Source: Cymodocea nodosa
Taxonomy: Eukaryota > Streptophyta > Magnoliopsida > Alismatales > Cymodoceaceae
NCBI GenBank assembly: GCA_036874045.1
Contig: JAZBRI010000008.1
Span: 7,021,001-7,085,000 of the forward strand
DNA length: 64,000 bases
Direction of reading: 5' to 3'
Below are positions 1 through 64,000 of this stretch, piece by piece. The notes below the pieces were generated by a model. It did no database searches, was not told the origin of the DNA, and worked only from the letters and a program-made list of their open reading frames with translations. The stretch's first letter is position 1; the number at the start of each line of letters is the position of its first letter. The position numbers were made by a program, and so were the translations under genes.

Positions 1-1
1 C

Positions 2-325
2 AAATGGGCCACATATGTAGTTGTAAATAAGATTCAAATAAATTGGTCTGCAGTTTTTATCTCCAAGCTGAAAACAGTGAAGAAGAAATTATTTTATGGA
101 GATTTGATTCCACTACTGATGGTGGATTTTATTGATTTCATGAAATGGACATCAAAAAGGATCAGATCAAGAACCATTTCAGTGAAAGAATACAGAAATT
201 TTGTAGCTACAAAGATAGTTGTACCTTCTAGAGGAATTACAGGAGTTGTAGAAAGAATTAATCAATTAGAACTTCAATTAGAAAAACTCCAGAAGGAAGT
301 AGATGAACTTAGGCATAGAGATTAA
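2..325 (+). CDS. C-terminal part of a retrotransposon post-pol ORF (cut by window edge)
   Basis: The frame is open from base 2 to the TAA after base 322, so the start lies outside the window. The residues around LFYGD and the following basic stretch ending in a SVKEY motif align by eye with the C-terminal half of the minus-strand ORF at 26400-27056 (LFYGDAVCRLIASQ and FSVKDLQKF) and with 5821-6030. The last 30 residues are predicted coiled coil (leucine/glutamate heptads). From memory the family resembles the 'putative plant transposon protein' domain found after pol in plant LTR elements; its function is unknown. The downstream polypurine tract and Athila LTR suggest a gypsy context here. 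The family match is fairly sure, the element assignment less so. Confidence 0.6.
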   Translation, partial: KWATYVVVNKIQINWSAVFISKLKTVKKKLFYGDLIPLLMVDFIDFMKWTSKRIRSRTISVKEYRNFVATKIVVPSRGITGVVERINQLELQLEKLQKEVDELRHRD

Positions 326-1999
326 ATTGTATTGTTCGTCTACTTGTGTAAAATTATATGAAATTGTATGATGTACTTGTAATGTAATTGATTCATATTA
401 ATGAATGTAAATTGTTCAGATGCAATTTTCATACATGTTTTGGTTGTGAAAGGAATGGAATTTATTGAATATCTGTTAAGTGTTATTTTATTTTATATTT
501 TTCTTTTATCTATGAATGAAAAGTTTTTCAAAATCAAAAATCGGAATATGTAGAAGGAGATACAAACGTAACAATATATGTAACCAATTACTTACCCTGA
601 ATTTTAAATCAAACAAAACTATATTCATGCCTGATATAATTACTGTACTTATTGTCAAATCTTTTACATTGAGGACAATGCAAAATGTAGGTATGGGGGA
701 GAGGTAATTAAAGTAACACCCATGTAAGTTTGTTAATTAAAAAAAATTACTGCAAAGTTTTGTGGAAATTGAAAATTTTTATGAACTTGCTATAACTATC
801 CGATAATTGAGACTGTAAAATTTATAATTTGTAACTGCTTGAATGTTATATTTAGAAGGCTATATATGATGCTATAGAATTTAATATTTATGCAAATCTA
901 GATATAATATCTTATGTTTTTTCTGAATTTCATGAGTTTAACAGTTTCATGATTTTAAAATGAAATCAGAATGCTTAATGAAAAATCAGTAAATTATTTG
1001 AAGTCCTGAAGGAGTTGAGATGTGAATTCTAGATTAAATGAAACACATATGATTAAAGATACATTTAATTTGACTGATTGAACTTGTAGAATGATTTATG
1101 TGTAGATGTTATTAAACTACAGAAAAAATATGAGCTTATTGTTATGGATTCATATTTACAGTAAATGATAGAAGCAAGATTATATGAGATTGGTGTTTTA
1201 CTGCATCTGTATTAATGAAATACGTACATATATAGTATGTGATTAATGCTTTGTTTTGTATGTATTTTGATTGAAAAAAAAAAAAAATTGAGAGTTTATT
1301 AACTTGTTTGATCACGAGCCTTTTGTACTTGAGCATATAGGTATGTAAGGATTGTTGACCTGAAAAAAAAAAGACTCTTGAAATTTGGTAACCTAAGATC
1401 CTAATTAGATCTGGGATTGTTGACTGAAAGCTCGTTACATAGGTACATTAGAAAGCTCTTGTATGATTCAAGCTTGTCAAATTAACTTTTAAAGTACGGG
1501 AAAAAAAAAAAAAAAAAAAAACATATACTGTTTTGAAAAGATACAAGTGTTTTGTGAAATACAAATATCTTATGAATCGAGTATATTTTCTATTATCTAG
1601 AATTGCTGAAATATTAATCTGGAATTGACTTTTGAAGTTGTTTTAATAGAGATACAATTCTTTATTCTACTTGTCTTAATCATATTGAATTGGATTGTAC
1701 ATTGATTCGTATGTTATTGAAATTTCTTCTAGAAATCTTATTGGAAAATTCAAGATGACAGATGATGAAAAGAATAACAAACAATAATATAATTAACACT
1801 TATGTGATGATGATATACTTCATATGTAATTTGCATATATTCTAAGTATATTTGCAGGTTGATTACTGAAACATACAGAATATATATTTTTATGCTGAAT
1901 ATAAGAAAAAAAAAAAAAATTAATTCTAGCACTTTTAGAAAGACCAATTAATTAGATCTTAATTTGCTAAGGGACTAGCAAAATTTAGGTATGGGAAAG
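326..1999 (+). other. Non-coding 3' region of the element between post-pol ORF and LTR
   Basis: There is no credible gene. The stretch holds two purine-rich tracts (686-705 and 1985-1999), A-runs at 1275-1286 and 1501-1521, and from about 840 onward a sequence clearly related to the spacer after pol in copia element A (23880-24670): both contain the GAGCCTTTTGTACTTGAG and GGGATTGTTGACTGAAAGCTC blocks in the same order. The small open frames here (516-707, 1142-1336, 1750-1947) have no recognisable content. Confidence 0.6.
686..705 (+). promoter_or_regulatory. Polypurine-tract-like sequence (plus-strand primer site)
   Basis: A GGTATGGGGGAGAGG core is preceded by TTGAGGACAATG at 669-680. That pairing is typical of the 3' end of Athila/Tat-type Ty3/gypsy elements. 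A weaker repeat of the same phrase (AGGTATGGGAAAG) sits directly before the LTR at 2000, so this one may be a displaced duplicate. Confidence 0.5.
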
Positions 2000-4165
2000 T
2001 GTTTAAAATGAAAAAGTGCATATTATTAACAATTAAATAATAGTTAATTGCATAATATTTAGCTTATCATATGAGAATTAAGCCATTATGTTATAATTGC
2101 ACTGTTATATGCTTTAATTGAAGAATCTACTTAATTTTGGGGAATTAATGTTAATTTAGTACATTTCTGAACTGTCGGTAAGTTGTAGGCTATGAACTTC
2201 TTAAGTATCTGAATTTTCTGATATTTCGGACAGTTATGTTTAACAGACCAAATATGTCAGATAGTTATGTTTAAATTGCCGAATGGTTATGTTTTGAAAG
2301 AATATTTTATTATTTCCTGAAGTACACGTGTCAAAACCATAATGCATGACTTAAGTAAACTTTCGGTGAGTTATCTCTAACTATCTGAAATTGTAGCTGG
2401 GCATCAAACAATTATATGTGTAACCCTCCGAAATCTCTTTTTATTTATAAAATAGTTGAGGACACGTGTCATGTTCTGGTAAAGTGTCTTAAGTGGACTT
2501 TCGGTGAGTTAGTTGTAACTATCCGAAATGCATCTAAGCATCGGATAGTTAGACTTGTAACTCTCCAAAATATTTCTTTTATTATTAAACTACTGCTGAC
2601 ACGTGTCGAGATTTGGTAGATTTACTTAAGTTATATATCAGTGAGTTATTTGTAACTATCTGAAATGCATCTAAGCATCGGATAGTTAAGTTTATAAGTA
2701 TCCGAAATGCACCTGAGCATCGGATAGTTAAATTTATACACGTGTTTTACAATTAAATCAACGAAGAAAGTCCGTTGAGTTATTTGTAACTCCACAGACT
2801 ATTTATTTTCTAATATGCCACTATAGTGGTTGTAGAAACAGGACAATTGGAAGAAAAACCACGACTGCACGTATCGCACAGGGAGAAGAAAGCATCGCCG
2901 TTGATATGAATGAAGGAAATCCAACCGACCATTCATGCAGAAGCAGTTACTACTAAAGAAATATAAAAGAAAAGAAGAAAAAGAAGAAAAGGGTGCGTGT
3001 GTGATTGATGGACGGCTAGTGTGTATAGAGGCAGAGCACCGAGCTTGCTGTAGGTAGTATCAGCAATTCTCCAAAGTACCACACCAACCATCATTACCAC
3101 CACCATATCCACCATAATCACCAACCATCGGAGGTCTGTGAGAATACTTTCTTGATGTCAGGTCGATTCCGAGCCAAACACAATGCCTAACAACCACTAT
3201 GAGTGATCGCGTCGCGGGAAAGGAAGCCATTTTCACCAAGCGCCGACTCATATTTCAAGAGATCGTAAAGCTTTTAGCCTTGGCTTCGAGTTGATGCCTG
3301 TATGCTAAAGACGAGATCATCTTGCAATTTTGGACTCGCGATTCTATAGGGATAGGAGACAGAATTATAAGTGGTTTAATTTTCAATGGTGTAATTGCGT
3401 TGCAAGTAGTGTCGGAAGTATTTACTGTCATGTGAGATTACTTTACATTTCACCTTTCGCCCACTTCCATGTTCATATTAAACCAAAAATACCAAAAACA
3501 ATTTATCTATGTTTGTATGTTGTGTTTGAGTGTTGTATTGTTTGTGTTGTATCGTGATTAATGTTATCTTTATCAGTGTTGTGATTGTTTTATGTTTGTT
3601 TTAGTTTTACAGTTTACTGAAATTGGTTCGTTCAAAAGACTTAAAGATTTTAATGGTTACTGTTTGAATTATCTGAATGTTAGTATTGCTTAATGATAAA
3701 TCCAATGTTAACTAACATTAAAGAGCTTAATTGATGTTATTTACAATCTGTGGAATCGCCCAATGGTTGGCTGAATTCCTTTGTAAATAGCAGTATTAAA
3801 AAGAAAATACAGACTCGTGGAGTTAACTTAAGTCCACGAGGTTAGTCCGTTGAGTTAGTCATAACTCAACGAACATTTGTTGAGTTAACAGTAATTCAAT
3901 GGAGGGCTTATAGAAGATACAAATTTGATTGTTAACAAACGAACAATTCTCAAATTCTTCAACAATTCCTTGTGGGATCGACCTGTACTTGCACACTGAT
4001 ATAATAGACACTGTGCACTTGTAGTTAAAGTACAAATTGGAATTAATATCTAAATTGTATTAAAGGTTGTTTGTTTACTTCTAAAAGAAAGAATAGGCAT
4101 AAAGATAAATTAACTAAGTAAAAACAGAAGTAACAAATCCAAGTTTTTCTAGTGTAGTGCTGGGA
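2000..4165 (+). mobile_element. Athila-type Ty3/gypsy LTR, 3' end broken
   Basis: This starts with TGTTTAAAATGAAAAAGTGC right after a purine tract and is collinear with the 5' LTR at 59932-62011; two more copies lie inverted at 37375-46928 and 47176-49106. It contains repeated TCGGATAGTTA and TAACTATCCGAAA half-sites (2516-2528, 2541-2551, 2678-2688, 2720-2730), four ACACGTGT sites, and a conserved TATA-like box at 2961-2969. The last 45 bases expected from the 59932 copy, including CA, are replaced near 4165 by a minus-strand copia fragment. The upstream purine tract suggests it was a 3' LTR. Frames inside it (2933-3251, 3330-3557) are not genes. Confidence 0.8.
2961..2969 (+). promoter_or_regulatory. 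Candidate TATA box of the Athila-type LTR
   Basis: ATATAAAAG is preserved in all four copies of this LTR (also 60777-60785 on plus; CTTTTATAT in the two inverted copies near 45935 and 48280) although surrounding bases differ. The position about 960 bases into a 2.1 kb LTR suits the U3/R border. This is inference from conservation only. Confidence 0.5.
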
Positions 4166-4179
4166 AAACACAAACATAG

Positions 4180-4438
4180 AGTAACCTACAAAAAATCTCT
4201 CATCCACTTTGGCTTGAAATTTATTCCTTTTACCCTTAGTGTTAAGAATAAAACACTTACAGCCAAATGGTTTCATATAGAAAATTTTTGGAACCCTATC
4301 AAACATAATCTCAAAAGGAGTTTTGTTAATTAGAGGTCTTAGGTGACTTTTGTTAATAATATAACAAGTTGTATTCATTGTTTCAACCCAAAGATTTTGA
4401 GGTAAATTATGTTCATTTAACATAGTTCTAGCCAAAAC
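4180..4438 (-). pseudogene. Fragment of SIRE-type copia integrase
   Basis: Read on the minus strand, the segment from RTMLNEHNLPQNLW to FVGYS matches the integrase of element A (21424-21675) residue by residue with a few changes. It covers the end of the catalytic core and the following conserved GYKCF/GCKCF region. Homology stops abruptly on both sides: upstream sequence at 4439 is unrelated, and downstream it joins the broken end of the Athila LTR. No catalytic residue is included. It is a dead fragment, probably captured during double-strand-break repair or left by deletion of a larger copia insertion. Confidence 0.85.
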
Positions 4439-4851
4439 TCTTCTAGTTATACTGTAATAAAATTGTAGGATCGAAAACTTGTTATACTATGCCAGAAATT
4501 TGTAGTTCAATGCTAGAAAACTTGTTTGGGTAGTAAAAGGTTAAATCAGAAATAGAAATGATGATTTTCTAACAAAAGGCAAACTCATATTTTACAAGTT
4601 AACAAGTTTAGAAACCACAAAAATTAATATATACTGTGATTAATCTATATTTAGAAACCACAAGTTAATTGAATCAACATATATTTAGAAATAAGTTGAG
4701 AATATATTTCTACATATCATTTAATTGGATTCAAGTTATACTCTTCTAGTTATTGATATGGATTCATGTTTTATAATGAAGTTATAATGTGCTTGATCTC
4801 TTCTAGTTATACTGTAATTCTTTAACATAGTTCTGACCATAACATAGATTG
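4439..4851. repeat. Scrambled filler with short direct repeats
   Basis: The 21-mer CTCTTCTAGTTATACTGTAAT occurs at 4438-4458 and again at 4798-4818, with a partial third copy at 4741. The phrase TTTAACATAGTTCT next to the second copy repeats part of the integrase fragment at 4417-4430. ATATTTAGAAA(T/C)(A/C)A repeats occur between. No gene is seen; this looks like a patchwork repair junction. Confidence 0.5.
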
Positions 4852-5760
4852 AGAATTCTATGCCTTTTATATTGTATATTTACTTCATGTATATCCTCTA
4901 CGTTTAATCACTATCAGTTTTCCACTCTTCATGTATTTTATTTTTCCTTCATCGAAATACACACGTTCTGACCCATGTTTTCATTTCGAATTTTCTTTAA
5001 TCATCAATCTTTGATTTTTGAAAAATTGCCTGCAAAATAAACTTTCTCGTCCAAAATTTTTCATCAAATGTAATAAGAAGTTGTGTTAATCTAACTAAAC
5101 GAGTAAAACAAGTATATTTATAACTTAACGTATCTAACTCAATGAGTTCATCATGTGTCAAATCACGTGACAAGTACTGTAGCTAATTCAACGAACTAAG
5201 TCTATGGTGTTATACTAACTCAACGAACAAGCTTCGTGGTGTTACAGTTAACTCAACGAACTAACTTCGTTGTGTTATTGATAACTCAACGAACCAGTAA
5301 TATACAAATGTTTATTTACCATGTGCAAGAATAATAACTTTAAGTTTATAACGCTAACTTAACGCGTTGCCTTAGTGTTCAATATAGCAACTCAACGCGT
5401 GTAGTTATATTAACTTAACGAGTTAAACATGTGCAACTCACGTGATACAATATAACATTCGTAAACTTTAATTTCACCACGTGTACAATATTAACTTAAC
5501 GAGTTCGTCTCTTCTTTTACTCATTAACTTAACGAGTTCTCACGTGACCTATTTTAACCTTTAAGCCTATAACTCAATGAGTTCTCACGTGACCTTTATA
5601 CAAATAACTCATTAACTTAACGAGTTGTCTTTAATGTGCACTATACATGATACAGGAATATAACTTTAAAACATATTATACTTTACAAAAAAAACACACG
5701 TTAACTTAACGTTTAGATAAATGAAAAGTTATTATAACATAACGACTAGTTATTTAACTC
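4852..5760 (-). mobile_element. Truncated copy of the element-A LTR
   Basis: The reverse complement matches the middle of the A LTR (about 17740-18625): the TATA region (CCTTTTATA at 4861), the CAACGAAC / GTTCGTTGAGTTA repeats, the TAACTTAACGAGTT repeats and several CACGTG sites all appear in the right order. The outer ends of the LTR are missing on both sides. It is more diverged than the two LTRs of element A are from each other, so it is an older relic. Confidence 0.8.
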
Positions 5761-5820
5761 ATTTCATTGTAAAAATACTACATACTATGATTTTTCATAG
5801 GTTTAGTCATAGAGTAGAAG

Positions 5821-6030
5821 TTGATAAGTATTGTTTATATGCTAAATACATTGCTAATTAATCATATACAAGTGAATTTGTATGACATTTTTGTACATCA
5901 CTTATTGAATTTGCAAAGTAAATTGTTTTATGGTGATGCAACTATTAGAATTGGGGCAAGTCAAATAGACTTATCTCCTTGGCCACAAAACAAGATCAAA
6001 TCTAGATCATTTTCTATTAAAGAGTTATAG
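5821..6030 (+). pseudogene. Remnant of post-pol ORF
   Basis: LFYGDATIRIGASQIDLSPW followed by FSIKEL corresponds to LFYGDAVCRLIASQLNLSNW and FSVKDL in the element-A ORF (26400-27056, minus). The frame then stops (TAG at 6028-6030) and recovers only in pieces (poly-N/Q-rich remnants to 6170), so it is a pseudogene. It is interrupted further by the LTR insertion at 6281. Confidence 0.7.
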
Positions 6031-6275
6031 AAATATTAGGAAAATAATCTCCCATAGTAGGTGCAATAGCATGAATAATAATAAGTACAATCACAACAAT
6101 AGAAATAACAATCAAACTAGCCACAATAGCAACTAGACAAGTATACAGATTTAAATCTAAAGATTATTGAAGCAATTAACATAGTTGGTGTGGAGATATC
6201 ACAAAGAATTTCAAAAACTCTGTTAGATGGTATCTGATGAACTGGAGATTAATTTCTATATTGTAAATTCTAGAC

Positions 6276-7820
6276 TTTGTTGTTAGGACCCTGGTATTTT
6301 GATAATGCAAAAACCTGTGTGAGGAAACAATTTGTATTTCACAGATATGACAGTTCAACAAAAGATCAGAAGGCAGATAAACAAATACAGGTAGTTTAGA
6401 AATTGCTACTATAGAGCTATAGGAAAATTGGACAGTTCCAAGCTTAAGTATCCGGAAGAAAGTTAATCTTCAGTAAGTTACAGGCTTAAGTATCTGAAGA
6501 GTCAATTTAAAGCAACAGAAATACCATCAGACAGTTAGAAGAATAACTATCCGAAAATACAAGGCCTTCGGAGAATTTGAAAGATAGCTGGTTGAATGAT
6601 CGGAGGGTTAAGGAGTTAACTATCCGAAAGTTAAAAGAAGAATCGAAAGGTTACTGTAGCTAACTATCCAAAACTTAAGTCATTCAATTACCCACGTACA
6701 TAAATCCAAACAGAAGCTTAAAAGGATTTCTCAGAGAATTAGAAAGCTAACTATCCAAAAAACAAGAAGTATCGGAAGGTTACAGATTTAACTATCCAGA
6801 AACTTAAGTTATCCTTTTATGCATGTGTCGAAATAAGAAGATAGTAGTTGAAAGCTTCAAAGAAGAATCGAAAGGTTACTGTAGCTAACTATCTGAAAGT
6901 TGAGTTTCGGTAAGTTAATAGTTATAACCATCCGAACTTAAGACATGTCATGTGTATAACTTAAATCTCACGTGACAAAAGGAATTAAGTGGTTTTTCGG
7001 TGAGTTACAAACATCCTTTGGAAAGTTACACAGATAACTATCCGAAAGTTTAAGAAAATCGGAAGGTTATCTTGAAACACCTTTCCAAACGGTAACTTAC
7101 TATATTTGGATATGCAAATCAATAAATATAGTAGAATAAATCCGTTGAGGAGAAAATATGATCTTTGGACTTACAAGTATTTATACAAATAGATCATTCA
7201 ATATTCAGTAGAGCTATGTAGTGAGATTACACAGACAAACACATATAGAGATATAGTATACATTGCATATCAACTACTATTACAAGAAAAAGCTCAATTT
7301 AGATTAACTACAACAAGGAATCGATTGAAAGTTGGATTTACAAGAAGTTTCTTAAAGCTCTGCATGCACTAAAAGTCTGAGCCAATAAGGATCATATGGT
7401 TTGTGGCTTCTACCTTAAAGCTTCATTTAAGTGGTTGGTTTGAGTTTCGACCTGAAAACTCAAAAGGTTGGTTTACTGAAGTTTATACCTAAAAACTTCT
7501 ATGTGGTTGGTTAAAGCTATGACCAGAAAGCTCAAGCAAATGGTTGGTTCTTGCTTTAACCTGAAAGCAAGTGTTTGTAAGTGTTGAGACACTTAGTGAA
7601 GCCCAAGTGACCCTTGGGGGTGGATTAGCCGAGTTGGTGAACTACCTAAAATTCCCATGTGTTTCTTACTTTTATTTCTGCTATGCATGTTTTGTATATT
7701 TGTTTAGTACTTGTGCAAATTGATTAATCAAATTAGTTAGAAAAGTTAGTAAAAAGTTTTAATTACACACTGATCACCATTCACCCTCCTTTGGTGAAAC
7801 CATGTGTTCCTAACATTTGT
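6276..7820 (+). mobile_element. Solo LTR, family G, with perfect target-site duplication
   Basis: The LTR proper is 6281-7815 (1535 bp): it begins TGTTAGGACC and ends GTTCCTAACA, giving an 8-bp perfect terminal inverted repeat (TGTTAGGA/TCCTAACA). TTTGT is found immediately on both sides (6276-6280 and 7816-7820), proving integration followed by LTR-LTR recombination. It holds AACTATCCGAAA/CGGAAGGTTA half-sites in its first 800 bases. A related solo copy lies at 37599-38915. The coding family is not present in the window, so copia or gypsy cannot be decided; the C-rich end favours copia. Confidence 0.93.
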
Positions 7821-8070
7821 TGTAACTGATTATTTGTAATATATCTATTTTGTGCATGATTATTTTAATTTTTCACGAATAACTATGTATCTACATTTTA
7901 AGTTTTAATGATTACCTATGACTTTTATTGTTGAATGATTTTATACCCAAACATTTTTATGATTGTTTTATATTTTTGAAAATCTCTCTCACAGGTTTTG
8001 ATGTTTTGTTGAATGACAAAAAGGAGGTGATAATTTTCATAACATTAGATTCATTAGGTTTTGTCATCAT

Positions 8071-8085
8071 TAAAAAGGGGGAGAT
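8071..8085 (+). promoter_or_regulatory. Polypurine tract of element D
   Basis: TAAAAAGGGGGAGAT lies directly before the LTR start TGTTAGGATT at 8086; the same motif precedes the 3' LTR of element A at 28437. Confidence 0.85.
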
Positions 8086-8329
8086 TGTTAGGATTTTAGT
8101 TTTGATGATGAATGGTTTTGGTTTTGTATGAAAATGGATCTAAGCTAGTTTGAGTATAAGGTTAGCCAAAGTCATATAGTTATAAGCATAATTGTTATAA
8201 AAAGTCAAAGAGTTAAAATTAAAAACTCGTATAATTATGTTTTATATGTCTTAAAGTTATTCACGTATTTTCTATGTATGTTTTTAAAGAAGTCGAAAAG
8301 TTAGGATAATTGTTTGAGTTTTATGCATG

Positions 8330-9507
8330 GATAGTGTAGGATCGTTGTATCACAAGGGGGGGGGGTGAATTGTGTATTTAGTAATTAAAATACCAGCGGA
8401 TAAAACAAGAACACAAAACACTCGTAAATGAAATTCTATTCTTTATAAACTTTAAAGATATAATTTACAATATCTTTTCAGCTCAATTCCCTTCTTGATG
8501 GTTTTGATACAGTTATGTTCGATATATAATTCAAATAGAAAAATGAAGTTATTATTCAAAACTAATTTCGAATTGTATACACACAGCTCATTTCCTTCTT
8601 TTTGCTCATCTTCTGTATCTCTTCTTCTCTAGTTATTAAATTTCCAGACTTCTTACGTTTGCTGCTCCTTTTTTGAAATTGCTTAGAATTTTGAACTTCT
8701 TCTGATGTTGGAGAATTTTTCAAGATATAAATATTCAAACTTAACTTTTTAGTTAGGAATCCAAATTGAATATTTAGACTTGGTTTTTGAGATTGGGATC
8801 CTTATTTTGTAATGTAGCTCGTACTCTCTATTAGTAGTCGAACTATGTCTTCACGTTTAGCATGTTCATCTACTTGATCCATAATCCAAATTACTATCTT
8901 TTTGAGTTTCCACTTTCTCTAGTATCATTTTGAATTTCCACGATCTCCACTCATAGATTCACTGAAACCTTATCTTCTTGGAGTCTTGTAGAATATCTTC
9001 TAGCTCTTCAATTTAGTTGAACACTTATCTTTTAAGTCCTATAAAAACTCGAATACTTATCTATAACTCTTCGAGTTTTTGCACCTACAAAACACATGAC
9101 TAAACATAGCACAATTATCTATTTGTTAGTCATTTTATAAAACCCGAAGACTTATCTATCTATACCTATAAAAACTCGAACAATTATCTAACTATTCGAT
9201 TTTCATTACCGAACGCATATGGAAAACATGTGACAACTTAAAACATTAAAAACACACTTGCAGATAACTTAACTATACGAGTTTTTAACATAAACTATTC
9301 GACAAAAATGAAACGTTAACTATCCAAAAGTTTAACTATCGAAAATCTAACTCTTCAAAAACTTTAACTATCCAAAATAAAAATGAAACTTTCCAATAAT
9401 CTATTAACATTTAATTACGTGACAATTATACTTAGAGAATATTATTTAGACTTATTTAAAAACTTTAATAAAGTATATATCATCAAAACAAAATTCCTAA
9501 CAGATAG
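8330..9507 (-). mobile_element. Solo LTR of the element-B family, nested in LTR D
   Basis: The LTR is 8335-9502 (1168 bp). On the minus strand it begins TGTTAGGAATTTTG and ends GATCCTACA, collinear with the element-B 5' LTR at 15389-16602. GATAG flanks it exactly on both sides (8330-8334, 9503-9507). It contains repeated TAACTATCCAAAA-type half-sites (9318-9376). This insertion is younger than element D. Confidence 0.92.
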
Positions 9508-9817
9508 CTATTAACTATTCGAGTTTTATAAGTGACTAACATTATAAGTCAAGTATTGTAGATCACATATTTTACTAGTAAAAACTCAAAGAGATATATA
9601 GTAAGTGTTTGAGTTTTTATAAGTGTTACAGGTGTAACTATTCAACAAAAACAATGACTTAAGCAAACACAATGAGTCTCTAGGAGTTTGTTTTTGACAG
9701 ATCTACAATAAGAGATCGTGAGAAACATGTAGAATGTGATTGATTCAAAATTCAAAAGAATGTAAGATCATGGAAAAATGTGAAAAGTGGATGAATGTGC
9801 ATCTTTAATTTGAAAAC

Positions 9818-9825
9818 TATAAATA
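9818..9825 (+). promoter_or_regulatory. Candidate TATA box of LTR D
   Basis: TATAAATA sits in the same relative place as TATAAATA in LTR B (16090-16097), upstream of the R/U5-like part. Confidence 0.5.
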
Positions 9826-10300
9826 AAAGGTTTGAATTGCACTTCAAGACATCCCAAGAATTATATCCTAGAGAATACATTTCACATACTGCTTAGAGCT
9901 TAAAGTCTAAAAAGTGTTTTTCACATAGTTAAAAGCTTACACCATTCTAGATTTACCTAAGGAGTAAAAAGCTAGAGGAATCAAAGTTGAAGAAATTCAA
10001 AGCATCTGAAGAAAGGATTCCAACTACTAAAGGTTTTAGAAAAATCAAGTGTTTACTTGAAGATTGTAAGGTGTAAGTTGTTATTTTACAAGCTTTGCAA
10101 AAGGGTAATAGGTTTGTAAGAATTTATCATTTTCGTGCCTTACTTGTAAAAGTGTAAAAAATCTTGTACATAAAGAGAATAAATTTTGAAAACATTTTTA
10201 TTGCAATTTGTTCTTGTGCTTAAGTTTCAAACAATTTGAATTTACAATTCACCCCCCCCCCCCCTCCTCCCCCCTTATTGTGAAGTTATTTTGATCCTCA

Positions 10301-11050
10301 CTTTCTTAAATACATTTGTTTTCAGATATATATTTTATATAATTATTTCCATATGCCGTTTTCTTGCTTATAAATCATTGATTTTCAATAGTATATGTGG
10401 AAGATAAAGCAATATATCCAATTCTAGTTTTATCTCCAAATATATTTTGACTCTTTATTATTTTAGCCAAAGTTTTATTTTCTTTTGTAAACTACATTAG
10501 TTTATATTTAAGATTTTCATTTTCCTTTACTAGTTTGGCATTTTCATTTTTTAATTGCTTTTTTTCATTAGTTTTATTAGCCAAGTCACACTCTAAAACA
10601 AGCATTTCTCCTTGTAATTCTTTATTTCTATCATATTGTCTTGCTACCTCATTTACTAATTCAACATTGTCTCTTCTTAGTTCATCAATTATGTCTTCTA
10701 GTTCTTTTAATTTTTCATTATTGTTAGTTGTAGTTAATTTATGAATTTCTACTTTCAATTCATTTATTCTTTTATTGTAGTTTTTATGAAGTTCAAAATT
10801 ATCCTCAAAAGTTGATTCTTTCATCTTCTTAAGTTCAGCTAATAACTTTTTGTTTTCCTTTTCTAATTTCTTAGCATGTTGTTGCTTCTTTTATGTTTTT
10901 CCTAAAGTGCTTCATTTTTTAAACCTAAATTATTAATTGATCTTAATAGTTCCTTATAATCTTTCTCACTAATTTGAGATACATCAGAATCACTGTTAAA
11001 ATCAAAAATAAAATTGAACTTTCATTTTTTACCTAGTATGGGTTGAGTCG
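10301..11050 (-). pseudogene. Relic of SIRE-type gag coiled-coil region
   Basis: On the minus strand, 10824-10492 is open for 110 residues of almost pure heptad-repeat coiled coil (Leu, Glu, Lys, Asn), and the frame can be followed upstream to about 11022 through a few stops. The acidic start (SDSDVSQISEKDYKELL) then a coiled coil mirrors the spacer between zinc knuckle and protease in element A' (56723-57883). No zinc knuckle, protease or other catalytic motif is present. Assignment to a copia gag is by resemblance in layout, not by a strong sequence match. Confidence 0.5.
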
Positions 11051-12101
11051 ATAGGTTGGATTGGGTTAGTAGCCTGCTTTGAAAAAATTTTAATTTTTTC
11101 CGATCGGCCCGTAGCCTGCGTGGGCTTTCATTTTTAAGCTGCGTCAACCTAACCCGACCCATTAATATGTTTATATAACAACGCTAGTTAGAATCTGACT
11201 AGTGGAAGCAAAATTGAGGTCATTCTTCTAAGAATTTTGATAGCAATTATTTTTGTTAGCAAAAACATTTTGTCTATGAAGTTTAATCCTTAATTTTATA
11301 GTCGGTCTGAAAATTAGATAAAGAAAAAAAAAAGTTAACATAGCTAACATCTCGTAAACTTATAACTTCTCGTAAATATGAATTCTAAAGATAATTGTTT
11401 ATAATTTTTACAAAAATTATCACCTTGGCAGCAATCTGGCATAGCCAATTAGCACACTCGCACCTCTGGTTAATTCGCACCAGACTGCACTGAACAAATT
11501 GACTTGGATCCTTGATCAGCTTCACTGCCTATGGACCAGTGTTTCTGGGCCTTTGAGGTTTTGGAGCACCTTCCCTTGAACACAAAACACAAATATAACT
11601 TAGATAGTTTGACTAACTGTGATAGTTTAATTGATTAAAGTTAACCGTTTTCACCGAAATCTGAATTATGGTAAATATAAAGACACTACTGTCGTTACTG
11701 AAAAAGCATAGTTCAGAATGCTTTGCCGAACAAAGCATCCTGATTATTTTAGGATAAATAAGCATCTCTGTGATGTTGGTTTGCATTGTACTGTGGTCTT
11801 CAATAAACTTTCACATCTGATAGCTGCGAACTTATTCCTTTATCCTTTCCTCAAAGGAAGGAATAAAGCAACCCATCTTAATCAAATGGTCTTCAAAAGA
11901 TAAGAAATTCTTTCTCCAATAGACTACACAATTCAAGGTCTGCCGCGTTGTTCTTTCGTATCTAAATAAAATAGGCACTAAACAGAGAGTTCCACCCTTA
12001 CACCAGTCATGGCAGAAGGCTTAAATTGAGCAGAACCTGCAATTGTCACCTTGGGCTTCACTTCGCTTGGTCCATGTTGTGATTTCCAGAGAAATATTGC
12101 C
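11051..12101. other. Region upstream of the ERD7-like gene
   Basis: No gene is seen. Around 11040-11165 there is a run of GGGTTGAGTCG / GGTTGGATTGGGTTAG and CCTAACCCGACCC phrases; a related run lies at 14410-14550, so the gene is bracketed by two diverged copies of the same low-complexity repeat. The sequence becomes less AT-rich from about 11400. A TATA-like AAATAAAAT lies at 11963-11971, without other support. Confidence 0.5.
12009..12082 (+). promoter_or_regulatory. Two short upstream ORFs before the main start
   Basis: ATG at 12009 opens a six-codon frame ending TGA at 12027-12029, and ATG at 12074 opens a two-codon frame ending at 12082. Both precede the main ATG at 12102 by less than 100 bases. 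If the leader starts upstream of 12009 they could lower translation; whether it does is not visible. Confidence 0.4.
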
Positions 12102-14145
12102 ATGAGTGGTTGCTGCAGCAAGGCAAGGACCTCATCTCCATCGAGAAAATGCAATCAAAACTCACCCCACAAGGAGGAAATCATCCTCAGGATAGCAGGC
12201 GCAACGGCCCACCTCCTGGAACCAGAAGGATTGGTGGAGCTTGCCAAGGGTGACCTGGTTGTCTTAAGCTTCGCAGAAGAAGAGGCGGTGCTCGCCATTG
12301 TCGTCAAGGTTGGTGATGACCTCCAATGGCCACTCACCAGAGACGAGCCTGTGGTCAAGGTGGATGGGTTGCACTACCTGTTCTCTCTGCTTGCTAGAGA
12401 GGACGGCGGGTTCTTGAACTACGGTGTGTCCTTCACTGGACCAGACAGCAAATTGGATTCCTTGGATACCTTCCTGAAGGAGAACGCCTGCTTCTCCTCC
12501 ATACCAAGTGGGCCTTCTGTCCCAAAACCAACAAGACCGACTGCCTCCGGTGGAGGTTATTGGCGCCAATACTTGCCGAGCATCGGAGACTACGACAAGG
12601 TCCTCGAGAAGGCGGTCGCCGGAGGAACAGGTCTGGTGATAAAAGGGATATATGCCTACACCAATGCATACTCCAACCAGGTAAAGTTAAATCAAACGCG
12701 GCCCATTTCACATGATCCCTAAATCTCGAGACCTGCACTTTTTCAACACTTTGTGACTTGAAGGTTCGGAAGGGGGCGGAGCTGCTTCAACCGAAAAACG
12801 TCACCAACAAAACAAGCACGAAGGTTGGTGACAATAAGATCAACAAGAGCATAAGAAGGTACCATGATATCTTCTACAGATCCATTTGATTCCTTCAAAC
12901 ACAGCACTAATCTCTTCTTGCTTGGATCACCTGTCTGTATGCTGCTCAGGGTGAGGAAGGTATCTGAGATGACGGAGAAGATGAGCAGGTCGTTGCTTAA
13001 TGGCGTCACCACGATCACTGGTGCGGTGGGCGCCCCAATAGCCAAATCAAAAGCAGGAAAGGCTGTTCTGGGATCCATTCCTGGGGGCGTTCTGCTTTCT
13101 ACACTGGACGCTGTCAGTAAGTAAAATCATTCCTGGACTTTTGATTTCAACACGACGACGAAAATCTTATTTAAACACCGTTCACTTATAGATTTCTGGT
13201 AATATCGAAGTGCTTTTGATCGGTAGCTACAAATATAAAATGAGTAAATCTTCCAATCTGCTTTTTTCTTTTCTTTTGGCTGATTCTTGCAGATTTTAAT
13301 AATTTCGACGCAAAATCCTAAGATCAAAACAAAATTAAAAAATTTTAAATAGACATTAATAGGTGATTTAAAATGTCGTAATTTTCGTTACATTGAAATA
13401 ATCAAAGTAAAATCATGAATTTGCAAAATTTTTCCTTCTTAAAATCATATCCAAATCATCTCAGAGTACATAACTACTTATCATCAGTAATAATTTAATT
13501 GATAAAAAAGTGATCCTCTTAGTTTCTATTAAGATTTAATTTCTGGTGAATATAAAAATTACTCATGTTGAACACTGGATTTGAAATCTGTAACAGAGAA
13601 AGTTCTGGATGCGGTAGAAACTGTTGAAAGAAAAACTGTTGACGCCACTGGTGGGGCTGTCATTATATATATATAATTTACTTTGTATGCCATTAGATCC
13701 TCGTATTATTACCTAATAAGTAATTTCCGCATTAGAAAACTGGCCTCGAATGTTAATTCTCATGTTGAACATTGGATTTGAAATTTGTGACAGACAAAGT
13801 TCTGGATGCGGTAGAAACTGCTGAAAGAAAAACTATTGAAGCCACTGGTGGGGCTGTGGCAGGGGTGGTGTCTAAGAGGTAGAAGGACCGATCAATCATC
13901 ACCATTCCACTATGTGGTAGATTTGAAATGAGGAAACAGATAAAGTAATAACATGATCATGGGTTCAATCTTTTCCTTGCAGATTTGGAGAAAACGTAGG
14001 GCAGGCAACTGAGGATTTGTTCGCCACTACAGGTCACACTGTTGGAATGGCTTGGAACTGTTTCAAGATCAGAAAGGCAGTGACACCTTCTTCTTCCTCT
14101 CTTTCTTCATCCATACTTAAGAATGCTATTAGGAAGAAAACTTGA
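12102..14145 (+). CDS. ERD7-like senescence/dehydration-associated protein (5 exons)
   Basis: Exons: 12102-12680, 12764-12858, 12950-13116, 13794-13878, 13983-14145; all introns are GT-AG and phases agree, giving 362 residues. The start is the first ATG in frame after two short upstream ORFs. Residues about 25-110 form the conserved N-terminal region (ELAKGDL, VGDDLQWPLTRDEPVVKVD). From about 170 to 350 lies the senescence domain (GYWRQYLPS, VSEMTEKMSRSLL, KSKAGKAVLGSIPGGVLL, LDAVNKVLDAVETAERK, RFGENVGQATEDLFATTGHT). The tail is Ser-rich and basic. The family is related to Arabidopsis ERD7, induced by drought, cold and senescence and linked to membrane-lipid remodelling. The MSGCC N-terminus could be acylated (inference). 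It looks intact and is the only host gene here. Intron 3 holds a broken duplicate of exon 4. Confidence 0.93.
13558..13857 (+). repeat. Tandem duplication of exon 4 with its 3' splice site; first copy truncated
   Basis: Copy 1 (13558-13660) and copy 2 (13755-13857) share about 103 bases with roughly ten differences, covering the end of intron 3, the acceptor CAG and most of exon 4. Copy 2 continues into the true exon end and donor at 13878/13879. Copy 1 breaks after GGGGCTGT and runs into (AT)n with no donor. If the copy-1 acceptor (13596/13597) were used, the reading frame would end at TAA 13674-13676, removing the C-terminal third of the senescence domain. Confidence 0.85.
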
Positions 14146-15388
14146 ATGAATCAATTTAGAGTGACCCATCCATCTTTTGTGTGTTGTGTGCTAGCTACTA
14201 CTTGGTCTAGACTGTAAACCATGGAAATTTGATATTTTATGTATATTTTATATGATATTTTAGGTATCGTAGTTGAATCTTATAAAATTTATCATGAACG
14301 AATGTCTTAAATTTAAGTTTAGATAAAAATATTATCACTATCGAAAAGATGTTTTATGCTTAGTTGTTGAAGGGTTTAGAATACTGGAAGGATCGATAAC
14401 TCTACTCTTTTCAAATGGGTCCGAAGGCCCAACCCAAAAAGTAGAAGCCCCAATAGGCTATGGTTCGATTTGAAAAAGTTAAAACTTTTTTTAAAATGGC
14501 TTGACCCAACCTGTAACCCCAGTCCATACAGGTTGACACCCATAGGTCATGTTTTTATTTATAAAAACTTTGGTCTGATCAAAGTTATTTTGATCAGATT
14601 GAAAATTTTTATATTTTAATATAAAAACTTCAATCAGATTAAAATTTAAAAAAAAATATATATAATATATTAATATTATATAAACTTAGGCAAATCGAAG
14701 TTTATAAATAATATATTTCTTTTTTTAAATTAGAGTTGAATCTAAGTAAAACTTCGATCTAATTGAAGTTTATGTATAATATTATATTTTTAAAAACTAT
14801 GGTTGATCTAAAGTAGAACTTCAGTCCAAAGTTTTTGATTTTTATAATATAAAAAATAAAAAAACTTTTGTCTCAATCAACCGAAGTTTTTATATTAAAT
14901 ATATATTTTTATTATTTTTTATATTAAAATAAAAAAATGCAACATTATTCATCATTTGAATTTTGCGACGTTCAAATTTATTTAGCCTTTAACGTTCAAA
15001 TTTTGCAATATTGAGAGTTTATTTATAAAGGAATAAAATATTTTATTTATAAATATATGGTACATAAACACGTTAACATCAAAATCAAGACATAACTCAT
15101 CATTTATTATTTATTATTTGTCAACATATTTAAACACAAGTCATAAAGTTAAAATAATTATTTTATTTTTGAATTGAAATTAAAAATATATTTTTTTGTA
15201 ATTTCATCAAATATTTTTACATTTAATATATAATTATATTTAAATATTTAAATTTACAAATTCATTAGTGAAGTCATCTTGCTATTGTTGTTTATGAACA
15301 CAAGCAAACTCCTAGTTTTTAATATACATTAATGCTTCTAAAATATTATCTTTTAATTTTATTCTTCTATCATCTAATATGTTACCAC
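14146..15388. other. AT-rich intergenic region with diverged repeats
   Basis: No gene. 14410-14550 carries CCCAACCC / GACCCAACC phrases like those at 11040-11165. 14555-14900 is a set of imperfect 60-100 bp repeats built on AAACTTCGATCTAATTGAAGTTT-like near-palindromes alternating with long A/T runs. The remainder to 15388 is A/T-rich with nothing recognisable. Confidence 0.5.
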
Positions 15389-16602
15389 TATTAGGAATTT
15401 TATTTTGATGATAAATATTTTTACTATAGTTTATAAATAAGTCTAAGTATAATAGTCACTTAATTAGACGTTAAAAAGTTATCAGAAAGTTTCATTTAAA
15501 TTTTGGATAGTTAACTTTCGAATAGTTAAAGTTTTCGAATAGATAACGTTTCTATTTAGTCGAAGAGTTATGTTAAAAACTCGTATAGTTAAACTATCTA
15601 CACGTGTATTTTTAATGTTTTAAGTTTTCACGTGTTTTCTATGTGCGTTTAGTAATGAAAATCAAAGAGTTAGATAATTATTTGAGTTTTTATACACATG
15701 AAAGGATAACTGTTCGAGTTTTATAAAGTGACTAACGAATAGATAAGTTTTCTTGTTTCAGTCTCATGTTTTGTAGGTGCAAGAACTCAAAGAGTTACAA
15801 ATAAATGTTTGAGTTTCTATAGGACTTAAATGATAAGTGTTCGACTAAAGTGGTGACTTACAAGATATTCTACAAATCTCTAGGAAGAAGAAGTTTCGAT
15901 GGATTTATAATATGAAATCGTAAAAATTCAAAATGATAGTAGAGATAGTAGAAATTCAAAATAAGAAGTGGACATAGTGGAAATTCAAAAAGATAGTGGA
16001 GATCGTGGATAATTTAAATTTGAAATTAGTACATAGGATTATGGATTAAGTGAATGAACATGCTAAATGTGAAGTTATAGTTCGACTATTATAAATATAG
16101 GGTACGAGCTGCACTACGATTATTCTAATCTCAAATATCAAGTTTAAATATTCAATTCCAATCCCAAATCTGAGTATTCAACTCAGAATATTCAAATCTA
16201 GAAAAATTCTCCAACATTAGAAGAAGTTCAAATTCCAATCAAATTCAAAAAAGGAGTTGTAACGCAAGAAGTCTAGGAGATTTGACAACTAGAGAAGAAG
16301 AGATACAGAAGTTGAGTAAAAGAAAGGAAAAGGAGCTACGTGCATAAATATCAAGTTTTGTTATACAATTCATATAAAATTAGAATAAAGATTTTATTTT
16401 CTCTTTAAATTGTATCTTGAACTATATTGTATCAGAACCGACAAATACAAAATTGTACTACAAAAGTGATTATATATTCTTTGTTTTCAATAAAGATTAA
16501 AATTTTATTTGTGAGTGTTTTGTGCTCTTATTTTATATGTTGAAAATTTTTTAATTTCTAAAGACACAATTCACCCCGCTCTTGTGATATTATGATCCTA
16601 CA
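15389..16602 (+). repeat. 5' LTR of element B
   Basis: 1214 bp, ends ATGATCCTACA just before the primer-binding site. It contains actATTCGAGTTTT-type repeats and a TATA-like TATAAATA at 16090-16097. It is collinear with the minus-strand solo LTR 8335-9502. Confidence 0.85.
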
Positions 16603-16604
16603 AT

Positions 16605-16616
16605 TGGTATCAAAAC
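16605..16616 (+). promoter_or_regulatory. Primer-binding site of element B (initiator Met tRNA)
   Basis: TGGTATCAAAAC, two bases after the LTR end, matches the usual copia TGGTATCAGAGC with two changes. Confidence 0.8.
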
Positions 16617-16697
16617 ATTCATTTATTTTGGAATCGGTTTTTCTTGTCATTTAATTAGGATCATTGGTTTATAATAGATAATAATGAAATTTTGGTT

Positions 16698-17561
16698 ATG
16701 ATTGAAGGACAGAGTACTACTTGTCCTCCTATGTTTGAAGTTAGCAATTATGGCTACTGGAAATATAGGATGAAAGTATTCTTCTAGTCAATTGATTTCA
16801 AATTATAACATATAATTAGTAATCCCATAATGTTAGTTACGACTCCATATAATATTTGGACTTTTAATGAAATGGAGTGAATGACATTGAATGCTAAAGG
16901 TTTAAACATCTTATTTTATGCTTTATCACATGATCAATTTAATAAAGTTTCTGCATACGAGATGTGACATACATTAGAAGTTGCATGAAAGTACTAACTA
17001 AGTTAAAGAATCTAAGATTAATATGTTAGTACATAAATATGAGCTTTTTAAAATGCATGAAAATGAATGTATCTCTAACATGTTTTTCCATTTTATTGAG
17101 ATTGTAAATTTCTTAAAATTTTTAGGCAAGAAATTTAAGAAAAAAGACTTGGTAAAAAGATCCTTAGACTTTGACTAAAATTTAGGCTCAAAAGACAACG
17201 TCTATTGAAGAGTTTAAAGATTTAAATACATATATTTTGGATAATCTCATAGGAAATCTGATAGCCTATGAAGTACAACATTTAGATTCAAAAGAGAAGA
17301 ATCCTAGAAGAGATTTGGCTTTTAAGGCTGATAAAGTCTCAGAAGTCATTAGTGATTCTAATGATGATTTACTTTTGTTGACCATAAAATTTAGATATCT
17401 GTTGAAGAAATGTAGGAACTTCAGGTCAGTAAAGACATTTAGAGATATGGAGAAGAAGTCATTTCTGAAGGACAAAATCATATGTTACAAGTGCAATAGG
17501 CCAGGTAACTTTCAAATTGATTATTCTCTCAACAAAAGTAAGAAGAATTCTAGAAGAAACT
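16698..17561 (+). pseudogene. gag of element B, 5' part
   Basis: From ATG 16698 the frame reads YGYWKYRMKVFF, TPYNIWTFNEME, NAKGLNILFYALS, matching the gag of element A (EYWKYRMTVFL, TPYNTWTITEKE, NAKGLNILFCTLS). Several TAG/TAA/TGA stops and frame changes break it. The zinc knuckle CYKCNRPGNFQIDY has lost its His and last Cys (CCHC to C-C-N-Y), so nucleic-acid binding would be gone. It stops at the insertion point of element A. Confidence 0.85.
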
Positions 17562-17840
17562 TGTTGAGTATTTTTGTTTTGATGATGTGTGCTGAATGAA
17601 AGTAATCATATTTCCTCAATTACTATTGCTTGTGAAAAGAAATTAAAATCATCAATTAATACAGAAAAAGTTTACTGATATAAATACTTGTCTCTATTAG
17701 ATCTGAAGTTAATAACTAGTCGTTTCGTTGCATTAATTTCTCATTTAGCTAAACGTTAAGTTAACGTGTGTTTTTATTGAAAAACATGATATGTTTTAAT
17801 GTTATATCTTCTGTATCATGAACAGTGCACGTTTAGACAA

Positions 17841-18310
17841 CTCGTTAAGTTAGAGTTTTGTTTGTATAGAGGTCACGTGAGAACTCGTTAAGTTAGAGGC
17901 CTAAAGGTTAAAATAGGTCACGTGATAACTCATTAAGTTAGTGAGTAAAAGAAGAGATGAACTCGTTAAGTTAGTGTTATACACGTGGTGAAATTATAAG
18001 TTATGAATGTTGTATTGTATCACGTGAGGTGCACATGTTTAACTCGTTAAGTTAACATAACTAAACGCGTTGAGTTGCTATATTGAACACTAAGGCAACA
18101 CGTTAGGTTAGCGTTATAAACTTAAGTTGTTATTTTTGCACGTGGTAAAATTCTTATTATAAAAACATTTGTTTATTACTGGTTCGTTGAGTTATCATAA
18201 CACAACGGAGATGGTTCGTTGAGTTATCATAACACAACGGAGATGGTTCGTTGAGATAGCATAACACCACGAACTTAGTTCGTTGAGTTAGCTACAGTAC
18301 TTGTCACGTG
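17841..18310 (+). promoter_or_regulatory. U3 array of CACGTG boxes and CTCGTTAAGTTA repeats
   Basis: Perfect CACGTG palindromes at 17874, 17919, 17982, 18021, 18139 and 18305, alternating with CTCGTTAAGTTA at 17841, 17884, 17962 and 18043 (and CTCATTAAGTTA near 17933), then three GGTTCGTTGAGTTA-type units (18182-18255). CACGTG is the plant G-box core bound by bZIP and bHLH factors and part of ABA-response elements. All lie 300-770 bases upstream of the TATA box. The 3' LTR keeps the same six boxes. Confidence 0.75.
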
Positions 18311-18607
18311 AAATGGCACATGAGGAACTCGTTAAGTTAGAAACGTTAAGTTATATATATACTTGTGTTACTCGTTTAGTTAACATTAAAGTAACGACTT
18401 CTTATTACACTAATAAAAAACTTTTGGACGAGAAAGTTTATTTTGCAGGAAATTTTTCAGAGATCCAAGACTGATGATTAAAGAAAATTCAAAATATAAA
18501 CGTGGGTTAGAATGTGTGTGTTTCGATGAAGGAAAAAGGAAAGACGTGGAGAAGTGGAAAACTGGTAGTGGTTAAACGTGAATGATATGCATGAAATGAA
18601 GATACAG

Positions 18608-18615
18608 TATAAAAG
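18608..18615 (+). promoter_or_regulatory. TATA box of the element-A LTR
   Basis: TATAAAAG in CAGTATAAAAGGCATAGAATT, identical in the 3' LTR (29483-29490) and in A' (54825-54832). Good plant TATA consensus. Confidence 0.75.
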
Positions 18616-19175
18616 GCATAGAATTCTCGTTGATCAATTTATCCTTGCACACAAAACGAAAAATCTTTTCAAGGATCAAACCATCCCTGCACATCAAAAG
18701 AAAAATCTTTTTCAGGGATCAAAAACACCTTCTTGAGGAAAATCTCTCAAGTGGAAGAAAGTTCAATGAAGCATAAAAAGGTAAGATTTTTGTCACTGAA
18801 GATTTGAAGTATTAGAAGAAAGCAAATTCGGTGAAGCATGAAAAGACAAGATATTCGTCACTGAAGAATTGCTGAAGAAGAAAAGAAGAAGGAAAAAGAT
18901 CTCAAACTGGGAGAAAAGTTTTAAATTCCGCAAATTAGTTTTCTTTGTTTGTAGTTATGAAATTGTTTAGATGATACATGGTATCGAAATATAATTGCAT
19001 CTACAATTTCTGAGGAGAATTAAATTGTATATTATAATTGAAACCTTGAATAAAAATGATTTTATGAAAACAATGTCTCGACATGTTTTTGAGTTTTAAA
19101 GTTTAAATTATATTTCAGAAAATATTAAAGATACACAATTCACCCCCCTCTTGTGTAGCCATATAATCCTACAAG

Positions 19176-19187
19176 TGGTACCAAAGC
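19176..19187 (+). promoter_or_regulatory. Primer-binding site of element A (initiator Met tRNA)
   Basis: TGGTACCAAAGC two bases after the LTR end; the consensus TGGTATCAGAGC is changed at two places. Confidence 0.85.
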
Positions 19188-19374
19188 TTTCTTAATAATC
19201 TTTGATATAAAATCGATACCAACTTATTTAATATCATTGCTTATTCTACCTTCCTTGTTTTTAAACAGAAATTAATATCTAGCATACATTTAACTTTATT
19301 GATTTAAGGCTCAAGTTGTTTTAAAGTTTTTAGACTGTTTAAAATCAAATAGGTTGAAAAAAATCTAAGGTAAA

Positions 19375-22300
19375 ATGGCTACTGGAAATGGTAATTTTTC
19401 TTTATATGAAGGCCAAAATCTTAATCGTCCTCCTTTATTTGATGGAATACATTTTGAATATTGGAAATATAGGATGACTGTTTTTCTTCAAAGTATAGAT
19501 CATAAGTTGTGGTTCATGATTTCTAAACCATATACTCCGTTAACTACCCCTTATAATACTTGGACAATTACTGAAAAAGAAAATGAAACTCTGAATGCTA
19601 AGGGCTTAAATATTTTATTTTGTACATTGAGTTATGAACAGTTCAGTAAAGTGTCGGCATATAAATCTGCTTATGAGGTATGGCATGCATTAGAAGTTTT
19701 ACATGAAGGTACTTCTCAAGTTAAAGAGACAAAAATAAACATGTTGATTCATAAGTATGAACTCTTTAAGATGCATGAAGACGAAAATATTTTTGAGATG
19801 TTTTCTAGATTTCTTGATATCATAAACTCTTTAAAATGTTTAGGAAAGAATTTTGAACAGAAGGATTTGGTGAGGAAAATTCTCAGATCCCTAAGTTCTA
19901 AATGGTCTCAGAAAGTAACATCAATTGAGGAATCAAGAGATTTAAATGTTTATATTATGAATGAACTTATAGGAAATTTAACAGCTTATGAAGTTCAATT
20001 AAATGAATCACTGAGTTACAACAAACTAAAAGTGAAGAAAGAAATAGCCTTCGAAATTAATTCAGATTCTGATATATCTACTGATTCTAACAAGGATTTA
20101 ATTTTGCTGACTAGGAAATTCAAGAAAGCATGGAAAGCTAGGAAACAGCAAAGGAACAAAAATGATAAACCCTCAACGTTAAAATCATTGAATGACAAGA
20201 ATTCTTCATCCAGAAAGTATGTATGTTACAACTGTAAGAAACCTAGACATCTTTCTCCAGATTGTCCTATGAGGAAAAATGAAAAGCAAAGTAGGACAAA
20301 TCAGAAGAAGATGGCTCAGAAAACTCAGAAAAAGTTTTACAAGAAAAAGGCTTTGAAGGTCACTTGGGATGACACGTCTAAAGAGTTTGAATCTGAGGAA
20401 TTAGCATCAAAATCTTCACATTCAGAAGGAGAACAAGAGTTAGAAGACGTTGCTCATGTGTGCTTCATGGCAGATGAGTCTGAGGAGGAAACAACATCAA
20501 AATGGATCTTGGACAGTAGAGCGTCAAGTCACATGACCGGACAAAAAAGTCTATTACAAAATTTTACAAATACCATGAAAGGAAGTGTAACATTTGGAAA
20601 CAAAAGCAAAGATAAAATCATAGGTATGGGCAATGTTCAAATAACTCCTACTTGTGTTATTTCGAATGTACTATATGTAGAAAACCTAGGATTTAATTTG
20701 CTGAGTGTCATAAAACTAACTGAAAATGGATATTATATAGTGTTTGAAGATAATGTATGCAAAATAATTGATAAAAATACAGATGAAATTAAATTTATTG
20801 CTAAAAGAAAAGGTTCTGTATGTATTTTATCTTTACCTTCTGGTGTAGTTGATTTAAATTCATGTTTGCTAGTTGAAACTAGTGATGCATATCTATGGCA
20901 TAAAAGGATTGGACATATAAATATGAGACTATTACATAAACTATCTAGAAAACATTTAGTGAGAGGTTTACCAAAGATTAAATACTTAAAGAACTTTATG
21001 TGTGATGCATGTGAGTTAGGTAAACTTCACAAAAACTCTTTTAAATCCAAAACTGATATTTCAAGCAAGAGAGTCTTAGAACTTACATATATGGATCTAT
21101 TTGGACCAACAAGAATCATGAGTCTTGGTGGTAAACGGTATGTATTTGTTTTAGTAGATGACTTCTCTAAATACACTTGGGTATATTTTCTAGCATCTAA
21201 GACAGAAGTTTTTGAAAAATTTAAAATGTTTTGCAATTTTGTTCAAAATGAGCAAAGTGTCTCTATTCAAAAACTTAGGAGTAATCATGGAACTAAATTT
21301 GATAATGATCAAATGGATAACTATTGTAATGAGCATGACATTGATCACAGATTTTCTTTTCCAAGAGCACCGTGTCAAAATGGTGTTGTTGAGAGAAAGA
21401 ATAGATCACTTCAAGAAATGGCTAGAACTATGTTGAATGAACATAAGTTACCTCAAAATCTTTGGGCTGAAGTAGTAAATACAACTTGTTATGTTATTAA
21501 CAGAAGTCATTTAAGACCTCATGTTAATAAAACTCCTTTTGCAATTATGTTTAATAGGGTTCCAAAAATTTCCTATATGAAACCATTTGGCTGCAAGTGT
21601 TTTATTCTTAATACTAAGGATAAAAAGGATAAATTTCAAGCCAAATCGGATGAAGGAATTTTTGTAGGTTACTCTACTAGAAGTAAAGCCTATAGAGTAT
21701 ATAACAAGACTTCTAGGACTATTGAAGAAACCCTCCATGTAAGCTTCAATGAAAATTCTCTTAGAGAATCTCAATCTAAAGCTGATAATGATGATATGAT
21801 CAATTTTCCAAATGAGTTAGAGATCAATAGAGAGATTGATGATTTATCTGAGAAAATCAAAAATATGAACTTAAATGATCAAACTAATGATGAAAGTGAT
21901 GGACTTTCAGATGTTGATGAGAATATTGAGGAAAATCAGAGAAATTGGCGTTATTCTTCATCACATCCCATTACTTAAGTCATTGCTAATATTAATGAGG
22001 GAGTTAAAACTAGAGCTTTAGTAAATTTAAATAGTATGTGTATGTTTGTTTCTATGATGGAACCAAGGAATATACAAGAAGCATTATCTAATGAAAATTG
22101 GATAGTGACAATGCAAGAAGAACTAAATCAATTCATCAGAAATGATGTATGGGAATTAGTTTCTCCACTAGAAAATTAGTCCATAATAGGTACAAAGTGG
22201 ATCTTTAGAAACAAAACTAATGAAACTGGTCAAATTATAAGGAATAAAGCTAGATTAGTTGCACAAAGGTATACACAGGAAAAAGGATTAGATTATGATG

Positions 22301-23592
22301 AAATATTTGCTCCTGCGGCTAGGTTAGAAAGTATTAGAATATTATTGGCCTATGCTTGTTATATGGATTTTAAATTATATCAAATGGACGTAAAGAGTGC
22401 ATTTCTAAATGGTTTAATTAATGAAAAAGTCTATGTAAAACAACCACCTGGATTTGAAGATATTAAAAATCCTGACTTTGTGTATAAATTGAAGAAAGCC
22501 TTATATGGTTTGAAGTAAGCACCTGGATCATGGTATGAAAGATTGTCTACTTTTTTAATAGAAAAAGGCTATATTATGGGAAAAGTGGATCATACTCTAT
22601 TTATTAAGAGAGATGGTAAAGATCAGATTGTTGTTCAAATATACGTAGATGATATAATCTTTGGAGCAACCTGTGATAAGTTGATAGAAATATTCTCTGA
22701 AGAGATAACTAATCAGTTTGAAATGAGTATGATAGGAGAACTTTCATATTTTCTAGGACTTCAAATTAAGCAAATGGATAAAGGTATATTTTTAAATCAG
22801 GAAAAATATGCAGTTGAAATGCTTAAGAAATTTAATTTTAATGATACAAGGATTTGAGGAACTCCTATGAGTACTACTTTAAAGTTAGATATTGATGACA
22901 TAGGAAAATCTATAGATCAAAGAAAATACAGAAGTATGATTGGTTCTTTACTTTATTTGACTGCTAGTAGACCTGATATTATGTTTGCTGTGTGTGTTTG
23001 TGCTAGATTTCAATCTAATCCTAAAGAATCACACTTAATTGCAGTTAAAAGAATATTTAGATATATACAAGGAACTAAAAATTTCAGACTGTATTATTCT
23101 AAGGATAGTTCAATAGATCTTATAGGATATACTGATGCTGATTATGCAGGATCTAAATCTGATAGAAAGAGTACCAATGGCACATGTCAATTATTGGGAA
23201 ATAATTTGGTGTCATGGTTTAGTAAAAAGCAAAACTGTGTAGCACTTTCTACTACAGAAGCTGAATATGTTGCTGCTGCACTGTGTTGCACTCAGATTCT
23301 GTGGATAAGGCAAACTTTAGAAGATTTTGGATTATCTTATGATACAACTAAGATTTATTGTGACAGTAGTTCTGTAATAAATCTTTCTAAAAATCCTGTA
23401 TTACATTCAAGAGCAAAGCATATAGAGGTTAGACATCATTTTCTAAGAGATAACGTAATTAAAGGATAAATTAAATTAGAATTTGTGTCTAGTAAAAATC
23501 AATTAGCTAATATATTTACAAAACCTCTAGACGAAAATACATTATGCAACATTAGATTAAATTTAGGTATTTGTAGGCTATGTGATGTGTAA
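19375..23592 (+). pseudogene. gag-pol of element A (Gag, protease, integrase, RT, RNase H)
   Basis: One frame of 1406 codons from ATG 19375, open for 867 residues to TAA 21976 and then broken by TAG 22177, TAA 22516, TGA 22855 and TAA 23467. Gag about 1-280; zinc knuckle C284-C287-H292-C297 intact. Protease signature at 380 is DSR instead of DSG. Integrase has the HHCC finger near WHKRIGH...CDACELGK, then D574, N637 (normally Asp) and E673 with the exact 35-residue spacing, so the second catalytic acid is lost. RT has YVDD (22642-22653); RNase H ends with HIEVRHHFLRD. Order PR-IN-RT-RH is copia. Sister copy A' retains the normal DSG and the normal integrase Asp. The gag-protease junction lacks 1161 bp present in A'. 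Confidence 0.95.
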
Positions 23593-25171
23593 AATGCTTA
23601 AACTCCACATAAAAAGATAAATATTATTGATGATGTTGTTTACCTCATAGATATTATATACTTATTATAAATATCTAAAGTAATATCTAAACTGCTGCTT
23701 AAGATACTATGTATTTATTGCAAAATCATAGTAGTATCTTATTGATTTTAAGTAGTTTATCAATTTTAATAGTTTTTACGATTTTAAGTGGAAGTGTAAA
23801 TGAAAAACATTAAATACTTCTGACATTTTGAAATTTTGATTAAATGTTTTCTTTGAATCAAGGAAAATGCATATGATCATGCATAAATTTGACTTAATTG
23901 ATTAAACTTGTAGAATAAGTTATATGTAACTCATCTTAAACTATTAATCAAACGTATAAGCTTATTGAAACTGATTCATATTCTTAGTACAATCATAGAA
24001 GTAAAAATTGTATGAGATTTGTGTTTTATTGCATCTGTATTAATGGAATACATATATACTGTGCTTAAAATGAAAAGTGCTTAAAAAGTAAAAATCTTTG
24101 AGAGTTTATTAATAGTTTGATCATGAGCCTTTTGTACTTGAGTAGATAGGTATGCAAGGATTGTTGTCCTCAAAAAGGATTCTTTAAATCTGGCAACCTA
24201 AGGTCCTGATCAGATATGGGATTGTTGACTGAAAGCTCATTACATGGGTACATTAGAAAGCTCTTGTATGATTCAAACTTTTCAAACTAACTTTTAAAGA
24301 AAATTGTCAATATTTACTATTTTTGAAAAGAAAAAGTTGTTTCATTAATTACAGATATCTTTAAATCGCATATAGTTTATACCAATATGACTACTGATTT
24401 ATTGAATCAACATTAGTACTTTTGAAAACGTTTATTTGAGATACATTCTTTTATTCTCCTTGAATTAATCGAATTGAGTTCAAAGTTGTGTTTTGATTTA
24501 TATACAGTAGGAATTGAATCTGGAAATCATTTTTGATGATGTCAGAATAACGGAAGTCTCTGAAAAGAAAATGTAAAAGTATAGTTATACTTAACATCTA
24601 TTGTCACTACAAGTATATTTTGTATTTTGATTGACTATATTTGAAGTATATTTGTAGGGGGAGGATTAACAATGTCGAAAACAGATTAATATAATTTAGA
24701 ATACAAATCTTAGTTAATCTAAATTAATGTCCTCTTAAAATCTTGATGAAATAATTTAAAAAGACAAATAAACTATTTTAGATTCAAAGTTCAAATAGTT
24801 TACAATGTTCTCAAGATAATGTTAAGTTTAGCATGTGTGTTGTTTTCGGAACGTTTCAGTTGGAAGCATCCGAAAATTGTTTTAAGTGTACTAATTAGAC
24901 GTTATGTTAGATAAGATAGCGTGTAAAACTACCTCTAGACAGCGTTTTACTCGTTAGGTTAGTTAACTCAACGAGTTATACTTGAATATTTCAGGTAGTT
25001 TGATTGAATAAGCTTTATTCAATATTTATTTTATTTCTAAAGCCGACTTCTCTTCACGTTGAGTTATACGCCTAAAAACCCTATTTAAACACTTATTACA
25101 CGGGCACTTAGGTTATTTGTAAACTTTGTCAAGAAAATCTTTCCCGCTTGTTGCTGTTACAACCTACGACG
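23593..25171 (+). other. Spacer between pol and post-pol ORF of element A
   Basis: Non-coding. 23880-24670 is related to 840-1990 near the left edge. A purine tract TTTGTAGGGGGAGGATT at 24651-24667 resembles an internal plus-strand primer site. After it come CTCGTTAGGTTAG / CTCAACGAGTTA repeats like those in the LTR (24951-24976), and a leader with CCCTATTTAAACACTTATTACACG (25078-25101) just before the ORF start, which could hold a promoter (TATTTAAA). Confidence 0.55.
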
Positions 25172-25816
25172 ATGGTCTCCAAGTTCTACAAAGGTCGTGG
25201 CAGAGGAAAAGGCAAAAGCAGAAGATATGCAAAAGGAAAAGAAATAGAGAATGATGAAGTTCCACGTACTTGGTTCAAGAAAATATTTTGAGTGGACAAA
25301 AGGTTAGAAGAACTTTATAGAGATTACTTCTTTTCTCAAGATATATTAGATGAAGTTAGACAAGAACTTCAACATACTGATGCAAGTATTACATACATGG
25401 GTATTCGAAGTAAATATGATAGAGAATATAGAATGAAATGTGCTAAGATTGCATTTTTGGAACAGTATGCAAAATATTTGGAAAAATGTGTAGGTTCATC
25501 AAATAGAACTCCTCAAACTCCTATAAACGGTACAAGACTACATGCATTTGAGGAAGAGCATGAATCAGCTATTCCTACTCCTTTATATTTAAAACAAGTA
25601 GAATCAGATATTGCTGTAGACAAAACAAAAGTTGACATTCTTCGACAGGCCGTTGCAATAGAAAGTGCCTTAGAAGAATTAAAGCAGAAAACTTTTATAG
25701 AGCAATTTGAAAAGAAAACAGCAATACTTGAAAAGGAGAAACAAAATTGTTATAGAAGAAGGAAAGTCAGAAAAATTATGTCTAAGGAAACAAAGTCTAT
25801 TGAAATTAAATTATGA
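25172..25816 (+). pseudogene. N-terminal part of the post-pol ORF of element A
   Basis: ATG 25172 opens a basic, Arg/Gly/Lys-rich start (FYKGRGRGKGKSRRYAKGKE), interrupted by one TGA at 25289 that replaces a Trp-like position, then continues as an alpha-helical, coiled-coil-rich stretch (LEELYRDYFFSQDILDEVRQ, QTFIEQFEKK-like repeats) to 25806. The basic start could bind nucleic acid or serve as a nuclear signal (inference). The remainder of the ORF is not downstream but inverted at 28349-26400. Function unknown; such third ORFs in SIRE-type elements have been called envelope-like, but I see no signal peptide or membrane segment. Confidence 0.75.
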
Positions 25817-26002
25817 TTTTAATTTCTTTTCACAAGCAATAGTAATTGAGGAAATATGATTATTTTCATTCAGCACACATTATCAAAAGAAAAATACTCA
25901 ACAATCTCCCCCTTTTTGATGATGACAAAACCATATTAAATTAATTATAAAATATGTTTAACTCAACAAAGCACCTTCGTTGGGTTAACTTTTAATTCAA
26001 CA
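25807..26002 (-). repeat. Inverted copy of LTR start, polypurine tract and upstream bases
   Basis: The reverse complement of 25814-26002 equals 28351-28527 with few changes: it holds the first 90 bases of the LTR (TGTTGAGTATTTTTC), the purine tract AAAAAGGGGGAGAT and the adjoining 80 bases. It therefore forms the B' arm of the A-B'-X'-A'-B rearrangement. Confidence 0.9.
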
Positions 26003-26399
26003 AACTTGTTTGTTGACTTAAGTTCACTTAAGCTTATTTCTATTGTTTGTGTAAATTTTACCTCTCAGAACTAAAACTCTCAGATGTCAATAATTATATA
26101 AGTATCAGTTTTCTAATTATCATCTGTCAGATTACAATAACCATTTAAATAGCATCTCCTTTTATAATATATATATGCAATTAAGATCATAATCATCTTT
26201 TTATAATATTTCTCCCCCTTTTTGTCATTAATCAAAAAGATAATTACAGAGAATATATATATGTATATAAGAGAATTACAACAACAATTTCTATAAACAA
26301 GAATAATAATTGAACACATTTACAGAAAAATGTATTGTTCAATGAATCAAACAAGTAATACAAACATTACATTTTGTATTCAGAAACAAACAAAAACAG

Positions 26400-28349
26400 T
26401 TATCGACCCCTCCTAAGTATATAACTTATAGCATTACATATTTTATCTCCTAGATGCCTAATATCATTTCTGATGTCGTTAAGCACTGCATGTAAGTCGG
26501 GAGGTAGCTGGGTTTGTTGTTCTGCTTGAACTGAATATCTTTGTTGTTGTTGTTGTATATGGTCTGTATCAGGTTGTTGTTGTTGTTGTCGTTGAGGTTT
26601 ATGCATGGCTTGGAATTTTTGCAAATCTTTGACACTAAATGCTCTCATGCCTTTAGTTTCAGAGGGCCAGTTGGATAAATTCAATTGGCTTGCAATGAGT
26701 CTACATACAGCATCACCATAAAATAACCTTGAACTCATATGCTGTAGTTGAGAAGTGAAAACATCAAACCAATTGATTTGAATTCTATTCAGCAAGCTAT
26801 AAGTTGCATATAAACAACTTCTGCTGACTTCCATATTGTGTCCAACTCTCTGAAATAAATTTGCATGCAATATATTTGCAATAAACCTTGCCTCTGCATT
26901 CAGATTTTCCATTAATCTCATTTCAGAATATACATCTGGAACTTTTGATAAAGACTGAATGTTCCATTCTAGTTGTCTTATTATGTCAAATCTGTTGGTA
27001 ACAACAACACCTTCATTCTTTAATCCTAAAACTTCAAAAATTAACTCAGGAGACAATATAAACTCCTGTTCATTTATTTGAGTTTTCAGAAAATTTCCAT
27101 TCTTGACCAGATTGCTATAAAAAGTTGTAATAAGCTGTGTATTGCTTCCATTTCGTTCCTACTGGCAAGAATTTAATGAGGCCTTGAAACTCAAACAGAT
27201 CTCTTATTTCCATCAAATTTTTGAATTTTATTGGACGAGCATGCAGAATCTGACATGTAATCAGATTATTGTATTTATGCAATGCTTCTTCAGATCTAAA
27301 ATGAATTGCATTACCTTGAATTTTTAATATTGTACACAAAGAAGGTGATACCTGAAGCTGTGATTCAAAGTTTAATTCATCTTCAGGAACCTCTTCTTCA
27401 AAATGAATGTCATGTTGTTCATCTTCCAAAATATTATCTTGAAGCTGCTCAGGTAAGCTTGATTCTTCAACTTCAACAGTGTTAGGAACATTGTCAATAT
27501 GCTCAACATTCATCTATTCAGTCTCTATAGAATGTTCAGATTTCAATTTTTCCACAAATTCTATAGCCGGTGTATCTGTCTGTAATTGTTCATTTTGTTC
27601 AACAGATATTTCCATTGATTCATGCTGTGAATTCTCAGACTCTACTTCTATAGATTCCGTAGAAGGCTAGTTAACTTTTAGCTCTTCTAGAGTCTTAACA
27701 TTTTCAATATCTACTACTCTAGACAATTCAGCCTTTGAACTAGTTACTGCCTCAACATTATCAATTATATCTGCAATAACTTGTTCAATGTCAGGTGCCT
27801 GATGCTCTGATTTGTCAATTTCTGCATCATCAGGACTTGTACTAATAGAAAAAAAACTTGAGCTCATATTTGACTTGGATTTCTTCTCAAGTTTTCTAGC
27901 AAGGGAAAATAAAGTCTCATTATCTTCATCAGTTTCAGTGTGTTCGGAACTGATGAGTTTATCAGATGCATAGTAAGGTACAATGTCTAGACATACATTG
28001 TCCTTTGGAAATAAACTTTCATCTGATTTTCCTTTTTCAATAGACTTTGTTTCCTTAGACATAATTTTTCTAACTTTCCTTCTTCTATAACATTTTTGTT
28101 TCTCCTTTTCAAGTATTGCTGCTTTCTTTTCAAATTGCTCCATAAAAGTTTTCTGCTTTAATTCTTCTAAGGCACTTTCTATTGCAATGGCCTGTCGAAG
28201 ACTGTCAACTTTTGTTTTGTCTACAGCAATATCTAATTCTACTTGTTTTGAATATAAAGGAGTAGGGATAGCTGATTCATGCTCTTCCTCAAATGCATGT
28301 AGTCTTGTATCGTTTATAGGAGTTTGAGGAGTTCTATTTGATGAATTAA
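26400..28349 (-). pseudogene. Inverted segment carrying the rest of the post-pol ORF
   Basis: Read on the minus strand from 28349: a second copy of the segment at 25490-25806 (TPQTPIN...KSIE), then acidic Ser/Glu-rich sequence, then the conserved block EIRDLFEFQGLIKFLP (about 27200), LSPELIFEVLGLKNEGV, ARFIANILHANL, CLYATYSLLNRIQINW and LFYGDAVCRLIASQ, a Gln-rich linker (26520-26600) and the C-terminus at 26400. Stops at 27664 and 27514 and a one-base shift near 27113 break it. It resembles, from memory, the plant-transposon domain seen in other post-pol ORFs. 26003-26399 is its 3' untranslated region. The whole lies in reverse within element A. Confidence 0.85.
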
Positions 28350-28423
28350 AAGTTAACCCAATGAAGGTGCTTTGTTGAGTTAAACATATTTTATAATTGA
28401 TTTAATATGGTTTTGTCATCATC

Positions 28424-28437
28424 AAAAAGGGGGAGAT
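28424..28437 (+). promoter_or_regulatory. Polypurine tract of element A
   Basis: AAAAAGGGGGAGAT directly before the 3' LTR. Confidence 0.92.
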
Positions 28438-30049
28438 TGTTGAGTATTTTTGTTTTGATGATGTGTGCTGAATGAAAATAATCATATTTCCTCAATTACT
28501 ATTGCTTGTGAAAAGAAATTAAAATCATCAATTAATACAGAAAAAGCTTACTGATATAAATACTTGTCTGTATTGGATCTGAAGTTAATAACTAGTCATT
28601 TCGTTGCATTAATTTCTCATTTAGCTAAACATTAAGTTAACGTGTGTTTTTATTGAAAGCATGATATGTTTTAATGTTATATCTTCTGTATCATGAGCAG
28701 TGCACATTTAGACAACTCGTTAAGTTAGAGTTTTGTTTGTATAGAGGTCACGTGAGAACTCGTTAAGTTAGAGGCTTAAAGGTTAAAATAGGTCACGTGA
28801 TAACTCGTTAAGTTAGTGAGTAAAAGAAGAGACGAACTCGTTAAGTTAGTATTATACACGTGGTGAAATTATAAGTTACAAATGTTGTATTGTATCACGT
28901 GAGGTGCACATGTTTAACTCGTTAAGTTAACATAACTAAACGCGTTGAGTTGCTATATTGAACACTAAGTCAACGCGTTAGGTTAACGTTATAAACTTAA
29001 GTTGTTATTTTTGCACGTGGTAAAATTCTTATTATAAAAACATTTGTTTATTACTAGTTCATTGAGTTATCATAACACAATGGAGATGGTTCGTTGAGTT
29101 ATCATAATACAACAGAGATGGTTCATTGAGATAGCATAACACCACAGACTTAGTTCGTTGAGTTAGCTACAGTACTTGTCACGTGAAATGGCACATGCGG
29201 AACTCGTTAAGTTAGAAACGTTAAGTTATATATATACTTGTGTTACTCGTTTAGTTAACATTAAAGTAACGACTTCTTATTACACTGATGAAAAACTTTT
29301 GGACAAGAAAGTTTATTTTGCAGGAAATTTTTCAGAGATCCAAGACTGATGATTAAAGAAAATTCAAAATATAAACGTGGGTTAGAACGTGTGTGTTTCG
29401 ATGAAAGAAAAAGGAAAGACGTGGAGAAGTGGAAAACTGGTAGTGGTTAAACGTGAAGGATATGCATGAAATAAAGATACAGTATAAAAGGCATAGAATT
29501 CTCGTTGATCAATTTATCCTTGCACACAAAACGAAAAATCTTTTCAAAGATCAAACCATCCCTGCACACCAAAAGAAAAATCTTTTTGAAGGATCAAAAA
29601 CACCTTCTCGAGGAAAATCTCTCAAGTGGAAGAAAGTTTAGTGAAGCATAAAAAGGTAAGATTTTCGTCACTGAAGATTTGAAGTACCAGAAGAAAGCAA
29701 ATTCGATGAAGCATGAAAAGACAAGATATTCGTCATTGAAGAATTGCTGAAGAAGAAAAAGAAGAAGAAGAAAGATCTCAAACAGGGAGAAAAATTTTAA
29801 ATTCCGCAAATTAGTTTTCTCTGTTTGTAGTTATGAAATTGTTTAGATGATACATGGTATTGAAATATAATTGCATCTACAATTTCTGAGGAGAATTGAA
29901 TTTTATATTGTAATTGAAACCTTGAATAAAAATGATTTTATGAAAACAATGTCTCGACTTGTTTTTGAGTTTTAAAGTTTCAATTATATTTCAAAAAATA
30001 TTAAAGATACACAATTCACCCCCCTCTTGTGTAGCCATATGATCCTACA
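28438..30049 (+). repeat. 3' LTR of element A
   Basis: Same length (1612 bp), ends and TATA box as the 5' LTR. All six CACGTG boxes are kept. Differences from the 5' LTR are mostly A/G and C/T. Confidence 0.95.
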
Positions 30050-33000
30050 AAACTTCAGAAAAAAGAAGTTCAAAAAGAGAATGGCACTAAAAGTGACATG
30101 GGATGACTCTTCCTCTTCACAAAGTGAAGAAACAAAGGATTCAACATCAAATAGTGAATCCTCATCAAGATCAAATTCAAAATAAAATCTTACAAACATG
30201 TGCTTTATGGAAAATTCTAGTGAGATATGTTTTAATCTTAATGCTAGTTATGATAGTTTTGATAGATTATTTGTTGAATACAATAAACTAGCTAAAAAAT
30301 ACAAGAGAGTAAAATCAAAAGGAAAGAACACTAGAGAAATGCTACATGAATCTGAAAATAAGATTGATTTTCTAAATTCTATGTTGAATAAATTTAAAGA
30401 AGAAAATCAGAAGCATGCATAGGAAATTTTAAAGTTTATTGTAATAGAAAAAGACTTGCATGTTGATCGTGAAAATTTAATTGCTGATAAGAAGAAAATG
30501 ATTTGTGAAGTTGAAAAATTGAATCTAACTATTACTAATTTAAATTCAGAAATTGATATGTTAAAAATTAAGGTTTGTGATAAAAAAGCTACCTTAAGTA
30601 AATGGAATAATAGTTAGACGATAACAAATGAACTTAGTAGTAAAATATCAAATGTAGAAAAACATAGTATTGGATTACATAATGCATCTTCTGAAAATTA
30701 TACATTACATGATAGTACTTCTAAAAATAATGCTTTTGTTTCTAGTACAAAGAATAGAAAAAGAAAGACTATTCCGTGTGTAATTAGAAAAGGAGAAAAA
30801 TATGTACAAGTAGATAAAATATAGCACATAGATAAAAACACACGATGCAAAAGCCTCAAAAGAAATTTTCAGAAAAATCATGCTAAGTCATTTGAAAAGA
30901 GGGATTTTAATATTTTTGATTAGTTTTCTTTATATTTAAGAAATATTGTATATTGGAATCAACAATTAAATAATGTCAGAAATAAAAATTTTAACTCTAT
31001 TATACATAGAAATAAGTGTTCTGATAATTATAACACTAAGAGTAATAAATGTAGGAATAATTATTAGAAAATAAATAAGTTGAAATTTAAAAATATTGAT
31101 TATCATGATATGACTTCCTCTAAAATTCTTAGACCCACTTAGGAATGGGTTACAAGAAATAAAATCTCTTCTTAACTATTTTGTAGGTACACAAATCAAA
31201 ATGGATAATAGATAGTGGAGCATCCAACCACATGATTGGAGATATATGATTCTTACAAAAGTAATAAAGATCAAGAACGGACAAGTTACCTTTGGAAATA
31301 AAAGTAAAACAAAAATCCTTGGATCTAACAAGGTTCAAGTAATTGAAAAATATTTTATTAATGATGTCTTATTAGTAAAAAACTTAGGTTTTAATTTATT
31401 AAGTGTTCTTGTCTTAATGAAATTTTACAAAGTGAGTTTTGAAAAAGATTCTTGTAAAATTATAGACATGCATACAAACAAAATTTTATTTACTGCATAT
31501 AAGAAATGATCCGTTTATATTCTAAATTTGCCTTCTGATATTGTCAGAGATAGTGCTTGCTTAATTTTAAAATCAAATAAAGTTATATTATGGCATAGAA
31601 GGCTAGGTCACTCAAACCTAAAGTTATTACAAAAGCTGTCTAAAAGAATTTAGTTAGAGGTTTACTTAATATTAATTACTCAAAAGAGTTCATGTGTGAT
31701 GTATGTCAATTAGGTAAATAATATAAAACATCCTTTAGAACTTTAAATGAAACAACAAGTAAAAGAGTATTAGTAGTGCATATGGATTTATTTGGACCTA
31801 TTAGGACAACCAGTCTAGGAGGTAAACATTATGTTTTTGTACTAGTTGATGATTATTCTAGGTTTACTTGGGTTTATTTTCTAGCTAATAAAACTGAAGT
31901 TTTTGAAATATTTAAAGTATTTTGTAATAAAGTTCAAAATGAGCAAAATGTTAAAATTCAAAAACTTAGGAGTGATCATGGTACAAAATTTGATAATGAT
32001 CAAATGAACACCTTTTGTGAAGAATTAGGCATAGATCATAGGTATTCATTTTCAAGAGCACCTTCACAAAATAGGATGGTAGAATGGAAAAATAGATCAC
32101 TTCAGGAAATGTCTAGAACCATGTTAAATGAAAATAAGTCACCCTTATTTCTCTAGGAAGAAGTAGTTCATACAACATGTTATGTTATAAATAGGGTACA
32201 TTTAAGACCATTTTGGATAAAAATCCTTATGAGATATGGTATAACAAGGTTCCCAAAATCAGTTATTTAAAACTCTTTGGCTACAAATGTTTTATATTAA
32301 ACACTAAGGAACATAGAGACAAATTTAGAGCCAAATCAGAGGAGGGTATTTTTGTTGGTTATTCTATAAGAAGTAAAACATATAGAGTATATAATAAATC
32401 AACAAAAATCATTGAGAAAACCTTACATGTTAAATTTCATGAAAATTCTCATTTGGATTTTAGACATATTGAACATATTGATTTAGAAATTCACCAAGCA
32501 GAATCAAATGATGTTAGAGAAATTGAGAGATTATCTGATGGACTAAGAAATATAAACTTGAATGATGAAGATTTAGAAGAAAATAATGTCATGCTTATAG
32601 AAAATGTGGAACATCATAGAAATTGACGTTATGCTTCATCTTATCCTATTGATCAAATAATAGGCGATCCTAATCAAGGAGTTAGGACTAAGTCATCAGT
32701 AGTCAACATTTATGGTGCTTATTCATTTGTTTCTTTACTAAAACCTAAGAAAATTGAAGGTGCCTTAGAAGATGAATTTTGGTTTTTAGCTATGCAAGAT
32801 GAGCTAAATCAATTTATAAGAAATGAGGTATGAGATCTAGTTCCACCCCTTGAAAATTAGTTTGTAATAGGAACAAGGTGGGTATTTAGAAACAAAGTAG
32901 ATCAAGATAGATAAATAGTTAAAAATAAAGCTATGTTACTGCTCAAGATTACAAGCAAGAGAAAAGAATTGACTATGATGAAACATTTGCTCTTGTTGCT

Positions 33001-34272
33001 ACATTAGAATCAATACGAATTTTGTTAGTATATTCTTATTACGTGGATTTCAAATTATATCAAATAGATGTTAAGATTGCTTTTTTAAATGGATATATAA
33101 AAGAAGAAGTTTATGTAAAATAACCTCTAGGTTTTGAAGATTTAAAACATCCCAAGTATGTTTACAAGCTTAAAAAGGCACTATATGGCCTTAAACAAGC
33201 CCTTAGGTCTTGGTATGAGAGGTTATCTAAATTTCTTGTAGAAAAATGGTATTCTATGGGAAAGGTAGATCATACCCTCTTTATCAAGAAAGTTGAAAAT
33301 GATATATTGGTAGTTCAAATCTATGTAGATGACATTATATTTGGAGCAACAAATGAAAAATTAGTTGAGTCTTTTTTGAATGACATGACTAATTAATTTG
33401 AAATGAGTATGATGAGTGAACTATCATTTTTTCTAGGCTTATAAATTAAGCAATTAGAAAAGGGAACGTTTATCTCACAAGAAAAATATACTTGAGATTT
33501 ATTAAAGAGGTTTGGACTAGACAACACTAAAATGAAAAATACCCCAATGAGTACTATCACTAAGTTGGATAAAGATGACTCTAGAAAATCTGCAGATATA
33601 AAACAATATAGAAGTATAATTGGTTCATTACTTTATTTAATAGCTAGCCATCTAGATATTATGTTTAGTATGTGTACTTATGCTAGATATCAATCAAATC
33701 CTAAAGAGTCACACCTACTTGTTGTTAAAAGAATTTTTAAATATCTATTAGGAACTGTCAATTTCGAATTGTTTTACTTTAAACACAGTTCTTTAAATTT
33801 AATAGGTTATAGTGATGCTGATTTCGTAAGGTATAAGTCTAAAAGAAAAAGTACTAGTGGCACTTGTCAATTATTAGGAAATTCCTTAGTGTTATGGTTT
33901 AGCAAAAAGCAAAATTATGTAGCATTATCTACAATAGAAGTTGAATGTATAGTTGCTACACTTTGTTGTGCTCAAATCTTGTGGATCAGACAAACTTTAA
34001 AAGATTTTAATTTAACCTATGGACCAATTAAGATTTTTTGTGATAGTAGTTTTGTAATAAGTTTGTCTAAACATCTTGTTTTATACTCATGAGCTAAACA
34101 TATAGAAGTTAGACATCATTTTCTAAGGGATAATGTAATAAAAGGAAAAATAGCATTAAATTTTGTTCCAACCACAAAACAATTAGCTGATTTATTCACA
34201 AAACCCTTAGATGAAAATGCTTTTTCAAAATTACGATTAGAACTTGGTATCTGTAGGTTATCTAATGTTTAA
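30050..34272 (+). pseudogene. Rest of gag-pol of element B
   Basis: Starts in the basic KKRMALKVTWDD segment, followed by NMCFMENSS and a coiled-coil spacer (30204-31000, several stops), ending TCTTCTTAAC then TATTTTGTAG before the protease. Protease: WIIDSGASNHM (31200) with DSG intact. Integrase: MDLFGP, RSDHGTKF, MVEWKN - all three acids present - but with stops at 32156 and elsewhere. RT from about 32740 with YVDD near 33325 and multiple TAG/TAA stops; RNase H includes DADF, CDSSFV; pol ends at TAA 34270-34272 in LGICRLSNV. Copia order, SIRE lineage, thoroughly inactive. Confidence 0.9.
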
Positions 34273-34890
34273 ATTATCTTGTTCATTACATAATATTTTA
34301 ATTTGTTAAAAAGGAGTTTAGAATTTAATTTCTTTATATTAGAAAAACTCAAAATATCTACTTTGGAATTATGTTTATTGGTAGTTAAGAACTTATGAAA
34401 TTCTGATTTTTATTGAAGTCAATTTATTTAAAGAAATATTTAGAAAAGGTTACTTGAGGAAAGTTAATTTGATTCAATATAAATACCAACTATATTTTTG
34501 TTATTATGTATACACTTTTATAGAGATTTTAACTAGAAAATACATAGAAAATATGTACAGTTTATAAAAGAAAGTTATTAACATTCTGTTAGAAAAATTA
34601 GATCTTGAGGTTGCCTTTTATTTTATTTATTGTCTAAATTTTATTTGGATCTGAAATTACTTGAGTAATTAAGTCTGTTGGAAGATCTTAAACCCTAGTC
34701 ACTTAAACCAATTGGTTTGGGATGTGCTGACTAAAAACTCATTATACAAGTAATTCAGATTATACTTTAAAAAAAAAAAGGTTACCTATTTCACTTACCA
34801 TTGAGTAACTGGTTATCTTTCCCTTAAGCAAGGGATTGTGATCATGTAAAAAGATGATACTATGGGAGGTAACAAAAAAAAAAGGGGTAA
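34273..34890 (+). other. Post-pol spacer of element B
   Basis: Non-coding A/T-rich sequence with A-runs (34768-34779, 34873-34882). The phrase GGGATGTGCTGACTAAAAACTCATTA resembles the element-A spacer block GGGATTGTTGACTGAAAGCTCATTA. No post-pol ORF is recognisable. Confidence 0.55.
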
Positions 34891-37008
34891 TGTTGTTGTC
34901 CCCAAAATAAGATCTTAAAACTCACAAAGGAACCAAAATGATAAAACATTAAACTCAAAACTCATTTTAAAATAACCGCAAGCGCATGGTGCAATTGAAA
35001 TATACTCCGGCGAATACGGGTCAAATCCACAAGGATTTGGCTTCTACACAATATTTCTAAAGTGCCAAAAATAATAATAATTGGAAGTGATTTACAATTT
35101 ATCAAAAATTCACTCATTGAAGTACTAATTCCTTATTTTCATTCATAAAACACCAAATCACTACAACACAAAATCTCAAAATTTAGTCAAGTTCACACAT
35201 ATCCTCCTCTTAGTATCTCAACGGTAAAATACAGTAAAAATATCATACTGAGTATTCATTGGATTAAATTTACAACCCCACTGATTTCGTTAAAAGATTT
35301 GAAATAGTCAAGCATCGGCAATGCTTTTCCTACAAACGTGTAGACTGGCAATTAACATCCCTAAATTGCGCATGGTTACTAAAAATGGCATAAAATTTTC
35401 AAATCTTCACTAAAATCTGCAAAATTAGTGTGCTTCAAAACTTAACTCATTCATCTAATAGAGAAAATTTACAGAGGTCGATTTCGTACTATAGATAAAA
35501 AGAAATCGAATTTGGCACTGAAGCAAAAATTGGGCGAAAAACGCCAGGATGCGCTAGATGCAACATCAATGAAATAAATTGGAAAGCCTATACAAATCGA
35601 TTGAAAAAATTCTAAAAACTATACAAGAGTAAAGTAAACTCGAAGATATACAAAATAGAATCAAAAACTAAAGAAAAACATCACTGGATCAATGAGTTAC
35701 GACCTAAACAAAATCGTCAAATTTACAGGATTCTAAACCGATAATAAACATCCACAAATTAGCTTTGTTAGCATACAAATATTCACATATGCACAAGATT
35801 CAAACCAAATTCGTTTCCATTCATTTAAACTAAACATAATAAACTACTGAAATGAAAGTTCTATGATTAAACTACAATGTAACATTACAACTAAACCTAA
35901 AACTACAACTACCCTACTGAAATTACAACAAACACAACTTTAAACAAGAAAATGAAAACCTAAAGAGCTAAACCAATACAACCCTTTTTACCTTGAAGTG
36001 CAAACTTGTTTTGGAGAAGAATGGTGCATGAGATGTGCTCCTAGCCGTCCTCCTAGCCAAGAATTTCGTGGCTGTCACCACACGAGTTCTCTTCTGGAAG
36101 CGGGAGGTCTTTAAACACCACCAAACACCAAGAAACAAGTAGTCATCCACCTAAAGTCCACAAACCTTGCCTTTCTTCTACTAGGATTGATCCACGGAAG
36201 AGGGGAGATAGTTGCACAGCTTCTGATGTGCTCCAAACAACACCCACAAGGTCTGGAAAAGATGCCCTAGCCATCCTCCTACTAGCAACCACCAAGAGAG
36301 GAGAAGAAGAGGTTGGCCGAACCTTGTCTTCCACCTTGGAGCTCCATGAGAGGGGGGAGAAACACCACCTTCCACGAGTTTTTGAGGGAGGGAGAGGAGC
36401 TGACGACTTTCAAGGGCTGGAATGGGGGAAAGCTCGTCCAAGAGAGGGGAGTTGTTGGCCTTGCCTCTCCTTTTATAGAGGCTCCAAGTGGTGGAACTTG
36501 ATCTCTACCTTTGATCTTCAATCCAAGGGCCAAGATTCCTTCTATCTTGATTTGCTTTATTTTTCTTATTCTTCAACCTATAAAACTCAAACAAATACAT
36601 TAAAACACTTAAGAAATAAGATAAGATATATTCCTAAACATGGATACTTCAAAAGGGCCAAAAATCACATTTTTCATTGAATTCCAGAAATACCTATGTA
36701 CTTATTTAAATAATTAATCCTAAGTGCTAAAGTAAATTTAATCTACTTAATAAAATGCAATTGTATTGCCACCAAGATGTAAATGTGTTTACATGAAATG
36801 CTAAATAACAAATAGAGTCTCATTTATTCATTACTTTCTTCATTTAAGCCCATAACTACATTATTTGCCCAAAATGCATTATAACTTAAATCTTCATTAA
36901 ACACTTAAGAGTATATGACTTTAAGCACATAAAATGCATCAATTAACTATATAAAATATGCATAAATTATGACTCTACAAATGTACTCAATCTTAGTTTA
37001 TTTTTACA
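34891..37008 (-). mobile_element. Solo gypsy-like LTR, minus strand
   Basis: On the minus strand it begins TGTAAAAATAAACTAAG (37008) and ends near GGGGACAACAACA (34891-34897; exact base uncertain). GTTGT (34892-34896) and GGTGT (37009-37013) could be a one-mismatch duplication. It has a clear TATA box (CTATAAAAGG, 36469-36478 on the minus strand) followed by a G/C-rich leader, unlike every neighbour. The phrase ACCGCAAGCGCATGG / GGCGAATACGGGTC (34976-35025) is of the type seen near the end of plant Ty3/gypsy LTRs. No coding part is attached. The open frames in 35968-36680 are leader sequence, not genes. Confidence 0.65.
36469..36478 (-). promoter_or_regulatory. TATA box of the solo LTR
   Basis: Minus strand CTATAAAAGG, preceded by GGAGCCT and followed by a CT-rich leader. 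It is the best TATA consensus in this LTR. Confidence 0.6.
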
Positions 37009-37374
37009 GGTGTTATAATAATTCTATTATAAACTATGTATATAATCTTTGTTATTTTTAGTTACTATTTATTCTTTACACATAACGTACTACATTTATT
37101 TTCCTATGTTGAGTACTCATTGTTGAATTCTTTTAATTTACCTGAAGGTATATCTCTGTGAATTTTCTTTTGTAAACTGAATAAAATAAAAGTTAGAAAG
37201 TCTAAATTATTAAATTGTTGTTTTTTTTTTCTAATTTTCAAAAAGAAAAGAAGAGAGATTTTATATATATTTGGGCTTAGCAACTATATTGTTGTGAAAA
37301 GTTAAATCAGAAACTTGTCTATTACGTAGTGCTAGAAAACTTGATTGTTTCCCTAGCAATGGTGCTAAAAAACT
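37009..37374 (-). other. 5' internal end of Athila element F1
   Basis: 37351-37368 read on the minus strand is TTAGCACCATTGCTAGGG, a decayed form of the Asp-tRNA primer-binding site TGGCGCCATTGTCGGGGA seen intact at 62019. Further left lie GTTGCTAAGCCC (also present in 46929-47115) and A/T-rich sequence without genes. Confidence 0.65.
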
Positions 37375-37593
37375 TGTTCAAATTGGAAAACTTGTTTTTA
37401 TGCTTATATTAATAAATTCTTTTAGAAGTAAACAAACAACTTTTCACACAAATTAGATATTAAGTCCAATTTGTATTTTTAACTGCAAGTGCACAGTGTA
37501 TATTGTATTCGTGTGCAAGTACAGGTTGATCCCACCGAGATTGAGTAAGAATTGTGTATTATTCTAATTTTTATATTGGAGTTTATATGTGTT

Positions 37594-38920
37594 CAGTTTG
37601 AAAGGTTCTTAAGATTTTGATAATGCAAAAATCAATGTGAGGTATCAAATTGTATTTCTCAAGTATAGCAAGTTCAGTAAAAGAGCAGAAGTCGATACAG
37701 ATGGTTCAGAAATTGTTGCTATAAAGCCATAGGAAAATCGAACAGTTACAGGTTTAAGTATCTAAAGAATTAGTTCAAAACAACCAAAGCACTATCGGAT
37801 AGTTAAAAGAGTAACTATCCAAATATAAAAGGTCTTCGGAGAGTTTTAAAGGAAGTTGACTAAATGATCGAAGAGTTAAGGCGCTAACTATCCGAAAGGT
37901 CAAGAATTTCGGAAGGTTAGGGAAGCTAACTATCCGAAACTTAAGTTAGTGAATTTCCCACATGTAGAAATCTAGAATAGAAGTTTAAAAGGCTTTTCGG
38001 AAAGGTAGAAAGTTAACTATTCGAAAAATAAGAAATTTTAGTAGGTTATAGATTTAAGTATCTGAAACTTAAGTTATCCTTTTATGCACGTGCCGAAATA
38101 TGAAAGCAGTCGGAAACTTAAAGAAGGAAATCAGAGGGTTACTGTAACTAACTATCCGATAGTCAAAAGACTTTTCGGTGAGTTACAGTTACAAGTATCC
38201 GATCTTATGGCACCTCATGTGTACAACTTGAAATCCTACATGGCAAAGAAACTTAAGTGACTTTTCAGTAAGTTACAAGTATTCTTTGGAGAGTTACATT
38301 GTTAAATCTCCGAAAAACCTAGAAAATCGAAAGGGTATCTTGAAATACCTCACTGAACGGTAACTTACCATATTTGGGACTGAAATCTTACCAAGTACGG
38401 CAAAATACATTCGTTGGAGGAAAATATGATTGTTACACATAATAGTATATATACAAGCAACAAACAATAGAATCAGCTAGCTTTTTGCTCATACAAATCT
38501 ATACACCAAGCTCAATAGAAGAAAGTCATCGAGATCAAATCATCATCAGCATATACAGACTCAAATTTAGAAGCTCTCTACACACTCAACTCTTATACAT
38601 TCAAGCAAGTGTTTTACTGAAGTACACGAATTAAAAATTTCAGTGAAAGGTTGGTTGGAGCTACGACCTGAATGCTCAATCAAAATTGGTTGGTTCTTGC
38701 TTTGACCTTAATGCAAGTGTTTGTAAGTTTGTGAAAGTTTAGTGAAGCCCAAGTATCCCTTAAGGGTGGACTAGCTGTTAGTGGTGAACCACCTAAAAAT
38801 CTTGTGTGCATTCCTTTTTATTTTGTGCTTGCAATTTTTCTTTGTTATTTAATCATTCATTTTCAAAGAAACAAATTTTATCACCCCCTCTCTAGTAAGC
38901 CATCAGGTCCTAACATAGTT
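37594..38920 (+). mobile_element. Solo LTR G2, nested in F1
   Basis: The LTR is 37599-38915 (1317 bp), related throughout to the solo LTR at 6281-7815. It begins TGAAAGGTTC (degraded) and ends CAGGTCCTAACA. Flanks CAGTT and TAGTT form a 5-bp duplication with one change. It contains AACTATCCGAAA and CGGAAGGTTA half-sites. Confidence 0.85.
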
Positions 38921-39039
38921 GAGTACTCCATTGAGTTACAATTAACTCAACGAATTTAGTTCGTGGAGTTATGGTTAACTCAATAGACTAATCTCGTGAA
39001 CTTAAGTTAACTCCACGAGCCTACCTTTCTAGTTAAATA

Positions 39040-40062
39040 TGTTAGGGTAGGTAGTACAAGTGTGGAGTATGCCACAAGAAGTTTAGGTTTAGTCGGAAGC
39101 TTGTTAATAGTAAGTATCCGATAGATTTATATTTTCGATAGGTTATCAGGCTTAAGTATCTAAAAAATAAAGTTTCAGTTGGAGGCTTTAAGCTAATTAT
39201 CCGAAAGTTAGAAGATTTCAGAGGGTTACTGGTTGTAACCATCTAGAATGACTTAAAGGACACTTAAGTGTACGTTCAGACAGTTATGAAGCTAAGTATC
39301 CAAAAGTTAGATACTTAAGTGGATGTTCGGATAATTAAGAAGTCAAGTATCCGAAAAGCAATGACTTAAGTGGATCTTCAGATAGTTGGATAGTAACTAT
39401 TCGAAAATCATAAGTTTTCGGAAGGTTAATGATAGAACCTTCCGAAATGACTGAAGAGACACTTAAGTGAGTTTTTGGATAGTTAAGACTGTAACTATCC
39501 AAAAGACATGCAGTTTTCAGAGAGTTAATGGTAGAACCTTCCGAAAGGACAAAGAGAGAGAAGTAAGTGGTTTTTCAAATAGTTAAGTCTGTAATTATCT
39601 TAAATACCGAATCTCTTCGGACAGTTAGCCTGCTACAGTATTGCCCGTTACAATAAATGAAGAAAGAAGAATTTCTTCGGATAGTTAAGTCTATAACTAT
39701 CCGAAATGTTGCAGATTTTAGAAAGATAAGAAGATAAGGCTTTGAAATTGAGAGTCCCTTCTCCGAAGCTTTATTTCTCTACTATAATGGCTTGAATGTA
39801 ATTAAAGGTTTATTAACCCTAAATTGGGTAGTATATAAACCTTTATGATGTTGTAAAACATTGTGTTTGATTGTATCGAAGCTCATAGAAGAACCCTCAA
39901 CTCTCTATGGATGTAGGCTGTTGTTGAAACATGTAAATCCTATGTCTTCATTGTGTTATTTCTTCCTCTTACTCTTCACTTTTAGTTTCAATGAGTTAAA
40001 AGGTGAGTGTTTCTAAATTGTGTCATAGAAAGTTGATTGAACGATCGGTTTTAATCGTAACA
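39040..40062 (+). repeat. 5' LTR of the Tork-like element
   Basis: Begins TGTTAGGGTAGGTAGTACAA, ends CGTAACA; same length as the 3' LTR at 44125. Confidence 0.95.
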
Positions 40063-40064
40063 GC

Positions 40065-40077
40065 TGGTATTAGAGCC
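40065..40077 (+). promoter_or_regulatory. Primer-binding site of the Tork-like element
   Basis: TGGTATTAGAGCC, one change from the initiator Met tRNA complement TGGTATCAGAGCC. Confidence 0.92.
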
Positions 40078-40100
40078 AAAGGTTTTTTCAGTTTAGCAGA

Positions 40101-43100
40101 ATGGCAGATGATAGAAAGCTTAGGATTGAGAAGTTTGATGGAAAAGATTTTAGATACTAGAGGTCTTAGATAGAAGACTATTTGTATTAAAAGGATCTTC
40201 ATCAACCTCTATTCAGAAGAAAACCAGAGAAGATGGATTAGGAAGAGTGAGAGTTGCTGGACAGAAAAGCTCTAGGTCTCGTCAGGTTGTCACTAGCAAG
40301 GAACGTTCATTCAAACATTGCCAAGGAGAAAATAACGGCTGACTTGATGAAAGCTTTGTCCAACATGTATGAGAAGCCATCAGCCGCCAACAAGGTATTT
40401 CTCATGCGTAGATTATTTAATCTGAAAATGCATGAAAGTGGAAATGTTATAGACCATGTTAATGAGTTAAATACTATTTTGAATCAATTACATTCAGTAG
40501 ATATAGTATTTGATGATGAAATCAGGGCCTTGATTTTATTATCCTCATTACTAGAAAGTTGGTCTCCTGTCGTGACTAGTGTAAGTAGTTCACTAGGTCA
40601 TGAGAAGCTCAAAATGAGTGACATCTAAGATTTAATTTTGAGTGAGAACATTCGCAGGAAAAGTGAATTGTCAGCTTCAACTTTTGCCCTTAGTGTTGAA
40701 AGTAGAGGGAGAAGTAAATCAAAACAATTTAAATTCAAAGGAAGGTCAAAGTCCAGAGGTACTAGTAAAGTGAGATCAGATATCAAATGCTGGAACTGCA
40801 ATCAATAGGGGCACTTCAAGTCATAGTGCGAGGCTCCCAAGAAAGATAGCAAAGGGAAGGAATCAAAAGGAGCAGGTGTAAATGTTATCACCTACGATTC
40901 AGATGATGCCCTAGTATGCTGTGTAGACAGTTCAATTGACTCATGGGTACTGGACTCAAGAGCTTCATTTCACACTACCTATAGGAAGGATTTGTTGCAC
41001 AATTATCGTGCAACTCCTGTGAAAAAGGTGTACCTAGCTAACAACACAAGTTTGAATGTGTTGAGAATAGGAGAGGTACACATTAAAACAAAACAAGGGA
41101 AATGAAAATTGCAAGAAGTCAGATATGTTCCTGATCTTGCAAAGCAATTAATTTCCATAAGTTCCCTAGATAATGATGGTTATCAAATTGCCTTTGGTGT
41201 AGGCAAATGGAAGGTAACCAAAAGTGTAAGAATTATTGCCTCAAGACAGAGGACTGACACATTATATCTAACATCGGATTAAGATGACACTATTGCAGCA
41301 ATCAATGATACTGAAGACACTGACTTATGGCATAAAAGACAGGGACACCTTAGTGAGAATGGATTGAAAGTTTTAGTGGCAAAAGGGAAAATCCCAAAGT
41401 TGAAGAATGCCAATTTAGGGATATGTGAGGATTGCATTGAGGGAAAGTAGAAGAAAGTCAGCTTTGCTAGGACTCCTCATGATCCTAAGTCACAAAAATT
41501 GGAGCTGGTTCACACGGATGTGTGGGGGCCTACCCCTATCAGTTCTTTAGGAGGTACTCTCTATTATGTCACCTTCATTGATGACAGTACAAGGAAGGTA
41601 TGGGTTTATTTTTTGAAACAAAAATCTAAAGTTTTCCAAGTCTTCAAGAAATGGAAGGTAGAAGTGGAAAATCAGAGTGGAAGAAAAATCAAATCCATCA
41701 GGTTAGATAATGGAGGAGAATATGATAGCCATGAATTTAAAGTTTACTGTGAGGAGTAAGAGATTAGAAGGCAAAGGACTGTAGTTGGAACTCCACAACA
41801 AAATGGAGTTGCTGAAAGGATGAACAAGACCTTGAATGAATGGGTAAGATGCATGAGACTATATGTAGGTTTTCTCAAGTCATTCTAGGTAGAAGCTGTC
41901 AATACAGCCGCCTATCTGATAAATAGAGGACCATCTGTCTCAATGAGGCTCAAAAACCCTAAAGAATTGTGGACAAGGAAAGAGGTCAACTATGCTCACT
42001 TAAAAGTCTTTGGATCCAAGTCATTTGTTCACTTGAATAGTGACAAAAGAGACAAGTTGGATTCAAAATCACAGAAATGTTATTTCATTGGTTATAGTAA
42101 GGATTATTTTGGTTATAGATTCTGGATAGAAGAAACCAAGAAAATAATCCGTGCAAAAGATGTCACATTTATTGAATCCAAGATGTACAAGCATAGAGAA
42201 AGTGCAGATGAATAGTAGTTAGAGCTTCAGTTTGAAAGTACTACTGAGATTAGTCTAGATAATGATGTTGAACAACCTCAGAAGGAACCTGTAGAAGAAA
42301 TTCAACTTCCAAAGGCTGAACATCAAGAGCATCTAGATGATCAAGAAGATGAAGTTGTCACCAGACAACTTAGAAGATCTGGAAGGGTCTCTAGACAACC
42401 TGAAAGGTATGTACCATCATTCAATTATCTGTTACTGATGGATGATGGTGAACCTGAAACATATTAGGAAGCAATTTGTGCAAGTGATGCACACAAATGG
42501 GAGTTAGCAATGAAAGAAGAAATGAAGTCCTTAGAGAAGAATAATACTTGGAAGCTAACTTCATTGCCAGAAGGAAAGAAAATCTTAGGAAACAAGTGGG
42601 TGTTTAGGATGAAAGAACAACCAGATGATAGCAAGAAATATAAAGCTAGACTTGTCGTCAAGCATTTTTAGTAAATTCAAGACATAGACTATATAGAAGT
42701 ATTCTCTCCTATAGTGAAGATGAATACTATAAGAATAATCTTAAGTATTGTTGCTATAGAAAATTTGCTCTTGGAGCAAATGGATGTAAAGATAGCATTC
42801 CTACATGGTGACTTGTAGGAAGAACTCTACATGATGTAGCTAGAAGGATTTGCAGTAACTAGCAAGAAAAGAAAGATAGTATGTAGATTGTTGAAAAGTC
42901 TGTATGGTTTGAAGCAAGCACTACGACAATGGTATAAGAGATTTGATACCTTTATCTGTACCCTAGGCTTCAAAAGATGTGATATAGACTATTGCCGCTA
43001 CATAAAACTGTTTAATGATTACTTCATTATTCTACTGATTTATGTGGATGATATGTTAATTGCTTGTTCTAGTATGGAATAGATTAAGTAATTAAAGAGA

Positions 43101-44007
43101 CAACTGTCAAAAGAATTTGACATGAAGGATATGGGAGAAGCCAAGCAAATCTTAGGTATGAGAATTATCTGAGATAGAGTGGCAGACACTTTGAGATTAA
43201 ATCAGAAGAAGTACCTAGAAAAGGTACTAAGGAGATTTAATATCTCAAATGAGAGGAAAACTGAACTATCTCTCGGACTCCACTTCAAGTTGTCTAAAGA
43301 TCAGTCAGCTAAGACTAAAGAAGAAAGGACAAAAAATGTCTAGAATACCATATGCTTCAGTAGTGGGAAGCTTAATGTATGCCATGATATGCACAAGACC
43401 TGATATATCTCATGTAGTGGGAGTGGTCAGTAGATATATGGCAGATCCAAGAGCTAAGCATTGGTCCGTTGTACTATGGATACTCAGATATCTCAGATAT
43501 TCCCTAGATATAGATCTGAATTTCAAGAAAGGACTAGTTGAATTGATTGGCTATTGTGATGATGATTTGGGAAGAGAGTTGGATAAAAGTAGAAGTACTT
43601 CAGGTTATGTTTTCTACATAGGAAATACTACAATTAGTTGGAGATCCAAGTTGCAAAATATTATTTCACTCTCGACCACAGAAGCTGAATATGTTGTAGT
43701 AGCAGAGGCAGCTAAAGAAAGAATTTGGCTAGAGAATGTACTAGCCGAATTAGGGCACAAATAGAAAAGAAGCATTCTATTATGTGACAATCAAAGTGCC
43801 ATTTATTTAGTTGAAAATCCTAAGTTTCATTCAAGGTCCAAGCATATGAGAATGAGATTTCATTTCATAAGGGAAGAGATAGAGCATAATAGGTTAGATC
43901 TACAGAAGATTACAGGAGCTAAAAATGTTGTAAATATGCTAACCAAAGTTCTGAATCTGTAGAAATTAAGGCTCTGTATTACCTTAATTGGTCTCCTGAA
44001 TAATTGA
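40101..44007 (+). pseudogene. gag-pol of the Tork-like element
   Basis: ATG 40101 starts a Tnt1-like gag (KFDGKDF, LLDRKALGLVRLSLARNV, LMKALSNMYEKPS, EIRALILLSSL). Its knuckle CWNCNQ-stop-GHFKS-stop-C has two TAG stops but keeps C-C-H-C. Protease WVLDSRASFHT shows DSR for DSG at 40953. Integrase: [15 protein letters not shown] and QQNGVAERMN keep all three catalytic acids. RT: MDVKIAFLHGDL, LYGLKQA, YVDD near 43038; a frame shift lies near 43240-43340. RNase H: GYCDDD, TEAEY. Pol ends 44007. At least fifteen stops, mostly TAG. Confidence 0.93.
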
Positions 44008-44111
44008 AAAGAAGAAGGAGATGAAGAGTTGATGATCACTTGAGTTGCTATTGCAATAATCTGTAAGCCAAGTGTAGAGATTGATTTTTCTTTTGATCAT
44101 TGTGTCAAACT

Positions 44112-44124
44112 CCAAGTGGGAGAT
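44112..44124 (+). promoter_or_regulatory. Polypurine tract of the Tork-like element
   Basis: CCAAGTGGGAGAT, the usual purine tract of Tnt1-type elements, directly before the LTR start at 44125. Confidence 0.88.
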
Positions 44125-45147
44125 TGTTAGAGCAGATAGTACAAGTGTGGAGTATGCCACAAGAAGTCTAGATTCAGTCGAAAGCTTGTTAACAGTAAGT
44201 ATTTGGCAGATTTATATTTTTGGTAAGTTATCAAGCCTAAGTATCCGAAAAATAAAGTTTCAGTCGGAGGCTTTGAGCTAACTATCCGAAAGTTAGAAGA
44301 TTTCGGAGGGTTACTGGCTGTAACCATCCAGAATGACTTAAAAGACACTTAAGTGGACATTCAGATAGTTATGAAGCTAAGTATCCAAAAGTTAGACACT
44401 TAAGTGGATGTTTAGATAGTTAAGAAGCCAAGTATCCGAAAAATAGTGACTTAAGTGGATCTTCGGATAGTTAGGTAGTAACTATCTGAAAATCATAAGT
44501 TTTCGGAAGGTTAACGGTAAAACCTTTCGAAATGACCGAAGAGACACTTAAGTGAGTTTTCGGATTGTTAAGACTGTAACTATCTGAAAGACATGTAGTT
44601 TTCAGAGAGTTAACGGTAGAACCTTCTAAAAGGACAGAGAGAGAGAAGTAAGTGGTTTTTCGGACAGTTAAGTTTGTAACTATTCGAAATACTGAATCTC
44701 TCTAGATAGTTAGCCTGCTACAGTACCGCCCGTTACAATAAATGAAGAAGGAAGAATTTCTTCGGATAGTTAAGTCTATAACTATTCGAAATGTTGTAGA
44801 TTTCGGAAAGATAAGATGATAAAGCTTTAAAATTGAGAGTCCCTTCTTCGAAGCTTTATTTCTCTACTGTAATGGCCTGAATGTAATTAAAGGTTTATTA
44901 ACCCTAAGTTGGGTAGTATATAAACCTTTATGATGTTGTAAAACATTGTGGTTGATTATGTCGAAGCTCATAGAAGAACCCTCAACTCTCTATGGACGTA
45001 GGCTGTTGCTAAACCACGTAAATCCTGTGTCTTCATTGTGTTATTTCTTCCTTTTACTCTTCACTTCTAGTTTCGGTGAGTTAAGAGGTGAGTGTTTTTG
45101 AATCATGCCATAGAAAATTGACTGAATGATCAGTTTTAATCGTAACA
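44125..45147 (+). repeat. 3' LTR of the Tork-like element
   Basis: Begins TGTTAGAGCAGATAGTACAA, ends CGTAACA; 1023 bp. Confidence 0.95.
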
Positions 45148-46928
45148 AAATACTACTATTCACAAAGGAATTCGACCATCTATTGAGTAGTTCCATAGAA
45201 TGTAAATAACATTAATTAAGCTTTTTAATGTTAGTAATCTAAGATTTGTTATTAAATAACACTAACATTCAGATATTTCAAATAGTAACCATTAAGATCT
45301 TTAAGTATTCTATACAAATCAATTTCAGTAAACAATAAACTATTTTCTATTTTCTGAATCAAACGAACATAAAACATTCACAATACTGACAATGATAATA
45401 TTAATCACGATACAAACAAACAATACAATACTTTAATAATAAATGCAAACATAGACAATGAGTTATTTTTGTTTTGATATATTCCTGAAGATGAGCGAAA
45501 GGTGGAATGTAAAAATCTCTATCAACAGTAAAAACTTTTGTCACTACATGCAATGCAATTACACCATTGAAAACTTAATCACTTACAATCTTGCCTCCTC
45601 TCCCTATAGAATCGTGAATCAAGACTTGTAAGTTAATCTCCTCTTTAGTATATTGGCATCAATTCGAAACTAAGGTTAGGAGCTTTATGATCTCTTGAGA
45701 TATGAGTCGGTGCTTAGTGAAAATGGCTTCCTTTCCTGCAATGCGATCACTCCTCATAGTGGTTGTTAGTCACCGTGTTTGGCTTGAAATCGACTTGACA
45801 TCTAGAAAGTATCCTCACAGACCTTTGATGGTTGGTGATTTTGGTGGTGTTGTGGAGCTTCAGGGAACTTCTGATGCTTTCTGTAGTTAGTGTAGTTCTC
45901 AACACACCCTCACATAGTTTTTCTCCTCTTCTTTTATATTTCTTCTAGTAGTAACTATTTTTGCTTAAATGATCGGTTGGATTTCCTTCATTCATATCAA
46001 CGATGGTGATTTTTTCTTCATTCCATGAGTGAATTCCTACGTGATACATGCAATCATGGTTTTCCTTCATATTGTATCTTCTTGTAACTCTTCTAGTTCT
46101 TGCACCTGCAAAACACATGATTAAACAAGAAAACTTATCTATTCATTAGTCATTTTAAACTCAAACAATTATCCATCCATGCGTATAAAACTCGAACAAT
46201 TATCTAACTCTTTGATTTTTCATTACTGAATGCACATGGAACACACGTGAAAACTTAGAACATTAAAACACACATGTAGATAACTTAACTATACGAGTTT
46301 TTAACATAACTCTTCAACTAAAATGAAACGTTAACTATCTGAAAGTGTACATTTCCTATTTTTGTATAACACTAACACAACGCATTACCTTAGTGTATAT
46401 TCAAGTAACTCGATGTGTATAGTTATGCTAACTTAACGAGTTAAACATGTGCAGCTCATGTGACATAATAAAACATTTAATTTCAACATGTGTATAAATC
46501 TAACTTAATGAGTTCAGATGTTTCGAATACTTACGAACCTAACTATCTGATGCTTAGACACATTTCAGATAGTTACCAGATAACTTATCGAAAATCCACT
46601 TAAGTCATGCATTAAAGTCTCAACACATGTACTCTAGGAAATAATAAAATATTCTTTTAGCGTTTAAAACATAACTATTTGGTGCATGAAATAACTCTTC
46701 AAAATAACAAACAATTCGGATACTTAAAAATTTCAAAGCCTCTAACTCACCTATAGTTCAGAAATATACTTAATTAATGCTAATTCCTTGAAATTATGCA
46801 GATTCTTTCATTAAGGCATATAATAGTGCAATTATAACATAATTGCTTAATTCTCATATGATAAGCTAAATATTATGCAATTAACCATCATTTAACCCTT
46901 AATATTATGCACTTTTTTATTTTAAATA

Positions 46929-47175
46929 GCAACCTAGTTTAAAGTAAGCCATATGCCTTAAATGAAAAATCTATATATTAGGGCTTAGCAACCCACTTAA
47001 GTTAGCTATTTAGATTTAATGCAAAATCTTTATTAGGGCTTAGCAACCCACTTAAGTCAACTATTTGGATTTAATGCAAAATCTATATTAGGGCTTGGCA
47101 ACCCTATTTTAAGTATGCCATGTGTTTATGGATGTTTATTTAGAGTTAAATCAAAACTTGTCTATTCAAAGAACT
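46929..47175 (-). repeat. Internal remnant between LTRs F1 and F2 with a 55-bp tandem repeat
   Basis: Two full units of 55 bp (46981-47035, 47036-47090) beginning GGGCTTAGCAACCCACTTAAG, and a partial third from 47091 (GGGCTTGGCAACCC). On the minus strand GTTGCTAAGCCC also occurs just after the F1 primer site, so this is the 5' internal end of an Athila element whose remaining interior has been deleted. No gene. Confidence 0.75.
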
Positions 47176-49106
47176 TGTTTGATTTGTTTTTATGCATATA
47201 TTAATAAATTTTTTTAAGGTAAATAAATAACTTTTCACACACATTCGATATTAAGTCCAATTTGTGTTTTTTAATTACAAGTGCATAGTGTATATTATAT
47301 TTGTGTGCAAGTACAAGTCGATCCCATAGAGATTGAATAAGAATTATATACTATTTTGATTTTTATACTAGAGTTTATATGTGTTCAATTAAGCTCTTCG
47401 TTGATTTATAGTTAACTCAACAGACTATCCTTATGGACTTAAGTTAACTCCACGAGCCTACTTAGTAACTTCCAATTAAATGTTGCTATTCACAGAGGAA
47501 TTCAACCATCCATTGAGCAGTTTCACAGAATGTAAATAACATCATTTAAGCCTTTTAATGTTAGTTAATATGAGATTTGGCATTAATCAATACTAACATT
47601 CAGATATTTTAAACAATAACCATTAAGATTTTTTAGTATCTGTATGAATCAATTTTAGTAATCTATAAAATTGTTTTCTATTTTCCGAATCAACTAAACA
47701 TAAAACATTCACAATACTAACAATGATAATATTAATCACGATACAAAACAAACAATACAACACATAAATACTACTATAAACACAGATAATTAGTTTTTTG
47801 GTATTTTTGTCTTGATATGTTCCTAAAGATGAACGAAAGGTGAAATGTAAAAATTCTCTATCGATAGTAAAAACTTCTGTCACTACATGCGATGAGATTA
47901 TACCATTGAAAACTTAATCACTTACAGTCATGCCTCCTCTCCCTATAGAATTGCGAACCAAGACTTGTAAGTTGATCTCCTCTTTAGTATGTTGGCATCA
48001 ACCTGAAACCAAGGCTAGAAACTCTACAATTTCTTGAGATATGAGTCAATGCTTGGTGAAAATAGCTTTCTTTCCTGCGATGCGATCATAGTGGTTGTTA
48101 GTCACCATGTTTGGCTCAGAATTAACCCGACATTCAAAAAGTATCCTCACAAACCTTCGATGGTTGGTGATTATGGTGGTGTTGTGGAGCTTTAGGGAAC
48201 TTTCAATGCTTCCTACAGTTAGCGTGGTCCTCCACCTTCACACACTATTTTTCGTCTTTCTCCTCTTCTTTTATATTTCTTTCAATAATAACTGATTCTA
48301 CCTAAATGATCGGTTGGATTTCCTTCATTTGTATCAACGATGGTGATTTCTTCTTCATTCCATGAGTTAATTCCTACGTGATACATGCAATCGTGGTTTT
48401 CCTTTGAATTTCCTGTTTTTGCAACTACTACAGTGGCATGTTAGAAAATAACTGATCTTTGGAGTTAGTGTAACTCAACGGACTTACTTCATTGACTTAA
48501 CTATAAAACACATGCAATAAAGGAATAACTTATAGTCTTATAACACTAACACAATACGTTATCTTAATGTATATTCAAGTAACTCAATGCATATAGTTAT
48601 GCTAACTTAATAAGTTAAACATGTGTAGCTCACATGACATAATAAAACATTTAAATTCACACGTGTGTCATTCTAACTTACGAATAAAAAGATATTTCGG
48701 ATAGTTACAACTATAAGTATCCAATGCTTATATGCATTTCAGATAGTTAGCATCTAACTTACTGAAAATCCACTTAAGTCATGTATTAAGGTAACAACAT
48801 GTGTCCTTCATGAAATAATAAAGTAATTTTTTTAAGCGTTCAAAACATAATTATCTAGTACATGAAATGTAACTCTTCGAAATAACGAATATTTCAGATA
48901 CTTAGGAATTACAAAGCTTATAACTCACTGATAGTTCAAAAATATACTTAATTAACACTAATTCCCTGAAATTATGCAGATTCTTTCATTAAGGCATATA
49001 ATCATGCAATTATAACGTAATGACTTAATTCTCATATGATAAGCTAAATATTATGCAATTAACCATTATTTAACTATTAATATTATGTACTTTTTCATTC
49101 TAAACA
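47176..49106 (-). mobile_element. Athila-type LTR F2
   Basis: Minus strand, 1931 bp, begins TGTTTAGAATGAAAAAGTAC at 49106; collinear with F1 and with 59932-62011. The end nearest 47176 is damaged and the primer-binding site is deleted. No purine tract or matching duplication is found at 49107, so its outer border is not explained. It contains TAACTCAACGGAC and ACACGTGT sites. Confidence 0.85.
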
Positions 49107-49867
49107 CCATGGTTTATCTTTAATACATTAATGTAGGGGGGAGCAAAACAAAAATACTTAGATGAAAGTATTCTAGAACTTACATTGATAAAAAGTTAAA
49201 CTCATTTAGTTAGTTTAACATATAGTTATGCATTTCACCTGATATTTACTATTTTATCTCGCATATAGATAAATAACCATCCGAGTTTTTCGAATAGTTA
49301 TATTTTGTTATCCTATGAACTCGAATAGTTAGGTTGTTATCTAAGTTTCTATTTTAAATTTTTATATTTTATCTCTTTAAGAAACTCTAGTAGTTATGCT
49401 TAAGTGTTCAACTTTTCAACATATCTATTTGAGAAACTCGATCAATTAATATAGTATTGTTATATTTTTATGTTAGACTTAAAATATGATAGTAACTATT
49501 CTAGTTTGTCATATAGTTATGTGCTTTACTGCTTATAAAACTTGAATAGTTATCATAAGTCTTTAAGTTTCTCATTCTATTTTTTTTACTTAGCTAATAT
49601 TTATTTTTCTTTACACGAACAATTACATTAAGTCTTCATCCTTGTTAGGTTGTAAAACTCATACAGTTATTGTAAGCTTTCAAGTTATTTATGAAAAATA
49701 GATCTTATATTTATGATTTCAATGATTGAATCTAATTATCCATTTATAAACTCGAAGAGTTATAAATATTTTATTGACAACCTTTCATGTTTCTACCATC
49801 GTAACCCTAGATTGAAAATCTTTACTTCCTCTAAGTTTTATAGTGAAAAGTAGAGATTAATTGACAA
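49107..49867 (+). other. Leader-like non-coding sequence with internal purine tract
   Basis: GTAGGGGGGAGC at 49134-49145 resembles the internal tract of element A at 24651-24667. Then follow A/T-rich repeats of AACTCGAATAGTTA (49319-49332, 49548-49561, 49727-49760) up to an ORF start. The layout matches the spacer upstream of the post-pol ORF in element A. Confidence 0.5.
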
Positions 49868-50523
49868 TGTCAAGACGTGGAAGATGACGTGGTAGAATGA
49901 CAAAAGTTCAGAAGAGAGAGATTGAACTTTAGAAAATTGAAAGCAAGATCAAAGATATTTACTCTAGGTATACATTTTCCAATGAAATTCTGCATGAAAT
50001 TTGAAAATTTATTCAAGAAGAGAAAAATTTCTATTGGAAGTTTATTTAAAATTATGTTGAAACCTAGTTTAGACTAAAACAGATTGAACTTTCCACCTTA
50101 CAAACATGGAAAAAAACGTTACAACTTGACCTTGAGGTTGTTACAAGTTCTGGACAAGTATTTGAAAAATCAGTATAGTTTATCACTTATTATGAAAAGA
50201 AGTGGGGACCTATGATAGAAAATGCCAATAGGGAATTAGAGACTTTATATTTCCAACATTATTTTTCCCCGACTATTTTAGATGATATATAGAAATTTAT
50301 AAATGAACAGAAAACAACAATATGGAAAATGGGCCTTCGTAGTGAAGGATAGAGAGTTTATCAGTTAAAAATGATTGAGGTTGAAAGTTTAAAACTTTAT
50401 ATACTATTGCTACAACCTAGGCAACTTGGTGAAGGACCATTAGAACCACAAGTGCCTTTAACAGGTGAAATTAAGCAAACCCTAGAACCACCAAAAACAC
50501 CTGAGACACTACAAACATATAGT
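49868..50523 (+). pseudogene. Post-pol ORF remnant with a duplicated helical unit
   Basis: ATG 49868 gives MSRRGR, stop, RGRMTKVQKRE, a basic start like that of the ORF at 25172. Two repeats follow: YSRYTFSNEILHEI-stop-KFIQEE (about 49957) and YFQHYFSPTILDDI-stop-KFINEQ (about 50248), each matching LYRDYFFSQDILDEVRQEL in element A, which has only one copy. About eight stops, most at positions where Trp or Gln is expected. It ends at TAG 50523, shortly before a Ty3 integrase piece. Confidence 0.65.
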
Positions 50524-50601
50524 TAGAAGAAAAAAACCATAGAATATTTTGGACTAACTATAGGTGTTCAAGGAATTTTGTAGCAAAAAAATATAGAAAG
50601 A

Positions 50602-51420
50602 ATAGGTGAATTATGTATCCAAATGGATAGAAGCTATTCCTATAAAAACTAATGACAACAAAGTGATAATACATTTTATAAAAACTAATATAATTGCTAG
50701 ATTTGGAATACCTAAAGCTATTATCAGTGATAGGGGAACTCATTTTTGTAATAAAAGTTTTAAAACTTTAATGAAGAAATATGGAGTAAATCACAAAATT
50801 GAAATTTTATATCATCCTCAAACAAGTAGACAAGTAAAGAATGCAAACAAACAAATTAAATTAATTTTAGAGAAAATAGTAAATCCTACTAGGAAAGATT
50901 GGGCTAATAGACTAATAGATGCACTTTAGGCTTATAGAACAACTTATAAAATAAGCTTAAGTATGTCACCTTTTAGGATAGTCTATGAAAAAAGTTGTCA
51001 TTTACCTACTGAATTAGAACATAGAGCTTATTGGGCATTGAAAACTTTAAATACTAATTTAAATTAAGCTGTTGAAAATAGGAAATTATAATTAATCGAA
51101 TTAGAAGAATTTAGAAATGAAGCTTATTCAAAAATAGTAAGGGAAAAAGAAAAGATGAAGTTGTGGCATGACAAGAAAATTATTCTAAAAACCTTTGAAA
51201 TAGGACAAGAAATATATCTTTACATGACTAGACTTCATAACCATCTAGGGAAATTAAGATCTAGATGGGTAGGACCATACATAGTTTAAAATATTTATTA
51301 CCATGGAGCAATTGAAATTGAAAATCCTAGAAATCAGAATTTATTTAAAGTAAATGGATAAAGACTTAGACCTATTCTTAAATTTCCAAAAGTTCATTTA
51401 GAATTATAGAGGAAGTAAGA
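50602..51420 (+). pseudogene. Ty3/gypsy (Athila-type) integrase, C-terminal half
   Basis: Begins abruptly within the catalytic core at VNYVSKWIEAIP, so the zinc finger and first catalytic Asp are missing. The second Asp (ISDRGTHFCN) is present. The third acid (normally in PQTSGQVEVSN) is altered: the sequence reads PQTSRQVKNAN, with Lys in place of Glu. Downstream: AYRTTYKISLSMSPFRIVY, CHLPTELEHRAYWA, and the C-terminal GQEIYLY, LRSRWVGPYIV chromatin-facing region. Several stops. The lineage is Athila/Tat by the CHLP-ELEH motif. The left junction to the copia-like ORF is a rearrangement. Confidence 0.88.
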
Positions 51421-52247
51421 ATGGAAGATTACTCAAGTCCCATTATGTAAGGAAAAATATAAAAAAAAATAAATTTATTATTAATTATAAATATAAATAT
51501 ATCGTTAAAAATATATTTATTAGTAAAACCAAAGAGTAATATTGATTTGATCGATAAGAAAAGATAGCTCTTGTGGTCTGATCAAAAACGTAGTCTTACT
51601 TCAACTGTAGTTTAAAAGAAAAAAATATATATATATTACTATCATATCGATTTGATCGAAAAAATTATTGGTTTATCGGTTTAATACATATATATATATG
51701 TATTAATGTATTCTGTTCTGGTAAAATTGAGAAAAACTAACAGTTGTGTCGAAATAGAAGTAAAACAAAAAAAAAAATTTCCAATTTAGCCAAAGAAAAA
51801 TATTAGTTCGATCGAATATAAGAAAAAAAAATCAAGAGTTAGTTAGAGCAGAGATTCTTTAGTTTTGATCGAAGCCAAAATATATTTATATTATTTTATT
51901 AAATATAGCCTTTTAGGAAGTCTATTGAGTTAAGCGTAATTCAACAAATTTAGTCTGTTGAGTCTATTGGTAACTCAATGAACTTATTCCGTTGAGTAAA
52001 CTAATAATTCAATGGAGTACTAGGGTAAGTCTATGAACTTAGTTTGTGGAGTTAACATGTAACTCTATGGAGTAGTAAGAGAGAGAAGCCTAATTCTATG
52101 TAGGAAATAACCCGATAACTTGCCAAGAACTTAGGGTTTATTTAACCTTTAACCTAGGATTGGGGGCATTATCTACAAATATCATTTAACGCTTAGCATC
52201 ATAGAAATCAGAATTTGTTCCATTTCGTAAAGCAACGAAGTTGAAGA
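51421..52247 (+). other. Spacer after Ty3 integrase
   Basis: Non-coding. 51540-51890 repeats TTGATCGA phrases in an A/T-rich setting. 51920-52075 holds the CTGTTGAGT / TAACTCAATGAAC / GTGGAGTTAAC repeats also seen in the Athila LTRs. A leader runs to ATG 52248. Confidence 0.5.
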
Positions 52248-53784
52248 TGGCTCAAAATTGGTGGGATGAGATTGACACTATAGAGTTCCTTAGAAAATCT
52301 AAAGATTAGCATTCATGGAAGAGGATTTGGATTACAACATGAGAGAAAGAACTACAATAGATAAAAGAAGACATTTTTCATTTTACTTAGAGGATAGTGG
52401 ATTTAAATGCTAGAATGCCAAGTATTTTAGAAACTAGGATGAGAGTGGCAACTGATGCTGTTGTTAATAGGGAAAGAAGGTTAAGACTTAATAATGAAGT
52501 TGCCTTAGAACTAACTAGGCATAAATCCAAGCTATGGCTTTTGAAGAAGATAGCTTACCATGCTAGAGAATATAGAACCAAAGAACAACAATAGGAAGAA
52601 CAACAACAACAACAACAACTAGAAACAGGACTCTCAAATCAACAACCACAACCAATAGAAAAATTGTATTTTTAGGTTTGGAATTTGAGAAGGAGAATAA
52701 AGAAGTTAATGATTTAGTTAAACTCTAGAAAGAATAGGTGGTTGATGAATCAATGGCCTTAGCAAAAGTGCACATTCTGTAGGATGCAATCTAGAGGAGA
52801 CAGGTTGGAGAAAGACTAAAAGCTCAGTAAAAAGTTAAAGTAGAGAAACACTAGGAAGTAGTTGGATTAACACCAGCTATTAAAGAAGGACAATCAAAAG
52901 TTGGTCCTTCAAGTAGACAAGAAGCAAAATAAGAAGAGCCAAAACTTGTGGCTCAAGGGCTAAAAGAAACCATTTTTGTTGATTTAGTATCAAAGGAAGA
53001 AGAGGAAGAAGAGGAAGAACATACACAATTAATAAGAAGAAAAAAGGGAAGGAAAAAGTGTCTGAGGCTTAGGAAATTAAACAAGAGCCAATAACTTTTA
53101 CATAAGAGCATAAAGAGCCCGTATATATTGATTTGTTATTAGAAGAAGAAGAAGAGCAGTAATAAAGAGAAGAAGAAAATAGGGTAGATGATACTGTACT
53201 TGAGACTCCATCTCAATCTTCCACAAACACTAAAAAAACATTAACTCTGGAATATGGAGAAGAGAAGGAAGAAGAAGAAAGTGAAGAAGTTGAAAAAGAA
53301 AGTATAGAGACTGAAGAGAATAGTTTTACAAATTCTAGAGAAGAGGAGGAAACTCTTCAAGAATTCATGGACAGTTTAAAAAGAAGAGAGTAGATAGTGT
53401 GGTCAACTCTCCACCTAATATACGAGTTGAAGAATAGGAATCTATGAACAACCTATCTTTTCAACAACAACAATAGCAACAAACTAAAGAATTTGAAGAA
53501 CAAGCCCCTATGGAGCAATTAATGCAATTTCCTGACCCTTCTACAACAACAATGTTGAATGAAATTTATTTTAGGAGTTAGGACTTTGCTAAAAAATATC
53601 AAGAAATAAGGAGGTATGACATTATATATAGTAGGCAAGTAAATTGGACTGGAATGGAAGATATTAGAGAATTGTTTGAATTCCAAGGCCTACTAGAATT
53701 TATTTCGAAGACAAGTAGACATGTAGTATATGAAAACTTAGTGCCTTACTTTTATGCAAATCTAAGAGAGGAAGAAGAACTTTT
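52248..53784 (+). pseudogene. Post-pol ORF of an Athila-type element, interrupted by element A'
   Basis: ATG 52248 starts MAQNWWDEIDTIEF, with a helical segment open at 52397-52594, a (CAA)n Gln run (52592-52619), long Glu/Lys-rich sequence with many frame breaks, and near 53650 the block DIRELFEFQGLLEFISK matching EIRDLFEFQGLIKFLP of the copia element A ORF. It stops at the A' LTR (53785), where the conserved block would continue. Position after a Ty3 integrase suggests a gypsy element. Function unknown. Confidence 0.65.
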
Positions 53785-54824
53785 TGTTGAGTATTTTGTT
53801 TTGATGATGTGTGCTGAATGAAAATAATCATATTTGCTCAATTACTATTGCTTGTGAAAGGAAATTAAGTACATCAATTAATACCGAAAAAGTTTACTGA
53901 TATAAATACTTGTCTGTATTGGATCTGAAATTATACTAAGTTAATAACTAGTCGTTTTATTGCATTAATTTCTCATTTAACTAAACGTTAAGTTAACGTG
54001 TGTTTTTATTGAAAAGCATGATAAGTTTTAAAGCTATATCTTCTGTATCATGAACAGTGCATGTTTAGACAACTCATTAAGTTAGAGTGTTATTTGTATA
54101 GAGATCACGTGAGAACTCGTTGAGTTAGAGGCTTAAAGGTTAAAATAGGTTATGTGAGAACTCGTTAAGTTAGTAAGTAAAAGAAGAGACGAACTCGTTA
54201 AGTTAGTGTTGTACACATGGTGAAATTATAAGTTACGAATGTTATATTGTATCACGTGAGGTGCACATGTTTAACTCATTAAGTTAACATAACTAAACAC
54301 ATTGAGTTGGTATATTGAACACTAAGGCAACACGTTAGGTTAGCGTTATAAACTTAAGTTGTTATTTTTGCACGTGGTAAAATTATTATTATAAAAACAT
54401 TTGTTTATTACTAGTTTGTTGAGTTATTGTAACACAACAGAGATGGTTCGTTGAGTTATCGTAATACTACGGAGATGGTTCGTTGAGTTAGCATAACACC
54501 ACGAACTTAGTTCGTTGAGTTAACTACAGTACTTGTCACGTGAGTTGGCAAATGAGAAACTCGTTAAGTTACATATCTACTTGTTTACTCATTTAGTTAA
54601 CATTAAAGTAATGACTTCTTGTTACACTTGATGAAAGATTTTGGATGAGAAAGTTTATTTTGCAGGAAATTTTTTAGAGATCCAGGATTGATGATTAAAG
54701 AAAATTTGAAATGTAAACGTGGGTCAGAACGTGTGTATTTCGATGAAGGAAAAAGAAAAGACGTGAAGAAGTGGAAGACTAATAGTGATTAAACGTGGAG
54801 GATATGCATGAAATGAAGATATAG

Positions 54825-54832
54825 TATAAAAG
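54825..54832 (+). promoter_or_regulatory. TATA box of the A' LTR
   Basis: TATAAAAG in the same context as in both LTRs of element A. Confidence 0.7.
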
Positions 54833-55613
54833 GCATAGAATTCTCGTTGATCAGTTATCCCTACACACCAAACGAAAAATCTTTTTAGGGATCAAAAACA
54901 CCTCTTCGGGGAAAAACTCTTAAGTGGAAGAAAATTCAGTGAAGTAGAAAAAGGTAAGATATATGTCACTAAAGATTGAAAGTATCAGATGGAACAAAAT
55001 TCAGTGAAGTAGAAAAGGTTAGATTTATGTCATTGAAGATTTAAAGTATCAGAAGAAAGCAAATTCGGTGAAGTAGAGAAAGAATAGAAATTTATCATTG
55101 AAGAATTGCTGAAGAAGAAAGAGAAGAAGAAGAAGAAGAAAGATCTCAAACAGGGAGAAATGTTTTAAATTCCGTAAATTAGTTTTCTCTATTTGTAGTT
55201 ATGAAATTGTATAGATGAAACATGGTATTGATATATAATTGCATCTACAATTTCTGAGGAGAATTGAATTGTATATTGTAATTGAAACCTTGAATAAAAA
55301 TGATTTTATGAAAACAGTGTCTTGACTTGTTTTTGAGTTTTAAAGTTTCAATTATAAGCGAAAATGTTGAAAAACACAATTCACCCTCCTCTTGTGTAGC
55401 CATACGATCCTACAAGTGCTATTAGAGCTTTGTTAATAATCTTTGATATAAAATCGATACCAACTTATTTAATATCATTACTTATTCTACCTTCCTTGTT
55501 TTTAAACAGAAGTTAATATCTGAGCATACGTTTAACTTTCTTGATTTAAGGCTCAAGTTGTTTTAAAGTTTTAAACTGTTTAAAATCAAATAGGTTGAAA
55601 AATCTAAGGTAAG

Positions 55614-57871
55614 ATGACTACTGGAAATGGTAATTTTTCTTTGTATGAAGGCTAAAATCTTAATCGTCCTCCTTTATTTGATGGAATACATTTTGAATAT
55701 TGGAAATATAGGATGATATTTTTTCTTCAAAGTATAGATCATAAGTTGTGGTTCATGATTTTTAAGCCATATACTCCGTTAACTACTCCTTATAATACTT
55801 GGACAATTACTAAAAAAGAAAATGAGACTCTGAATGCTAAGGGCTTAAATATTTTATTTTGTGCATTAAGTTATGAACAGTTCAGTAAAGTGTCGTCATA
55901 TAAATTTGCTTATGAGGTGTGGCATGCATTAGAAGTTTCACATGAAGGTACTTCTCAAGTTAAAGAGACTAAGATAAACATGTTCATTCATAAGTATGAA
56001 CTCTTTAAGATGCATGAAGACGAAAGTATTTCTGAGATGTTTTCCAGATTTCTTGATATCATAAACTCTTTAAAATGCTTAGGAAAGAATTTCGAATAGA
56101 AGGATTTGGTGAGGAAAATTCTCAGATCCCTAAGTTCTAAATGGTCTCAGAAAATAACATCAATTGAGGAATCACGAGATTTAAATGTTTATACCATGAA
56201 TGAACTTATAGGTAACTTAACTGCTTATGAAGTTCAATTAAATGAATCACTGAGTCACAACAAACTAAAATGAAGAAAGAAATAGCCTTCGAAATTAATT
56301 TAGATTTTGATATATCTACTGATTCTGATGAGGATTTGATTTTGCTGACTAGGAAATTCAAGAAAGCATGGAAAGCTAGGAAACAACAAAGGAACAAAAA
56401 TGATAAACCCTCAACGTCAAAATCACTAAATGATAAGAATTCTTCATCCAGAAAGTATGTATGTTACAACTGTAAGAAACTTGGACATCTTTCTCTAGAT
56501 TGTGCTATAAGGAAAAATAAAAAGCATAGTAGGACAAATAAGAAGAAGACGGCTCAAAAAACTTAGAAAAAGTTTTACAAGAAAAAGGCTTTGAAGGTCA
56601 CTTGGGATGACACGTTTGAAGAGTCTGAATTTGAGGAATCATCATCAAAATCTTCACATTTAGAAGGAGAACCAGAGTTAGAAGACGTTGCTCATGTGTG
56701 CTTCATGGCAAATGAGTCTAAGGTAATATCTAATCTTGAAAGTCATTTAGATTTTAACTTTGATGAATTATTATGTGCTTATCATATATTATTACAAAAA
56801 CTTAAAGTTTGTAAATTGGAAAATAAGAATATCAGAAACTCTTTATCCATTGTGGAAGAAGAAAATTGTTTCCTATCTACTACTTTAGAAAAGTTTAAAT
56901 GTGATAATGAAAATCATGCTAGAGATTTGCATAAATTTAGATTTAATGAATGTGTCTTGCATGAACAAATACAGAATACTAATGTTGAAAAATTAAAGAT
57001 AGAATCTGAAAATGAAATATTGAGAAAAAATATAAATGATCTTGAGGTAGAGATTGATAAATTAAAAATGAGAGAGCTAGATTTAAATTCTACCATTGAG
57101 AAATGGAATTTAAGTCAAACTAAGTTAGACAAACTAACTAGTACCCTTGCGATGCCATATAAATATGGCTTAGGATTTGATTATCCTGAATATCCTGAAT
57201 CTCAAGCCAATAAAGGATTTGTTAGTTGTAGTTCAAGTAAATCTAAGACTAAAATTCCTTTTATCATGAAACAAGGTAATAAATATGTAGAAGTAGGTAC
57301 TTCAAGGGATGAATCATGTAGTAATAATATAAATCAATGTGATTTGTCTAAATGTACTTCTAACATAACTATTAATGTTTCAAAAAATCTTGTTTCTTGT
57401 TTTGGAAATTCAGTTTCTAATGTTTCTAAAATTTCAGACAATTGTAGTAAACTGAAAATTTAGAAACCTAATCATGCAATTCAAAACACTAGTGTTAGAC
57501 CAATTACTGGTTCTGCATGTTCTTTATCTAGAAATTCTTATGTAGAAAAAGATTTTGTATGTACTGAAAATGTTAATACAAGTACAAAATCTTGGTATGA
57601 ATTTACTAAAATGTATGAGCATGACCAAAATAAATTAAAATCTGATAAAAATTGGTTTGGTCTTGGTTGTACTACATCTGAAAACAAAAAGAATGATTAT
57701 AAGAGCAATAATGCTATAAGTAAGTATGATGCTAGTGATAAGTCAATAGTACTTACAACTAATAAGAATGTAAATGATAATGTTAAATTATTTTTAAACA
57801 AAAAGAAGAAATATGCGTTTAATGAACTTGGTCCTCAACAACATTGGGTACCAAGAAAGAGTTTTTCTTAA
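55614..57871 (+). pseudogene. gag of element A' with coiled-coil spacer
   Basis: ATG 55614 to TAA 57869-57871. N-terminal capsid-like region as in element A; stop codons at 55650, 56098 and 56565 replace Gln; a one-base loss near 56270 shifts frame. Zinc knuckle CYNCKKLGHLSLDC (56462) is intact. 56591-57463 is open for 290 residues and contains a long coiled coil (KLKIESENEILRKNINDLEVEIDKL) after VCFMANES. The frame ends HWVPRKSFS and TAA, ten bases before the TGTAG that precedes protease. The segment 56723-57883 is exactly the part missing from element A. Confidence 0.9.
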
Positions 57872-57883
57872 TTTGTTTTGTAG
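56723..57883 (+). other. Candidate intron: GT-AG segment absent from element A
   Basis: 1161 bp, a multiple of three. The left border AAG/GTAATA is a good donor; the right border TTTTTCTTAATTTGTTTTGTAG/GAG is a strong pyrimidine-rich acceptor. Element A is joined exactly there (20484/20485, GAGTCTGAG/GAGGAAACA). Retained, the RNA would end translation at TAA 57869 (Gag); removed, Gag would run in frame into protease. AGG at both borders leaves a three-base ambiguity, so a microhomology deletion is the alternative. Confidence 0.55.
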
Positions 57884-59931
57884 GAGGAAACAACATCAAA
57901 ATGGATCTTGGACAGTGGAGCATCAAGTCACATGACCGAACACAAAAGTCTACTAAAAAATTTTACAAATACCACAAAAGGAAGTGTAACATTTGGAAAC
58001 AAAAGTAATGATAAAATCATAGGTATGGGTTCAAATAACTCCGACTTGTGTTATTTCGAATGTACTATATGTAGAAAACCTAGGATTTAATTTGCTGAGT
58101 GTTATAAAACTAACTGAGAATGGATATTATGTAGTGTTTGAAGATAATGTATGCAAAATTATTGATAAAAATATAGATGAACTTAAGTTTATTGCTAAAA
58201 GAAAAGGTTCTGTATGTATTTTATCTTTACCTTCTAGTGCAGTTGATTTAAATTCATGTTTGCTAGTTGAAACTAGTGATGCATATCTGTGGCATAGAAG
58301 GATCGGGCATATAAATATGAAACTATTACATAAACTGTCTAGAAAACATTTAGTGAGAGGTTTACCAAAGATTAAATACTCAAAGGACTTTAAGTGTGAT
58401 GCATGTGAGTTAGGTAAACTTCACAAAAACTCTTTTAAATCCAAAACTAATATATCAAGCAAGAGAGTCTTAGAACTTATACATATGGATCTATTTGGAC
58501 CAACAAGAATCATGAGTCTTGGTGGTAAACGGTATGTATTTGTTTTAGTAGATGACTTCTCTAGATACACTTGGGTATATTTTCTAGCATTTAAGATAGA
58601 ACTTTTTGAAAAGTTTAAAATATTTTGCAATCTTATTCAAAATGAACAAAGTGTCTCTTTTCAAAAACTTAGGAGTGATCATGGTACGGAATTTGATAAT
58701 GATCAAATGGATAATTATTGTAAAGAGCATGGCATTGATCATAATTTTTCTGTCCTAAGAGCACCGTCTCAAAATGGTGTTGTTGAGAGAAAGAATAGAT
58801 CACTTCAGGAAATAGCTAGAACTATGTTGAATGAACATAAGTTACCTCAAAATCTTTAGGCTGAAGTAGTGAATACAACTTGTTATGTTATTAACAGAAG
58901 TCACTTAAGACCTCGTGTTAATAAAACTCCTTTTAAAATTATGTTTAATAGGGTTCCAAAAATTTCCTATATGAAACCATTTGGCTGCAAGTGTTTTATT
59001 CTTAATACTAAGGATAAAAGGGATAAATTTCAAGCCAAAGCGGATGAAGGAATTTTTGTAGGTTACTCTACTAGAAGTAAAACCTATAGAGTATATAACA
59101 AGACTTTTAGAACTATTGAAGAAACCCTACATGTAAGCTTCAATGAAAATTCTTTTAGAAAATCTCAATCTAAAGTTGATAATAATGATTTGATCAATTT
59201 CTCAAAAGAGTTAGAGATCAATAGAGAGATTGAAGATTTATTTGAGAAAATCAAAAATATGAACTTAAATGATCAAACTAATGATTAAAGTGATGGACTT
59301 CTAGATGTTGATGAGAATATTGAGGAAAATCATAGAAATTGGCGTTATTCTTCATCACATCCCATTACTCAAGTCATTGGTAATGAGAGAGTTAAAACTA
59401 GAGCTTCAGTTAACTTAAATAGTATGTGTATGTTTGTTTCTATGGTGGAACCAAGGAATATAGAAGAAGCATTATCTAATGAAAATAGGATAGTGGCAAT
59501 GCAAGAAGAACTAAATCAATTCATTGGAAATGATGTTTGGGAATTAGTCTCTCCACTAGAAAATCAATTCATAATAGGTACAAAGTGGATCTTTAGAAAC
59601 AAAACTAATGAGATCGGTCAAGTTATAAGAAACAAAGCTAGATTAGTTGCATAAGGGTATACACAGGAAGGACTAGATTATGATGAAACATTTGCTCCTG
59701 TGGCTAAGTTAGAAAGTATTAGAATATTATTGGCCTATGCTTGTTAAATCGATTTTAAATTATATCAAATGGATGTAAAGAGTGCATTTCTAAATGGTTT
59801 AATTAATGAAGAAGTCTATGTAAAACAACCACCTAGATTTGAAGATATTAAAAATCTTGACTTTGTGTATAAATTGAAGAAAACCTTATATGGTTTAAAG
59901 CAAGCACCTAGATCATGGTATGAAAGGTTAT
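57884..59931 (+). pseudogene. pol of element A' (protease, integrase, RT), truncated
   Basis: Protease WILDSGASSHMTE keeps DSG. A five-base loss near 58027 shifts frame. Integrase, open 58092-58859, has WHRRIGH...CDACELGK, MDLFGP, RSDHGTEF and VVERKN, so finger and all three catalytic acids are present, then TAG at 58857. RT from 59424: [31 protein letters not shown], and then stops at the E LTR before YVDD. TAA at 59286, 59652 and 59743 are further breaks. Confidence 0.92.
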
Positions 59932-62011
59932 TGTTTAGAATGAAAAAGTGCATAATATTAACAGTTAAATGATGGTTAATTGCATAATATTTAACTTATC
60001 ATATGAGAATTAAGCCATTATATCATAATTGCACTGTTATATGCTTTAATTAAAGAATCTACTTAATTTCGGTGAATTAATGTTAATTTAGTACATTTCT
60101 GAACTGTCGGTAAGTTGTAGGCTGTGAAATTCTTAAGTATCCGAATTTTCTGATATTTCGGACAGTTATGTTTAACATACCGAAGATGTATCAGAGAGTT
60201 ATGTTTAAATTGTCGAACAATTATGTTTTAAAAGAATACTTTATTATTTCCTGAAGTACACGTGTCGAAACCATAATGCATGTCTTAAGTGAATTTTCGA
60301 TAAGTTATCTCTAACTATCTGAAATACAGCTGAGCATCGGATAGTTAGACCTGTATCTCTCTGAAATGTTTCTTTTATTATTAAACTATTGATGACACGT
60401 GTCGAGATCTGGTAGATTTACTTAAGTTATATATCGGTGAGATATCTATAAGTATCCGAAATGCATCTGGGCATCGGATAGTTAAGTTTGTAAGTATCCG
60501 AAAATGCACCTAAGTATCGGATAGTTAAATTTATGCATGTGTTTTATAGTTAAATCAACAAGGTAAGTCCATTGAGTTATCTGTAACTCCACGGACTATT
60601 TATTTTCTAATATGCCACTATAGCAGTTGTAGAAACAGGACAGTTGGAAGGAAAAACTACGATCGCACGTATCACGCAGGAATTCACTTGTCGAAGGGAG
60701 AAGAAATCATCGTTGTTGATATGAATGAAGGAAATCCAACTGACCATTTAAGCATAAGCAATTACCACTGAAGAAATATAAAAGAAAATAAGAAAAAGAA
60801 GTAAAGGGTGTGTGATCGATGGGTATGGCCAGTGTGTATAGAGGAGGAGCACCGAGCTTTTTGCAGATAGTGTCGGTAATTCTCTGAAGTACCACACCAA
60901 CCATTATCACCACCATAATCACCAACCATCAAAGGTCTGTGAGGATACTTTCCTAATGTCGGGTCGATTCTAAGCCAAACACAGTGCCTGACAACCATTG
61001 TGAGGAGTGATCGTGTCGCGGGAAGGGAAGCCATTTTCACCAAGCGCCAACTCATATTTCAGGAGATAGTAAAGCTTTTAGCCTTGGTTTCGGGTTGATG
61101 CCTGTATGCTGAAGAGGAGATCATCTTGCAATTTAGGACTCGTGATTCGATAGGGAGAGGAGACGGAATTGTAAGTGGTTTAATTTTCAATGGTGTAATC
61201 GCGTCGTATGTAGTGATGGAAGTATTTACTATCAACTGAGATTACTTTACATTTCACCTTTCGCCTATTTCTATGTTCATATTAAAACAAAAATACCAAA
61301 AACAACTTATCTGTGTTTGTATTTTGTATTTGAGTGTTGTATTGTTTGTGTTGTATCGTGATTAATGTTATCTTTGTCAATGTTGTGATTGTTTTATGTT
61401 TGTTTTAGTTTTACAATTTACTGAAATTAGTTCATTCAAAAGACTTAAAGATTTTAATGGTTACTGTTTGAATTATATGAATGTTAGTATTGCTTAATGA
61501 TAAATCCAGTGTTTACTAACATTAAAGAGCTTAATTGATGTTATTTGCAATCTGTGGAACCGCCCAATGGTTGGCTGAATTCCTCTGTAAATAGTAGTAT
61601 TAAAAAGAAAAGACGGGCTCGTGGAGTTAACGTAGGTCCACGAGGTTCGTCCGTTGAGTTAGCAATAACTCAACGAACTTTGTCTGGTGAGTTAACTGTA
61701 ATTCAACGGAGAGCTTATTGAATATATAAATTTGATTGTTAAAAGTGGAACAGTTCTTAATTCTTAAGTAATTCCCTGTGGGATCGACCTGTACTTGCAC
61801 ACTAATACAATAGACACTGTGCACTTGTAGTTAAAATACAAATTGGAATTAATATCTAACTTGTATTAAAGGTTGTTTGTTTACTTCTATATAAAAAAAA
61901 GGAATTGGCATAAAGATAAATTAACTAAGTAAAAACAGAAGTTAACAAATCCAAGTTTTTCTAGTGCGTTGCTGGAGATCCAAACAAGTTTTCTGGTGTT
62001 GTGCTAGAACA
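59932..62011 (+). repeat. 5' LTR of element E
   Basis: Begins TGTTTAGAATGAAAAAGTGC, ends GCTAGAACA. Same family as 2000-4165, F1 and F2. TATA-like ATATAAAAG at 60777-60785. CGGATAGTTA half-sites at about 60338, 60474 and 60518. Confidence 0.92.
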
Positions 62012-62018
62012 AGTTTTA

Positions 62019-62036
62019 TGGCGCCATTGTCGGGGA
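62019..62036 (+). promoter_or_regulatory. Primer-binding site of element E (Asp tRNA)
   Basis: TGGCGCCATTGTCGGGGA differs at two bases from the complement of the plant Asp-tRNA 3' end (TGGCGCCGTTGCCGGGG), the primer typical of Athila elements. Confidence 0.9.
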
Positions 62037-62093
62037 ATTGAATTAATATAAGAAACTGTTAGAGCTGTTTCGTTTTAATAGCCAGAGTGTTAT

Positions 62094-62672
62094 GTGTTTT
62101 CTTCTATGATTGAGAATATAGCATATGCTTATACTCAAAGATTTCTGAAACCTGTAGTTAGCATATGTGAATTCTGTAATTCTGAAGGACATGACATTTT
62201 TGACTGTTTGAAACTGAGACATTTGCAGATGGTTAGATCCCATGAACAACAAATGAATTATCCTCAATATAATAGAGCCAAGTATGAGAATCCTATAGTT
62301 TACCCAATTGATAGTCAGTATAGAATGTGTAATATGTTGAGAGACACTAAAGTTTGGGATATGTATGACAGACTAGAGCGTAGTATAAAGCAAAACCTTA
62401 ACAAACTAGAATACTTTATGTGTCAGCAACAATAAGTCAACCAATTAAATTATAAGGAAGCATATTCAGAACCTAAAATGGATATAATTTACGAAACTAA
62501 AAAAACCATAATGAAAATTGATCAAAAATTGAATGCAATGAGATTAGATAATCTGGAAAGAAAATTAAAAGTATTAGATGAATATACAATGAAAATACAA
62601 GTTATGCAACAGGATAATGAAAATTATAATATTATAGATCTGCATAATTTGCAAAAGATAAATAAACTATAA
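62094..62672 (+). pseudogene. Truncated Athila gag (zinc knuckle and tail only)
   Basis: Starts 58 bases after the primer site and almost at once gives the knuckle CEFCNSEGHDIFDC (C-X2-C-X4-H-X4-C). The several hundred residues of capsid that normally come first are missing, so a deletion removed them. Behind it are LERSIKQNLNKLEYFM and a helical segment (62478-62672) like the coiled-coil tail of Athila gag. TAA at 62433 and at 62670 break it. Probably no functional capsid. Confidence 0.8.
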
Positions 62673-62738
62673 TATTATAATATTATAATATTATAATATT
62701 ATAATATTATAATATTATAATATTATAATATTATAAAA
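62671..62738 (+). repeat. (AATATTAT)n microsatellite
   Basis: About eight perfect units of the 8-mer AATATTAT. It lies between gag tail and linker, and the reading frame changes across it. The unit is almost its own reverse complement. Confidence 0.9.
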
Positions 62739-62749
62739 TTAAAATATTA

Positions 62750-63150
62750 ATGCAAGAGAATTTAAAGAATGCACTTTAAAACTAAAAACAATTGAAGATC
62801 ATAATCACAAAAATGATATACAAAAACATCATGAGAGTAACGAAAATCTAGAAGATGTTTGTGTAACATTAAGATCTGGAACTGATATACCACTAATAAC
62901 TCAAAATGAAAATGATATGAAAGTGGATAAGAGTAAAAATCAAAATTATAATGAAAATGTAATAGCTGAAAATCTAGAAATCACTGAAGAACAATCTGAA
63001 TCTACTAATGAAGCTAAAAATGATCAAACAAATCAAACGAAAGAAAGATAATCTTTTAAATCACAATCCTTAGCACCCTATCCTAAAAGATTACAACAAA
63101 CAATACCTAAAAAACAAGAAAAAATCAGAGAAATTTTTGAAAAAGTATAA
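62750..63150 (+). pseudogene. Gag-protease linker of element E
   Basis: NAREFKECTLKLKTIED, then VCVTLRSGTDIPL (the conserved TLRSG phrase of Athila linkers), acidic Asn/Glu-rich sequence, PYPKRLQQTIPKK, and FEKV-stop-VNIPLLDLLQKM leading into the protease ORF. TAA near 63049 and 63148 interrupt it. Confidence 0.7.
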
Positions 63151-63162
63151 GTTAACATTCCT

Positions 63163-63801
63163 TTGTTAGATCTATTGCAGAAAATGCTACCTTGTGCTAA
63201 ATTTCTAAAGGATTGGTGTACTAAGAAAAGAGAGCAGAAAGTTCTAAGAAAGGTCTTTTTAGCTGAGCAAAGTAGTTCCTTATTTCTGCCACAAATTCCT
63301 AAAAAGTTATCTGATCCTAGAATCCCTGTTATATCATGCACCATAGGAAATACCATTTTAGAAAGAACCTTAATAGACTTAGGTATAGGTATAAAAGTTA
63401 TGCCAAGTGATATATTTGCATCCTTAGGATTAGAAAGCTTAACTCCTACTAGTATGGTTATTCAATTAGCTGATAGAAGTATAAGATACCCTAGAGGAAA
63501 AATAGAGGATGTCTTAATTAAAATAAAAAATTTTATATATCTTATTGATATTGTAATTTTGGATTCCCCACAAATTAAGCATAGAAATAGTGATACATCT
63601 TTAATTTTGGGAAGGCCATTTTTAGCAACATTAGGGGCTGTTATAAATTGTAAAACTGGAGTAATGAAGTTAGCATATGGTAATGAGGATACTCAATTAA
63701 ATATTTTCAAACCAGAAAGGTTTGAGGAGTTAGAAATGTCCTTACATACGATAGATTTTTTAGAGGATGAAGGAGATATGTTAGATGATGTGATTCAATA
63801 A
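63163..63801 (+). CDS. Athila-type retropepsin domain
   Basis: Open for 212 residues. The start codon is only the first ATG; the true frame comes from upstream. CTIGNTILERTLIDLGIGIKVMP carries the active-site Asp but reads DLGIGI where DLGASI is usual. IQLADRSIRYPRGKIEDVLIKI and LILGRPFLATLGAVINCKTG are the conserved flap-side and C-terminal motifs. It would cleave Gag-Pol in the particle. The frame ends TAA at 63799-63801, before the RT linker, so a stop separates it from RT. The altered active-site loop may lower or abolish activity. Confidence 0.9.
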   Translation: MLDLLQKMLPCAKFLKDWCTKKREQKVLRKVFLAEQSSSLFLPQIPKKLSDPRIPVISCTIGNTILERTLIDLGIGIKVMPSDIFASLGLESLTPTSMVIQLADRSIRYPRGKIEDVLIKIKNFIYLIDIVILDSPQIKHRNSDTSLILGRPFLATLGAVINCKTGVMKLAYGNEDTQLNIFKPERFEELEMSLHTIDFLEDEGDMLDDVIQ

Positions 63802-64000
63802 GAATTAAATAGGCAAATCAATTCTGAAACTTTAGAGGAAAGTGAAAGCATAAATATAGAAGGAGATTAGGAAGAAATTAATTTAGAAAATGATGATGTT
63901 CAATTAGGAGCTCTAGCTTTTGATGGGCAACATTTAGAATTAAAACCTTTACCTCTTGAATTAACCTATATATTTCTAAAAGAGAAACGAACCTGTCCAA
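63802..64000 (+). pseudogene. Linker to reverse transcriptase of element E
   Basis: Acidic sequence with TAG at about 63868, then LGALAFDGQHLELKPLPLELTYIFLKEKRTCP, the conserved lead-in to Athila RT. Continues past the window. Confidence 0.75.

Follow-up and report, generated by a model that had tools for sequence, protein, structure and literature searches.

Two related retrotransposon copies lie on the forward strand of the window, that is, the whole 64,000-nucleotide stretch of Cymodocea nodosa DNA that was analysed, and one of them, A, lacks a piece of 1161 bp that the other, A', has kept. How was this piece lost, and what is it? The answer that we favor, with a probability of roughly 0.84, is alternative splicing: the segment would be a spliceosomal intron in the gag of a Sirevirus element of the Ty1/copia kind, such that unspliced RNA would give Gag and spliced RNA would give Gag-Pol.

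The segment that separates the two copies

Element A is a complete LTR retrotransposon (17562–30049). Its 5' LTR (17562–19173) is 96.2% identical over 1615 columns, with 59 mismatches, to positions 28437–30050, which hold the 3' LTR (28438–30049), and the sequence reads AAACT on both sides as a 5-bp target duplication (left 17557–17561, right 30050–30054). Because A is complete with LTRs and duplication, it arrived by retrotransposition, and the LTR divergence dates it to about 1.4 million years at a plant rate of 1.3e-8 substitutions per site per year. Retrotran_gag_2, Pol_BBD, gag_pre-integrs, rve and SH3_retrovirus score above the Pfam cut-off in A, with zf-CCHC below it, and open frames resembling reverse transcriptase (RT) and RNase H were read by eye at 22543–23469, after the integrase. 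Judged by this order, in which Gag, CCHC knuckle, protease and integrase precede RT and RNase H, A is a Ty1/copia element. A stretch that crosses the start of its 3' LTR is present in inverted copies, about 96.5–97% identical, at 25495–26004 and 28035–28536.

The putative exon 1 of A (19375–20484) encodes Gag with its CCHC knuckle up to VCFMADESE, and the putative exon 2 (20485–21978) encodes protease and the integrase part of the open frame. They meet at the seamless junction TCTGAG/GAGGAAAC (20484/20485; here and below the slash marks the break), inside an unbroken frame of 867 amino acids (19375–21978). The earlier note had stated that Gag-Pol forms one frame once the segment is absent; this holds from Gag through the integrase region but not through all of Pol.

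Element A' begins near 53784 and can be aligned with A up to about 59926. Its exon 1, from the gag start codon to the candidate donor (55614–56722), is decayed and frame-shifted, as seen by tblastn with pieces of A; its exon 2, from protease onward (57884–59926), is decayed and broken off near 59926, as seen by alignment to A and tblastn. Reading and aligning A at 20100–20900 with A' at 56500–58200 confirmed that the 1161 bp at 56723–57883 are exactly absent from A, between left flanks that are 92.3% identical (A 18752–20485, A' 54990–56723) and right flanks that are 93.3% identical (A 20483–22541, A' 57882–59926). A 3-bp microhomology, AGG, allows four equivalent registers of the break, and only the register 56723–57883, the one given in the earlier note, is bounded by GT and AG.

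The candidate intron thus has GT-AG ends and a pyrimidine-rich acceptor, as expected of a spliceosomal intron, with the donor AAG/GTAATATC and the acceptor TTTGTTTTGTAG/GAGG. Between 54990 and 59926, this acceptor ranks first among 343 AGs and the donor, which lacks a G at +5, ranks eleventh among 258 GTs (tied with rank 10), ranks that depend on approximate plant weights. Positions 57864–57883 hold, besides the pyrimidine-rich tract and the acceptor, the branch-point-like TTCTTAAT, whose role we presume from the consensus. This stretch includes the Gag stop TAA (57869–57871); that codon and the TAG at 57881–57883 are in frame just before protease, in agreement with the earlier note. The AT content of the segment is modestly higher than that of its flanks (73.9% against 68.4% and 69.9%), as is its T content (34.0% against 30.9% and 31.8%). 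A donor-like AAG/GTAAG stands immediately 5' of the Gag start codon at 55606–55620 in A' (AAGGTAAGATG) and at about 19366–19380 in A (AAGGTAAAATGG); it ranks second among the 258 GTs, and a leader splice might be possible there.

The segment of A' translates from just after VCFMANESK to QQHWVPRKSFS, followed by the stop. That A' with its segment encodes Gag is correct in principle, but the copy itself carries an in-frame TAG at 57461–57463 and the first half of its gag is frame-shifted, being recovered by tblastn as two pieces.

A homologous segment is present in a third element. A is inserted in the gag of a Sirevirus-like element C, whose gag start lies at 16698–17560 and whose remainder lies at 30055–34273; what had been described as a separate element B is the downstream half of C together with the 3' LTR of A. 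The segment of C (30225–31186, 962 bp) matches that of A' at 34% over 243 amino acids. Its donor has decayed to GAG/ATATGT, the same bases that had been reported for the supposed element B, and its acceptor reads TATTTTGTAG/GTAC. At the acceptor end, TCTTCTTAACTATTTTGTAG, 13 of 20 anchored positions equal those of A', against 3–10 of 20 in five 20-nt steps upstream. C is decayed, and its 962 bp are no multiple of three.

The Gag tail and its junction in other plants

Aligned by eye with tail-bearing plant Gags that end in ...WVPK, the segment is the C-terminal tail of a Sirevirus Gag, and judged by this long tail after the knuckle the A/A' family belongs to the Sirevirus (SIRE) lineage. For the Sireviruses SIRE and Maximus, too, the Gag described has a single CCHC knuckle at its center and a long tail after it (PMC2829016). 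Protein searches returned 1 match among 278 candidates, 2103 matches (120 listed) and 371 matches (120 listed). Among the matches listed, 34 of 36 tail-bearing Gags of other plants have E-V or K-V, which corresponds to GAG/GT-like codons, at the donor point, the exceptions being P0175 and P0211. These 36 comprise 34 of 48 aligned rows plus P0158 and P0211; left aside were the two rows of the window (A' with K-V, C with E-I), ten tail-less Vitis models, P0055 (E-V, a near copy of P0048) and P0177 (E-F). In the P0148 group (nine rows), P0230, P0175 and P0211 the donor residues were read by eye, elsewhere by script; the script gave 23 distinct donor contexts with four mis-hits, and since several rows are near copies the independent cases number fewer than 36. 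In another Sirevirus family, the nine sequences P0148, P0149, P0151–P0155, P0157 and P0158, from jgi contigs, read CL(or YL)MAHGDEVTSK and then continue into the tail, five of them as far as the ...WVPK end. In the exception P0211, tail and Pol are in one unbroken frame without E-V, as expected if no splicing were needed, a single case.

Two further proteins of the P0148 family among the matches listed, P0115 and P0122, read HGDE/VCLISKSTK[DN]KWFLDS in one frame, which at the level of protein sequence is a seamless fusion at the homologous point. P0115 comes from a 95-kb jgi contig (8 members) and is taken as genomic, because such annotation presumably ignores introns; P0122 comes from a 3.1-kb ena contig (4 members) and could be a transcript. 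On the acceptor side, Q (CAG or CAA) directly precedes the protease linker in 9 of the 21 listed Pol starts, as read by eye, the other 12 starting too late or being ambiguous. The same two points are joined in gene models from Fagus, Citrus, Vitis, Hevea, Manihot, Ulmus, Cuscuta, Cicer and others. We regard these as weak evidence, since predictors pick GT-AG pairs themselves and a different donor is taken in some models, such as P0018, P0054, P0160, P0163, P0166, P0171 and P0174.

No relatives of the A/A' lineage were found in viral contigs, prokaryote genome contigs, or plasmid and phage records. Among plasmid records the two best matches are NZ_CP115302.1 (5159 bp) and NZ_CP115454.1 (4649 bp), each with a copia-like polyprotein that matches 93–94% of the query at 34% identity; they were rejected as members of the lineage, being copia-like proteins of another kind, and are perhaps plant DNA carried along.

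One loss or many in the host genome

The earlier note had proposed that A descends from a spliced genomic RNA, a proposal that would have suffered had A been the only copy with the deletion. This is not the case. A 33-letter pattern spanning the seamless junction, with at most three mismatches allowed, occurs at 191 places (95 + 96) in the 374.6-Mb host assembly, against 0 + 0 places for the reversed pattern; as the pattern fixes the junction, imprecise deletions would escape this count. A 401-bp query over the donor gave 2717 candidates, the best 40 of which were scored. We fetched 50 of the 191 seamless loci, each matching the pattern with zero mismatches, as well as 28 intron-bearing loci from among the 40 scored; one of the latter (L003) did not match the donor motif used and was dropped, leaving 27.

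The donor of the intron-bearing copies reads [AG]AG/GTAATAT, and the acceptor is AG in 15 of the 18 copies in which both ends are readable. The remaining three (L053, L054 and L057) have CAA for CAG, possibly through decay of a methylated CHG site. The intron sequence has no match in any of the 50 fetched intronless loci. Whether intronless copies all break at the same two bases had been posed as a check: the gap at the junction is 0 in all 30 loci examined for it, and in part this follows from the construction of the pattern. TCTAAG and TCTGAG precede the junction in 9 and 21 of 30 intronless and in 11 and 16 of 27 intron-bearing copies, respectively; that both variants occur in both kinds of copy is a point in favor of splicing.

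Because the tail is homologous across families, changes of state between the two kinds of copy are taken as losses. In a tree of exon 1 (67 reference-anchored rows, 44 intronless) we counted 12 changes, of which the starred branches force only one, and a single clade of intronless copies was rejected by the AU test (p=0.030); this tree supersedes a first one of 57 rows (11 changes, 4 of them forced by starred branches), whose false long branches stemmed from nested insertions. The exon 2 tree (61 rows, 44 intronless) has 13 changes, with one forced by starred branches, and p=4e-5 for one clade. With both exons joined (54 rows, 38 intronless), a quick tree has 11 changes and p=4e-39, a value perhaps inflated by conflicting exon histories; transversions only give p=9e-4. 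A careful tree of the same rows has 12 changes (9–12 over bootstraps that had not quite settled, with a single change in 0 of 200), at least three of which are forced by starred branches. Close to the junction, one clade is rejected by 500 bp on each side together (p=9e-5) and, on the exon 2 side alone, by its first 500 bp (p=5e-5); the 500 bp at the end of exon 1, taken alone, do not reject it (p=0.088).

In the careful tree, 26 of the 38 intronless rows form one clade (98/94) that includes A (L035). Elsewhere, starred clades mix the two states: the intronless L010 and L071 stand beside the intron-bearing L008 and L053 (100/99), and L021 and L025 beside L006, L039, L044, L047 and L057 (96/83). 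Raw distances give no separation: for the intronless copies that lie outside the big subfamily, the closest copy has the intron in 9 of 18 cases when exon 1 is compared and in 7 of 16 with exon 2. One copy, L062, is placed among intronless copies by exon 1 but among intron-bearing ones by exon 2, which makes some recombination likely. Two further comparisons were uninformative: for pN/pS of the segment relative to its flanks, wrong frames yielded ratios that were similar or lower, and the small deletions shared among copies are all single bases and decided nothing.

Based on these trees, intron loss has probably recurred, as splicing predicts: if spliced RNA is reverse-transcribed, exact loss between points that resemble splice sites should occur again and again. 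The descent of A from a spliced genomic RNA is thus supported by the 191 junctions, by the trees against a single origin and by the junction in P0115 and P0122. Most likely, A is not itself a first-generation copy of a spliced RNA but inherited the intronless state from the amplified subfamily.

Several observations count against this reading: the eleventh-ranked donor without a G at +5, the three CAA acceptors, the modest AT excess, the raw distances that do not separate the copies, and the trees of the single exons, in each of which starred branches force one change only. Three other explanations can be weighed against splicing. In the best of them, to which we give a small chance, a single chance deletion at AGG or a single jump of reverse transcriptase founded the intronless subfamily, and recombination between co-packaged RNAs spread the junction. 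The microhomology at the break, the concentration of intronless rows in one clade, the failure of exon 1 next to the junction to reject that clade and the shifting position of L062 are all compatible with such a history. However, among 121,709 random deletions in A', each with at least 3 bp of microhomology, only 0.96% have GT-AG ends in some register and 0.30% have them and are also in frame, and a chance deletion should seldom end at the best acceptor. Furthermore, exon 2 by itself rejects one clade, as do the two 500-bp flanks taken jointly, spread by recombination would need a tight double exchange each time, and neither the same junction in the P0115 family nor the E-V and K-V codons would be explained. 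It is considerably less probable still that AGG is a hot spot at which reverse transcriptase switched template repeatedly with no splicing involved. This would account for both recurrence and microhomology, but three shared bases should be common within 1.1 kb of AT-rich DNA, so that repeated choice of one pair seems unlikely, and the ends match both splice signals and the homologous point of another family whose bases differ. Finally, that A represents the older state and the segment is an insertion in A' has nothing in its favor beyond presence in one copy and absence in the other, and we reject it because element C and the Gags of many plants carry homologous tails.

Expression of Gag and Gag-Pol

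If the segment is an intron, unspliced RNA would give a Gag with a long C-terminal tail, stopping at the TAA 12 nt before the intron end, and splicing would link the codons that follow the zinc knuckle and the CFMA/CLMA motif to protease in phase 0, yielding a single Gag-Pol frame regardless of the frame in which the tail ends. The spliced RNA would retain both LTR ends and may sometimes be reverse-transcribed into exact intronless copies, one of which is proposed to have founded the amplified intronless subfamily to which A belongs. We infer splicing itself, its use for the expression of Pol and its bearing on the ratio of Gag to Gag-Pol from the DNA and protein sequences. Beyond this family, we lean towards the view that Gag-tail splicing is a general route of Pol expression in tail-bearing dicot Sireviruses, that the tail serves both as coding sequence and as intron, and that intronless subfamilies restricted to Gag-Pol parasitize the Gag of their intron-bearing relatives.

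In the open-licence literature we found no earlier report of splicing between Gag and Pol in Sireviruses. Foamy viruses also make Pol from a spliced RNA, as proposed here, although theirs is without Gag. In Sireviruses, which are abundant plant retrotransposons, pol is often in another frame than gag, and its expression has so far been ascribed to a proposed bypass or to internal entry, in the account given in PMC2829016, whereas here the tail intron would serve. The frame relation between the end of gag and pol would then not matter, which fits the variable frames of Sireviruses (PMC2829016). If Gag-Pol does arise by removal of a conserved intron, this would answer how Sireviruses express Pol and explain why the frames of gag and pol can vary freely.

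Ogre and EVADE are singled out in a 2025 review as notable exceptions among plants in having functional introns (PMC12786077). In Ogre, as proposed here, partial splicing merges two open reading frames into one polyprotein, but Ogre is a Ty3/gypsy element with its intron between protease and RT, whereas the present one lies inside gag (PMC6317226). Closer in position is the alternative splicing near the Gag-protease border that distinguishes Gag from Gag-Pol in BARE1, EVADE and Drosophila copia; there the spliced RNA gives Gag alone and the unspliced RNA gives Gag-Pol, the reverse of what we propose (PMC3735527, PMC8892269). If our reading is correct, the logic of copia, BARE and EVADE is reversed in Sireviruses, and a search for exact intronless copies would be a cheap test in any plant genome.

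Exact spliced copies left by retrotransposition of spliced RNA are also known as the SpIREs of human LINE-1, but SpIREs are generally dead ends (PMC5860796), whereas here the Gag-Pol frame is kept and one intronless subfamily has multiplied. Such a subfamily would yield Gag-Pol and no separate Gag and, speculatively, may depend on its relatives; BARE2 is said to rely on BARE1 (PMC3735527). Mean pairwise divergence is 3.6–4.0% among 32 copies around the big clade (a set drawn by hand), against 5.9–6.5% among the 27 intron-bearing copies. The intronless subfamily that includes A is therefore the less diverged of the two, which suggests that intronless elements kept moving.
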